This document shows, in pieces, positions 1-38,336 of a stretch of 38,336 nucleotides of DNA. The notes under the pieces were generated by a model. It saw only the letters and a program-made list of their open reading frames with translations. It did not search any database and was not told the DNA's origin. The stretch's first letter is position 1. Every line of letters starts with the position of its first letter. A program made the position numbers and the translations under genes. The stretch is from a virus: positions 1-38,336 of the IMG/VR virus record IMGVR_UViG_3300040856_004192; one strand, given 5' to 3'.

Positions 1-305
1 TATGCCTTTTTATTTTTAGATTTGTAATCAGCTTTAACTAAGTCGTATATTTGTCGGAAATTTCGATAAGCTTTATCTAGTGCAGGATATTCTTTAGCCA
101 TTTTTTCAACTTCACCTGTATTAATAAGTTCATTAAATGTAACAGTGTTATCCCAGATAGTAGTGCTATAAGTAAAGCTATCTGGGTCAACTAAGGAAGT
201 ATTATTTGCCATTGTATCATAGGTTAAAACCTGTGATTCTTGATCGTCTAAAGGTATTGTGATTGTCACAGGTTTACTATCATAGATAGGATTTACTTTA
301 TTCAC
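1..305 (-). CDS. Hypothetical protein, 3' end cut by window edge
   Basis: The reading frame is open from the left edge to an in-frame stop upstream of position 305, and at least 101 residues are visible. I chose the GTG at 303-305 because it overlaps the stop of the upstream gene (GTGAATAA). The alternative is an ATG at 212, giving MANNTSLVDPDSF. The visible part is acidic and hydrophilic with no signal peptide or membrane segment; Trp, Tyr and Phe are frequent in the middle (TTIWDNTVTFNELI) and the end is Lys-rich (DYKSKNKK). I do not recognise a family. It is the last visible gene of the operon that carries the base-modification genes upstream, which says nothing firm about its role. Confidence 0.6.
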   Translation of the reverse strand, partial: MNKVNPIYDSKPVTITIPLDDQESQVLTYDTMANNTSLVDPDSFTYSTTIWDNTVTFNELINTGEVEKMAKEYPALDKAYRNFRQIYDLVKADYKSKNKKA

Positions 306-471
306 TCGTTTTTTCTTTTCTTTTTTGCCAAATTAAGTAACTTTCCCACACACGATCGCCCTTTCTGTATAGGCTAGATTCATGGAAGGGTTTACCCTCG
401 AATCTACAATAGTCACGAAATGCGTCTAAATCATCAAAAATTTTTCGGATAAGCGGATCTTTAATTGCCAT
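298..471 (-). CDS. Small conserved-type hypothetical protein (57 aa)
   Basis: ATG at 469-471 opens a 57-codon frame beginning MAIKDPLIRKIFDDLDAF and ending in a Lys/Glu-rich tail before TAA at 298-300. The protein is soluble and mixed in charge, with aromatic clusters (FRDYCRF, VWESYLIW). Its stop overlaps the GTG of the next gene, and it starts 4 bases after the stop of the QueD-like gene, so translational coupling is likely. It resembles short proteins of unknown function common in marine T4-like phages. I cannot assign a function. Confidence 0.6.
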   Translation of the reverse strand: MAIKDPLIRKIFDDLDAFRDYCRFEGKPFHESSLYRKGDRVWESYLIWQKRKEKTSE

Positions 472-474
472 TTT

Positions 475-861
475 TTATTTCTCTTCATAATCGTTATAAA
501 TTATTTGACAGCCATTTTCGCCGTCTTCTGCAACATCAATTACAACAAATCGACCTGGATATTTTGCATGAATATGTTCATACAATTCATCTGCAATCAT
601 TTCACAACTTTTATAGTCTAACTGTACTGTTCCTGTGTTATACAGATTTTCACACCAACGCTTAAATTGTATAAATTCGATTTCTCGATCATCATGGAAT
701 ACTTCAATTTGAACTTTAAAATGAAAAATGTGTCTATGTGGATGACCTAAAAAGCTTACATCATATTCATCTCCTGTAGCAAGATTAGGATCTGTTAATG
801 CTGCAGGATATTTATGAATGCCTTCTTTTTTAAAAGTTACCCAAATGCTTCTTTTGCTCAT
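475..861 (-). CDS. QueD/PTPS-like T-fold protein (128 aa)
   Basis: This is probably a member of the 6-pyruvoyl-tetrahydropterin synthase / 6-carboxy-tetrahydropterin synthase (QueD) family, which makes a precursor of 7-deazaguanines. I use the ATG at 859-861, preceded by AAAGGT, and not the longer frame that runs into the upstream gene. Features expected of the family are an early His (H16), a central HxH (H42, H44; H40 is also near), a strand-helix matching the family's Val-Asp-Phe-x-x-Leu-Lys (IEFIQFKRW, 61-69), a CEMIADEL segment (86-93) where the family has PTAENLA, and a late acidic strand (IDVAEDGE). The Cys normally found four residues before the HxH is absent (F38), so the chemistry may differ or be lost. 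The neighbouring TGT/DpdA-like gene supports a deazaguanine role. The assignment is by motif reading only. Confidence 0.55.
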   Translation of the reverse strand: MSKRSIWVTFKKEGIHKYPAALTDPNLATGDEYDVSFLGHPHRHIFHFKVQIEVFHDDREIEFIQFKRWCENLYNTGTVQLDYKSCEMIADELYEHIHAKYPGRFVVIDVAEDGENGCQIIYNDYEEK

Positions 862-872
862 ATTACCTTTAT

Positions 873-1397
873 TTATTTTAGTATTGTATCTTCGGTATAA
901 TCTTTCCATTTTGTAAATTTGTCACTTGCCATTAAGTCATGCAATCTATGACACCATACACCAGGGTTTGAAACATTAAATGAAGTATCATCAATTTTGA
1001 GCATTGTATTGTAGTTCCAAAGTTTTACATATGGTATAGGTATTCTAAGTTGTGGAATAAAGTTATTAAATTCGCATAATCCACCTTCGTTAAATTGTTC
1101 AATTGCTTCAAAAGGAATGTCTAAACTGCACAGATGTCCTTCTTTTAGAAAGTGTTCTATCATCTGCTCCCATTGGTCCCATTCTTCCGGTGTTTGCGGA
1201 TTAAAAGAATGATTAGCACCAAAGAAAATGTGTTCTGTTTTTAATTTTCCACAAGCGTTTGTAATATCTAAAATTGGTTGGATACCTACGACAAATAGTG
1301 TATTCATAGAGTATGCAGGAGTTTTTTCTACTTCTCTACCATAAAAAAATCTTACATCGTCACGATCTAGTTTTTTGTTACTGTAGTCTCTTTCCAT
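873..1397 (-). CDS. Conserved-type hypothetical protein in modification cassette (174 aa)
   Basis: The frame starts at ATG 1395-1397, 3 bases after the glycosyltransferase stop, with AGG about 8 bases upstream. Hydrophobic strand-like stretches (TLFVVGIQPI, EHIFFGAN, LCSLDIP, FIPQLRIPIP) alternate with helices, as in an alpha/beta or part-barrel fold. Trp and His are frequent, for example GVWCHRLHDLM near the end. There is no CxxxCxxC cluster, so it is not an intact radical-SAM QueE, and no QueC-type GGxDS motif. It lies between the glycosyltransferase and the QueD-like gene in a tight operon, so a part in the same pathway is plausible but unproven. I do not recognise the family. Confidence 0.65.
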   Translation of the reverse strand: MERDYSNKKLDRDDVRFFYGREVEKTPAYSMNTLFVVGIQPILDITNACGKLKTEHIFFGANHSFNPQTPEEWDQWEQMIEHFLKEGHLCSLDIPFEAIEQFNEGGLCEFNNFIPQLRIPIPYVKLWNYNTMLKIDDTSFNVSNPGVWCHRLHDLMASDKFTKWKDYTEDTILK

Positions 1398-1399
1398 AA

Positions 1400-2599
1400 T
1401 TAGCCTGTAAATGTATTGTTATAATTGCTTGCTGATATATAATCTCTATATCTTGTATCATTCCTTGCCCACGTATCACCGTTGCCTTGCATAATTTCAA
1501 TATACCTGTCTATAGTACGGTGTGTCCAATCTGAGATTTTACCAGAGTTAATATGTTTATATTCTAACAGTTTTTTTAGTTTTTGTAAAGCATCTTCTAA
1601 GCTCCATGGTACATATAATCTTGTATGATCGTGTGCAAAGATTTCAGGAAAACTTCTGTATGCAGGAAATAGTACGTTAGCACCTAATGCATCTGCTTCA
1701 CTTACAGTATTGCTTGTCCAGTCTTGTAAAGCACAATTAAACAATACTCTGCTATCATTTAATAGTTCATAGTATTCGTTTTTCTTTAAGTTTTCATAAA
1801 TTTTCAATTTACCTTTGGCTTCCATTTCTCTCGCACGAATGATATACTTTTCATTATTGCTCCTTAAAGGACCTCCTTGTAGGATAGCAAATTCTACGTC
1901 TTTATGATTATGAGTTTTAAAATATTTTTCAATTAAATCCATAAAAAAGTCTGGTTGCTTTTCTTGATCAAATCTAGCAGCAAAAGCAACTCTATATGTT
2001 CTTTTATTAAAATCTTTAATTGATTCAACCCTTGATTTAACTTCTTCTTTATCAAATGCAAGTCCGCTGACGTTATAGATTGGAGCACGCCAATTAGCAA
2101 TTTTCATATGTGCTACCATTTCCTCATTACTTGCAAGTACACCAGTAACAAATTCATTCACCATTTCTTCATACAAACTCATCCATTTGCTCATATTCCA
2201 TACGTGAACAAAATCGTCAGGATCTACTGCTTGTGCCAAGCATCTTACCCATACCTTAGGACGTTGTTTAGCTGGAATTTGATTCATAATATACGGAAGG
2301 CTTTCGATACCTGGTTGGAACATATCTTCAAAAAATATTACATCCTCTCCGGTAACTTCTCCGTTTCGCATCATTTGTACAAGATTCATCATTTGCGACA
2401 TAGCAAAATATGATCTACCATGTGCATCGAGTACTTGCCCTACCTGTATGCTTTTAGTGTTGTCAATAGTTGTTCCTGGAACATTTACCCAGTCTATATT
2501 ATTCCTAGCAAATGCTCGACGTGACCAATCAGTTAGTTGCAGTGTATATCTTCCTTCGTAAGGTTCTAAACCCATATAGAAAAGTTTTCTAAAACTCAT
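1400..2599 (-). CDS. GT-B glycosyltransferase (GT4-like, 399 aa)
   Basis: This is a probable nucleotide-sugar-dependent glycosyltransferase of the GT-B fold. The C-terminal half shows the usual donor-domain landmarks: a strand and loop RVAFAARFDQEKQP (203-216), a second strand FAILQGGP (237-244), and the Glu-containing segment SNTVSEADALGANVLFP (296-312) that in GT4 enzymes follows the nucleotide-binding region. The N-terminal half is the acceptor domain and is not diagnostic. There is no membrane segment. ATG at 2597-2599 has AAAGGAT upstream and sits 8 bases after the TGT/DpdA-like gene. In T4-like phages, glycosyltransferases often act on modified DNA bases. With its neighbours this one could glycosylate a deazaguanine, but a polysaccharide or protein acceptor cannot be excluded. 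Confidence 0.75.
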   Translation of the reverse strand: MSFRKLFYMGLEPYEGRYTLQLTDWSRRAFARNNIDWVNVPGTTIDNTKSIQVGQVLDAHGRSYFAMSQMMNLVQMMRNGEVTGEDVIFFEDMFQPGIESLPYIMNQIPAKQRPKVWVRCLAQAVDPDDFVHVWNMSKWMSLYEEMVNEFVTGVLASNEEMVAHMKIANWRAPIYNVSGLAFDKEEVKSRVESIKDFNKRTYRVAFAARFDQEKQPDFFMDLIEKYFKTHNHKDVEFAILQGGPLRSNNEKYIIRAREMEAKGKLKIYENLKKNEYYELLNDSRVLFNCALQDWTSNTVSEADALGANVLFPAYRSFPEIFAHDHTRLYVPWSLEDALQKLKKLLEYKHINSGKISDWTHRTIDRYIEIMQGNGDTWARNDTRYRDYISASNYNNTFTG

Positions 2600-2607
2600 A
2601 ATATCCT

Positions 2608-4110
2608 TTATTCAAAAAATTCATCATACTTAGCTTCCGCATTAATTGTTTTTTTACCAACTTTTAGTCTTGTTCCAATAATATGTGTCCACAAACTATT
2701 AGCTTGTGTTTTAGTACCATATTTGTTTATCGTTGCTAAACTTTTCTGTCTATCCTTATGAGAAAATATTTCGTCTACTATATCTCGGAAAACATCTCTT
2801 CTTGTAGGAGTTTCATAAACCATCATGTTAGGATATAATCCTTCGTCATATAATTTATTACTCCTTTGTGTGCTAGTTATATGCATCCAAACATTATGTG
2901 CCATTTGCAGTGCATAGCTAAAACTATCCCAGCTTGTTTTACCTTCCTTTCCTATTTTGTTTAAATCTCCAGGTTTGTATATGCATATATCATTTATTCT
3001 ACAAGCATCAGTTATAGGTGAGTCTTCAAAAGCAGGAAAAGGAATTTTACCACGTTTAGGATCATTAAAATGAGATTCTGTTAAAAACACATCGCTTAAT
3101 TTCCTAGTATCGGTTGCATATTTTTTATCATCTATACCGGGAGCCATCATGTAACTCCATTTATCATTGTGATCAATACGGATATTGTAATAGATTTGAC
3201 CGTTTGCAGTTGCCAAAAATGGACTTGCACAATCATATGTCATCATGAAATTTGGATTATGGTATTTCCTAATTGCACGTTGTATGTCGGTGAGCAATAT
3301 AGCCCATTCTAGTTTACTTGTTCCTAAGAAATGCATAACATCATGTAAGCCTGGCTCAAGCAGTTTGTCATGTATCATATGTACAAGTCTTTCTAAAATT
3401 AAATGTACATCGCACATATTCTGTCCGCCCATTGCCCAGCCATTGAAATGATTGTCTGGATATTTTTTTGGATCACAATAATCTTTAAATTCTTGATACC
3501 AATCTTCTGCATTTGTATGATTACTACCTTGTAAAACATTTAAAACTTTAAAATTTCCTTGTCTGTTTTTTAAGTAGTATTCTGCATTAATGTGTGTTGC
3601 TTTTACTGCATCGTTGTATGATCTTATATTAGTAGCATCTGCAGCATCTTTGTCTTGATATGTCCATGTAGGAATATCTAGCATCATACCATAATCCATA
3701 TATGCTTCCATCCATTTTACAACTAGTTCTCTTTTTTTGGTTGCTAGTGGACAGGTTGAACTAGTCCAATCTCCTTTCCAAAGGCCTTTTGCAACTTGGA
3801 ATCCTCCGCTATCTCCTAACAGCCAAGAAGATTCTCTATCTCTATTCCGCACCATGTCTTCTTTTTCTACAAACTTTGTTGTATCTAAATCTGCGTGTCC
3901 TGCTGAATATAACGCCCATTTGTAGTTAAAAGATGCTTGTTTAGGATTTAAGAAGTTTAAACCTTCCATGGAACCAATTCCTTTTGGAATTCGGTTAGGA
4001 TCGACATAGTCTCCAAATCTCTGTTTTCCTATAAATGTTGCATAGAATCCACTGATACTAGGCAAGAATACTGAATAATCATTTTGTTCTTTTGTTAAGT
4101 CTTTTATCAT
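2608..4110 (-). CDS. dpdA: TGT/DpdA-like transglycosylase (500 aa)
   Basis: This resembles the tRNA-guanine transglycosylase superfamily, whose phage branch (DpdA) swaps guanine in DNA for 7-deazaguanine. Family landmarks appear in order: GDSGGFQ (99-105, with the catalytic-type Asp100), VLQGSN (192-197; family IVQGG), WAMGGQ (225-230; family AIGG), HFLGTS (260-265; family YLMGVG), TYDCASPFLAT (291-301; family FDCVxPTR, so Asp293 would be the nucleophile). Cys370, Cys376 and His405 (in MAHN, family IHN) are placed like the zinc ligands. At 500 residues it is longer than bacterial Tgt, as phage DpdA proteins often are. ATG at 4108-4110 follows the clamp stop by 2 bases. DNA as substrate is inferred from phage context. 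A tRNA substrate remains possible. Confidence 0.75.
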   Translation of the reverse strand: MIKDLTKEQNDYSVFLPSISGFYATFIGKQRFGDYVDPNRIPKGIGSMEGLNFLNPKQASFNYKWALYSAGHADLDTTKFVEKEDMVRNRDRESSWLLGDSGGFQVAKGLWKGDWTSSTCPLATKKRELVVKWMEAYMDYGMMLDIPTWTYQDKDAADATNIRSYNDAVKATHINAEYYLKNRQGNFKVLNVLQGSNHTNAEDWYQEFKDYCDPKKYPDNHFNGWAMGGQNMCDVHLILERLVHMIHDKLLEPGLHDVMHFLGTSKLEWAILLTDIQRAIRKYHNPNFMMTYDCASPFLATANGQIYYNIRIDHNDKWSYMMAPGIDDKKYATDTRKLSDVFLTESHFNDPKRGKIPFPAFEDSPITDACRINDICIYKPGDLNKIGKEGKTSWDSFSYALQMAHNVWMHITSTQRSNKLYDEGLYPNMMVYETPTRRDVFRDIVDEIFSHKDRQKSLATINKYGTKTQANSLWTHIIGTRLKVGKKTINAEAKYDEFFE

Positions 4111-4112
4111 TA

Positions 4113-4844
4113 TTATTTGCTCTGTGCAGGCAAGATATAGTCATATCTTGCTAGCCCGCTATCAACAGAAATTTTCATAATTCCTTGATTAGAAATGCTT
4201 ATTGTTTGATTTCCTGATAGACTTAGGATACTTTGTATTTGATGTAGCGGGTATACCCTAGGAGTTGTCAGAGTGCCTGTAACATTATGTTTGAAAACAA
4301 ATTTACCAGCATGATTGTTATCGTCGCCGATTAATACAATTAAATTGTTTCCTTCTGTTTGAAAAGTAAAATTTGTTTCATCTGCGTGAGAAGTAGCCAT
4401 CAGTTTCATTCTTGTTATACTAGCAACCGGTGGTTCAAACTCTACATCCCATGTAGCTCCTTTGAATTTTACATTTTTAACTTGCTGTTCAATAATATCT
4501 TTATTGACAAATCTAAAATCATTTTGAAAATCACCTAAAACATTTTCAAAATGTATATGTGCAGGGTAATCCTCTCCGTTTTTTGTTTTTTTAACAACTT
4601 CAATTGTTGCATCGGTTTGATATTCGGGATTTTTAAGATGTAAACTAAGTACACTTAAATTAGATAATCCGAATATACCTTCAAATTCGGAAATTCTACT
4701 ATGTGTTTCTGCATTGAAAATAACACTTTTGTCTTCTGCCAAAGCAGCCATACTAGTTGTTGTAGTATCAGTAGCTACTTTAATTGTTGGCAAAAAGCCA
4801 AGGGAATGGGTATGAGAAATAATGTCTTGTAAAATATCTTTCAT
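4113..4844 (-). CDS. 45: DNA polymerase sliding clamp, gp45-like (243 aa)
   Basis: This is a probable processivity clamp, a trimeric ring loaded by gp44 that tethers gp43. The length (243; T4 gp45 is 228) fits. So do the N-domain segment EFEGIFGLSNLSVLSLHL (53-70), matching the T4 stretch AIYDLNGFLGILSL, and a C-domain of alternating strands ending in a PCNA/gp45-like final strand (RYDYILPA, 233-240). ATG at 4842-4844 has AAAGGC upstream. It sits 7 bases after the 1133-residue protein, which contains three colinear blocks related to this one. The sequence is divergent, and the call rests on fold-level landmarks plus the gp43 and gp44 genes present in the window. Confidence 0.75.
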   Translation of the reverse strand: MKDILQDIISHTHSLGFLPTIKVATDTTTTSMAALAEDKSVIFNAETHSRISEFEGIFGLSNLSVLSLHLKNPEYQTDATIEVVKKTKNGEDYPAHIHFENVLGDFQNDFRFVNKDIIEQQVKNVKFKGATWDVEFEPPVASITRMKLMATSHADETNFTFQTEGNNLIVLIGDDNNHAGKFVFKHNVTGTLTTPRVYPLHQIQSILSLSGNQTISISNQGIMKISVDSGLARYDYILPAQSK

Positions 4845-4851
4845 TGTGCCT

Positions 4852-7800
4852 TTATTGTTTTAGGGTTCCGTTGAATATATAGTTGTATATACCATTTGGG
4901 CTTCTAACAGTAATCATCATGTGGCCTTCATCGGATATACGTATCACTTTATCGCCTTGTAATTGTAAAATTCTTAATACTTGATGAGTTGGATATATCC
5001 AACGCTTGTCTAAATATGCAACAGGAGTTAAATATCCTTCTCGATCTGTATCAAATATTTTAACTTCATTATTAGTGGATGTCAAGTCTAAATTTACTTT
5101 TATTCTATCAATTGTTGTTTGATCTACTTCAAATGTGTAAACAAATTTATTGTTTAAATCAGTTAAAGGTAGAGGTCTTTTTATGTCAAATGCTCGTCGT
5201 AAATCTTGATCTTGATATGTAGGATTTAATGGACTGGTATCAGAAGATGCAGGCGGTAAAATCGAAATTGTACCTTGTTTTGTTAAATCGGTTATCGAGT
5301 GATAATAATGAGTTATATTTTTTGTGATAGTCCATTGAATTGTTGATGTTCCATTTCCTGCAGACCCGTGTGCTTGGAATTTTCCATATTTATTTACAAA
5401 TGTTTGTATCCAAAAAGGATCTGTATTTAATGTTGGTTGGTCAATATTAAATTGAATTTTATCTCCTATATAAAAAACAAGATTTCTATACTCCTCCTCA
5501 GTAAAAGTACCATTTCTATCTTCTCCACTAACTGCAAATATATCAATAATTTCTTCTATTGGTACGTAATTAGGGTCAAGTAAATCTTCCTCAGTTGGCG
5601 GAATAACTATGGTTTTTGTAGTACTAATAATATCTATAATGTAGTCAGGTGACCAGATCGGAGATGGAGGTAACAAACTCCATTTATAAATTTCTTCATT
5701 TTCGAAATATTGTGTCCAAAATGAAGGTTCTGCTGGAAATGGTAAATTTACATTATTGAAATTATGTTCGTATGGACTTGCATTAGTTATTACTGATAAA
5801 TCAGTCGAGTGTAAAGTAATCCTATCATATAATTCAGGTTGCTCGTTATAAAGAACATACGCAGGTACATTTTCTTGTTGTGCTATTTTAGGCTCTCCAA
5901 TGTAGCTTGAAAAAACATAGCCATTACCAGTATTGTGTTTTATAAAAAATTTTGTAAAAACATCAGTTAATTCAACTTCTGGTCCGTCTGGTACAGTTGT
6001 AATTTTCATACGATTCTTGTTTACAATGTCTTTTATGTAGAAGGTATCATCTGTATTTAGACCTGCAGTGACTATTGCAGTTGCATCTTGATATACAGAA
6101 AATTTAACAGGCATATTTGTTCTAAACCATCTTGTGTCGTTAATTTCTATTTCATTCACTTTATGATAAATTTCAAATTGGAAATTACTGTAAGGTACGG
6201 GTCTAACCGGACCGTCTATAGTTTCTGTTATTGTAAATTCTGTTCTTGCTACATTTATAATAATGGTAAAATAAAAATTACTATATGGTAGTTCTTTAAC
6301 AGGCCCTCCAAGTGTCTCTGAGATTGTTATAAAACCGTTGACAAATACATTTTTTATATAATATATCCTGTTTTCATCTAATTCGGCTTCTTCTAAAGCT
6401 GTTACCGAATCTGGCATATTTTTAAACATAACTTCCATATCTTCATATAACCATCCATTTTTATCATTTATTGACAACACATTTTCAAAATCTATACCCA
6501 TTACTTGTAAAGGTATCTCTCCTTCGATTAAATTTTCTATTTCTTTTACGTAGTAGATTGTATCTGCATCGAGTTCTGCTTGTAATAATGCATTAGTTGA
6601 GTCTTCAGGATTTCTAAATTGAATAGGTAAGTTAGGTTTTAAATATTTCCTAAGCTCTCTGTTGTTAGATTCTTGTGGAATAAAAGGAAGAAACTCAACC
6701 ATTTGGTATATATTCCTTTCAATAGTTAAGAAAAATTGGAAATTACAAAAAGGTATAGTTTTCCTTTGACCTCCTAGCGTTTCGCTAAATGTAAATTCAG
6801 TATCGCTTAGTATTTCTTTAATAAAATAATTCTTAGTAGGATCTAAACCAGCTTGGAAACATGCGTCAGCAGAGTCAGGATGATTTGAAAATTTAATAGT
6901 ATCGCCAATTTCAAAGCTGCATTCTAAGTCTAATTGTACTTCTATGATATGATTTTCTTCTGCAAGGAATGGACCAATGTAATAATTATTAAAAGGAATT
7001 TGTCTATAAATTATACCATTATATTCAGCAATTACATCTAAGGCTGTGATATATTCGTCTATTATTTTTGGTATATATGTGCCAGTAATGTTTTGTTCCA
7101 CAACATACACACCAAATCTATATTCAGGTTCTCCAAATTCAAATATCAAGTTTGAAGCAGGTACCAATGGATTGGGATTAGTAGTATATAACTCATAATA
7201 AATGTATTCTGGATATGTGCGTGACATAAAATTAAAGCGAGAGGACTGCTCTTCGGTTACATCAAAACTAAAATTCCATAGTGTTCCTGTGTGATATACC
7301 ATAGGATGTAAATTAGGAAATTCAGATGCAGTATTAAATTTGTATTCGTCACGGAATGTTCCATCGCTATTATAAAAATTTAAATTGACTGATACATATT
7401 CATTTGATTCTATTTCATTTATTACAACAATGCTTGTATCATTTGGATATTCTTGGAAGTTATCTAGTATATGGAAGGGCTTCCATAATTCATTCATGCC
7501 AAATTCTTTTTTAAATTCTACAATCTTTTCATCTATTTGAGCTTCTAACATTATGACTTCATCTTCAGATACGCCTTCTATAAATGTATGATCATTATAC
7601 ATATCAAAATTTGTATTTAATGCTGTATTAAAATGTATAAAATTAGAAAAATGATCGTTTACCATATTAAGGAAAAATTGATTAGAGCTTATTCTAATTA
7701 AGTTGTCTGGAAGTATATCTTTTATAAAATATTTTGTTTCTAAGTTCAGCGGACTGGATTGTACAGCAGATTCGTTATTAGGATTATTTTCAAATACAAC

Positions 7801-8253
7801 ACGCATACCATGATCTAACCAGCTTTGATCTAATACTTTAATATAGCTTCTGTCATGTATTATTGTAAAATCAAAATGAGCAAATGGAAGATTAATTATA
7901 TCACCTGGCAGGTTTGATTTGCAAATGTTGAATCGCAAACAGTTGTTTACTTGTTTTATATTTTTTGCATAATAATAGCAATTAGGATCAATTTCGGCTT
8001 GTTCAAGTGCTAGGGTAGAACCGTCGGGTGTTTCTGCAAATCTTACCTTAATTCCTTCTGCTAACCATGGAGTGAGTTGAGGAGTTGTTTCTAATTGATT
8101 TGTATCTGGAATAATTTTTATTATTTTACCATATTGATCAGGAATAAATTCTAAAACTGTAGTTTTTACATGGTAAAGTTTTAAGAATGTATATAATGTC
8201 GGATCGTATGTATAATCTAAAATTTCTTTTAGTATTAATCTGCTAATATGCAT
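4852..8253 (-). CDS. Giant sliding-clamp-related chimera with tail-type repeats (1133 aa)
   Basis: Three parts align by eye with the neighbouring clamp, in order: residues 8-32 (KEILDYTY... against KDILQDII...), 222-392 against clamp 31-191 (EFKKEFGMNEL / EFEGIFGLSNL; NLIFEFGEPEYRFG / NLIVLIGDDNNHAG; NITGT / NVTGT), and 1084-1127 against clamp 195-240 (IYPTHQVLRILQLQG / VYPLHQIQSILSLSG). Between them lie inserts of about 190 and 690 residues. These hold at least six diverged repeats of the form MxVxFxN...A.LD..xYYIKxI...FTxSETxGG...PxSNFxF (start near 65, 146, 448, 540, 603, 712), a style common in phage tail and baseplate proteins. A late-type promoter lies 50 bases upstream. I infer a virion role or an expanded clamp paralogue. 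No known family covers the whole. Confidence 0.8.
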   Translation of the reverse strand: MHISRLILKEILDYTYDPTLYTFLKLYHVKTTVLEFIPDQYGKIIKIIPDTNQLETTPQLTPWLAEGIKVRFAETPDGSTLALEQAEIDPNCYYYAKNIKQVNNCLRFNICKSNLPGDIINLPFAHFDFTIIHDRSYIKVLDQSWLDHGMRVVFENNPNNESAVQSSPLNLETKYFIKDILPDNLIRISSNQFFLNMVNDHFSNFIHFNTALNTNFDMYNDHTFIEGVSEDEVIMLEAQIDEKIVEFKKEFGMNELWKPFHILDNFQEYPNDTSIVVINEIESNEYVSVNLNFYNSDGTFRDEYKFNTASEFPNLHPMVYHTGTLWNFSFDVTEEQSSRFNFMSRTYPEYIYYELYTTNPNPLVPASNLIFEFGEPEYRFGVYVVEQNITGTYIPKIIDEYITALDVIAEYNGIIYRQIPFNNYYIGPFLAEENHIIEVQLDLECSFEIGDTIKFSNHPDSADACFQAGLDPTKNYFIKEILSDTEFTFSETLGGQRKTIPFCNFQFFLTIERNIYQMVEFLPFIPQESNNRELRKYLKPNLPIQFRNPEDSTNALLQAELDADTIYYVKEIENLIEGEIPLQVMGIDFENVLSINDKNGWLYEDMEVMFKNMPDSVTALEEAELDENRIYYIKNVFVNGFITISETLGGPVKELPYSNFYFTIIINVARTEFTITETIDGPVRPVPYSNFQFEIYHKVNEIEINDTRWFRTNMPVKFSVYQDATAIVTAGLNTDDTFYIKDIVNKNRMKITTVPDGPEVELTDVFTKFFIKHNTGNGYVFSSYIGEPKIAQQENVPAYVLYNEQPELYDRITLHSTDLSVITNASPYEHNFNNVNLPFPAEPSFWTQYFENEEIYKWSLLPPSPIWSPDYIIDIISTTKTIVIPPTEEDLLDPNYVPIEEIIDIFAVSGEDRNGTFTEEEYRNLVFYIGDKIQFNIDQPTLNTDPFWIQTFVNKYGKFQAHGSAGNGTSTIQWTITKNITHYYHSITDLTKQGTISILPPASSDTSPLNPTYQDQDLRRAFDIKRPLPLTDLNNKFVYTFEVDQTTIDRIKVNLDLTSTNNEVKIFDTDREGYLTPVAYLDKRWIYPTHQVLRILQLQGDKVIRISDEGHMMITVRSPNGIYNYIFNGTLKQ

Positions 8254-8302
8254 TTTTTCTCCATTTCTTATTATTAGTATTTAACTAAAAAAAGATATAG
8301 AG

Positions 8303-8309
8303 TATTTAT
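8303..8309 (-). promoter_or_regulatory. T4-late-type promoter before the clamp-related chimera
   Basis: The minus strand reads CATAAATACTC. ATAAATACT matches most of the T4 late consensus TATAAATACTATT. It lies 50 bases before the start codon at 8253 and overlaps the end of the upstream gene. The 52-base gap holds no gene. The same motif recurs before other late-type genes in the window. Confidence 0.55.
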
Positions 8310-8863
8310 GCTGCATCGTCAAATGTTTTAGGCAGGTTGTTAATAATTATTTCAATCTTGTTGTCATCGTCTTTTAGTTTTATAGATATGTTTTGATGTT
8401 CTTCTAAGATCGCTTTGTGTTCTACTCCGTCTTGTTTAATAGTAATTTCTTTAGCTTGAGACATTTTGTTAAGTTCAATACCACCGAATATTGCATTATG
8501 TAAATCCATATAACCACAATCCATGCCAACACCATACATGCTCATATCAAATCCAAATACTTGATATAGGACGTATCTATAGCTTCCGTTTTTCTCATAG
8601 TCACCTTTGTGTATACGTTTACATACAGCATAAAAAGCTTTTTCTCTTTCTTCTTCAGACAGCTTGTCCCACCATTCGTTATTGTCAGCTTCGTATTGTT
8701 CAGTAGCTTCTTTGTATGCTTTTTGTGCTGCTATAAATTCTGGAGAGTTAATACTATCTAATAGTCTTTTCTTTTTAAGTTCTACTGCATGTCCATTATA
8801 AGATTCTTCCCAGTTAGAGGCTATTTCTTTTAATTTTTCTGGAGTTTCTTCTTCAGTCATCAT
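8306..8863 (-). CDS. Conserved-type hypothetical protein (185 aa)
   Basis: A soluble, acidic protein directly downstream of gp43 (the gp43 stop ends at 8864, and this ATG begins at 8863). The N-terminal part is helical and charged (EETPEKLKEIASNWEES). The central part carries SEEEREKAFYAVCKRIH, then YRYVLYQVFGFDMSMYG and GMDCGYMDLHNAIFGG, which look like a conserved core. A hydrophilic beta-rich end follows. The core resembles a protein of unknown function seen in marine T4-like phages. There are no catalytic motifs I can name. The likely frame includes MM at the start, and the second Met is an alternative. Confidence 0.7.
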   Translation of the reverse strand: MMTEEETPEKLKEIASNWEESYNGHAVELKKKRLLDSINSPEFIAAQKAYKEATEQYEADNNEWWDKLSEEEREKAFYAVCKRIHKGDYEKNGSYRYVLYQVFGFDMSMYGVGMDCGYMDLHNAIFGGIELNKMSQAKEITIKQDGVEHKAILEEHQNISIKLKDDDNKIEIIINNLPKTFDDAA

Positions 8864-11530
8864 TTATTCCCATTCAAAAAAATTATTAAAGGTATTTTCT
8901 TGTTTAGTTTCTGCTAAATCATAATTTAGAACACCTATTAAATTGTCTAATTTATTGTCTATTATAACTTCTTCCATACTTGCATCATCAAAGGGTAAAT
9001 CTTTAAACCATTGTGGTAATCTTAGTTCGTCGGTAGGATATGCTACACTTGTATAATTCATTGGATTTGGTCTTAATTTGCAAACAATTACTTTCATACC
9101 ATCTACAATTTCCATTGCATAACGATCATTATTTAATTTCCGTAGCGTATTCCAGTTTAAGCTTGCTCTTACATGTCCAGGTAAATTTGCTTTTCCTTTT
9201 TCTACGAGTCTTTGAAAATGTCCGATTTTGTTAGCTCGTTTAGGAGATCCTTTTTCCCAACCTGGTCTATCTTTAAATTCTTTTCTAAAGTCAGTGATTC
9301 TTTGTATAATTTCTTTTTCGGACTTTTCTTGCAGAACCATCATTAGAACTTCGCTTAGGAATTCTTGCATAAACACTGGAGTATCGGATCTACGCAAATC
9401 TAAACCCATTGCTTTTACTTTACCTGGCTTACCGTCTATATCTTTACGGTCACCTTCTAAGTCATATACTAAAGCAGCATATCTTTTTTTCGTAATATAT
9501 AATCCCGATTCGGCGATAATTTCTCTACCTGCTGCAATTACTATAGATCTGCTAGCTGGACAATGGAATGCAGTTAACATAAAGTCTTTAAAGGTAGTAT
9601 TAGCTTCCTCCGCCACTTGATCATATAATGTAATTACTGCTTCTTTTGACCAAGGAATGCTTCCATTGTCTATTTCTGTTTTTAAAACAGGATATGCACT
9701 AAAGTAAACTGAATCTGTGTCGCCGTATATCACAGCCTTGCCAACGTGATTGTATTCACCTGTAATAACTTTATTAACTTCTGCACTCATATGTTTTACA
9801 ATCTGCCTTCCAGTTAGCGTAGTTGATTGTCCTATACGCTTATCAAAAAACCTACATCCTGGATTTAAAATTGCACCGTATAATGAATTTAGATTAATTT
9901 TTTTTACAAGTTGCCGTTTGTCCCAAAAAGCAATTTCTAGCGGATTACCTGCTTCGATAGCTTTCTTTTTCATTGCTTGTAATTCTTTACGCTCTGCATA
10001 CCAGCGTTTTAATAGTCCTGGAATAACTCCTTCAAATTCAGTTGTGAATATTGTACCATTAGCACTTAACATCCAAGGCATTCCGCTATCAAATACTAGC
10101 TTGTAAATTTCGGCACCGCTTAGTGTTTCAGATCTTCCATCCTCAAAATCTAAAGTTAGTACAACATCTTTACGTTGATCGAGCACTGCTTGATATTCTT
10201 CTGTACCAAAGCGACCTTCCCACGCACCCGCAAATGATTTCTTTTCCAAGCTTATAGCTTCGTTGATAATATTATCTGTCATTTCAGGACGAAGTTGTCC
10301 TACAATTGTTTCAGGAGCCATGTTTAACGCACGAATTACGCTAGGATATAGACTGTTTAAGTCCATACTTCCGATCCATTTATGCACACCTTTTTTTGGA
10401 AATGCAACATAAGCACCTGCAGCCGCTGTATTTTCGTCATCTCTCTTAGGGCGATTAGGTACACGCATGCCTCTTTCGTGTGCTTCGTTAATAATCGCTT
10501 GTTCTGTAACTGCTACAGCACCCATTGTGGTTTGTAGCAATACAGTATTTGCATGGGCAAGTTCGTTGCTTAGATCAATAAATTTTAGTTTACGATCTAA
10601 TTTATCTAGCAGTGCAACGTCTTGTCTGTTGTATTCAATAAATGTTTTAAAATCGTTGTTGTATAACTGGTCAAGTGTACCTTCGTAAACAGTTTTACGC
10701 TCACCTACTTCCATTTCGCCAATTGCATCTAGTCTATAGCTATGTCGTTCTTCATATGTGTACTTTCTATATAGTTCAAGACTGTCTAAATGCACACGGC
10801 CAACAAGATCAAACGTTTCAGCTTTTTTGCCAAACTTTTCATATTCTCTTTTCTTAGGCAATTGCTTCCACAAGCAAAAGCGTCTAGTATCATCCTTGCT
10901 TAGTATCCTGCTTACACGATTAACTGTATACGGAATATCATAACCTTCTGAGTTCCAACCACTTAATACGTCAGCATCTTCTATAAGATCAAGGAATGTT
11001 TCGAGCATTTTTCCTTCATCAGTAAACAATAAAACTTCTTCTCCCCATTCTGAAACTTCATGCTTTGCTTGTTCTAATGAAAGTGTTTTAGGAGGAAGGG
11101 CTAGTGTAATAAGAACATCTAACCATTGTAAATTTACAGTAATTGCTGTAATTGGCATAAAAGGATCTGCCGGATCAGCAAATCCTCTATCAGGATCAAA
11201 ATCTGTTTCAATATCAAAAAACGCAATATTTAACTTAGGAGCGTCCTGATTAAGATAATTTTCACTTAGGCATTGGAAAATAGGGTTTACATCACTTTCA
11301 AATAAAGTTTTGTCTCTATTGATTGCTATTTCTTTACGAAAATCTTTTGTGTTTTTACAGATAATTTTTGAGAGGGGATCACCGTAGATACTTAGATGTT
11401 TTCCCTTAGGATCTTTGTAATAAAAAGTATATTTTATAGGATGTTCGACAAATCTTCTCTTACCGTCATGTCTTTCTACAACACGAATAATGTCTTCATT
11501 CCTATCAAAAATTGCGTCTATGTAACTCAT
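8864..11530 (-). CDS. 43: DNA polymerase, family B, gp43-like (888 aa)
   Basis: Replicative polymerase with 3'-5' proofreading. Exo I is FFDIETDF (104-111; Asp106, Glu108), Exo II GWNSEGYDIPY (191-201), and Exo III YNRQDVALLD (300-309). Palm motif A is SMDLNSLYPS (388-397), motif B KKINLNSLYGA (543-553), and motif C IYGDTDSVYF (601-610). All catalytic acidic residues are present. The length is close to T4 gp43 (898). The C-terminus NNFFEWE is a plausible clamp-binding tail, like the aromatic tail of T4 gp43. The 63-base leader before ATG 11530 has a weak AGAAAG ribosome site and no strong hairpin that I can see. Confidence 0.97.
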   Translation of the reverse strand: MSYIDAIFDRNEDIIRVVERHDGKRRFVEHPIKYTFYYKDPKGKHLSIYGDPLSKIICKNTKDFRKEIAINRDKTLFESDVNPIFQCLSENYLNQDAPKLNIAFFDIETDFDPDRGFADPADPFMPITAITVNLQWLDVLITLALPPKTLSLEQAKHEVSEWGEEVLLFTDEGKMLETFLDLIEDADVLSGWNSEGYDIPYTVNRVSRILSKDDTRRFCLWKQLPKKREYEKFGKKAETFDLVGRVHLDSLELYRKYTYEERHSYRLDAIGEMEVGERKTVYEGTLDQLYNNDFKTFIEYNRQDVALLDKLDRKLKFIDLSNELAHANTVLLQTTMGAVAVTEQAIINEAHERGMRVPNRPKRDDENTAAAGAYVAFPKKGVHKWIGSMDLNSLYPSVIRALNMAPETIVGQLRPEMTDNIINEAISLEKKSFAGAWEGRFGTEEYQAVLDQRKDVVLTLDFEDGRSETLSGAEIYKLVFDSGMPWMLSANGTIFTTEFEGVIPGLLKRWYAERKELQAMKKKAIEAGNPLEIAFWDKRQLVKKINLNSLYGAILNPGCRFFDKRIGQSTTLTGRQIVKHMSAEVNKVITGEYNHVGKAVIYGDTDSVYFSAYPVLKTEIDNGSIPWSKEAVITLYDQVAEEANTTFKDFMLTAFHCPASRSIVIAAGREIIAESGLYITKKRYAALVYDLEGDRKDIDGKPGKVKAMGLDLRRSDTPVFMQEFLSEVLMMVLQEKSEKEIIQRITDFRKEFKDRPGWEKGSPKRANKIGHFQRLVEKGKANLPGHVRASLNWNTLRKLNNDRYAMEIVDGMKVIVCKLRPNPMNYTSVAYPTDELRLPQWFKDLPFDDASMEEVIIDNKLDNLIGVLNYDLAETKQENTFNNFFEWE

Positions 11531-11590
11531 TATATCTTTCTCGTTATTTTGTGGCTAACGTACCGTCTACATGCTTAATGCGTAAAAGTT

Positions 11591-11597
11591 TATTTAT
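11591..11597 (-). promoter_or_regulatory. Possible late-type promoter motif upstream of gp43
   Basis: The minus strand reads CAATAAATAAAC, about 60 bases before the gp43 start and overlapping the stop codon of the gene upstream. The ATAAATA core fits, but the motif is expected by chance in such AT-rich DNA, and gp43 is usually a middle gene. Weak call. Confidence 0.25.
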
Positions 11598-12340
11598 TGA
11601 TAAGATAAATTTTCCACTAATTTTAACATTTTTCTTTTTAGATTATAATTGTTAAATGCTTCATAGCATTGTTCTAATTTATCCGGAACATACCATTTTT
11701 CTTTGTACATTTTAAAATTTACACAAGCTTCCATTATTTTTCTTATTTCGTCATTATCACTGTCAAAAGGTATTAATTTAATTGGACGATTTGTATTAAA
11801 TTTAATATACATTAAAATGTCATCACGTTCAATCTCAAATTTAGATGTTTGAAATTTAAAAGCTGGTTTAATGATTCTTACCCAATTACTAATATTATAA
11901 GATGCTGAAAATACCATTACATTTTGTGTAAAGCTATTCCTATGATAATATGCAGGCATAGAAGTCATTACCAAAGATTCGGGACAGAAAAATATATAAC
12001 TTGGATATTTCAGTTGATGAACTTTGTCTGTAGTTGGTGCTCCAATCATCTTTTTACAAAATTCTTCTCCATAGTTTTCTTGTTTAAATCTTATGACAGT
12101 TTTTTCATAGTCAAGATCTACGCCAAAATCTAATGGAGATTTAATCACATAAGTGCTTTTAACTTCATCTGTGATAGCAGGACAACGACTTGCATGACCA
12201 AAGAATGATTGTAAATCAATATGTTTTGCTAATGGTTCAGGAGGATGAAATCTTAAAAAGCTTAAATCGTCATTTACATCTGTAAAACTGTCTATACCTT
12301 TATTATAAGGAGTCCAGTATATTTTTAAATGATCAGCCAT
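11594..12340 (-). CDS. Hypothetical protein (248 aa)
   Basis: I start at ATG 12338-12340 (MADHLKIYWTPYNK), just after the stop of the membrane-protein gene. The longer frame to 12391 would overlap that gene and has no better ribosome site. The protein is soluble, rich in Tyr, Phe and Lys, and has a conserved-looking opening (KIYWTPYNKGIDSF) and a central RFHPPEPLAKHIDLQSFFG. The C-terminal third is basic and helical. I see no nucleotide-binding or metal motif. It lies between a small membrane protein and gp43. Function not recognised. Confidence 0.65.
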   Translation of the reverse strand: MADHLKIYWTPYNKGIDSFTDVNDDLSFLRFHPPEPLAKHIDLQSFFGHASRCPAITDEVKSTYVIKSPLDFGVDLDYEKTVIRFKQENYGEEFCKKMIGAPTTDKVHQLKYPSYIFFCPESLVMTSMPAYYHRNSFTQNVMVFSASYNISNWVRIIKPAFKFQTSKFEIERDDILMYIKFNTNRPIKLIPFDSDNDEIRKIMEACVNFKMYKEKWYVPDKLEQCYEAFNNYNLKRKMLKLVENLSYQ

Positions 12341-12341
12341 T

Positions 12342-12626
12342 CTAATACCATCCCATTGCACGACCGAACCCAAAAATATGTAAACATGCAAAATAAATAG
12401 TCATTACTAATGGCCAACCTACACCTCGTCTAACAAATGCAATAATACTAAATACTGCTCCTGTAAAACTAACAGGATAGATTAAATGCATAGGAGGATG
12501 CTGTGCTGTAACAGATATCCAGGTCATGCTAGTAAATACACATATACTAGCTATAGTTTCAAAGTAAAATGCAATCCTGTCGCTAGTATAACTCCTAATC
12601 CAAAAATCTTTTATTTTTTGCCACAT
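12342..12626 (-). CDS. Small inner-membrane protein, about three TM helices (94 aa)
   Basis: The frame is strongly hydrophobic, with likely membrane segments near residues 20-38, 48-64 and 70-87. Short basic loops (FVRRG) and an amphipathic start (MWQKIKDFWIRSY) flank them. It starts in a one-base overlap with the DsbA-like gene stop (TAATG). There is no signal peptide with a cleavage site. I considered PnuC and holin, but there is no specific motif. Unknown function. Confidence 0.6.
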   Translation of the reverse strand: MWQKIKDFWIRSYTSDRIAFYFETIASICVFTSMTWISVTAQHPPMHLIYPVSFTGAVFSIIAFVRRGVGWPLVMTIYFACLHIFGFGRAMGWY

Positions 12627-12886
12627 TAATGATCCTTGCCAACTGTAGCAATTAATGTTTCTAAATCTTCAAATTCATCAGCTACACGATGCCAATCTGC
12701 TTTATGTGCAATTTTGATTGCACGATTGATTAAACTTGGTTTAACATTAAGCTCTTCTGCTACTGCTTTAACAGTGTCTTTTAATCCTTCGTTTAAATCC
12801 TGAATTTCTTGTAACACTGTACATCCTTCATTAACTAATCTTTCTAACTTTGCTTTCTCGTCTATACCGTAAACTCTATCACTCAT
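12626..12886 (-). CDS. dsbA: DsbA-like double-stranded DNA-binding protein (86 aa)
   Basis: An 86-residue helical protein that resembles T4 DsbA (89 aa), a small protein that binds double-stranded DNA and is linked to late transcription. The matching parts are a helical N-terminus (KAKLERLVNEGCTVLQEI), a central region ending NVKPSLINRAIKIAHK (48-63), which matches the T4 stretch GVDGKMFNRLLALYHK, and an acidic C-terminal helix. It overlaps the next gene by one base. The call rests on length, spacing of the helical core and phage type. Confidence 0.65.
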   Translation of the reverse strand: MSDRVYGIDEKAKLERLVNEGCTVLQEIQDLNEGLKDTVKAVAEELNVKPSLINRAIKIAHKADWHRVADEFEDLETLIATVGKDH

Positions 12887-13541
12887 TGTTACTCCTTAAA
12901 AGTGTTAAAATATAATCGTAAAACTTTTTATGATGCTCTTCGTCCATATGATTTGGTCTATAGTCTACCTCTATATCTATTCTATTATATTGCATCAAAG
13001 CATTTTTGTAAACAAAAAAATTTTCTGAATTTGTATAATTTAATAAATCTGGAGAGATATTATCAAAACAAGGTAACACTACTGTTTTTTTGTAATTTCT
13101 TGTTAGATATTTTAATATCAATAATAGTTTGGTAATTTCAGTTTCTAAATACGTAGAATGGTAAATGTAATTTTTAAAAAATTTTTCTATAAAAGGTTTA
13201 AATTCAAAGTATTTATTTGCAATATTTTGTAATTTAGTTGGCATACTAGATTGCAAAAGATGGTTGATTAATATTTGGTCTTTTGGTTCAAAAAATTTAA
13301 AATTAAATCTAGAAATACTGCTTATGCAAAATATTATTAATGTATTATCTTTTTTATTAATATCTTTATCTACTGTTAAAAATTTTTGTAAAGAAAAATC
13401 AGGACCTGTACCTGATACTGCAAAATTTTGGGTTATAAAATTTTTACTTAATTTATTTGGCCATGTATATAAAAAGAGATGCCTGTCTTTAATAGGCATC
13501 GGGTCGGCAAAACTATCGCCAAATATTAATAAATTTTCCAT
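12879..13541 (-). CDS. SGNH/GDSL-type hydrolase (220 aa)
   Basis: The protein begins MENLLIFGDSFADP. GDSF is block I of SGNH esterases, with the nucleophilic Ser near residue 10. NFAVSGTGPD is the block II Gly region. PNHMDEEHHKKFYDYI near the end carries the Asp-x-x-His pair typical of block V. Block III (Gly-x-Asn) is not obvious. I start at ATG 13541, 8 bases after the upstream stop, because the longer frame to 13610 overlaps that gene and puts 23 residues before the conserved start. Likely substrates are ester-linked groups such as acetyl on glycans. The middle is Lys/Phe/Asn-rich and more AT-biased than its neighbours. Confidence 0.65.
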   Translation of the reverse strand: MENLLIFGDSFADPMPIKDRHLFLYTWPNKLSKNFITQNFAVSGTGPDFSLQKFLTVDKDINKKDNTLIIFCISSISRFNFKFFEPKDQILINHLLQSSMPTKLQNIANKYFEFKPFIEKFFKNYIYHSTYLETEITKLLLILKYLTRNYKKTVVLPCFDNISPDLLNYTNSENFFVYKNALMQYNRIDIEVDYRPNHMDEEHHKKFYDYILTLLRSNNE

Positions 13542-13548
13542 TAAAACT

Positions 13549-14184
13549 TTATTCAGATTTCCAATAGTACTCATCTGTATCGCCAAGTCTGTATGAATAA
13601 CCATTTTCAACTTGGTAAAATTGTGTGCTTACTTTGAAATCAGGATTTTTAGGTTGCTTTGGGGTTAAGCTATTATCATATACACGCATCCTATTGTTCG
13701 GATAGGCTGCGTACTGTCCATTATCTAATTCAAGTATGTTAAAACTTTTGTGTTCTTCTGGTATTTCACTAGTGCTGTAATCTATTTCGTCTGCACTTTC
13801 GTGATAATTGTCTAATGTGAATAGATACGTTCCGTGCATGACTTTATGGCTACGGGTAAGTATTTCAAAATCCATACTACCTATAAATTGTTTATATATA
13901 GCAGTTACACCATAATCCATCGCATTCCAAAACTGTAAGTCTTGTAATGGTAAATCTGGATCTGGTTTTTTAGGTTCGCTTACAAAGGCACTGATAGGAA
14001 GTTTGTCATATAGTGCTGCATATTCGGGGAGATAAGTTTCAAAGTAGAAAGCTCTACCGGGCATACTTTTTACGGTCACCCAGTGACCTTCTACAAATTC
14101 TCCATGTCCGCTTTTATGATCCATAAGATATTCTTTGCGGACATAGACTTTTGTGTTAGGTAGGTTTGCTAATAATGCACTCAT
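13549..14184 (-). CDS. Conserved-type hypothetical protein (211 aa)
   Basis: A soluble protein rich in aromatics, with a distinctive core: VYVRKEYLMDHKSGHGEF, then HWVTVKSMPGRAFYFETYLPEY and LYDKLPISAFV. The core looks well conserved and resembles a protein of unknown function found in many marine T4-like phages. It starts at an ATGA overlap with the previous gene, so it is translationally coupled. No catalytic motif is apparent. Its place next to the small capsid-targeted-looking proteins suggests a late or virion role, but that is only context. Confidence 0.7.
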   Translation of the reverse strand: MSALLANLPNTKVYVRKEYLMDHKSGHGEFVEGHWVTVKSMPGRAFYFETYLPEYAALYDKLPISAFVSEPKKPDPDLPLQDLQFWNAMDYGVTAIYKQFIGSMDFEILTRSHKVMHGTYLFTLDNYHESADEIDYSTSEIPEEHKSFNILELDNGQYAAYPNNRMRVYDNSLTPKQPKNPDFKVSTQFYQVENGYSYRLGDTDEYYWKSE

Positions 14185-14648
14185 TTAGGAACGCAATTAG
14201 GAACTTGCTTGCCGTTCTTTTCCTTCATTCCTACCATTTTGTAGTTTTTCCAGCAAGGATCACCGTCTGCTTCGTCTACTTCTTTATCGTTAACTTTTTT
14301 AGATTTTTCTTGTAGATTTTTGGTTAAATGTCTTGCAAGGCTGCCTTTGTACGCACTTTCAAACGGCATTTCTACTTCCATGTCACTAGGCTCGTTCTTT
14401 TTTTCAAAATTCATCTTGTAATCTAGATTGTGATAAACATTGCCTAAACCTTCAGCAGCTTTTGTAATCTTAGCCTGTACCCAACCTTCTAAACCTTCTT
14501 GCTCGCTGACACCTTTGAGCATTTCGTGTAGCTTTATTGCATACTTTGCGATTTTATACAGATCTGATCTAGCCATTTGTACTTCATGATCTAGTTCTGC
14601 TGCATGGGCTAAGTCGCCTAAACCTTCTTTAAATTCTTCTTTTCTCAT
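14181..14648 (-). CDS. Small protein with CWKNYKMVGMKEKNGK tail; possible internal virion protein (155 aa)
   Basis: The N-terminus MRKEEFKEG places Phe-x-Glu followed by Gly at residues 6-9, like a T4 gp21 cleavage site. A helical body follows. The C-terminus GDPCWKNYKMVGMKEKNGK then VPNCVPK is a motif that recurs in marine phage virion proteins. A late-type promoter (GATAAATATAC) lies 24 bases upstream and GGAGA precedes ATG 14648. It leads the downstream pair with 13549-14184. Function unknown. Confidence 0.65.
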   Translation of the reverse strand: MRKEEFKEGLGDLAHAAELDHEVQMARSDLYKIAKYAIKLHEMLKGVSEQEGLEGWVQAKITKAAEGLGNVYHNLDYKMNFEKKNEPSDMEVEMPFESAYKGSLARHLTKNLQEKSKKVNDKEVDEADGDPCWKNYKMVGMKEKNGKQVPNCVPK

Positions 14649-14671
14649 GAGTTCTCCAAATATATTTTGTA

Positions 14672-14678
14672 TATTTAT
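14672..14678 (-). promoter_or_regulatory. T4-late-type promoter before the 155-aa gene
   Basis: The minus strand reads GATAAATATAC, with the ATAAATA core ending 24 bases before ATG 14648. Between them is TTGGAGAA, a good ribosome site. Spacing and core match the site before the structural gene at 31815. Confidence 0.6.
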
Positions 14679-14887
14679 CTCTTTATAACGCCGCCCATTA
14701 GATTGATATCAGTATCAATAGCATTTTTAGCAGTACCGTCTGGATTTGTAGCTTGTGGTGCTTTTGGCAATCCGTTTTTGCCTTTTTTAATTTTCCTATA
14801 TGCTCCTGGTACACTTGCGACTGTTGCAATATTACCTGCTGCGGTAGATCCTGCTGTTGCAGATTCTAATATTTCTCGTACAATCAT
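14675..14887 (-). CDS. Short Gly/Ala-rich protein with capsid-targeting-like N-terminus (70 aa)
   Basis: I start at ATG 14885-14887, which overlaps the upstream stop as ATGA. A GTG three codons earlier is possible. The protein begins MIVREILESATAG. Ile-Leu-Glu followed by Ser at residues 6-9 fits the T4 prohead-protease pattern (Leu/Ile-x-Glu, then a small residue). The next part (TAGSTAAGNIATVASVPG) is small-residue rich, followed by a basic stretch (YRKIKKGKNG). This could be a short internal or head-core protein. Function not established. Confidence 0.6.
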   Translation of the reverse strand: MIVREILESATAGSTAAGNIATVASVPGAYRKIKKGKNGLPKAPQATNPDGTAKNAIDTDINLMGGVIKR

Positions 14888-15156
14888 TTTAACCACGCAT
14901 GTCTATTTTTTCTCTTTTTTCTTTTAGGTTTTTGACTTGACCTATTAGAATGTACTTGGTCTATTGCGTCAGCAGTTGTATCTAAAGCTTGATTTCTTAT
15001 ATCGATTTGTAGTTGTTTTGGATTCCTTATAAATCGTCTTACACGATCACCTAAATTGTAAAGCCCGATTGCTTTTGCTATTGGATTATCACCACCAATA
15101 TCTATTCTTCCTCGGTCTTCTTGGACAAGACTTTCATCTATATCTTGTAGTTTCAT
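14884..15156 (-). CDS. Short basic protein, possible internal virion protein (90 aa)
   Basis: It begins MKLQDIDESLVQED. Ile-Asp-Glu followed by Ser at residues 6-9 again fits the gp21-type cleavage pattern. The C-terminus is very basic (SSQKPKRKKRKNRH), as expected for a DNA-contacting packaged protein. The middle (NPIAKAIGLYNLGDRVRRFI) is a likely amphipathic helix. ATG 15156 overlaps the preceding stop as ATGA. No family recognised. Confidence 0.6.
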   Translation of the reverse strand: MKLQDIDESLVQEDRGRIDIGGDNPIAKAIGLYNLGDRVRRFIRNPKQLQIDIRNQALDTTADAIDQVHSNRSSQKPKRKKRKNRHAWLK

Positions 15157-15377
15157 TTTTTCCTTCCTCTAAATTGCACAGGGCCAGTCATGTAAGGTTG
15201 ACTAAACCAAAGTTTAAACCAATCTTGATCTCCTGGTTTTAGACCCATTTCCTTTTCTTTTTTCTTTAATGCAGTTGCAGTTCTACTAGGATTCTCATCT
15301 ATCTTATATTCTGTATATCCTGTATATCCTGTAAATTCTGTTATGCCTGCTAGTTTTTTAAGCTCGTCTAAATTCAT
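15153..15377 (-). CDS. Short protein with GYTGYTEY microrepeat (74 aa)
   Basis: It begins MNLDELKKLAGITEF, an amphipathic start like its neighbours, followed by an imperfect Tyr/Thr/Gly repeat (TGYTGYTEYK) encoded by a short tandem of nine bases near 15310-15335. The rest (ENPSRTATALKKKEKEMG, then DQDWFKLWFSQPYM) looks conserved in style with marine phage proteins. A gp21-type site at Ile-Thr-Glu (12-14) would be followed by Phe, so it fits poorly. Overlaps its neighbours by 4 bases. Function unknown. Confidence 0.6.
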   Translation of the reverse strand: MNLDELKKLAGITEFTGYTGYTEYKIDENPSRTATALKKKEKEMGLKPGDQDWFKLWFSQPYMTGPVQFRGRKK

Positions 15378-16222
15378 TTTTTTGGCTGATGCACTTCAGG
15401 ATGTTGGTGAGTGCCACCAATTTCTTTATACTTTGCACCCATCTTGTCTAGCATTCGTTTCATATGAGACATTTCTGCTGGGGTACTAAATGTCATTACT
15501 GTATCGGAGTCTTCTTGGCCGTATTCTCTTGGATCTTGTTGTGCAAGTGTAGGATAATGCTGTCCTAGTTTGTACCAATCTAAGTCACCAGGTGTATCTA
15601 TTACTAATGTTAATTTAGGTTGTGGAATAATAGTATCATGGCCTACCATATGTGCTTCATTTACGCTTAAAAGTTCTTGTAATTTTTTAAACATGTCTTC
15701 TGCGTAAGGTTGTGCAGCTTGTGTTATACCGGCTTGGAATGCATCAAAATCATTATCCATTACAGTTTGTCTAAGTTTTGTTGCACTCATGCCTCGGGCT
15801 CCGGGATCGTCTGGGTCTCTTTCTAATCTAACTAGATCAATATTATCAAAATTATAGTTGTGCATTGCAGCTTCTACACCATTATATTTTTTAATAACAG
15901 TGCCCATCTTAGCTTCACCCTCTAGATATATTAAATTTGTATATCCCATTTTGTATAATCTGTCTGCAGCAACCAAAGCATTTTTTGCTAAACCTACAGC
16001 AATATTATTAAAGCTTTTTTGTGCCCAGTCTAATTTTTCTGCTGCTGACAAAGGATCAGAAGGAAGTTTAGCAGGTCTATCACTTAAAAATAGGAAAGCA
16101 TCTCCAGGTTGTTTCACTATTTCTTGTACTAAAAGTTCATGACCATTTGTTGCAGGATTTAATCTGCCAAATGCAAATGCAGCAGTTTTACCAGGTGCTT
16201 CAAATAGCTGTCTTAACCTCAC
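15374..16222 (-). CDS. Nucleotidyltransferase with phage-specific C-terminal domain (282 aa)
   Basis: Residues 15-155 look like a cytidylyltransferase/NMNAT-type nucleotidyltransferase. FAFGRLNPATNGHELL (16-31) is the first nucleotide-binding loop, with TNGH (25-28) in place of HxGH, and MSATKLR (145-151) matches the ISSTxxR motif. These enzymes join NMP to a phosphate-bearing substrate. Residues 200-282 form a second domain (DTPGDLDWYKLGQHYP) that I know only as a conserved piece in marine phage proteins. The N-terminus MRLRQLFEAPG has Leu-Phe-Glu then Ala at 6-9, a gp21-type cleavage pattern, so the enzyme may be packaged in the head. The substrate cannot be told. Confidence 0.75.
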   Translation of the reverse strand: MRLRQLFEAPGKTAAFAFGRLNPATNGHELLVQEIVKQPGDAFLFLSDRPAKLPSDPLSAAEKLDWAQKSFNNIAVGLAKNALVAADRLYKMGYTNLIYLEGEAKMGTVIKKYNGVEAAMHNYNFDNIDLVRLERDPDDPGARGMSATKLRQTVMDNDFDAFQAGITQAAQPYAEDMFKKLQELLSVNEAHMVGHDTIIPQPKLTLVIDTPGDLDWYKLGQHYPTLAQQDPREYGQEDSDTVMTFSTPAEMSHMKRMLDKMGAKYKEIGGTHQHPEVHQPKK

Positions 16223-16554
16223 GTATAATCACCTTTTTCTATCTGCTTTAATTCTTCTTCACGTATTTTATTCAATAATCTACGTCTATGGTCTTCGTGG
16301 AAGATGTCATCTGGCATATTAGCAAGTTTGTATTCCTTGCAGTAACTGTTTATGCCTCTTGTAACCATAGGCGACAATATTGAATCAGGATCAAAAGAAG
16401 ATCCTCCCCTATGCATATCAGCCATTTTAGCAACAGTAGGGTAATAATCTTTCCTATAAAACATAGGATTATTACGCATGAATACTAAAGCATCGTCTAC
16501 TAAATCAAAATCAATATCTTTTTTTAGGTTAATTCCTAACTCATTTAATTTCAT
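16219..16554 (-). CDS. Conserved-type hypothetical protein (111 aa)
   Basis: I start at ATG 16552-16554 (MKLNELGINLKKD), one base after the upstream stop. The longer frame to 16611 would overlap that gene. A compact helical protein with a well-preserved-looking core: LVDDALVFMRNNPMFYRKDYYP, cut by me at FMRNNPMFYRKDYYP, then MADMHRGG, INSYCKEYKL and a charged end EEELKQIEKGDY. It resembles proteins of unknown function in the late cluster of marine T4-like phages. It overlaps the nucleotidyltransferase start by 4 bases. Confidence 0.65.
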   Translation of the reverse strand: MKLNELGINLKKDIDFDLVDDALVFMRNNPMFYRKDYYPTVAKMADMHRGGSSFDPDSILSPMVTRGINSYCKEYKLANMPDDIFHEDHRRRLLNKIREEELKQIEKGDYT

Positions 16555-16555
16555 A

Positions 16556-16822
16556 TTACCACGCTCTACATGACCAGTATCTAGCTTTATGTCTAGGTCC
16601 TGGATTATCACAGTTGTGTCTTGCTCTAAAACTTTTTCTTCTTTCTGGATTATTTTTCTTAATAGTCATATCAGGATCACCAAAGTTGACCTTTACAACA
16701 TTACCCTTTGGATTTTTAACATAAACTTTTGATTTTTTAACATCGCCTTGCATAGGCTTACCAAGAGGTACATCTCTGCCTTGGTACTCAGCTTCGGTAT
16801 TAAATATCTCAGAAACTAACAT
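16556..16822 (-). CDS. Small DUF5872-like protein, CDNPGP motif (88 aa)
   Basis: After a short amphipathic start (MLVSEIFNTEAEYQG), residues 30-88 read as a compact basic domain: KVYVKNPKGNVVKVNFGD, then RRKSFRARHNCDNPGP and ARYWSCRAW, with paired Cys and His that could bind a metal. I associate this with the DUF5872-type domain of marine phage virion proteins. That label is from memory and unchecked. Asn-Thr-Glu then Ala (8-11) is a near match to a gp21 site. No ribosome site precedes ATG 16822, so coupling to the upstream stop 4 bases away is likely. Confidence 0.6.
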   Translation of the reverse strand: MLVSEIFNTEAEYQGRDVPLGKPMQGDVKKSKVYVKNPKGNVVKVNFGDPDMTIKKNNPERRKSFRARHNCDNPGPRHKARYWSCRAW

Positions 16823-16826
16823 ATTG

Positions 16827-17540
16827 TTATTTATCTAAATCTTTGCGATAAACAAGCTCGTCAGTACGTCCTAGACTATTTCCTGCCATTAAAGTTACAA
16901 GTGTTAAGACAGATTTATCACGTACATACATTATACATCCCTCTAGTCCATAACCTTTTTCCATATATTCTAATGTGTTTGCAGATACTTTTACTTTATC
17001 ACTGTTGTTCTTACACCATTTACCAAAACTAGGAATACCTTTGTTACTGTTAAATTTAACCTTCCATTTGTATTCCGGAGGCTTGTCAACAAGGATAATA
17101 TGACCATTCGCTAACAATGCCTCGACATATTTAGGATCTGGTTGATGGAATTCTTGAGCACATTCGATTCTAGTAGCCATTTCTAATAACCATGCTTTAT
17201 CATTTGCGTAAAACTTACCAGTATATGGCCAATCTATCCTAATCTTAAATTCTCTACTAACTAATTTTTCAGTAAGACATTTATAAATTGTTTGTGCATC
17301 TCTAAAATGACGATATTTAATTTTGCCGTTGCTAATATCGTCACGTATATGATGCGGTATATCTGAGGTTAATCTATGCTTATCTTCAAAGTAAAGGCGA
17401 AGCCCGTCGAGTATTCTCATTGCCCAAGCAGGACCACTTGATTGGCAGTTACGAAAAATTACCAGTAAAGGATTTTGGCATTTCAGCGCATAAAGATATT
17501 CATTATAAAATAACTTATTTGTCTCAATGTGCCGCAACAT
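16827..17540 (-). CDS. Hypothetical protein (237 aa)
   Basis: A soluble alpha/beta protein beginning MLRHIETNKLFYNEYLYALK. It is basic and rich in Trp, Tyr and Lys, with Cys spread through it. The C-terminal part (VSANTLEYMEKGYGLEGCIMYVRD, within which GYGLEGCIMYVRD is a likely strand) resembles a conserved unknown of marine T4-like phages. The start overlaps the end of clpA by 17 bases, which suggests coupling. No known motif found. Confidence 0.65.
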   Translation of the reverse strand: MLRHIETNKLFYNEYLYALKCQNPLLVIFRNCQSSGPAWAMRILDGLRLYFEDKHRLTSDIPHHIRDDISNGKIKYRHFRDAQTIYKCLTEKLVSREFKIRIDWPYTGKFYANDKAWLLEMATRIECAQEFHQPDPKYVEALLANGHIILVDKPPEYKWKVKFNSNKGIPSFGKWCKNNSDKVKVSANTLEYMEKGYGLEGCIMYVRDKSVLTLVTLMAGNSLGRTDELVYRKDLDK

Positions 17541-19761
17541 GCTCCTCCTCTACTGTAATATCAAACTCGTTATCTTTAATAACAATCTTACATTTCCCGC
17601 CATTTTTTAAACTACCGAACAACATTGCTTTACTAAGAGGTTTTTTAATCTCTCTATCAATAATTCTTTGCAACGGTCTTGCACCCATCTTGCTGTCATA
17701 TCCTTTCTCTACGAGCATGTCAAGTGCTTCGTCATCGATTGATATTGTGATATTTTTGTGCTGTACCTGTTGTCTAAGTGCATACAAAAATTTGCCTACA
17801 ATTTTCATCATAGTTTCTTTACTTAACTTACCAAATGTGACAACACCGTCGAGCCTATTCCTAAATTCTGGAGCAAAAAAGTTTTTGAGTTCTGTATCTG
17901 AATACGTCTGATCAAACTCGTTACCAAAGCCTATAGTGTTTTTCTCTGCTTCTTCTGCACCAAGATTGGTTGTAAGGATTAGAATACAGTTCCTTGCATC
18001 CGCTTCTTTACCGTGCGATCCTGTAATCCTTCCATTATCCATAATTTGTAGTAAAATCTGCGAAACATCTGGATGAGCTTTTTCAATTTCATCTAGTAAT
18101 AAAACGCAATTAGGATGTTCTTCTAGTTTTGTAATAAGAAGGCCGTTACTCTCCTCGTAGCCTACATAGCCTGGAGGAGACCCGATTAGTTTTGCAACAC
18201 TGTGCTTTTCTTGATACTCGCTCATGTCAAATCTTACAAGTTTTACACCTAAATGATTAGCGAGCTGTTTCGCAGTTTCTGTTTTACCAGTTCCTGTAGG
18301 ACCCATAAACACAAAACTACCAATCGGTTTAGTTTCGTCTTTTAGCCCAGCCTGTGCAATAAGGATTTTATCGACTAAATCTTCAATAGCTTTATCTTGC
18401 CCGTAAACACTGTCTTTGATATTCTTTTCTAGATGTACAAGATTTTCAGTTTCTCTTTCTGCTACTTGTTCAGCTGGTAGATTAATCATTTTTGCAAGTT
18501 CGAATTGAATTGATTTATCATCAATCTTTCTTTCAACACCATCTTCTATAAGGTTAAATCTACTACAGGCAACGTCAATTAAATCTATAGCTTTATCTGG
18601 TAATTTCTTATCAGTTTGATACTTTACACTTAATTTGATTGCTGCTTTGATAGCTTCTTCTGTAATTTCTGTCTTGTGAAATTCTTCATAATATTTTTTA
18701 ATACCGTTAAGGATATCAACAGTAATCTCAGGTGACGGTTCGTCTACTGTGACACGCTGGAATCTACGCATTAATGCTCGGTCTTTTTCAAAATATTTCC
18801 TATATTCTTCCCACGTAGTGCTAGCAACAACTTTAATATTGCCTTTGCTTAGTGCAGGCTTGAGCATATTAGCAAGATCATTTGAGTCTTTACCGCCTCC
18901 TGCGCCAGCACCGTTTATCATGTGTGCTTCGTCAATAAAAAGTATAGTTTTTCCTTTGCTTTTTAAACCTTGTAAGATTAATTTTAATCTTTCTTCAAAG
19001 TCTCCTCGATATTTTGTGCCTGCTAACAAGCCTCCTATATCAAGATTATATACTTGATATTCGCTTAAAAATTCAGGTACTTCTTTATGGACAATTTTAT
19101 ATGCTAGTCCTTCTATAATAGCCGTTTTCCCTACTCCAGGATCACCTACTAGAATAATATTGTTTTTTTGTCTGCGACCTAAAGATAATGCAACAGATTC
19201 TATAATGTCTTCTCTACCAATTACTGGATCGATTTTGTTATTTTCTGCTTCCTTATTTAGATTGACAGTAAATGATTTAAGTGCTCTTTGTGCTTGACTG
19301 TTGTTTTCTTCTTCTTCAATGTCATCGTGTATTTCGTTGTTTAGATATTCACTAAACTTATCTTTATCTAAGCCGCCTTTTTCTAGATAATAACTCCCTA
19401 TTGATTTCTTTTCAGCTAAAACACTTAAAACAACATCCGATAAGTCAATCTGTGACCTACCGCTAAAAAGGGTTTGTGTAAATGCACGGTTTAAAACTCT
19501 TTCAACAGTTTGAGTCTTTTTTGGTTTTTGTGGAGGTTCTTCAGAAATAATGTCTTGGCAATTATTTTTTAAATGATGTTCTAAATTACTCTTGATATAT
19601 TCAACATCACCTCCAAATGTTTTTACAATATTACACAAAGAATCACTACAAAACAATGCAAAAAGCAAGTGTTCTACTGTAACATAATCATGATTTAATC
19701 TTTTTGCATCATTTATTGATTTTTCAAATACTAGTTTTAATTCTTCACTTGGCTCAACCAT
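17524..19761 (-). CDS. clpA: ClpA-type AAA+ unfoldase with ClpP-binding loop (745 aa)
   Basis: A complete two-ring Hsp100 unfoldase. The Clp N-domain (10-140) is followed by AAA-1: Walker A GDPGVGKT (206-213), Walker B ILFIDEAH (273-280), and a likely Arg finger around MRRFQR. AAA-2 has Walker A GPTGTGKT (487-494), Walker B LLLDEIEKAH (554-563), FRNRLDGV (633-640) and sensor-2 GARPLQR (693-699). There is no ClpB middle domain. Residues 610-612 (IGF) lie in the loop where ClpA carries IGL for docking on ClpP. No clpP is in the window, so it would use the host ClpP. A sigma70-type promoter and AAAGGAT precede ATG 19761. About the length of E. coli ClpA (758). Confidence 0.95.
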   Translation of the reverse strand: MVEPSEELKLVFEKSINDAKRLNHDYVTVEHLLFALFCSDSLCNIVKTFGGDVEYIKSNLEHHLKNNCQDIISEEPPQKPKKTQTVERVLNRAFTQTLFSGRSQIDLSDVVLSVLAEKKSIGSYYLEKGGLDKDKFSEYLNNEIHDDIEEEENNSQAQRALKSFTVNLNKEAENNKIDPVIGREDIIESVALSLGRRQKNNIILVGDPGVGKTAIIEGLAYKIVHKEVPEFLSEYQVYNLDIGGLLAGTKYRGDFEERLKLILQGLKSKGKTILFIDEAHMINGAGAGGGKDSNDLANMLKPALSKGNIKVVASTTWEEYRKYFEKDRALMRRFQRVTVDEPSPEITVDILNGIKKYYEEFHKTEITEEAIKAAIKLSVKYQTDKKLPDKAIDLIDVACSRFNLIEDGVERKIDDKSIQFELAKMINLPAEQVAERETENLVHLEKNIKDSVYGQDKAIEDLVDKILIAQAGLKDETKPIGSFVFMGPTGTGKTETAKQLANHLGVKLVRFDMSEYQEKHSVAKLIGSPPGYVGYEESNGLLITKLEEHPNCVLLLDEIEKAHPDVSQILLQIMDNGRITGSHGKEADARNCILILTTNLGAEEAEKNTIGFGNEFDQTYSDTELKNFFAPEFRNRLDGVVTFGKLSKETMMKIVGKFLYALRQQVQHKNITISIDDEALDMLVEKGYDSKMGARPLQRIIDREIKKPLSKAMLFGSLKNGGKCKIVIKDNEFDITVEEEHVAAH

Positions 19762-19789
19762 TGTTTATCCTTTGTAAAAGTTTTTTTAT

Positions 19790-19818
19790 ATTGTATATGT
19801 AAATGTATCAGTTGTCAA
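19790..19818 (-). promoter_or_regulatory. Sigma70-type promoter for clpA
   Basis: On the minus strand TTGACA (19813-19818) and TACAAT (19790-19795) are 17 bases apart. The -35 box is formed from the last codons of the dnaJ-like gene (GTT GAC AAC TGA). The start codon of clpA is about 30 bases after the -10. This suggests early expression of clpA by host RNA polymerase. Confidence 0.65.
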
Positions 19819-20650
19819 CCATTGATTTAAGTTGATTGATTTTCGATGCATCAAGTGACGGTATCTTACAAGTAATTTCTAAGTATAAATTACCACGTTT
19901 TTGTGTATTAAAATCTGGTAAACCGTGCCCGCTCACAGACAGTGTAGTATTTGGTTGAGTTGCTTTTGGAATTGTAAGCGATATTTCCTTTCCTTCAGGT
20001 GTTTTAATCTTTTTTGTAGCGCCACATATACAGTCAAAAACATCAACATCAATTTTCATGTATAAATGATTTCGATCTCTTTTAACATTAGGAGCATCTG
20101 TTATCCTGATTTGTACAATCAAATTTCCTCTAGGTGCGTTTGGGATAGAATTGTCACCATACCCTTGAAATCTAATGTTGTCACCGTCACGTATTCCGGG
20201 AGGAATCCTTACATCTATTATTTCGGTTTTTCCACTTGGTAATCTGTATGTGATCGAATCTGTTTTTCCAGTAAATAGATATTGAAAATCTAAATTAATT
20301 GCAATCTTAATATCTTTGTTCCTGACTCGTTGATTAGCAAATCCTTGGCCAAAATGATGACCGAACCCAAAATGTCTTAGTATATCATCAAAATCTGCTC
20401 CAGCTCCTGATGTAAAATGAAAGCCGCCGCTGTTCATGTGTGCTTGCTGTGGATCAGTTGTTCCAAATTGATCATACATCTGTTTTTGTTGTGGATCGGA
20501 AAGGGCTTGATAAGCTTCGTTTATTTGTTTAAACTTTTCAGGATCACCACCCTTGTCAGGATGGTTTTTCATTGCTTGTCTTTTATAAGCGGTTTTAAGT
20601 TCGTCTGCCGAGGCTGACCGCTTAACCCCGAGTAAATCGTAGTAGTCCAT
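19808..20650 (-). CDS. DnaJ-like co-chaperone, type B (280 aa)
   Basis: The J-domain (1-65) carries the HPD motif (His30-Pro31-Asp32), followed by a Gly/Phe linker (GGFHFTSGAGADF) and two C-terminal substrate-binding barrels (about 113-275). The zinc-finger repeats of DnaJ are missing, as in CbpA-type proteins. It should stimulate the ATPase of the host DnaK and hand substrates to it. It lies directly upstream of clpA and downstream of the SNase gene. ATG 20650 follows a 12-base gap. The pairing with ClpA suggests a phage-encoded protein-remodelling set. Confidence 0.92.
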   Translation of the reverse strand: MDYYDLLGVKRSASADELKTAYKRQAMKNHPDKGGDPEKFKQINEAYQALSDPQQKQMYDQFGTTDPQQAHMNSGGFHFTSGAGADFDDILRHFGFGHHFGQGFANQRVRNKDIKIAINLDFQYLFTGKTDSITYRLPSGKTEIIDVRIPPGIRDGDNIRFQGYGDNSIPNAPRGNLIVQIRITDAPNVKRDRNHLYMKIDVDVFDCICGATKKIKTPEGKEISLTIPKATQPNTTLSVSGHGLPDFNTQKRGNLYLEITCKIPSLDASKINQLKSMVDN

Positions 20651-20662
20651 AATACTACTTAG

Positions 20663-21097
20663 TTATATTTTAACGATACCTTTACTAATTAGAAGCTGGC
20701 GATTTTTCAGATGTGCTTCCTGTATCACTGTTTTGCTTTGTCCATTATAAGAAACACCATATCCTTCTGTTATCATGGTTTTAACAAGCATTTTGCCGTC
20801 ATTGATAAAGAAGTCCCCCAGTATACGTCCGAATTTGCCTCGCATGTCTTCTCCGTCTTTACCTATAAATGTTTTTAGTATTTGTTTACTGCCAACTGGT
20901 AAGTAATTTTTTACAAAATCTTTTGCCGCAAAGCCAAACAGTTTTTCAGTTAGATCTCTTGTTCGGCTTTCAGGAGTATCAATTCCATATAGTCTTATAC
21001 GTTGATCTCGTAACCAAACACCAAATCCTAAGTCAATATCAACATCTACTGTATCACCGTCTACAACATAGCGGATAATGCTGTTATATTCGTACAT
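20663..21097 (-). CDS. Staphylococcal-nuclease-like nuclease (144 aa)
   Basis: A thermonuclease-family protein (Ca-dependent DNA/RNA nuclease). The family residues appear at the same spacing as in the S. aureus enzyme: Arg35 and Asp40 in RIRLYGIDTPESR, Glu43, and Arg91 in GKFGRILGD. VVDGDTVDVDIDLGF (11-25) is the first strand pair with metal-binding Asp. No signal peptide is present, so it would act in the cytoplasm or from the virion, perhaps in degrading host DNA. It overlaps the previous gene by one base (TAATG). Confidence 0.9.
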   Translation of the reverse strand: MYEYNSIIRYVVDGDTVDVDIDLGFGVWLRDQRIRLYGIDTPESRTRDLTEKLFGFAAKDFVKNYLPVGSKQILKTFIGKDGEDMRGKFGRILGDFFINDGKMLVKTMITEGYGVSYNGQSKTVIQEAHLKNRQLLISKGIVKI

Positions 21098-21495
21098 TAT
21101 CGTTTACTCCCGGTATATAAACCAAACCAAGCAGCACCTGCTCCGACTACTATGCTTATAAGCCCAGATTGTTCTAGAGTAGGATTTGGTAATTCCATAT
21201 ACCATAGCACACTCTTATGTAATAATATAATATAGGTTAGGATAAAGATACGTGGAAAAATTCGCCAGCTGTCTACAGCATGGGCAAGATGTATCCATTT
21301 TGCAAAAGGATTTACACCAAGGTCTTTTGCTGTTGCATCTACTTCTAAATCTAACTTTACCCGTTTTGTAGTGGTTTCATTAGAAGCAGGTACAGCAATT
21401 TCTTCGTCATATTTGTATTTGTTAAATCCTGTTTCAGTTTTGTTTTCTACTATATCAGTTTTTTCAGTCGCTGAGAGGGTTTTGGCCCTTGGCAT
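21097..21495 (-). CDS. Membrane protein with two TM helices; holin candidate (132 aa)
   Basis: A hydrophilic N-terminal 65 residues is followed by two hydrophobic helices, about 81-97 (FPRIFILTYIILLHKSV) and 110-127 (SGLISIVVGAGAAWFGL), and a short basic end (GSKR). This layout and a place among lysis genes make it a holin candidate, but small membrane proteins of this kind in marine phages have no proven role. ATG 21495 lies inside the end of the MscS-like gene (32-base overlap). Confidence 0.6.
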   Translation of the reverse strand: MPRAKTLSATEKTDIVENKTETGFNKYKYDEEIAVPASNETTTKRVKLDLEVDATAKDLGVNPFAKWIHLAHAVDSWRIFPRIFILTYIILLHKSVLWYMELPNPTLEQSGLISIVVGAGAAWFGLYTGSKR

Positions 21496-21955
21496 CTTTT
21501 GGTACCTCCAATGGTTTTTTGTATGTTGATTGAGCTTTTGCTATCAGCTCCATTATCTGTTGCCCTTTTTCTATATCAGTATCTAAGTGTAGGTCTCTGT
21601 GTACAATTTTCTCTAATTTGTGGTATTCAATTTTTTCATTTGGTACATATTGCCAGGTGTAACCTTTGTCCGTGTATCTACCAAATACAGTTTCTTTCAT
21701 ACCTATCTTAATAATCATAGCATCGTGTCCGTCTAAGATGACTTGATCGCCCTCACGAAAGTTGCCACCATATTTAAACGCCATACCGGCCACAAGATTT
21801 TGTGCAAAATCTTTAAACCAAAATGCTGCTGCTATACTAATTAAGATTGCTATCCAAGGTACTATCATGTCAGTTAGATGCATTCCTAACATCTGAAAAC
21901 TCTCTGTGTGTGACATACCTTGTACTTGTTGTGCTAAATCCATATTTGCCCCCAT
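21464..21955 (-). CDS. Small MscS-like mechanosensitive channel protein (163 aa)
   Basis: A transmembrane helix (29-47) leads into a pore-helix-like stretch (KDFAQNLVAGMAF, 48-60), then the MscS beta-domain signature NFREGDQVIL (65-74) and VPNEKIEYHKLEKIV (104-118), which match MscS FRAGEYVDL and IPNGKI. Only one TM helix and the beta domain are left, against three TM helices plus a cage in MscS. It may form a small channel or modify the host one. A CTAAATA motif 23 bases upstream and the lysis genes nearby suggest late expression. MNDL-type start at residue 5 is an alternative (MDLAQQ). Confidence 0.75.
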   Translation of the reverse strand: MGANMDLAQQVQGMSHTESFQMLGMHLTDMIVPWIAILISIAAAFWFKDFAQNLVAGMAFKYGGNFREGDQVILDGHDAMIIKIGMKETVFGRYTDKGYTWQYVPNEKIEYHKLEKIVHRDLHLDTDIEKGQQIMELIAKAQSTYKKPLEVPKDAKGQNPLSD

Positions 21956-21958
21956 TAC

Positions 21959-21970
21959 CGCCCTTGGGCG
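21959..21970 (-). promoter_or_regulatory. Palindrome CGCCCAAGGGCG at the ribosome site of the MscS-like gene
   Basis: The mRNA reads CGCCCAAGGGCG immediately before GTAATG, so the purine-rich ribosome site (AAGGGCGG) can pair within a tight GC hairpin. GC-rich stems are rare in this DNA. It could dampen or time translation. Confidence 0.4.
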
Positions 21971-21977
21971 TACATAG

Positions 21978-21984
21978 TATTTAG
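21978..21984 (-). promoter_or_regulatory. Late-type promoter before the MscS-like gene
   Basis: The minus strand reads GCTAAATACTATG. CTAAATACTAT differs from the T4 late consensus (TATAAATACTATT) mainly at the first base. It lies 23 bases before ATG 21955, the same spacing as the other late-type sites in the window, and in the only gap of this gene block. Confidence 0.5.
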
Positions 21985-22010
21985 CGATACAAATGTTACA
22001 TTAGATCTGG

Positions 22011-22442
22011 TTAGTTTGTAACATTTTCGTAGTAGTTTTTATATTGTTTTATTATTTCGTTTTGTTTGATTATGTATGCACGGATTTGTGCAAAGTTTTT
22101 GCTTAGAGTTTCGTAATTGTCATCTGTCAAACCAAAAAGAACAACATCTGCATTTTTGTCTTTTAATTCTGCAAATACATCTGCGTAATTATCTTCGGTT
22201 ATTAGTATCCAGTTTACTTTACTCATTTCTACTGGTGCAGGTTTGTCTAAGTTGAGGGGAGTTTTTTCTATATATTTTGTTACTGTTTCTATTTTTTTAA
22301 CAGGAGGAGGAGTGATGTCTTTTGTACAACTGTTTACAAAAAACAATACGGGTAATATTAATGCAAATATTTTAATACTGTACGAATTTAGGATTCGCAA
22401 TGCTAGTACATTCAGGATTGATCTGTGATTTTTTTGTTGCAT
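22011..22442 (-). CDS. Outer-membrane spanin-like lipoprotein (143 aa)
   Basis: A hydrophobic signal (SIKIFALILPVLFFVNSC) ends in a lipobox with Cys39, followed by a short proline run (TPPPV) and a mixed-charge body with a C-terminal helix. This is the o-spanin (Rz1-like) pattern. It starts inside the end of the i-spanin gene (71 bases shared), the typical Rz/Rz1 overlap. A TTG at 22400 would give a more usual short signal peptide (MRILNSYSIKIF). The body is longer than most Rz1 proteins. The role would be fusion of inner and outer membranes at lysis. Confidence 0.65.
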   Translation of the reverse strand: MQQKNHRSILNVLALRILNSYSIKIFALILPVLFFVNSCTKDITPPPVKKIETVTKYIEKTPLNLDKPAPVEMSKVNWILITEDNYADVFAELKDKNADVVLFGLTDDNYETLSKNFAQIRAYIIKQNEIIKQYKNYYENVTN

Positions 22443-22884
22443 TTTTTTCTTCTTCTGTAAGTGGACTACCCATAGCTATCTCTACACATCTTAAGGCATT
22501 GGCACTTGCACGATTAACAATTTTTTCTATTGCTTTTGTTTTTTGTACAGCAAGATTACCAATGTCTCGCTTTTCTCCACTTGCATTAATTTTGTTAAAT
22601 TTTGTGTCAAGTGCTGCATACTCTTTTACTAATTTTTGATTTACATTTTCTAGTTTTTTATTTGCTTCTGTAATGTCTTTAAAATCTTTTTGTAATTGGT
22701 CAAGCACTTCTTGCTGTTTACCTATTTCATTTTCTAACAATTGTGAGTTTGCTTCGGATGTTGCTAGGTTAGCCTTTGTTTGTTCTAAATTTACACGTAA
22801 ATCTATTACATAATCATATGCTGCAAATCCAGCAAGTAATACAAGTGCTATTAAGCCATATTTTATGCCAGCAAAAATACCCAT
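22372..22884 (-). CDS. Inner-membrane spanin-like protein (170 aa)
   Basis: An N-terminal signal-anchor (about 8-24, YGLIALVLLAGFAAY) precedes a long coiled coil (30-100) rich in Gln, Leu, Asn and Lys, then a C-terminal part with two Cys. This is the Rz-like i-spanin layout. The gene follows the endolysin by 2 bases and overlaps the o-spanin-like gene, as in many lysis cassettes. There is no sequence signature beyond the architecture. Confidence 0.65.
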   Translation of the reverse strand: MGIFAGIKYGLIALVLLAGFAAYDYVIDLRVNLEQTKANLATSEANSQLLENEIGKQQEVLDQLQKDFKDITEANKKLENVNQKLVKEYAALDTKFNKINASGEKRDIGNLAVQKTKAIEKIVNRASANALRCVEIAMGSPLTEEEKNATKKSQINPECTSIANPKFVQY

Positions 22885-22886
22885 AA

Positions 22887-23738
22887 TCAGCCTAATAGTT
22901 TTTCAATTGTCTTAGGACCTACTATACCGTCTGGATAAAGTCCGTTATCTTCTTGCCAAATTTTTATTATTTCTTCAGTTCCTGGACCAAATATACCATC
23001 TGCAGGTTTAATATCTAATCGTTCTTGTATTTCTGTGACTAATGCCCCCCTACTGCCTTTTTTAACAATTTGATTATGGTCAACACTGTGAGAATCAAGA
23101 TCGCCTCCTAACACATCTAATGCATGTTCCCAGTGCTTCTTGCGATCTTCCAAACCAATTGTACCGCCATTAATGCGTTTAGTCATACCCACGATATCTT
23201 GATCGTCACAATAACGGTTTATGTTGTTTGTGTCCCAAAACCAGCATGCACTATCTAAGGCGCCTTTTTTTGTCCTTACATAGTTTACACTGTCATCTAC
23301 AGTAATTCCCATTTCTTTTGCAAATGCTGTATAGTTATTACAACCTGTTAACTGCAGTATACCACCGCCTCTGTACTTCCAGCCATCGCCACTAGCCTCG
23401 TCACCGTTGCCCATGCGATCGGCATAGATTACATTTGCAATACGTTCTGGTTGTCTATGATATTCTTGTGCATTTCTACCTGCACGGATGAAATATTTTG
23501 GAAAGATTCTATTAAGTGCGGCTGCTGAATAGTTGAGGTTTTCGGTGAGCACAGAAAAGTTACGAGATTCATGACCGCATTGTGCAATAAATCCTGCTAC
23601 ACGGTCAATAGTGTTAATTTCCCAGAGAGGCAAAATCTCACACATTGCATTATACCAATTATTCCATTCAATATTTCCATGTAACAATTCTTTAACCATT
23701 TGCGGTTCAAATGCAAATTTGAAGTCGGATTTTGCCAT
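22887..23738 (-). CDS. Endolysin, GH19 chitinase-like with PG-binding domain (283 aa)
   Basis: Residues 30-210 form a GH19-type muramidase/chitinase-like domain with FIAQCGHESRNF (50-61; Glu57 the likely acid) and a second Glu at 66, plus YRGGGILQLTGCNNY (122-136), which matches the family's FxGRGxxQLTGxxNY. Residues 218-283 are a PG_binding_1 repeat (GALVTEIQERL, then DGIFGPGTEE and DGIVGPKT). It cuts peptidoglycan at lysis. There is no signal peptide, so release would need a holin or similar. First gene of the lysis block, with an AAGGAG ribosome site upstream of ATG 23738. Confidence 0.92.
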   Translation of the reverse strand: MAKSDFKFAFEPQMVKELLHGNIEWNNWYNAMCEILPLWEINTIDRVAGFIAQCGHESRNFSVLTENLNYSAAALNRIFPKYFIRAGRNAQEYHRQPERIANVIYADRMGNGDEASGDGWKYRGGGILQLTGCNNYTAFAKEMGITVDDSVNYVRTKKGALDSACWFWDTNNINRYCDDQDIVGMTKRINGGTIGLEDRKKHWEHALDVLGGDLDSHSVDHNQIVKKGSRGALVTEIQERLDIKPADGIFGPGTEEIIKIWQEDNGLYPDGIVGPKTIEKLLG

Positions 23739-23748
23739 TATGTTCTCC

Positions 23749-24465
23749 TTAAGAAATGCGTTCTACAACTAGTGTTTTTCCTTTGTTTTCTAACGTCAAT
23801 TTATTACCATATTTGGTAATATTATAATCGCCTATATATTTTGATAGATATATGATTTCTGCAAAATCCCATGGATTAAAACTTTCTGTTAACCTATCAA
23901 ATACATCTTGTTTGTCACCGAAATCTAAAAATCGTAGTTGTAATCGTTCTGTGTGTGGTTTTTGTAATACAATAGTTTCGCTTAACATCTCAATATTATC
24001 ACAATAACTATTGCTAAAGAAATGCTTGTAGTTTTCCATTGTTGTTTGTTCTAGTTTTACACTGTAATCATCTGCACTTGTTGGTATTGTTTCTGTAAGT
24101 GCTTCTAATGTTGCTTCTTTGCTATTAAAGTTTTTATAATAACGGAATTTTAAATTATTTACTCCGCTTATTTTTTTAACACCGTCAAGCATTTCATACA
24201 AGTTTTCGCCTATATGCCTATCTCTTTCAATTTCTACAAAAACTTTATAATTTCCATCTTTTAGTTCTCCTGCTGATACATCTGCATCAAGTATAAAACT
24301 ATAGCCGCTTTCTAAAAATTTAACTAAATCGTCTGCAGGTGCCTTGTCTTTCATTGTAAAACTTACAACTACAATGTCTTTATCTTCTCCCATTTTGCTA
24401 GTGTATGAATCTACTTCAAAAATATCATACATCATATATTTTAAATCGTGCTTATGTAGACTCAT
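23749..24465 (-). CDS. Hypothetical protein, likely late (238 aa)
   Basis: A soluble protein of mixed alpha/beta character and acidic overall, with Tyr and Asp clusters (HDLKYMMYDIFEVDSYTS at the start) and a strand-rich end (YNITKYGNKLTLENKGKT). It begins in a one-base overlap with the gene upstream and ends 10 bases before the endolysin. It resembles a conserved unknown located near the head and lysis genes of marine T4-like phages. No motif that I can name. Confidence 0.7.
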   Translation of the reverse strand: MSLHKHDLKYMMYDIFEVDSYTSKMGEDKDIVVVSFTMKDKAPADDLVKFLESGYSFILDADVSAGELKDGNYKVFVEIERDRHIGENLYEMLDGVKKISGVNNLKFRYYKNFNSKEATLEALTETIPTSADDYSVKLEQTTMENYKHFFSNSYCDNIEMLSETIVLQKPHTERLQLRFLDFGDKQDVFDRLTESFNPWDFAEIIYLSKYIGDYNITKYGNKLTLENKGKTLVVERIS

Positions 24466-25058
24466 TATACTGCTCCTGCCGGTGCTGCTCCGGCTTCAGG
24501 AGGTGCTGCTCCAGCTTCAGGTGGTGCTGCTCCGCCCATATCCATTCCTTCGGGCATTCCGCCTGCTGCTAGGTCATCAGCTGGTTGCTCAGTACCAGGT
24601 GCTGTTGCTTCTGTTGCAGGATCTGTTATCCAATCCCATTTTTCTTTGTAGCTACCATATATATCAGCTAATAATTTTTTAGGCATCATAATGCTTACAA
24701 TCCAAATAGGACGACGATCGAGTTTTCCTTTTTTGGTGCCTGGGCGCATGTCATCGGGTTTTCGTATTTTCCTAGGTTTAAGCATATAAGTTTTTTGATA
24801 CTTAATTTTGCAATCATAATCTAATAATCTCTTGCCGCCCATAGGGTCCGGCATCTTATTCCTATCCCAGAAAAATTTACATGTAACCCAATGTCTATCA
24901 ATAATCGGCCCTTCGGCTAATTCACCATCTTCCCAATTATCATATACATATAAGTCTAATTCATCTAATACACGCTCGAAATCTTTTAGGATTTGGAAAC
25001 CTGTATTACTTTCATATATTCTTTCTACGTTTTTTATTACGTCATAAATGTCTTGCAT
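24465..25058 (-). CDS. Hypothetical protein with Ala/Pro/Gly-rich tail (197 aa)
   Basis: Residues 1-140 form a compact domain (MQDIYDVIKNVERIYES; LKDFERVLDELDLYVYDNWE; WVTCKFFWDRNKMPDP; DDMRPGTKKGKL) that looks like a conserved marine-phage protein of unknown function. Residues 141-197 are low-complexity, with GAAPPEA repeats encoded by a 21-base tandem. ATG 25058 follows TAGGAT and two late-type ATAAATA motifs. It is divergent from phoH, 143 bases away. A virion or assembly role is a guess from promoter and position. Confidence 0.7.
   Translation of the reverse strand: MQDIYDVIKNVERIYESNTGFQILKDFERVLDELDLYVYDNWEDGELAEGPIIDRHWVTCKFFWDRNKMPDPMGGKRLLDYDCKIKYQKTYMLKPRKIRKPDDMRPGTKKGKLDRRPIWIVSIMMPKKLLADIYGSYKEKWDWITDPATEATAPGTEQPADDLAAGGMPEGMDMGGAAPPEAGAAPPEAGAAPAGAV
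24481..24536. repeat. 21-base tandem repeat in coding DNA, about 2.7 copies
   Basis: The unit GGTGCTGCTCCGGCTTCAGG plus one base recurs with few changes at 24481, 24502 and 24523 (last copy partial). It encodes the GAAPPEA repeat at the C-terminus of the 197-residue protein. Its GC content is well above that of its surroundings. Confidence 0.8.
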
Positions 25059-25072
25059 TTCAGATAATCCTA

Positions 25073-25092
25073 TATTTATTACTTTTATTTAT
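25073..25092 (-). promoter_or_regulatory. Late-type promoter motifs before the 197-aa gene
   Basis: The minus strand holds CGATAAATAAAAG (core 25086-25092) and AATAAATATAGG (core near 25073-25079), about 28 and 15 bases before ATG 25058. The upstream copy has the spacing seen at the other late-type sites. The lower copy overlaps the ribosome site and is less likely to be a promoter. Confidence 0.5.
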
Positions 25093-25108
25093 CGTATTTT
25101 AAGGTAAG

Positions 25109-25133
25109 TTTAGCTTTAAAAGATACAGCTAAA
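25109..25133 (+). promoter_or_regulatory. Perfect 7-base inverted repeat upstream of phoH
   Basis: TTTAGCT (25109-25115) and AGCTAAA (25127-25133) are exact reverse complements with 11 bases between. The right arm runs into CTAAATA (25129-25135), a late-type core on the plus strand, about 67 bases before phoH. The dyad could be an operator covering the phoH promoter. I cannot match it to a known Pho box. Confidence 0.4.
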
Positions 25134-25141
25134 TATTTGTG

Positions 25142-25176
25142 TAGGGCACTGGCCTTACTGGAAAGGTTAAGCCCTA
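25142..25176 (+). promoter_or_regulatory. Leader hairpin of phoH
   Basis: In the phoH leader TAGGGC (25142-25147) pairs with GCCCTA (25171-25176), and inside it GGCCTT can pair with AAGGTT (two G-U pairs) over a six-base loop. The stem is followed by TTTTATCC and then, 17 bases later, AAGGAGG before ATG 25202. This may be a regulatory leader or a weak attenuator. Confidence 0.45.
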
Positions 25177-25201
25177 TTTTATCCATACAAGGAGGAACTT
25201 A

Positions 25202-25924
25202 ATGGGTGCAAGACGTTCGGCCCGCAAGCCGAGATATGAAGAAGCAACTAATAACGTTGTTGAATTTGATGCATATAAGAAAAAGCGTCAAGTTAGAGTC
25301 CTACCACGTAATAGAAATCAAGAAACTTACATGTTAAAATTGCTAGACAAGGATAAAGACATCGTCTTTGGAATAGGTCCAGCTGGTACAGGTAAAACAT
25401 TATTAGCAGTCCAAATCGCTGTAAAACTGTTTAAGGAAGGTGAGGTTGAAAAAATTATTGTTACTCGTCCTGCAGTTAGTGTTGATGAAGACTTAGGATT
25501 TTTACCAGGAACGCTAGAGCAAAAAATGGCTCCGTGGACTAGACCTATATTCGATGTCATAAGAGAATATTTCACTGCCAGAGAAATAACTATGATGATC
25601 GACGAAGGCATTATAGAAATAGCACCACTAGCATACATGCGAGGACGGACATTTAAGAACAGTTTTATTCTAGCAGATGAAATGCAGAATGCAACACCTA
25701 ATCAAATGAAGATGTTATTAACACGCATTGGAGAGGGTTCTAAGATGGTAGTTACTGGTGATCTAGCACAAGCAGATAGACTTACAGACAATGGTTTAGT
25801 ATCATTCATAAAACATTTGTACACTCGTGATTTAACCCGGTTAGATATAGTAAACTTTGAGCATCGTGACATTGAACGTCACGAAGCAGTTAAAGAAGTA
25901 CTAGCTATCTACGGAGACGAATAA
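25202..25924 (+). CDS. phoH: PhoH-like ATPase (240 aa)
   Basis: A PhoH-family P-loop protein: Walker A GIGPAGTGKTLLA (57-69), TRPAVSVDEDLGFLPG (89-104), and Walker B SFILADEMQNATPNQ with the NATPNQMKM stretch diagnostic of the family, then VVTGDLAQADR. A basic N-terminal tail (ARRSARKPR) may contact nucleic acid. Widespread in marine phages. The biochemical role is uncertain (ATP/RNA-linked), and the link to phosphate stress comes from the bacterial name. It is the only plus-strand gene here, with a strong AAGGAGG ribosome site and a structured leader, so it is transcribed alone. Confidence 0.95.
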   Translation: MGARRSARKPRYEEATNNVVEFDAYKKKRQVRVLPRNRNQETYMLKLLDKDKDIVFGIGPAGTGKTLLAVQIAVKLFKEGEVEKIIVTRPAVSVDEDLGFLPGTLEQKMAPWTRPIFDVIREYFTAREITMMIDEGIIEIAPLAYMRGRTFKNSFILADEMQNATPNQMKMLLTRIGEGSKMVVTGDLAQADRLTDNGLVSFIKHLYTRDLTRLDIVNFEHRDIERHEAVKEVLAIYGDE

Positions 25925-25941
25925 CCCATTAACTAAGGAGG

Positions 25942-25957
25942 GGGGTCGAAAGGCCCC
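25942..25957. terminator. Stable GAAA-tetraloop hairpin between convergent genes
   Basis: GGGGTC, GAAA, GGCCCC forms a six-pair stem (one G-U) closed by a GNRA tetraloop on the plus strand. The minus strand can form a stem too. It lies 18 bases after the phoH stop and touches the stop of the dCMP deaminase gene, which runs the other way. No T-run follows on either side, so it may act as an mRNA 3'-end stabiliser or a bidirectional barrier rather than a classic terminator. Confidence 0.5.
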
Positions 25958-26442
25958 TAAACTTTGTAAACTTCAACATTAGATTTTTGTAAGAAATCTA
26001 ATCCAGTGTCAAGCCGATAAGGCTCTTTAAAATATACTCTAGAAATACCACTTTGATAAATTAATTTTGCACAGTCTAAACATGGCTGATGTGTAATAAA
26101 CATTGTTGCACCTTCGCCACTTTCGCTACTGCGGGCAAGTTTAGCAAGGGCGTTACTTTCTGCATGCAATACTTCGGGCCGAGTTTTTAATCTTGTCCAG
26201 TTACCTTTTTCAGTTTCAGTGTAGCCCTGAGCAACCATATCATAGCCTTGTGCTTCGGCTTTTGTTACAAAAATAGTTGCTTCGCAATTATTATCCCAAC
26301 CGCTAGGCATACCGTTGTAACCAATAGAAATAATCCTATCATCCTTTACAATAATAGCACCTACTTGCAGTCGCTTTGCACTGGATAATTTGCTAAAACG
26401 TTCTGCAACGTCCATAAATGCATGGATAAATTTATCCTTCAT
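25957..26442 (-). CDS. cd: dCMP deaminase (161 aa)
   Basis: A zinc-dependent deaminase that makes dUMP from dCMP for thymidylate synthesis. HAESNAL gives the His and Glu of HxE, and QPCLDCAKLI the PCxxC zinc ligands. QVGAIIVKDDRIISIGYNG is the N-terminal family strand. It follows thyX with an 11-base overlap, so the two pathway steps are coupled. Length is close to phage dCMP deaminases. Last gene of the nucleotide block, ending at the GAAA hairpin. Confidence 0.92.
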   Translation of the reverse strand: MKDKFIHAFMDVAERFSKLSSAKRLQVGAIIVKDDRIISIGYNGMPSGWDNNCEATIFVTKAEAQGYDMVAQGYTETEKGNWTRLKTRPEVLHAESNALAKLARSSESGEGATMFITHQPCLDCAKLIYQSGISRVYFKEPYRLDTGLDFLQKSNVEVYKV

Positions 26443-27112
26443 CTACAAAGCTCATTATGTTTGGAAAGATTTCTGCTACAACTTTTGCACAAGCATGGGC
26501 AATTTCCATGTGTTCTTTTTGTGTCCCATTTGCTCCACGTAATTCAATGTAATGTACCCAACTACGTAGGCTGCCATTCATATAAAGGCGTGTCTTTGTA
26601 TTTCCTTCTGGCAATACAACCCGTGCTTGCTCTTTAGCAATACCGTTTTCAATAGCCCATTCATATGCTGCTTTGGCAGCCGCAATAACTTCTTGCTGCT
26701 TATGTATCCAATGTGCTTCTAATTCCGGATCGTCTGTTTCAATGCTGTTTTGCCTATTTTTATCATCCTGTAATCTAGCTTCGCGAATAACAAACTGATC
26801 TCCAAATTCAGCTGGATCTGCATATCGCTGACTAAATTCTTGGAATGCAAAACTGCGATGTCGTACGATTTGGTGTGCGATATCTCTAGTAGTTTCAATT
26901 TCTAAACAAGCACTTACCATTTCAAACGGACTCCAATGTTTGTGCTTGATAAGGTATTTTAATAATCGTTCGCTCGTCTCAGTATTCATTTGATTAGAAG
27001 GATTAGACACCCTTGCACAGTATGCAACTAAATCCTGTGCATTGGGTAATACTTCTACTGATTTTGCGAAATCTTCTGCAGGTTGGGAGTAACTAACTAA
27101 TCTTACTTTCAT
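26432..27112 (-). CDS. thyX: Flavin-dependent thymidylate synthase ThyX (226 aa)
   Basis: Makes dTMP from dUMP using FAD and methylene-folate. The ThyX motif [14 protein letters not shown] (84-97) matches RHRxxSxxExSxRY, with Ala88-Phe in place of part of the usual spacing but with the key Arg and Ser/Glu residues present. A second cluster near the C-terminus ([13 protein letters not shown]) binds dUMP. It overlaps the ferredoxin gene by 4 bases and dCMP deaminase by 11. Typical of marine phages and of bacteria lacking ThyA. Confidence 0.95.
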
Positions 27113-27480
27113 TCATCTTCCTCTGGTTGATCCCCTTTTCCGGGTTTTTCTGAAAAATGTTCTTCTAACTTGTTTGGGCGATATGCCCATGCTGCTGCAT
27201 CCGCTGGTACATCTTCTTTTCGTTTAACAGTAATATTGGGCCAAATATTTGACCATTTACGATTAAAGTCAATCCAAAATTCTTTTTCATCTGCAGGTAC
27301 TTTAGTATCCGGTAAGATAGCATCAACTGGACATTCTGGTTGGCATACTCCGCAGTCAATACATTCTTCTGGATTTATTACCAGTGTGTTTTCTCCTTCG
27401 TAAAAGCAATCAACGGGACAGACTTCAACACAATCCATATGTTTACATCGAATACAATTATCATTTACAATATAAGTCAT
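27109..27480 (-). CDS. fdxA: Seven-iron ferredoxin, FdxA-like (123 aa)
   Basis: All nine cysteines of the Azotobacter FdI type are present: C9, C12, C17, C21, C25 ([13 protein letters not shown]) and C40, C43, C46, C50 ([15 protein letters not shown]). This pattern carries one 3Fe-4S and one 4Fe-4S cluster. The rest follows the family ([18 protein letters not shown]; family EFIQLNAELAEVWPNIT), and the last 25 residues are a charged extension. It is an electron carrier of unknown partner. It overlaps thyX and the small unknown upstream by 4 bases each. Likely taken from a bacterium; its place inside a nucleotide operon is unusual. Confidence 0.93.
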
Positions 27481-27803
27481 GCTGTCACCTCAAAAAATTC
27501 ATCAAATAGATTATCTTTAAGATGGTACTTAGCATTAACTACCTCATATGAATCAACCTGCATTGCAAGTAACGTATGTTTTTTTGTTGGTTTGCCTTTA
27601 AACCAAAAAGTCATCATAGGATCATCTCTATCCTCATGCCAAGGATACCAGTTATAATCAACTAACGTAGTCTCGTCATCGGCAAATACTTTTTCAGATT
27701 CGCCAAACAGTTTTTCTACTCGGTCAATTGGATGTATTTCTTGGTGAAAATATGGAATTTTAATTGCAAATTCTTTTACTTTTAAATGGTGTTTTATTTT
27801 CAT
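27477..27803 (-). CDS. Hypothetical protein (108 aa)
   Basis: A small soluble protein with His and Trp clusters ([29 protein letters not shown]) and a C-terminal [16 protein letters not shown]. It overlaps gp44 and the ferredoxin gene by 4 bases each. In T4 the small clamp-loader subunit gp62 follows gp44, but this sequence is shorter than gp62 and I see no resemblance. Unknown. Confidence 0.7.
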
Positions 27804-28714
27804 AATCTACTCAATTTAATTAGTACGGCAGCAAGGTTAATTTCCGGGTCAACAACTAATGTGTGATCAACAAGGCCTTGTTTTATAATTAAAACAGCAG
27901 AATCTTGTTTTTCATCATCTCCAAATAGCTCTAAGTTTTCGTAAAGCCAGCGATAAATTCCTTCCATTTCCTCAGGACGGACTGTACCACATAAAAGTTT
28001 TCTAGCCTCTGCAATTTTACCTGCTTTGAAAAGATCCACCATCTCTAGTTTCCAATCTGCTTCGCCAGAGTCATTTTCGTGTGGAGCAAGTAAACTTTTG
28101 TCCTGTACATTCATTTGCACCATATTTATGCACTTGCGTAAATCTGGATAGGTAGCTTTGACGTATGTATCAAGGATATCAAGATCTGGTGTTACATTTT
28201 CTGCAATTAAAATTTCTGCTACTCTAGCCGTGAATTCTGTTTGATCTACCCGAGCAATATGGAATCCTTGACATCTACTATGGATAGCAGGAATGATTTT
28301 ATTATGATAATTACATGTTAATATAAATCTAGCAAACTCGTGATATTCTTCCATTACGCCCCGCAATGCAGCCTGTGCATTTGGTGACAAATAATCTGCT
28401 TCGTCTAACAATACAACTTTAAAATCGCCAAAAGGAATCATTTGGACAAAGTTTACAATTTTATCTCTAACATCGTCAACTGAATTAGTACGACTTGCAT
28501 TTATTTCTAAGATATCAAACTCATTAACATTTAGTTCATGCAGCAGTAATTTTGCTAAAGTTGTCTTGCCTATTCCTGCATTTCCACTAAAAAGCAAATG
28601 CGGGATACTTTGATCTTTAATCCATTGTTGTATTTGTTTTTTTTGTGCTTCATCTCTAAAAACATATCCGTCTACAGTCTTAGGTCTATATTTTTCTACC
28701 CAAAGTTCTTTCAT
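27800..28714 (-). CDS. 44: Clamp loader ATPase, gp44-like (304 aa)
   Basis: An AAA+ clamp loader (RFC small-subunit type) that opens gp45 and sets it on primer junctions. Walker A is FSGNAGIGKTTLA (42-54), Walker B VVLLDEADYLS (99-109), and the SRC motif with its Arg finger is IHSRCQGF. The start ELWVEKYRPKTVDGYV is the family N-terminus. Length is near T4 gp44 (319). It overlaps both neighbours by 4 bases. Confidence 0.95.
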   Translation of the reverse strand: MKELWVEKYRPKTVDGYVFRDEAQKKQIQQWIKDQSIPHLLFSGNAGIGKTTLAKLLLHELNVNEFDILEINASRTNSVDDVRDKIVNFVQMIPFGDFKVVLLDEADYLSPNAQAALRGVMEEYHEFARFILTCNYHNKIIPAIHSRCQGFHIARVDQTEFTARVAEILIAENVTPDLDILDTYVKATYPDLRKCINMVQMNVQDKSLLAPHENDSGEADWKLEMVDLFKAGKIAEARKLLCGTVRPEEMEGIYRWLYENLELFGDDEKQDSAVLIIKQGLVDHTLVVDPEINLAAVLIKLSRL

Positions 28715-28989
28715 TTAATTAACTCACTCCAAGTTTTAAGTTTATCTTGTTTGATTGAAACACGGTGTCTAAGTTCTTCCCAGTTTGTAATATCGTGTGC
28801 TACTAGCAATTCTAGCATACATAACACATCACCTGCTTCCTCGACAAATTTCTGTCTTTGCTCTTCTTCTATTTCTTCTATTGTAGCATACTTGCGTATG
28901 ATCTTGCTACATCTTTGTGTCAGTTCTCCGCATTCTTCTGCGGTAATAATCATCAATTGTTGTAAGGTGTTAATAGGGCTAGGTTGCAA
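28711..28989 (-). CDS. MazG-like nucleotide pyrophosphohydrolase, short form (92 aa)
   Basis: An all-alpha NTP pyrophosphatase-type helix pair: EECGEL (17-22) then FVEEAGDVLCML, which match the EExxE...ExxD metal-binding pattern of MazG. The start is TTG with GGAGA six bases upstream. The first ATG would remove the helix before the motif. A strong sigma70-type promoter lies about 30 bases upstream. It could clean up unusual dNTPs or act on (p)ppGpp, as has been proposed for phage MazG. Overlaps gp44 by 4 bases. Confidence 0.75.
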   Translation of the reverse strand: MQPSPINTLQQLMIITAEECGELTQRCSKIIRKYATIEEIEEEQRQKFVEEAGDVLCMLELLVAHDITNWEELRHRVSIKQDKLKTWSELIK

Positions 28990-29013
28990 AGTGTCTCCGT
29001 GTGGTCATAAAAA

Positions 29014-29047
29014 ATCCTATTATAATAATAGCATACTATAGTAGGAT
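29014..29047 (-). terminator. Hairpin plus T-run, overlapping a promoter
   Basis: On the minus strand ATCCTACTATA and TATAATAGGAT form an 11-pair stem (one G-U) with a 12-base loop, followed directly by TTTTTT. This is a rho-independent terminator layout for the block ending at 29129. It overlaps the sigma70-type promoter whose -35 starts at 29052. The stem is AT-rich, so its strength is uncertain. Confidence 0.5.
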
Positions 29048-29052
29048 GTCAA
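29025..29052 (-). promoter_or_regulatory. Sigma70-type promoter for mazG-like/gp44 block
   Basis: On the minus strand TTGACA (29047-29052) and TATTAT (29025-29030) are 16 bases apart, with TGC just before the -10 (extended -10). The gene start follows about 35 bases later. It suggests early transcription of the clamp loader, ferredoxin, thyX and dCMP deaminase run by host RNA polymerase. The rest of the 139-base gap holds the hairpin and a possible 23-codon frame. Confidence 0.65.
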
Positions 29053-29055
29053 GTT

Positions 29056-29127
29056 TTATTTTGATTTTAGATTTTGTTTAGCGATTTCTGCTGAATAAAA
29101 GAATATTGCTAGACGATTAACATACAT
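29056..29127 (-). CDS. Possible 23-codon small gene
   Basis: ATG 29127 opens MYVNRLAIFFYSAEIAKQN and four more residues before TAA. It begins right after the MazG-like stop, with AAGG at a rather long distance upstream, and ends just before the promoter. The length is near chance level. It would encode a short amphipathic helix with a hydrophobic middle. Listed because phages do use such small genes. Confidence 0.2.
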   Translation of the reverse strand: MYVNRLAIFFYSAEIAKQNLKSK

Positions 29128-29128
29128 T

Positions 29129-29539
29129 TTAAAGATCGCCTTCTTTACGGTTTTCGCTGTAGTATACATCGAACTCACCGTCTGGATATCTTGCTTTAAG
29201 CTTATTTACATTTTCTTCAATCACTGAATTCGGGTCAAGCCCCATTGCACGAACACTATTAATCCAATACCAAAGTATATCACCAAGTTCTCGTTTGATA
29301 TGGAACCTAGTATCCTGGTCAAGTGGCTTGCCTTGGAATACGCATTTTTTAACAATTTCTGCAAATTCTCCTCCTTCTGATGAGAGTCCAATAGCACCTG
29401 TTAAAAGTAGTGCCATATTTACGTTAGTTTCAGTTTCAATTTTGTTTAATCGTTTTGTCATAGCGTTTGTATCGTTACTTTCTGCTGAAGTAACTGCTGA
29501 TACAAATTCTTTGTATTTGTTTAAATCAATTTGACTCAT
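29129..29539 (-). CDS. MazG-like nucleotide pyrophosphohydrolase (136 aa)
   Basis: A second all-alpha NTP pyrophosphatase: LSSEGGEFAEIVKKCVFQG then IKRELGDILWYW, giving the ExxE...ExxD metal site, and the C-terminal NKLKARYPDGEFD typical of phage MazG-like proteins. It overlaps the co-chaperonin gene by 4 bases and lies 140 bases before the short MazG-like gene. The two differ too much to be a recent duplication. Confidence 0.85.
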   Translation of the reverse strand: MSQIDLNKYKEFVSAVTSAESNDTNAMTKRLNKIETETNVNMALLLTGAIGLSSEGGEFAEIVKKCVFQGKPLDQDTRFHIKRELGDILWYWINSVRAMGLDPNSVIEENVNKLKARYPDGEFDVYYSENRKEGDL

Positions 29540-29880
29540 TCTACTCCTGTAATAATGTCTGCAGGTTTTTCTTCACTTGCCATTAAGATGTCTTTATTAT
29601 CTACCATCCTTACAGTAATTTCGCCTGTGTCTGTCTCTAATTTAATCCCATGTGTCCAGCGTCCGTGATCAACTAGTACCCAATCACCAACTTCGTAATC
29701 TTCCTTATTTGTAGGTCCTTTTGCCCATACACGGCCCCATCTAGGATGTATGCCGTGTGTTTTTCCGTCGTCGTCACGTAAGATTATTCCTGCAGCCGTA
29801 ACTTGCTCTCCAAAATGCATTTCACTAACAAGTACTTTATCTTTAATTGGTTTTAAGTTGCCTTTAACTGTATTGTACAT
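29536..29880 (-). CDS. 31: GroES-like co-chaperonin, gp31-type (114 aa)
   Basis: A GroES-fold protein: LKPIKDKVLVSEMHFGEQ (9-26) and ITVRMVDNKDILM (87-99) are the first and last barrel strands, and TAAGIIL in the early part matches the GroES mobile-loop pattern (TxGGIVL) used to bind GroEL. T4 gp31 replaces GroES when GroEL folds the major capsid protein. A similar role is likely. Length fits gp31 (111). An AAGGATAT ribosome site precedes ATG 29880. Confidence 0.7.
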   Translation of the reverse strand: MYNTVKGNLKPIKDKVLVSEMHFGEQVTAAGIILRDDDGKTHGIHPRWGRVWAKGPTNKEDYEVGDWVLVDHGRWTHGIKLETDTGEITVRMVDNKDILMASEEKPADIITGVE

Positions 29881-29887
29881 ATATCCT

Positions 29888-30130
29888 TTAATAATCGATT
29901 ATAGGGTCGTAAACACGATCTTCTTCGTGATTTTTATTATAAAAGTTGATTTCAAAAATTTTAAATCCCAGTAAGTAAAAGGACCAATAAAATCCTTTAT
30001 GTGATCCTTTTAATCTAATATCCATTGTGTAATTAAGTATTGCAAACCAGCCTAACGAAATAAATGATTTTAAAAAATCTAATTCTATTATGTAATTTTT
30101 TGTTATATGGATAGCAAAAAATCTACGCAT
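29888..30130 (-). CDS. Small hypothetical protein (80 aa)
   Basis: ATG 30130 overlaps the upstream stop (TGATG). The protein is basic, aromatic and moderately hydrophobic (MRRFFAIHITKNYIIELDF; SLGWFAILNYTMDIRL; GFYWSFYLLGFKIFEIN), perhaps membrane-associated or a small beta protein. The end is acidic. Codon usage and tight packing support a real gene. No family recognised. Confidence 0.55.
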   Translation of the reverse strand: MRRFFAIHITKNYIIELDFLKSFISLGWFAILNYTMDIRLKGSHKGFYWSFYLLGFKIFEINFYNKNHEEDRVYDPIIDY

Positions 30131-30498
30131 CAAGCATCTTTAGGAACAAAATTTCCGTCTGCGTCTTCTACCCAACTTTCTTCTGTTACTACAAGGGGAT
30201 CTTTAGTCCTGCTTTTCTTTTTTGTAGTAGTAGCTTGTTCTGCCATTATTTCAGATGTTTTAGTAATTACAGCAGGCTGCTCATCTGGAACACCTTTTTG
30301 ACTATTGTAATATGATTTAAGAACTTCTTCTCTTTTCCTAATAATTTTTCCTCCTGGACCTAATTCGTCTCCTCTTGCGTTTATACGCATATTACCAACA
30401 GCAGGAGTGAGTTCGTTTCTTTGTCTTAATTGATCCATATCAACAAGTTTTCCTTGCATTGATTTATACGTTTTTCTTCCTGATGATCTTAACGGCAT
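30130..30498 (-). CDS. Conserved-type hypothetical protein (122 aa)
   Basis: A hydrophilic, probably partly disordered protein with a distinctive middle: AVGNMRINARGDELGPGGK then IIRKREEVLKSYYN, a pattern I associate with a conserved marine T4-like phage protein. A Lys/Thr-rich stretch (TTTKKKSRTKDP) and a C-terminal ESWVEDADGNFVPKDA follow. ATG 30498 has AGGAGA upstream. The role is unknown. It could be a virion or assembly protein. Confidence 0.7.
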   Translation of the reverse strand: MPLRSSGRKTYKSMQGKLVDMDQLRQRNELTPAVGNMRINARGDELGPGGKIIRKREEVLKSYYNSQKGVPDEQPAVITKTSEIMAEQATTTKKKSRTKDPLVVTEESWVEDADGNFVPKDA

Positions 30499-30508
30499 TT
30501 TTTGTCTC

Positions 30509-31021
30509 CTATTTTAAAAATTCATCGAAATCTAAATTATACTTTAATGGGTTAATTTTATGTATACCTATTAAAAAAAGTATAAAACTTGCCACACTTG
30601 ATCCTCTACCTACTCCCCAAACAATATTGTTTTCACGCATATTATCTATTAAAAAAACTATATAATGAAGTAAAGGTATTAAATTATTTTTTTCAAACTT
30701 TTTATATTCAAGATTAACCCGATCTATTTCTGATCGTGAAGTACATTTTTTTATTAAATTATCTAATAAATCGATATTAATATACTCAGCCGGCATCAAC
30801 CATTGTTTTTGTTGTGCTCTGTCGAATTCTGCTAAAGAGATATAATTTTCTTTTTTATCATTTAAAGTATTATAATTAAAATGTGTAGCATAATTATTAA
30901 ACTTTTTTACATCGTTACTATCTTCGTAAGTAAGTGAAAAAATTTTATCAAAATTGTTTGTATATACTAATTCTTTAAAGGTATCAAATGAATATAATGT
31001 TGTATAATTTTCTGTATTCAT
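30509..31021 (-). CDS. Truncated DnaE-like (Pol III alpha) palm fragment (170 aa)
   Basis: The C-terminal half reads VWGVGRGSSVASFILFLIG (134-152) and NPLKYNLDFDEFL (157-169), which matches the DnaE palm start (GPGRGSxxGSLVAYLLxI, then DPLxYxLxFERFL). The protein stops just before the PDFDxDF stretch that would carry the catalytic Asp residues, so it cannot be a polymerase by itself. The N-terminal 120 residues are helical and not diagnostic. The frame is intact, well packed, and has a good start, so it is a real short gene and not a decayed one. Possible roles are a decoy or DNA-binding module. Confidence 0.7.
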   Translation of the reverse strand: MNTENYTTLYSFDTFKELVYTNNFDKIFSLTYEDSNDVKKFNNYATHFNYNTLNDKKENYISLAEFDRAQQKQWLMPAEYINIDLLDNLIKKCTSRSEIDRVNLEYKKFEKNNLIPLLHYIVFLIDNMRENNIVWGVGRGSSVASFILFLIGIHKINPLKYNLDFDEFLK

Positions 31022-31030
31022 CTAATCATT

Positions 31031-31246
31031 TTAACTTATTTTTATCAGTTCGTCAAGTTCTTTTTCTAATTCTTTATCTTGTTTTTGTTTAATCTCTATT
31101 GCTGACTTATAATCCTCTATTAACATTGTAATTTGGTTTATCAGAGAAGGATTAGTGGTCATATATAATTTTTGATTTAGTTCTTTAAGTTTTTCAAATA
31201 ATGTGTTTAGGCTTAATTCTTTTAAGTTACTACTCAAAGGGTGCAT
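31031..31246 (-). CDS. Small coiled-coil protein (71 aa)
   Basis: I start at ATG 31246, overlapping the upstream stop (TAATG). The longer frame to 31303 would run into that gene. The protein is almost wholly helical, with Leu heptads (LSLNTLFEKLKELNQKLYM) and a charged end (KQDKELEKELDELIK). It resembles short conserved proteins beside virion genes in marine T4-like phages. A chaperone or assembly role is possible but unproven. Confidence 0.6.
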   Translation of the reverse strand: MHPLSSNLKELSLNTLFEKLKELNQKLYMTTNPSLINQITMLIEDYKSAIEIKQKQDKELEKELDELIKIS

Positions 31247-31815
31247 TAAGAAAACTCGCCTAGATATTTTGCGAAAATAGTTGCACCTCCATCTGTAGTC
31301 CAAAACTCAAATATTTTTGGATTCACAGCTGATTCAATTTGGAACTTTAATTCGCCATCAAGTCTTGGAAAACTACTATCTGCTTTAATGTTGTTGCCTT
31401 GTGTGGACGCCCAGGTAATTGTATGATTTCCTTCTCCGTCGCTAACAACATGGGCTATTAATTTAGCATATTGTCCTGCGTTAGGCCATAAATCTAATGT
31501 TAAAGAAAGATCTTGTGTAACTGTAATTTTTTGATAAGAGCCTGTCGACCATGTAACAGTGGTTGATCCAGATGCTGCTTTACTTAGAAACTTTTCTGTT
31601 GTCCTATAAAAAACAGCATTTTGTATTTCATTATAAGAAAAATTATTATCAACATTAACTTTTGCTGTGTTATTTTCTAAATTTGTAATTTCTGTTTTTG
31701 CTATTCCTAAATTTGTTTTTAATTCGTTAAAATTATCTCTAAAACCTTGACTGTCGTTATCTTGTCCTGCAATAGGAAAATTTTCATCAATATTAGTAAT
31801 TTGTATGTTTGACAT
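31246..31815 (-). CDS. Virion structural protein (189 aa)
   Basis: It begins MSNIQITNIDENFPIAGQ, then DNDSQGFRDNFNELKTNLG, an opening shared in style with tail and neck proteins of marine T4-like phages (compare the DGTGDDLREAFIKVNDNF opening at 34341-35057). A helical stretch and a beta-rich C-terminal domain (QYAKLIAHVVSDGEGNHTI) follow. A late-type promoter and GGAGA precede the start. Exact virion position not known. Confidence 0.7.
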   Translation of the reverse strand: MSNIQITNIDENFPIAGQDNDSQGFRDNFNELKTNLGIAKTEITNLENNTAKVNVDNNFSYNEIQNAVFYRTTEKFLSKAASGSTTVTWSTGSYQKITVTQDLSLTLDLWPNAGQYAKLIAHVVSDGEGNHTITWASTQGNNIKADSSFPRLDGELKFQIESAVNPKIFEFWTTDGGATIFAKYLGEFS

Positions 31816-31836
31816 TGCTTGTTTCTCCGATTATTA

Positions 31837-31843
31837 TATTTAT
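31837..31843 (-). promoter_or_regulatory. T4-late-type promoter before the 189-aa structural gene
   Basis: The minus strand reads AGATAAATATAATAATC, with the core 22 bases before ATG 31815 and CGGAGAAA between them. It partly overlaps the stop codon of the 825-residue gene. Best-placed late-type site in the window. Confidence 0.65.
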
Positions 31844-34321
31844 CTATGCATTATGACTATAATTATGAAACAGTAAATATTGGTCTGACGCATCTCCTTC
31901 TATTGTGTCAACAACAAATCTATCAATTTCAAAGGTGTAATTTGAAAAACTTACATTTGCATTATTTAATGCAGTTAAAACTTCTTTACTAGTGCCAGGT
32001 AAACAATAACAAAGTGGTATAGCAGTTACATATCCTAATGATTTAATTGTATTTTGTTGCGCTGTTCGCATCCATAATGGTAGATATTCTATTTCAGTTT
32101 CGCCTATGTTTTTAATTTCTTGTCGACTATGATATATGTTAGATATAAAGCGTGTTTGCTCATTAAATCCATCAACACTCATACCATTAAAATCTGCTTT
32201 TACAGTATTTTCAGGAACCGGTCTAAACCTATAAGGTTCTGTTGGACCTTCTATTAGTTTTCCGGCAATTTGTTTTTCATTTATAATAATTGGTTTTTTA
32301 TCTACCAAGTATTTAATACCGTATCGTGATTCTATTATAAAATTAGGATCAAAATAATGATTAACTTCTCCGTGTTCGTTTGTCCCAATGGTAATACCTA
32401 TAGGAGGTGGCAACTCTACACTATACTGATCGTAATTATAAGAAGTTTGATCTACTGTAACATTAGTTTTTTTCTTTATTCTAAAATTTTTCTTTGTTGG
32501 ATTAAAGTTTTCATAATTATTATCAGGATCAATTACATCTATATAAACAACTTCGTAAATTATTTTTTGTGTTCCTAACTGCTTTGCTACAGCATTTTTA
32601 ATTTTTCCTAGTATATATTTTTTCCTTTTATTATTTTTTGATAATGCTGCAATATAAAAAGAACTGTCTTTTGTTTCTATGCCTGCATATACAAGCATTT
32701 TCATTTTTTGTTGGATACCAAAATTTGGATCATTTGGTCTGTAAATATAATTGTAATCAAAATAGGTTTGGTTGTTAATTAATTCGCTATACTGACTCCT
32801 AAAATCTTTATTTAAAAATGGTTGTGCAAAAATGTTACTAAAGATTTTATTATCAGGATCTAGGATTTTTAAAGTAAAAGTCCTAGATATTGCACTATAG
32901 CCAAGGTGATCTCTTGCTTTTATTGTAAAAATATAAGTCCTGTCTAGTGTGGTTGAATTTTGATCTAACTTCAGATTTCCATTATCAAAAGTAGTTACTC
33001 CTAGTTCAGTTTCTGAGCCAAAACTTTTTATTATTCCTATTATTTCTCCTTTTATTCCTAAACGTAAACCAGGCGGTAATTTGCCTTCTTCTAGATTATA
33101 AATCATTATAGCATTTGGTACGCTTGTTGTTGCTTGAACTGAAAGGGTACTTATAAAATTAGTGCTTATTGTTCCTAAATCTGCTTCTGTGTTCCACGTA
33201 ATTGTGCTATCAACTTCTCCTAAAATATTCAAAGTAAATGTTTTATCTTTATAACTTTCTTCAACATAATTAGGAAGTTGCCTAGAAGCTCTTAAAGTAA
33301 ATTGATACTGCCGTGTTACTGCCTGTTGATATGGTATTTTTCCTGCTATTTCTCCGTTTGAAAAATCTAACTCTAAATTGTCCGGTAAAACACTAGGAGT
33401 TCCATCTGGATTAGTTGTTAACAATTTGTATGAAATAAAGCCAATTGTGGTGTTCAAATCTAAAGTGTCAAATATTAATGTAAGATAATTGTTAGCTCTT
33501 TTATAACCTAGGTTTGCCGGAGTAAGCCATATAGGGGTTCTTATGAATGTATTATCTGCGCTAAAAACCCCATTTGCAACTTGCATTATAGCATTATCAG
33601 CTCTAAGGAAATCATCTCCTACAACATAAATTTCAAAGTTCCTATTTACGACAGTAATACCATCTGTTACTGATACAATAAATTCATAATATCTATTTAA
33701 TTTTTTTGGGCTTCTTGTAGGAATTGATAAGTCAAATATTTCTGTATCGTAATACCAGCTATCATAACCATTATCAGAAACTACATCAACTGTTACACCT
33801 TTTTCTAAAGCTATAATAGGATCAACTAAGCCTACAATTCGCCCATCAGTAGTTAACCGCAATCCTTTTGGTAGTTCTCCTGAGTACAAGTAATATTCTA
33901 AATCCTTACCAACAATAGCATCAGGATCGTCAGCAAGCAATTGAAAATCAATTACAGCACTATCTATAATAAAATATCTTTGATTGCTTCCAATTGGAAG
34001 CAATCCTTCAGGTGTTATCCATGTCGGATCATCTGGACCTGAAACTTGGATTTTATATGTGCGATCCTCAAATACTCCTCTTACATCCGCCCTGATTACA
34101 AATTCATATAAAGTTTCAATCTCAACTTCTAGCGGAGTTCCAATTATATTTTGATCAACTAATCGCATGCCTTTTGGTAATTTGCCGCTTATCACAGACA
34201 AGGTCATATTATTTTCGGTTAATGGTAAATAATTTTCGTCTATAGGTAATGCAACTGATGTAGTTTCTCTTTCGTTAATTTTTGCAATTATTGCTCCTGA
34301 TCTTTTCCTCCAAAATTCCAT
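31844..34321 (-). CDS. Large virion protein with Ig-like (He_PIG) repeats (825 aa)
   Basis: It starts MEFWRKRSGAIIAKINERE (ATG 34321, AAGGA upstream; a TTG two codons earlier is less likely). At least four bacterial Ig-like repeats show the He_PIG pattern G-x-LPxGxRL...G-x-IxG: SGKLPKGMRLVDQNIIG, SGELPKGLRL then GRIVG, EGKLPPGLRLGIKGEIIG, and a weaker one (DNLELDFSNGEIAG). The repeats are spaced roughly 120-150 residues apart. The C-terminal third is different and beta-rich. This matches a structural (baseplate or tail-associated) protein of marine T4-like phages. Confidence 0.8.
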   Translation of the reverse strand: MEFWRKRSGAIIAKINERETTSVALPIDENYLPLTENNMTLSVISGKLPKGMRLVDQNIIGTPLEVEIETLYEFVIRADVRGVFEDRTYKIQVSGPDDPTWITPEGLLPIGSNQRYFIIDSAVIDFQLLADDPDAIVGKDLEYYLYSGELPKGLRLTTDGRIVGLVDPIIALEKGVTVDVVSDNGYDSWYYDTEIFDLSIPTRSPKKLNRYYEFIVSVTDGITVVNRNFEIYVVGDDFLRADNAIMQVANGVFSADNTFIRTPIWLTPANLGYKRANNYLTLIFDTLDLNTTIGFISYKLLTTNPDGTPSVLPDNLELDFSNGEIAGKIPYQQAVTRQYQFTLRASRQLPNYVEESYKDKTFTLNILGEVDSTITWNTEADLGTISTNFISTLSVQATTSVPNAIMIYNLEEGKLPPGLRLGIKGEIIGIIKSFGSETELGVTTFDNGNLKLDQNSTTLDRTYIFTIKARDHLGYSAISRTFTLKILDPDNKIFSNIFAQPFLNKDFRSQYSELINNQTYFDYNYIYRPNDPNFGIQQKMKMLVYAGIETKDSSFYIAALSKNNKRKKYILGKIKNAVAKQLGTQKIIYEVVYIDVIDPDNNYENFNPTKKNFRIKKKTNVTVDQTSYNYDQYSVELPPPIGITIGTNEHGEVNHYFDPNFIIESRYGIKYLVDKKPIIINEKQIAGKLIEGPTEPYRFRPVPENTVKADFNGMSVDGFNEQTRFISNIYHSRQEIKNIGETEIEYLPLWMRTAQQNTIKSLGYVTAIPLCYCLPGTSKEVLTALNNANVSFSNYTFEIDRFVVDTIEGDASDQYLLFHNYSHNA

Positions 34322-34340
34322 ATGCAAGTTCCTTCAGCTG

Positions 34341-35057
34341 TTAAGCAAATACCCCTGGATCATAATTGATTTGGGACGGGTTTGTAAAAGATCCAAAATC
34401 TATATCAGTGGTTGCAATTACATAATCTATAATTGAAGTAATTTCATATGTAAATGTTCCAAATTCTAGTTGGTTTAATACAGAATTTAGATTTTCAACA
34501 TCAACTCCGTTTACTAAACCATTTAAATTACCAATAAATGTATTAGCAGTAACAGTATATACATCAGTAATGTCATGATTGTTTCCTATCAGTGTACCGC
34601 CTAAATGTGGGTCCTTGTCAAGGAACATTAATCCTTCGCCGGTTACATTATGCCTGATGTAAGCTTGATCGTTTTCATAAACTACAGCAGTTCCGATATT
34701 CCTTCCCCCAGATAGATATAAAGTTCTATCCCCGCCGTCAAGGATATTGCTACCTGCATCTGTGAGGACAATCAATGATTTTAAACCTGCGTCTGCAGTG
34801 ATGTTAATTTGATCTCCGAATTGAGTAAGGAGCACATTGGATCCTTGTGTTAAAGTTTTAAATTTTAGAACATTTCCTAATTTTTCTTTAAATATAGGAG
34901 CGCCGTTACCAATGTTTTCTGCTTCTGTGGCAATAGCATTATTTAATAAATATTGCATTTCGTCAAAGTTATCATTAACTTTAATAAATGCTTCTCTGAG
35001 ATCATCTCCTGTGCCGTCATTTGCTAAATATCCTACATTAATTTTTTTAATAGCCAT
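34341..35057 (-). CDS. Tail-fibre-associated virion protein (238 aa)
   Basis: The opening MAIKKINVGYLANDGTGDD then LREAFIKVNDNFDEM is typical of phage proteins attached to tail fibres or baseplates. A beta-rich body with Gly and Asn turns follows (LYLSGGRNIGTAVVY; HLGGTLIGNNHDITDV), which looks like fibre shaft. AAGGAT precedes ATG 35057. Neighbours on both sides are virion proteins. Confidence 0.75.
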   Translation of the reverse strand: MAIKKINVGYLANDGTGDDLREAFIKVNDNFDEMQYLLNNAIATEAENIGNGAPIFKEKLGNVLKFKTLTQGSNVLLTQFGDQINITADAGLKSLIVLTDAGSNILDGGDRTLYLSGGRNIGTAVVYENDQAYIRHNVTGEGLMFLDKDPHLGGTLIGNNHDITDVYTVTANTFIGNLNGLVNGVDVENLNSVLNQLEFGTFTYEITSIIDYVIATTDIDFGSFTNPSQINYDPGVFA

Positions 35058-35066
35058 TCTTTATCC

Positions 35067-38000
35067 TTATAAAACTCCAACTGCAATTTCAATAACTTTG
35101 ATTTCAGCATCATTGCTAGCTTCAATTGCTTTACCTATTATCGCTCCGCCTATAAATTCTTGAGTTGCTATTGCAACTCCTGCTATATCACTAGCAATCA
35201 ACATATCTCCTTTTTCAACTTTGCCTACTACCAAGCATGGTACACGACCTTTTAATGCAATAGCTGTGCCATTTTCTAGTTCACTGTTCATTAAATATGC
35301 AGGATTAGTTGATACAACTCCTATTACTTTTGTTGTTGCTAACCCTTTGGCAGCAGTAACTTCTTTATCTCCGCCAAACATCATTACAGTCCCGGGTGTA
35401 TAATGTTTGTCTGCAGTATACATTTCAGCTAAGTCAGCATATTGAGCTTGAGTTGCTGTACCAGAAAATGTTGTTGAATAAACAGTATTCCATTTCCGAC
35501 TTCCTGTTCCTAATGTACCGGAGTTATTTGCGCTAGGTAAAACAGCAATACCGTCTATTTCCATACCTAATTGTTCTGTATTAGCAGTTAAAGTTTTAAA
35601 TTGCAATGTAGATTCAACTGCACCGTTTGTTCTATCACTTACGTTGCTAATTATTTGACTAACAGTTGAATAGGCTCCAACTGAATTTAATTTTTTAAAT
35701 TGTAATGCTCCTCCGGTGGTAGTATTGCTTACAGTATTTTTTATAATAACATAAGGACCTGAACTTGCTGCTACTTCTAATCCGCCTGTTGAGATACTAG
35801 ATGTTGTTGACGAACCTCGGCCGACCACAGTTGAAAGTGTATCAGTTTCAGTGTATGAAGTTAAGTACCTTCCGTCCAAATCCTTTGTGGCTGTTGTTCC
35901 GTCATTTCGTGTTAGCGTTAGTATACCGGTTGCTGTAGCAAAATCAACTGACGAAACATATGTATCTGTACTTGCAAAACTAAATTGTGTAGTTCCTGCT
36001 ACCGGTGTAGTTTGAGTTATAGCGACATTGTTACTACTTACAAGTTTTATCTTATGTGTCTCAAGCACAGTTTGTTCTGTGTTTGAATCTGAAAAAATAT
36101 TAAATCCACTATAAGTGTCTATAGTTTTGGTTCCAATACTAGTAATATGACCAAATGTATCAAGACTAATACTTTGTATAACAGTATTATTTGCATTGTT
36201 AGAACTTGCCTGCGTACTTGTATCTGCATGTCTTAGAGTTACAGTTGTATTTTCTCCTTCAACCCTACGAACCTGGCCATCGCCTGTCGGTGGACCATTA
36301 GCAATTACAATTGTATCATTGACATTATAAGGACTTTGATCGCCTGCTGCATCAAATAAGTTCCATTGTGTAGTTGTTCCTACATTGGTAATATAATATT
36401 CAGCACCATCTATTGCTGCTGTTACATTTATTACATTATTATATTCAATACCAAGTCCGTCGGTTGCAATGAAACCACCTTGTCCGTCTGAGTCTTGTTG
36501 CGGTGCAATAGATATAAATGATACAAAATTTCCAGTTGTATCTGTGTCTAATTCAACACTATTAGGTACAACTGTTGCTGTTAAGGTTCCGCTAGCTAAA
36601 TCTGTAATAGTTACAGAACCTGATAAATCTCCTGCTAACGTAATAGTAAAATCATTTACATCAAAATCTAGTTTTCCGTTAGTGTCGTCATATGTAACTG
36701 CTATTCCGTTTTGGTCTGCGTTAACTCCGGCAACCATGTCGCCTACCATGTCTTGCAATACTTCAGGAACAATAGTTAATACTACATTACTGATATCAGC
36801 AGTTCCGTCTATTGTGAAACTACCTGTTACCCCAGTCCTTGTTAATAAATCTGCTGAGTTTTCAAATGTAACAGTTCTAGCAGTTTGCCATTTTGTAGTT
36901 GTATCCGCATTACCTATCAATGCTCCACGGAAATTAGTTGCCTGTATATCTCCTTGAGTACCGCTGAATACTTCTGCATTATTTGTTGCTTCAGGTATAA
37001 ATGTCAAGTAGCCTGTGCTATCATCAAATCCAAAAAATCCAATTTTAGCATTAATACCATCATGCCATCTAAATTCGATACCTCTATCTTTGTTATCGTC
37101 TGCAGTCGGAGCTGTATCACCACCTAATGTAAAGATTGGATCGTCAATTGTAATCGCTGTGGAATTGATAGTTGTTGTGGTTCCTGATACTGTTAGATTG
37201 CCTGTAACAATTAAATCATCATCTACTTTTGTAGTTCCACTTTGTGAATCTAAAATTAAATCCCATGGATCAGCCGGAGCTGCTACAGGTACAGTATCGA
37301 TAATATTTGCGGCAGTAATTCCAATTTGTATCGCATCAATAGTAGCACCATTTAGTATTAAATTACTCGTCCATACAGGTGTTGACGAGCCTGAAACTAC
37401 CATTACATCGTGTTCAGTACCAATAGGAAGTGTGCTCATTGTTGAACTGTATGCGTTTCCTGTTGGAAGGTCGGTACCTGCGTAAAGTATATCTCCTTTT
37501 GTATATGTTGCTAAATTTGTTCCGCCTTTTTCAATTGGAACTGTTCTAGATAAATTAACCGGATTCCTATAGTAATCGGAATTTTGTCCTCCTAATGTCA
37601 GTGCATCAATTTCGCCATTTTCAGTTGTGTTTCTTGCTTCAACTATACCGTTAGTAACTTTGAAATGTTCTACTGCAAAACCTGCTACACCAACAGTTGC
37701 TTCGTTGGTTAAAGGATTTAATGGATTTAAATAGCCTGTTCTTTCAACCTGTATGTCAATATTACCATAATAAATGTCTGTTGTACCATTGTTCCAGTTA
37801 GGTCCTGACATTGTAATTGGATCGTTTAAAGTACTATTTGAAATACCAGTTACAGCGTATTGCCAAGAATTATCTCCTCGAAGGAAAGTCTCAGTATTTG
37901 CAGATCCTGTACCTAATCTTGCGGTATTAATAATACCACTAATAATATTATCTGCATCAATTGTGGTTGAAGTTAAATTACTCCAACTTGTCTCGAGTTG

Positions 38001-38336
38001 TCCACTTGTGTTTGCGTCTCCGGTAATAATTACAGTTTGGACACGCAATGTAGAAGTCCCAGTTCCTCTGTCAAGCAAAGTTACTTCGTCTTTTGTTAAT
38101 CCATTTACACTATCTATTGCTGATCCTCTTGCAACATGCAGTGTAAATGTGTTGGCAGTTACACTGCCAACAAAATAAAATCCACCTGCGTTCAATCCTA
38201 AAGGAGGATCAGTTGCTGTTAATTTTACAGCATCGCCGCCTGTTAGTCCGTGTGCAGGTATATAGAACGCATTTTTTTCTAAACTGATATTGTATACAAG
38301 TAATTGTGCCGGTGATCCATTATGAGGTGTACTACC
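35067..38336 (-). CDS. Long tail-fibre-like protein, 5' end cut by window edge
   Basis: The frame stays open to the right edge, so the N-terminus is missing and at least 1089 residues are visible. The body is Thr/Ser/Gly/Asn-rich beta fibre with repeated elements, for example GNLTVSGTTTTINSTAITID, a shaft motif common in cyanophage fibres. The first visible part has a repeat (HGLTGGDAVKL, then NAGGFYFVGSVTANTFTLH) akin to those in the giant chimera at 4852-8253. The last 130 residues (ADLAEMYTADKHYTPGTVMM, NPAYLMNSELENG, ALKGRVPCLVVGKVEKGD) form a conserved C-terminal domain seen on marine phage fibres, perhaps for trimerisation. Likely host-binding fibre. Confidence 0.85.
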   Translation of the reverse strand, partial: GSTPHNGSPAQLLVYNISLEKNAFYIPAHGLTGGDAVKLTATDPPLGLNAGGFYFVGSVTANTFTLHVARGSAIDSVNGLTKDEVTLLDRGTGTSTLRVQTVIITGDANTSGQLETSWSNLTSTTIDADNIISGIINTARLGTGSANTETFLRGDNSWQYAVTGISNSTLNDPITMSGPNWNNGTTDIYYGNIDIQVERTGYLNPLNPLTNEATVGVAGFAVEHFKVTNGIVEARNTTENGEIDALTLGGQNSDYYRNPVNLSRTVPIEKGGTNLATYTKGDILYAGTDLPTGNAYSSTMSTLPIGTEHDVMVVSGSSTPVWTSNLILNGATIDAIQIGITAANIIDTVPVAAPADPWDLILDSQSGTTKVDDDLIVTGNLTVSGTTTTINSTAITIDDPIFTLGGDTAPTADDNKDRGIEFRWHDGINAKIGFFGFDDSTGYLTFIPEATNNAEVFSGTQGDIQATNFRGALIGNADTTTKWQTARTVTFENSADLLTRTGVTGSFTIDGTADISNVVLTIVPEVLQDMVGDMVAGVNADQNGIAVTYDDTNGKLDFDVNDFTITLAGDLSGSVTITDLASGTLTATVVPNSVELDTDTTGNFVSFISIAPQQDSDGQGGFIATDGLGIEYNNVINVTAAIDGAEYYITNVGTTTQWNLFDAAGDQSPYNVNDTIVIANGPPTGDGQVRRVEGENTTVTLRHADTSTQASSNNANNTVIQSISLDTFGHITSIGTKTIDTYSGFNIFSDSNTEQTVLETHKIKLVSSNNVAITQTTPVAGTTQFSFASTDTYVSSVDFATATGILTLTRNDGTTATKDLDGRYLTSYTETDTLSTVVGRGSSTTSSISTGGLEVAASSGPYVIIKNTVSNTTTGGALQFKKLNSVGAYSTVSQIISNVSDRTNGAVESTLQFKTLTANTEQLGMEIDGIAVLPSANNSGTLGTGSRKWNTVYSTTFSGTATQAQYADLAEMYTADKHYTPGTVMMFGGDKEVTAAKGLATTKVIGVVSTNPAYLMNSELENGTAIALKGRVPCLVVGKVEKGDMLIASDIAGVAIATQEFIGGAIIGKAIEASNDAEIKVIEIAVGVL

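Follow-up and report, generated by a model that had tools for sequence, protein, structure and literature searches.

A phage gene next to the sliding clamp gene encodes a clamp paralogue with two large inserts and a late-type promoter element

A protein of 1133 residues encoded beside the sliding clamp gene of a phage is, by sequence comparison, a true paralogue of this clamp over two blocks, which are separated by a large insert and preceded by a second one. The gene comes from a viral sequence record that is 38,336 bases long and is called the window here; the corresponding loci of related phages were numbered L004 to L121. On the minus strand of the window the genes for the DNA polymerase, a 185-residue protein, the 1133-residue protein, the 243-residue clamp, a 500-residue protein and a glycosyltransferase follow each other in this order (Table 1). 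The paralogue is encoded in the replication cluster, outside the virion genes. Our preferred explanation, held with about equal measures of belief and doubt, is a reuse of the clamp fold as the scaffold of a late, probably virion-associated protein that would no longer be a DNA clamp. The main rival is a specialised late clamp subunit.

Table 1. Positions of the genes and sequence features discussed in the text; residue numbers are those of the 1133-residue protein unless stated otherwise.
Feature	Position in the window	Strand	Evidence
Clamp paralogue with inserts, 1133 residues	4852..8253	-	ORF; clamp HMM E=1.6e-33; full-length homologues in L004 and L005
PCNA-fold sliding clamp (predicted), 243 residues, phrog_12062	4113..4844	-	AF2 pLDDT 92; Foldseek to PCNAs
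185-residue protein on the left side of the empty site	8306..8863	-	87% identity in L083
Family B DNA polymerase, T4 gp43 type	8864..11530	-	phrog_262 E=3e-200
Clamp-loader ATPase	27800..28714	-	phrog_168 E=1e-75
Proposed clamp N-terminus, N-terminal 31 residues, unsupported	8161..8253	-	no better than shuffles; hhalign 3%
Repeat 1, residues 55-133, first insert	7855..8091	-	repeat HMM
Repeat 2, residues 135-210, first insert	7624..7851	-	repeat HMM
Clamp block, residues 222-392 (clamp 30-191)	7078..7590	-	BLASTP, HMM; pLDDT mostly 65-83
Repeat 3, residues 437-510, second insert	6724..6945	-	repeat HMM
Repeat 4, residues 527-597, second insert	6463..6675	-	repeat HMM
Repeat 5, residues 599-668, second insert	6250..6459	-	repeat HMM
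Partial repeat, residues 671-693, second insert	6175..6243	-	repeat HMM
Repeat 6, residues 701-775, second insert	5929..6153	-	repeat HMM
Domain common to cyanophage structural-cluster proteins, residues 905-999	5257..5541	-	phrog_27200 E=2.3e-5; domain HMM
Clamp block, residues 1080-1129 (clamp 192-240)	4867..5016	-	BLASTP, HMM; pLDDT 81-87
ATAAATAC element (CATAAATACTC), T4-late-type promoter-like	8302..8309	-	about 57 nt upstream of the start codon of the 1133-residue protein
Segment present in the window and absent in L083	4846..8294		homology stops at 8295 and resumes at 4845

The neighbouring clamp and its paralogue

The 243-residue protein belongs to PHROG 12062, which is annotated as of unknown function ("hypothetical protein" in most records). 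No Pfam match was obtained by sequence. Since a sequence-profile search of the PDB found none either, its identity as a clamp rests on predicted structure. An AF2 model computed from an alignment of 32 relatives reached a pLDDT of 92 and a pTM of 0.89, and Foldseek returned 424 PDB matches for this model at E<=0.001. The 50 of these matches that were listed are PCNA-family clamps throughout (yeast, human, archaeal, protist, ASFV and 9-1-1), with E values of about 1e-10 to 3e-9 and a probability of 1.00. By prediction, the protein is a PCNA-fold sliding clamp, as the original prediction had assumed.

Genes of this clamp family lie downstream of the polymerase gene in PA5oct, Phosso, Atu_ph07, GAP32, Munch, SCTP-2 and other phages. 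CBB, GAP32 and Munch carry PHROG 12062, located one gene downstream of the polymerase in the latter two. Published analyses of RaK2 and CBB list no homologue of the gp45 clamp (PMC3622015, PMC5259590). In Rak2-like and other jumbo phages, PHROG 12062 appears to represent the PCNA-fold sliding clamp. The gp45 Pfam family PF02916 was not detected in related contigs of up to 176 kb. The PA5oct ortholog is listed as detected by ESI-MS/MS, which has no bearing on the 1133-residue protein. The 500-residue protein encoded next to the clamp (2608-4110) has no match in Pfam or PHROG; nearly all relatives have it conserved at this place after the clamp, and proteins with 32-35% identity are present in PA5oct and Vibrio phage 2.275.O.

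BLASTP aligned clamp residues 30-191 with residues 223-392 of the 1133-residue protein (24% identity, E=8e-13) and, collinear with this match, clamp residues 197-238 with residues 1086-1127 (45% identity, E=2e-8). An HMM built from 63 clamp sequences matched the protein as a whole (E=1.6e-33) as well as its residues 220-392 (E=6e-22) and 1046-1129 (E=3e-13), the matches spanning clamp positions 27-191 and 163-240. In a profile-profile alignment with the clamp (hhalign) the two blocks were recovered at 97% and 95% probability, and clamps from about 80 other phage contigs (IMG/VR) independently matched the same two blocks. None of 1000 shuffled sequences reached the real score for the sub-profiles tested in either block. 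BLASTP, HMM, profile alignment and shuffles agree on two stretches, residues 220-392 and 1080-1129 (approximate limits), which correspond to the blocks 222-392 and 1084-1127 proposed from the sequence. A third proposed block, residues 8-32 aligned with clamp residues 2-26, was not recovered: the N-terminal sub-profile scored no better than shuffles, hhalign gave 2-3%, and MAFFT placed the clamp N-terminus elsewhere. The statement that nearly the whole clamp can be read off the protein holds from about clamp residue 27 onward and is unsupported for the N-terminal part. Homology across both clamp domains, by which membership in the PCNA superfamily was judged, is present, with clamp residues 1-26 unrecognised.

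Three further candidate matches were discarded. A clamp N-terminus at residues 177-196 (KDILPD) amounts to six or seven residues within a repeat and was set aside. Both hhalign and visual inspection had hinted at an overlapping further copy of the clamp, either after residue 392 or before residue 1080. Sub-profile shuffles support neither, since 495 of 1000 shuffles scored as well for residues 393-445 and 24 of 1000 for residues 1030-1085.

The clamp blocks keep most of the buried positions of the fold. In the clamp tree the branch of the 1133-residue protein is long (2.2 substitutions per site) and is placed below all marine-type clamps; long-branch attraction may account for this placement. 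The AF2 model of the full-length protein was poor (mean pLDDT 41) and contained no assembled clamp; the clamp blocks reached about 55-87, mostly at least 65, and the order of their strands and helices follows that of the clamp. When this model was submitted to Foldseek, PCNAs ranked on top, but at insignificant values (E>=0.007, TM about 0.18); clamps were part of the input alignment of the model, and this ordering is not independent evidence.

Inserts and charge of the clamp core

Two large inserts are present, as originally predicted: about 220 residues lie ahead of the clamp blocks and about 690 residues between them. Both contain a repeat of about 75 residues, for which a repeat HMM detected six copies and one fragment, two copies in the first insert and four and a half in the second. 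The repeats had been described as similar to those of tail fibres. This likeness was not borne out, as one repeat copy compared with 50,697 phage records gave only noise (E about 8-9); a search with the repeat HMM in samples of three related genomes, about 350 kb in all, was negative. The second insert contains in addition a separate domain at about residues 905-999. An HMM of this domain matched S-MbCM7_177 (28 bits) and PHM1_104 of P-HM1 (21 bits), both weak scores, and the genes for these two proteins adjoin tail-fibre, neck and structural genes. The idea of inserted virion modules is thus retained for this one domain, which is common to virion-cluster proteins at weak scores, and not for the repeats, which are without known relatives. 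S-MbCM7_177 and PHM1_104 are modular structural proteins of T4-like cyanophages that have this one domain in common with the 1133-residue protein; unlike the latter, they belong to clusters of virion genes, and they showed no clamp sequence. Elsewhere in the window, an 827-residue protein (31844-34327) contains a putative Ig domain (He_PIG) and has as its neighbours a 1042-residue structural protein and a baseplate connector of the gp9/gp10 type; this region is probably a tail-fibre cluster.

According to the order of the structural elements, the first insert would precede strand beta-C1 and the second would lie between beta-D2 and beta-E2. In PCNA, prominent loops are found on the back face, opposite the partner pocket (PMC7225939). 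Judging from PCNA topology and its antiparallel meander, both inserts would be located in loops on one, partner-free side.

The channels of sliding clamps are lined with net-positive helices (PMC2988020). We compared the charge of the core, taken as the part that corresponds to clamp residues 30-191. In all three versions of the 1133-residue protein (window, L004 and L005) this core contains 9 lysines and arginines and has a net charge of -19 to -24, compared with 14-22 such residues and a net charge of -1 to -11 in 34 clamps, among them jumbo-phage clamps with only 24-31% identity to that of the window. The presumed inner helices of the 1133-residue protein still carry one or two basic residues each. 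At conserved clamp positions, 2 of 11 basic residues are kept versus 51 of 68 hydrophobic ones (P=0.0005). Many of these basic positions are, however, lost in distant jumbo clamps as well, which weakens the loss of individual basic residues as proof of lost DNA binding; the comparison was therefore based on total charge. Taken together, it is likely that the 1133-residue protein has lost the ability to bind DNA.

The acidic core bears directly on the main rival, according to which the protein is a specialised clamp subunit. It would form mixed rings with the 243-residue clamp, comparable to archaeal heterotrimeric PCNA or 9-1-1, or a separate ring of its own on late-infection DNA, and its inserts would bring factors for late transcription, packaging or assembly to the replicating DNA. 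The gene adjoins the clamp gene and is close to the polymerase gene, a clamp loader is encoded in the window, and the strand and interface regions are kept in order. A late-type promoter would fit as well. The T4 clamp gp45 is a coactivator of late transcription and couples replication to it (PMC2988020). However, the clamp core is far more acidic than that of any true clamp compared, at least one insert domain is of the virion-cluster type, and the gene is confined to one clade whose relatives replicate without it. We consider this rival rather unlikely. That the protein bridges replication or late transcription to assembly, one of the roles originally suggested, is still conceivable.

Late-type promoter element, distribution and selection

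The motif CATAAATACTC / CATAAATAC is located at -57 of the gene in all three genomes that encode the 1133-residue protein (window, L004 and L005), and the empty site of L083 has no such promoter-like element. T4 late promoters are cited in PMC5259590 as using TATAAATA. This canonical form is not found in the window, where eight copies would be expected, and it is depleted about tenfold in about 80 related loci (13 versus 126). The commonest form in this phage group is (G/C)ATAAATAC. The motif ATAAATAC is depleted about fourfold in these loci, yet 18 of its 25 copies are followed by an ORF at a distance of 15-80 nt, compared with 10.7% for permuted 8-mers. In three long related contigs, two of which match the T4 gp23 capsid family, it ranks first among 168 permuted 8-mers for placement upstream of genes, with 18 of 32 copies within 20-60 nt of a start (permutation average 3.8%). 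There it precedes genes for baseplate wedge, tail fibre and virion structural proteins; in the group it is also found ahead of non-virion genes such as those for homing endonucleases and ferredoxin. ATAAATAC thus behaves as a late promoter element of the phage group. The late-type promoter claimed for the 1133-residue gene, a feature taken to indicate a virion protein, is accordingly present at the level of sequence: the element is conserved in all three genomes, and the motif is avoided overall yet placed upstream of genes, including virion genes. Its distance to the start codon, 57 nt, is beyond the usual 24-43 nt.

Full-length homologues of the 1133-residue protein were found only in L004 (94% identity) and L005 (86%), so that the gene is known from a small set of T4-like phages. 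GTDB genomes contained no relatives, and the other clamp loci compared (two partly overlapping sets of about 80) encode plain clamps of 242-279 residues without a second copy; a single clamp is encoded in each of two contigs, of 165 and 176 kb. The search for the same fusion in related phages therefore yielded two further contigs, and the remaining clamp loci lack it. An assembly or fusion artefact could be suspected for a gene present in three contigs only. However, it is a single uninterrupted frame, and the gene order recurs in contigs that stem from separate IMG/VR datasets and in which the adjoining genes are 85-100% identical; L004 and L005 refute this explanation, and we regard its probability as negligible.

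In L083, which has a polymerase 94% identical to that of the window, exactly the 1133-residue gene is missing and 33 nt separate the flanks. The clamp and the 500-residue protein of L083 are only 54-55% identical to those of the window, the glycosyltransferase is missing, and flanking genes are mostly 84-98% identical; the swapped stretch comprises positions 1400-4844 of the window and 8001-10279 of L083. Because the alleles are diverged or absent in L083 between closely similar flanks, the stretch from the 1133-residue gene to the glycosyltransferase gene looks as if it had been exchanged as one block. In L007 to L085 the interval between polymerase and clamp varies; in many of them it contains genes similar to NAD-dependent epimerases or sugar dehydrogenases, in others it is empty. 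The interval is a variable cargo slot. Genes for proteins of about 250 residues upstream of the clamp in relatives were considered as missing-link clamp copies and rejected, since they resemble sugar-nucleotide enzymes and have no clamp match.

The location in such a slot agrees with the possibility that the 1133-residue protein is cargo, or another late-acting protein without a link to virion or replication, which might for instance act in intracellular inhibition or surface modification. The slot genes of the relatives, encoding sugar-nucleotide epimerases or dehydrogenases, are however unrelated to clamps, whereas the 1133-residue gene is a paralogue of its neighbour and has a virion-type domain and a late-type element. 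We consider this explanation improbable.

Comparison of the window with L005 gave dN/dS values of 0.13 for the 1133-residue gene, 0.07 for the clamp gene and 0.03 for the polymerase gene. With a dS of about 0.6 and a dN/dS below 0.25 in all segments, the 1133-residue gene is under purifying selection; its reading frame is open over 1133-1134 codons in the three contigs and has a good start context. Because it is found in three separate contigs, has a dN/dS of 0.13 and is precisely missing from L083, the gene is neither an artefact nor a pseudogene. A functionless, decaying clamp duplicate that gained inserts would account for the long branch in the clamp tree and for the lost charge pattern. 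The open frame, the low dN/dS over the whole gene and in its segments, the start context and the conserved promoter element make such a duplicate highly improbable. Among the three options offered by the original prediction, a decayed copy reused as structure fares best, in that the acidic core indicates lost clamp chemistry; the low dN/dS does not support a loss of function.

The protein of L004 matches that of the window nearly perfectly except for residues 550-1000 (approximate limits), and at residues 851-950 (likewise approximate) it is almost identical to that of L005. Comparison of the three sequences indicates that recombination has replaced this latter region in L004, in the part of the protein with the virion-type domain. 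The exchanged patch resembles the exchange of exposed modules.

Possible role and relation to known clamps

The preferred reading, a clamp fold reused as scaffold, can be outlined as follows. The phage's PCNA-type clamp would long ago have given rise to a paralogue that was taken over as scaffold for a late-made protein. Its clamp part would provide a trimeric or otherwise oligomeric base. The repeats and the terminal domain would project from this base, in or on the particle, and form an appendage that is exposed and can be exchanged. The 1133-residue protein would no longer encircle DNA as a processivity factor, a task left to the intact 243-residue clamp. Several observations speak against this reading: the position in the replication cluster, the poor full-length AF2 model, repeats that lack known relatives, weak scores for the one virion-type domain, the basic residues left in the inner helices, the large distance of the promoter element from the start codon, the presence of the motif ahead of non-virion genes, and the unrecognisable clamp N-terminus. 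In a narrower version, which we put forward tentatively, the clamp fold has turned into a virion component, with a PCNA-like ring as the structural base for exchangeable surface modules.

With PCNA and T4 gp45 clamps, including phrog_12062, the 1133-residue protein shares two homologous blocks, the order of the structural elements and a gene position near polymerase and clamp. It differs from them in being five times longer, with two large inserts, an unrecognisable N-terminal segment, a far more acidic core and a late-type promoter, and ring formation or tethering to DNA would be hypothetical in its case. Specialised clamp paralogues are represented by Rad9-Rad1-Hus1 and Sulfolobus PCNA1/2/3, which are clamp-sized and loaded on DNA. 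The 1133-residue protein resembles them as a diverged clamp paralogue that exists beside a replicative clamp. We know of no specialised clamp paralogue with inserts that amount to about 900 residues and contain repeats and virion-type domains. Clamp folds are among the most conserved replication parts and, to our knowledge, always act as rings or processivity factors on DNA. If a virion component is indeed involved, it would be the first replication clamp recruited into a phage particle; a role as scaffold would illustrate the conversion of a replication ring into a structural component. Alternatively, the protein would be a clamp that brings assembly modules to DNA.

The window also encodes an adjoining pair of chaperones, a ClpA/B-type AAA+ ATPase (17524-19761) and a DnaJ protein with J and C-terminal domains (19808-20650).
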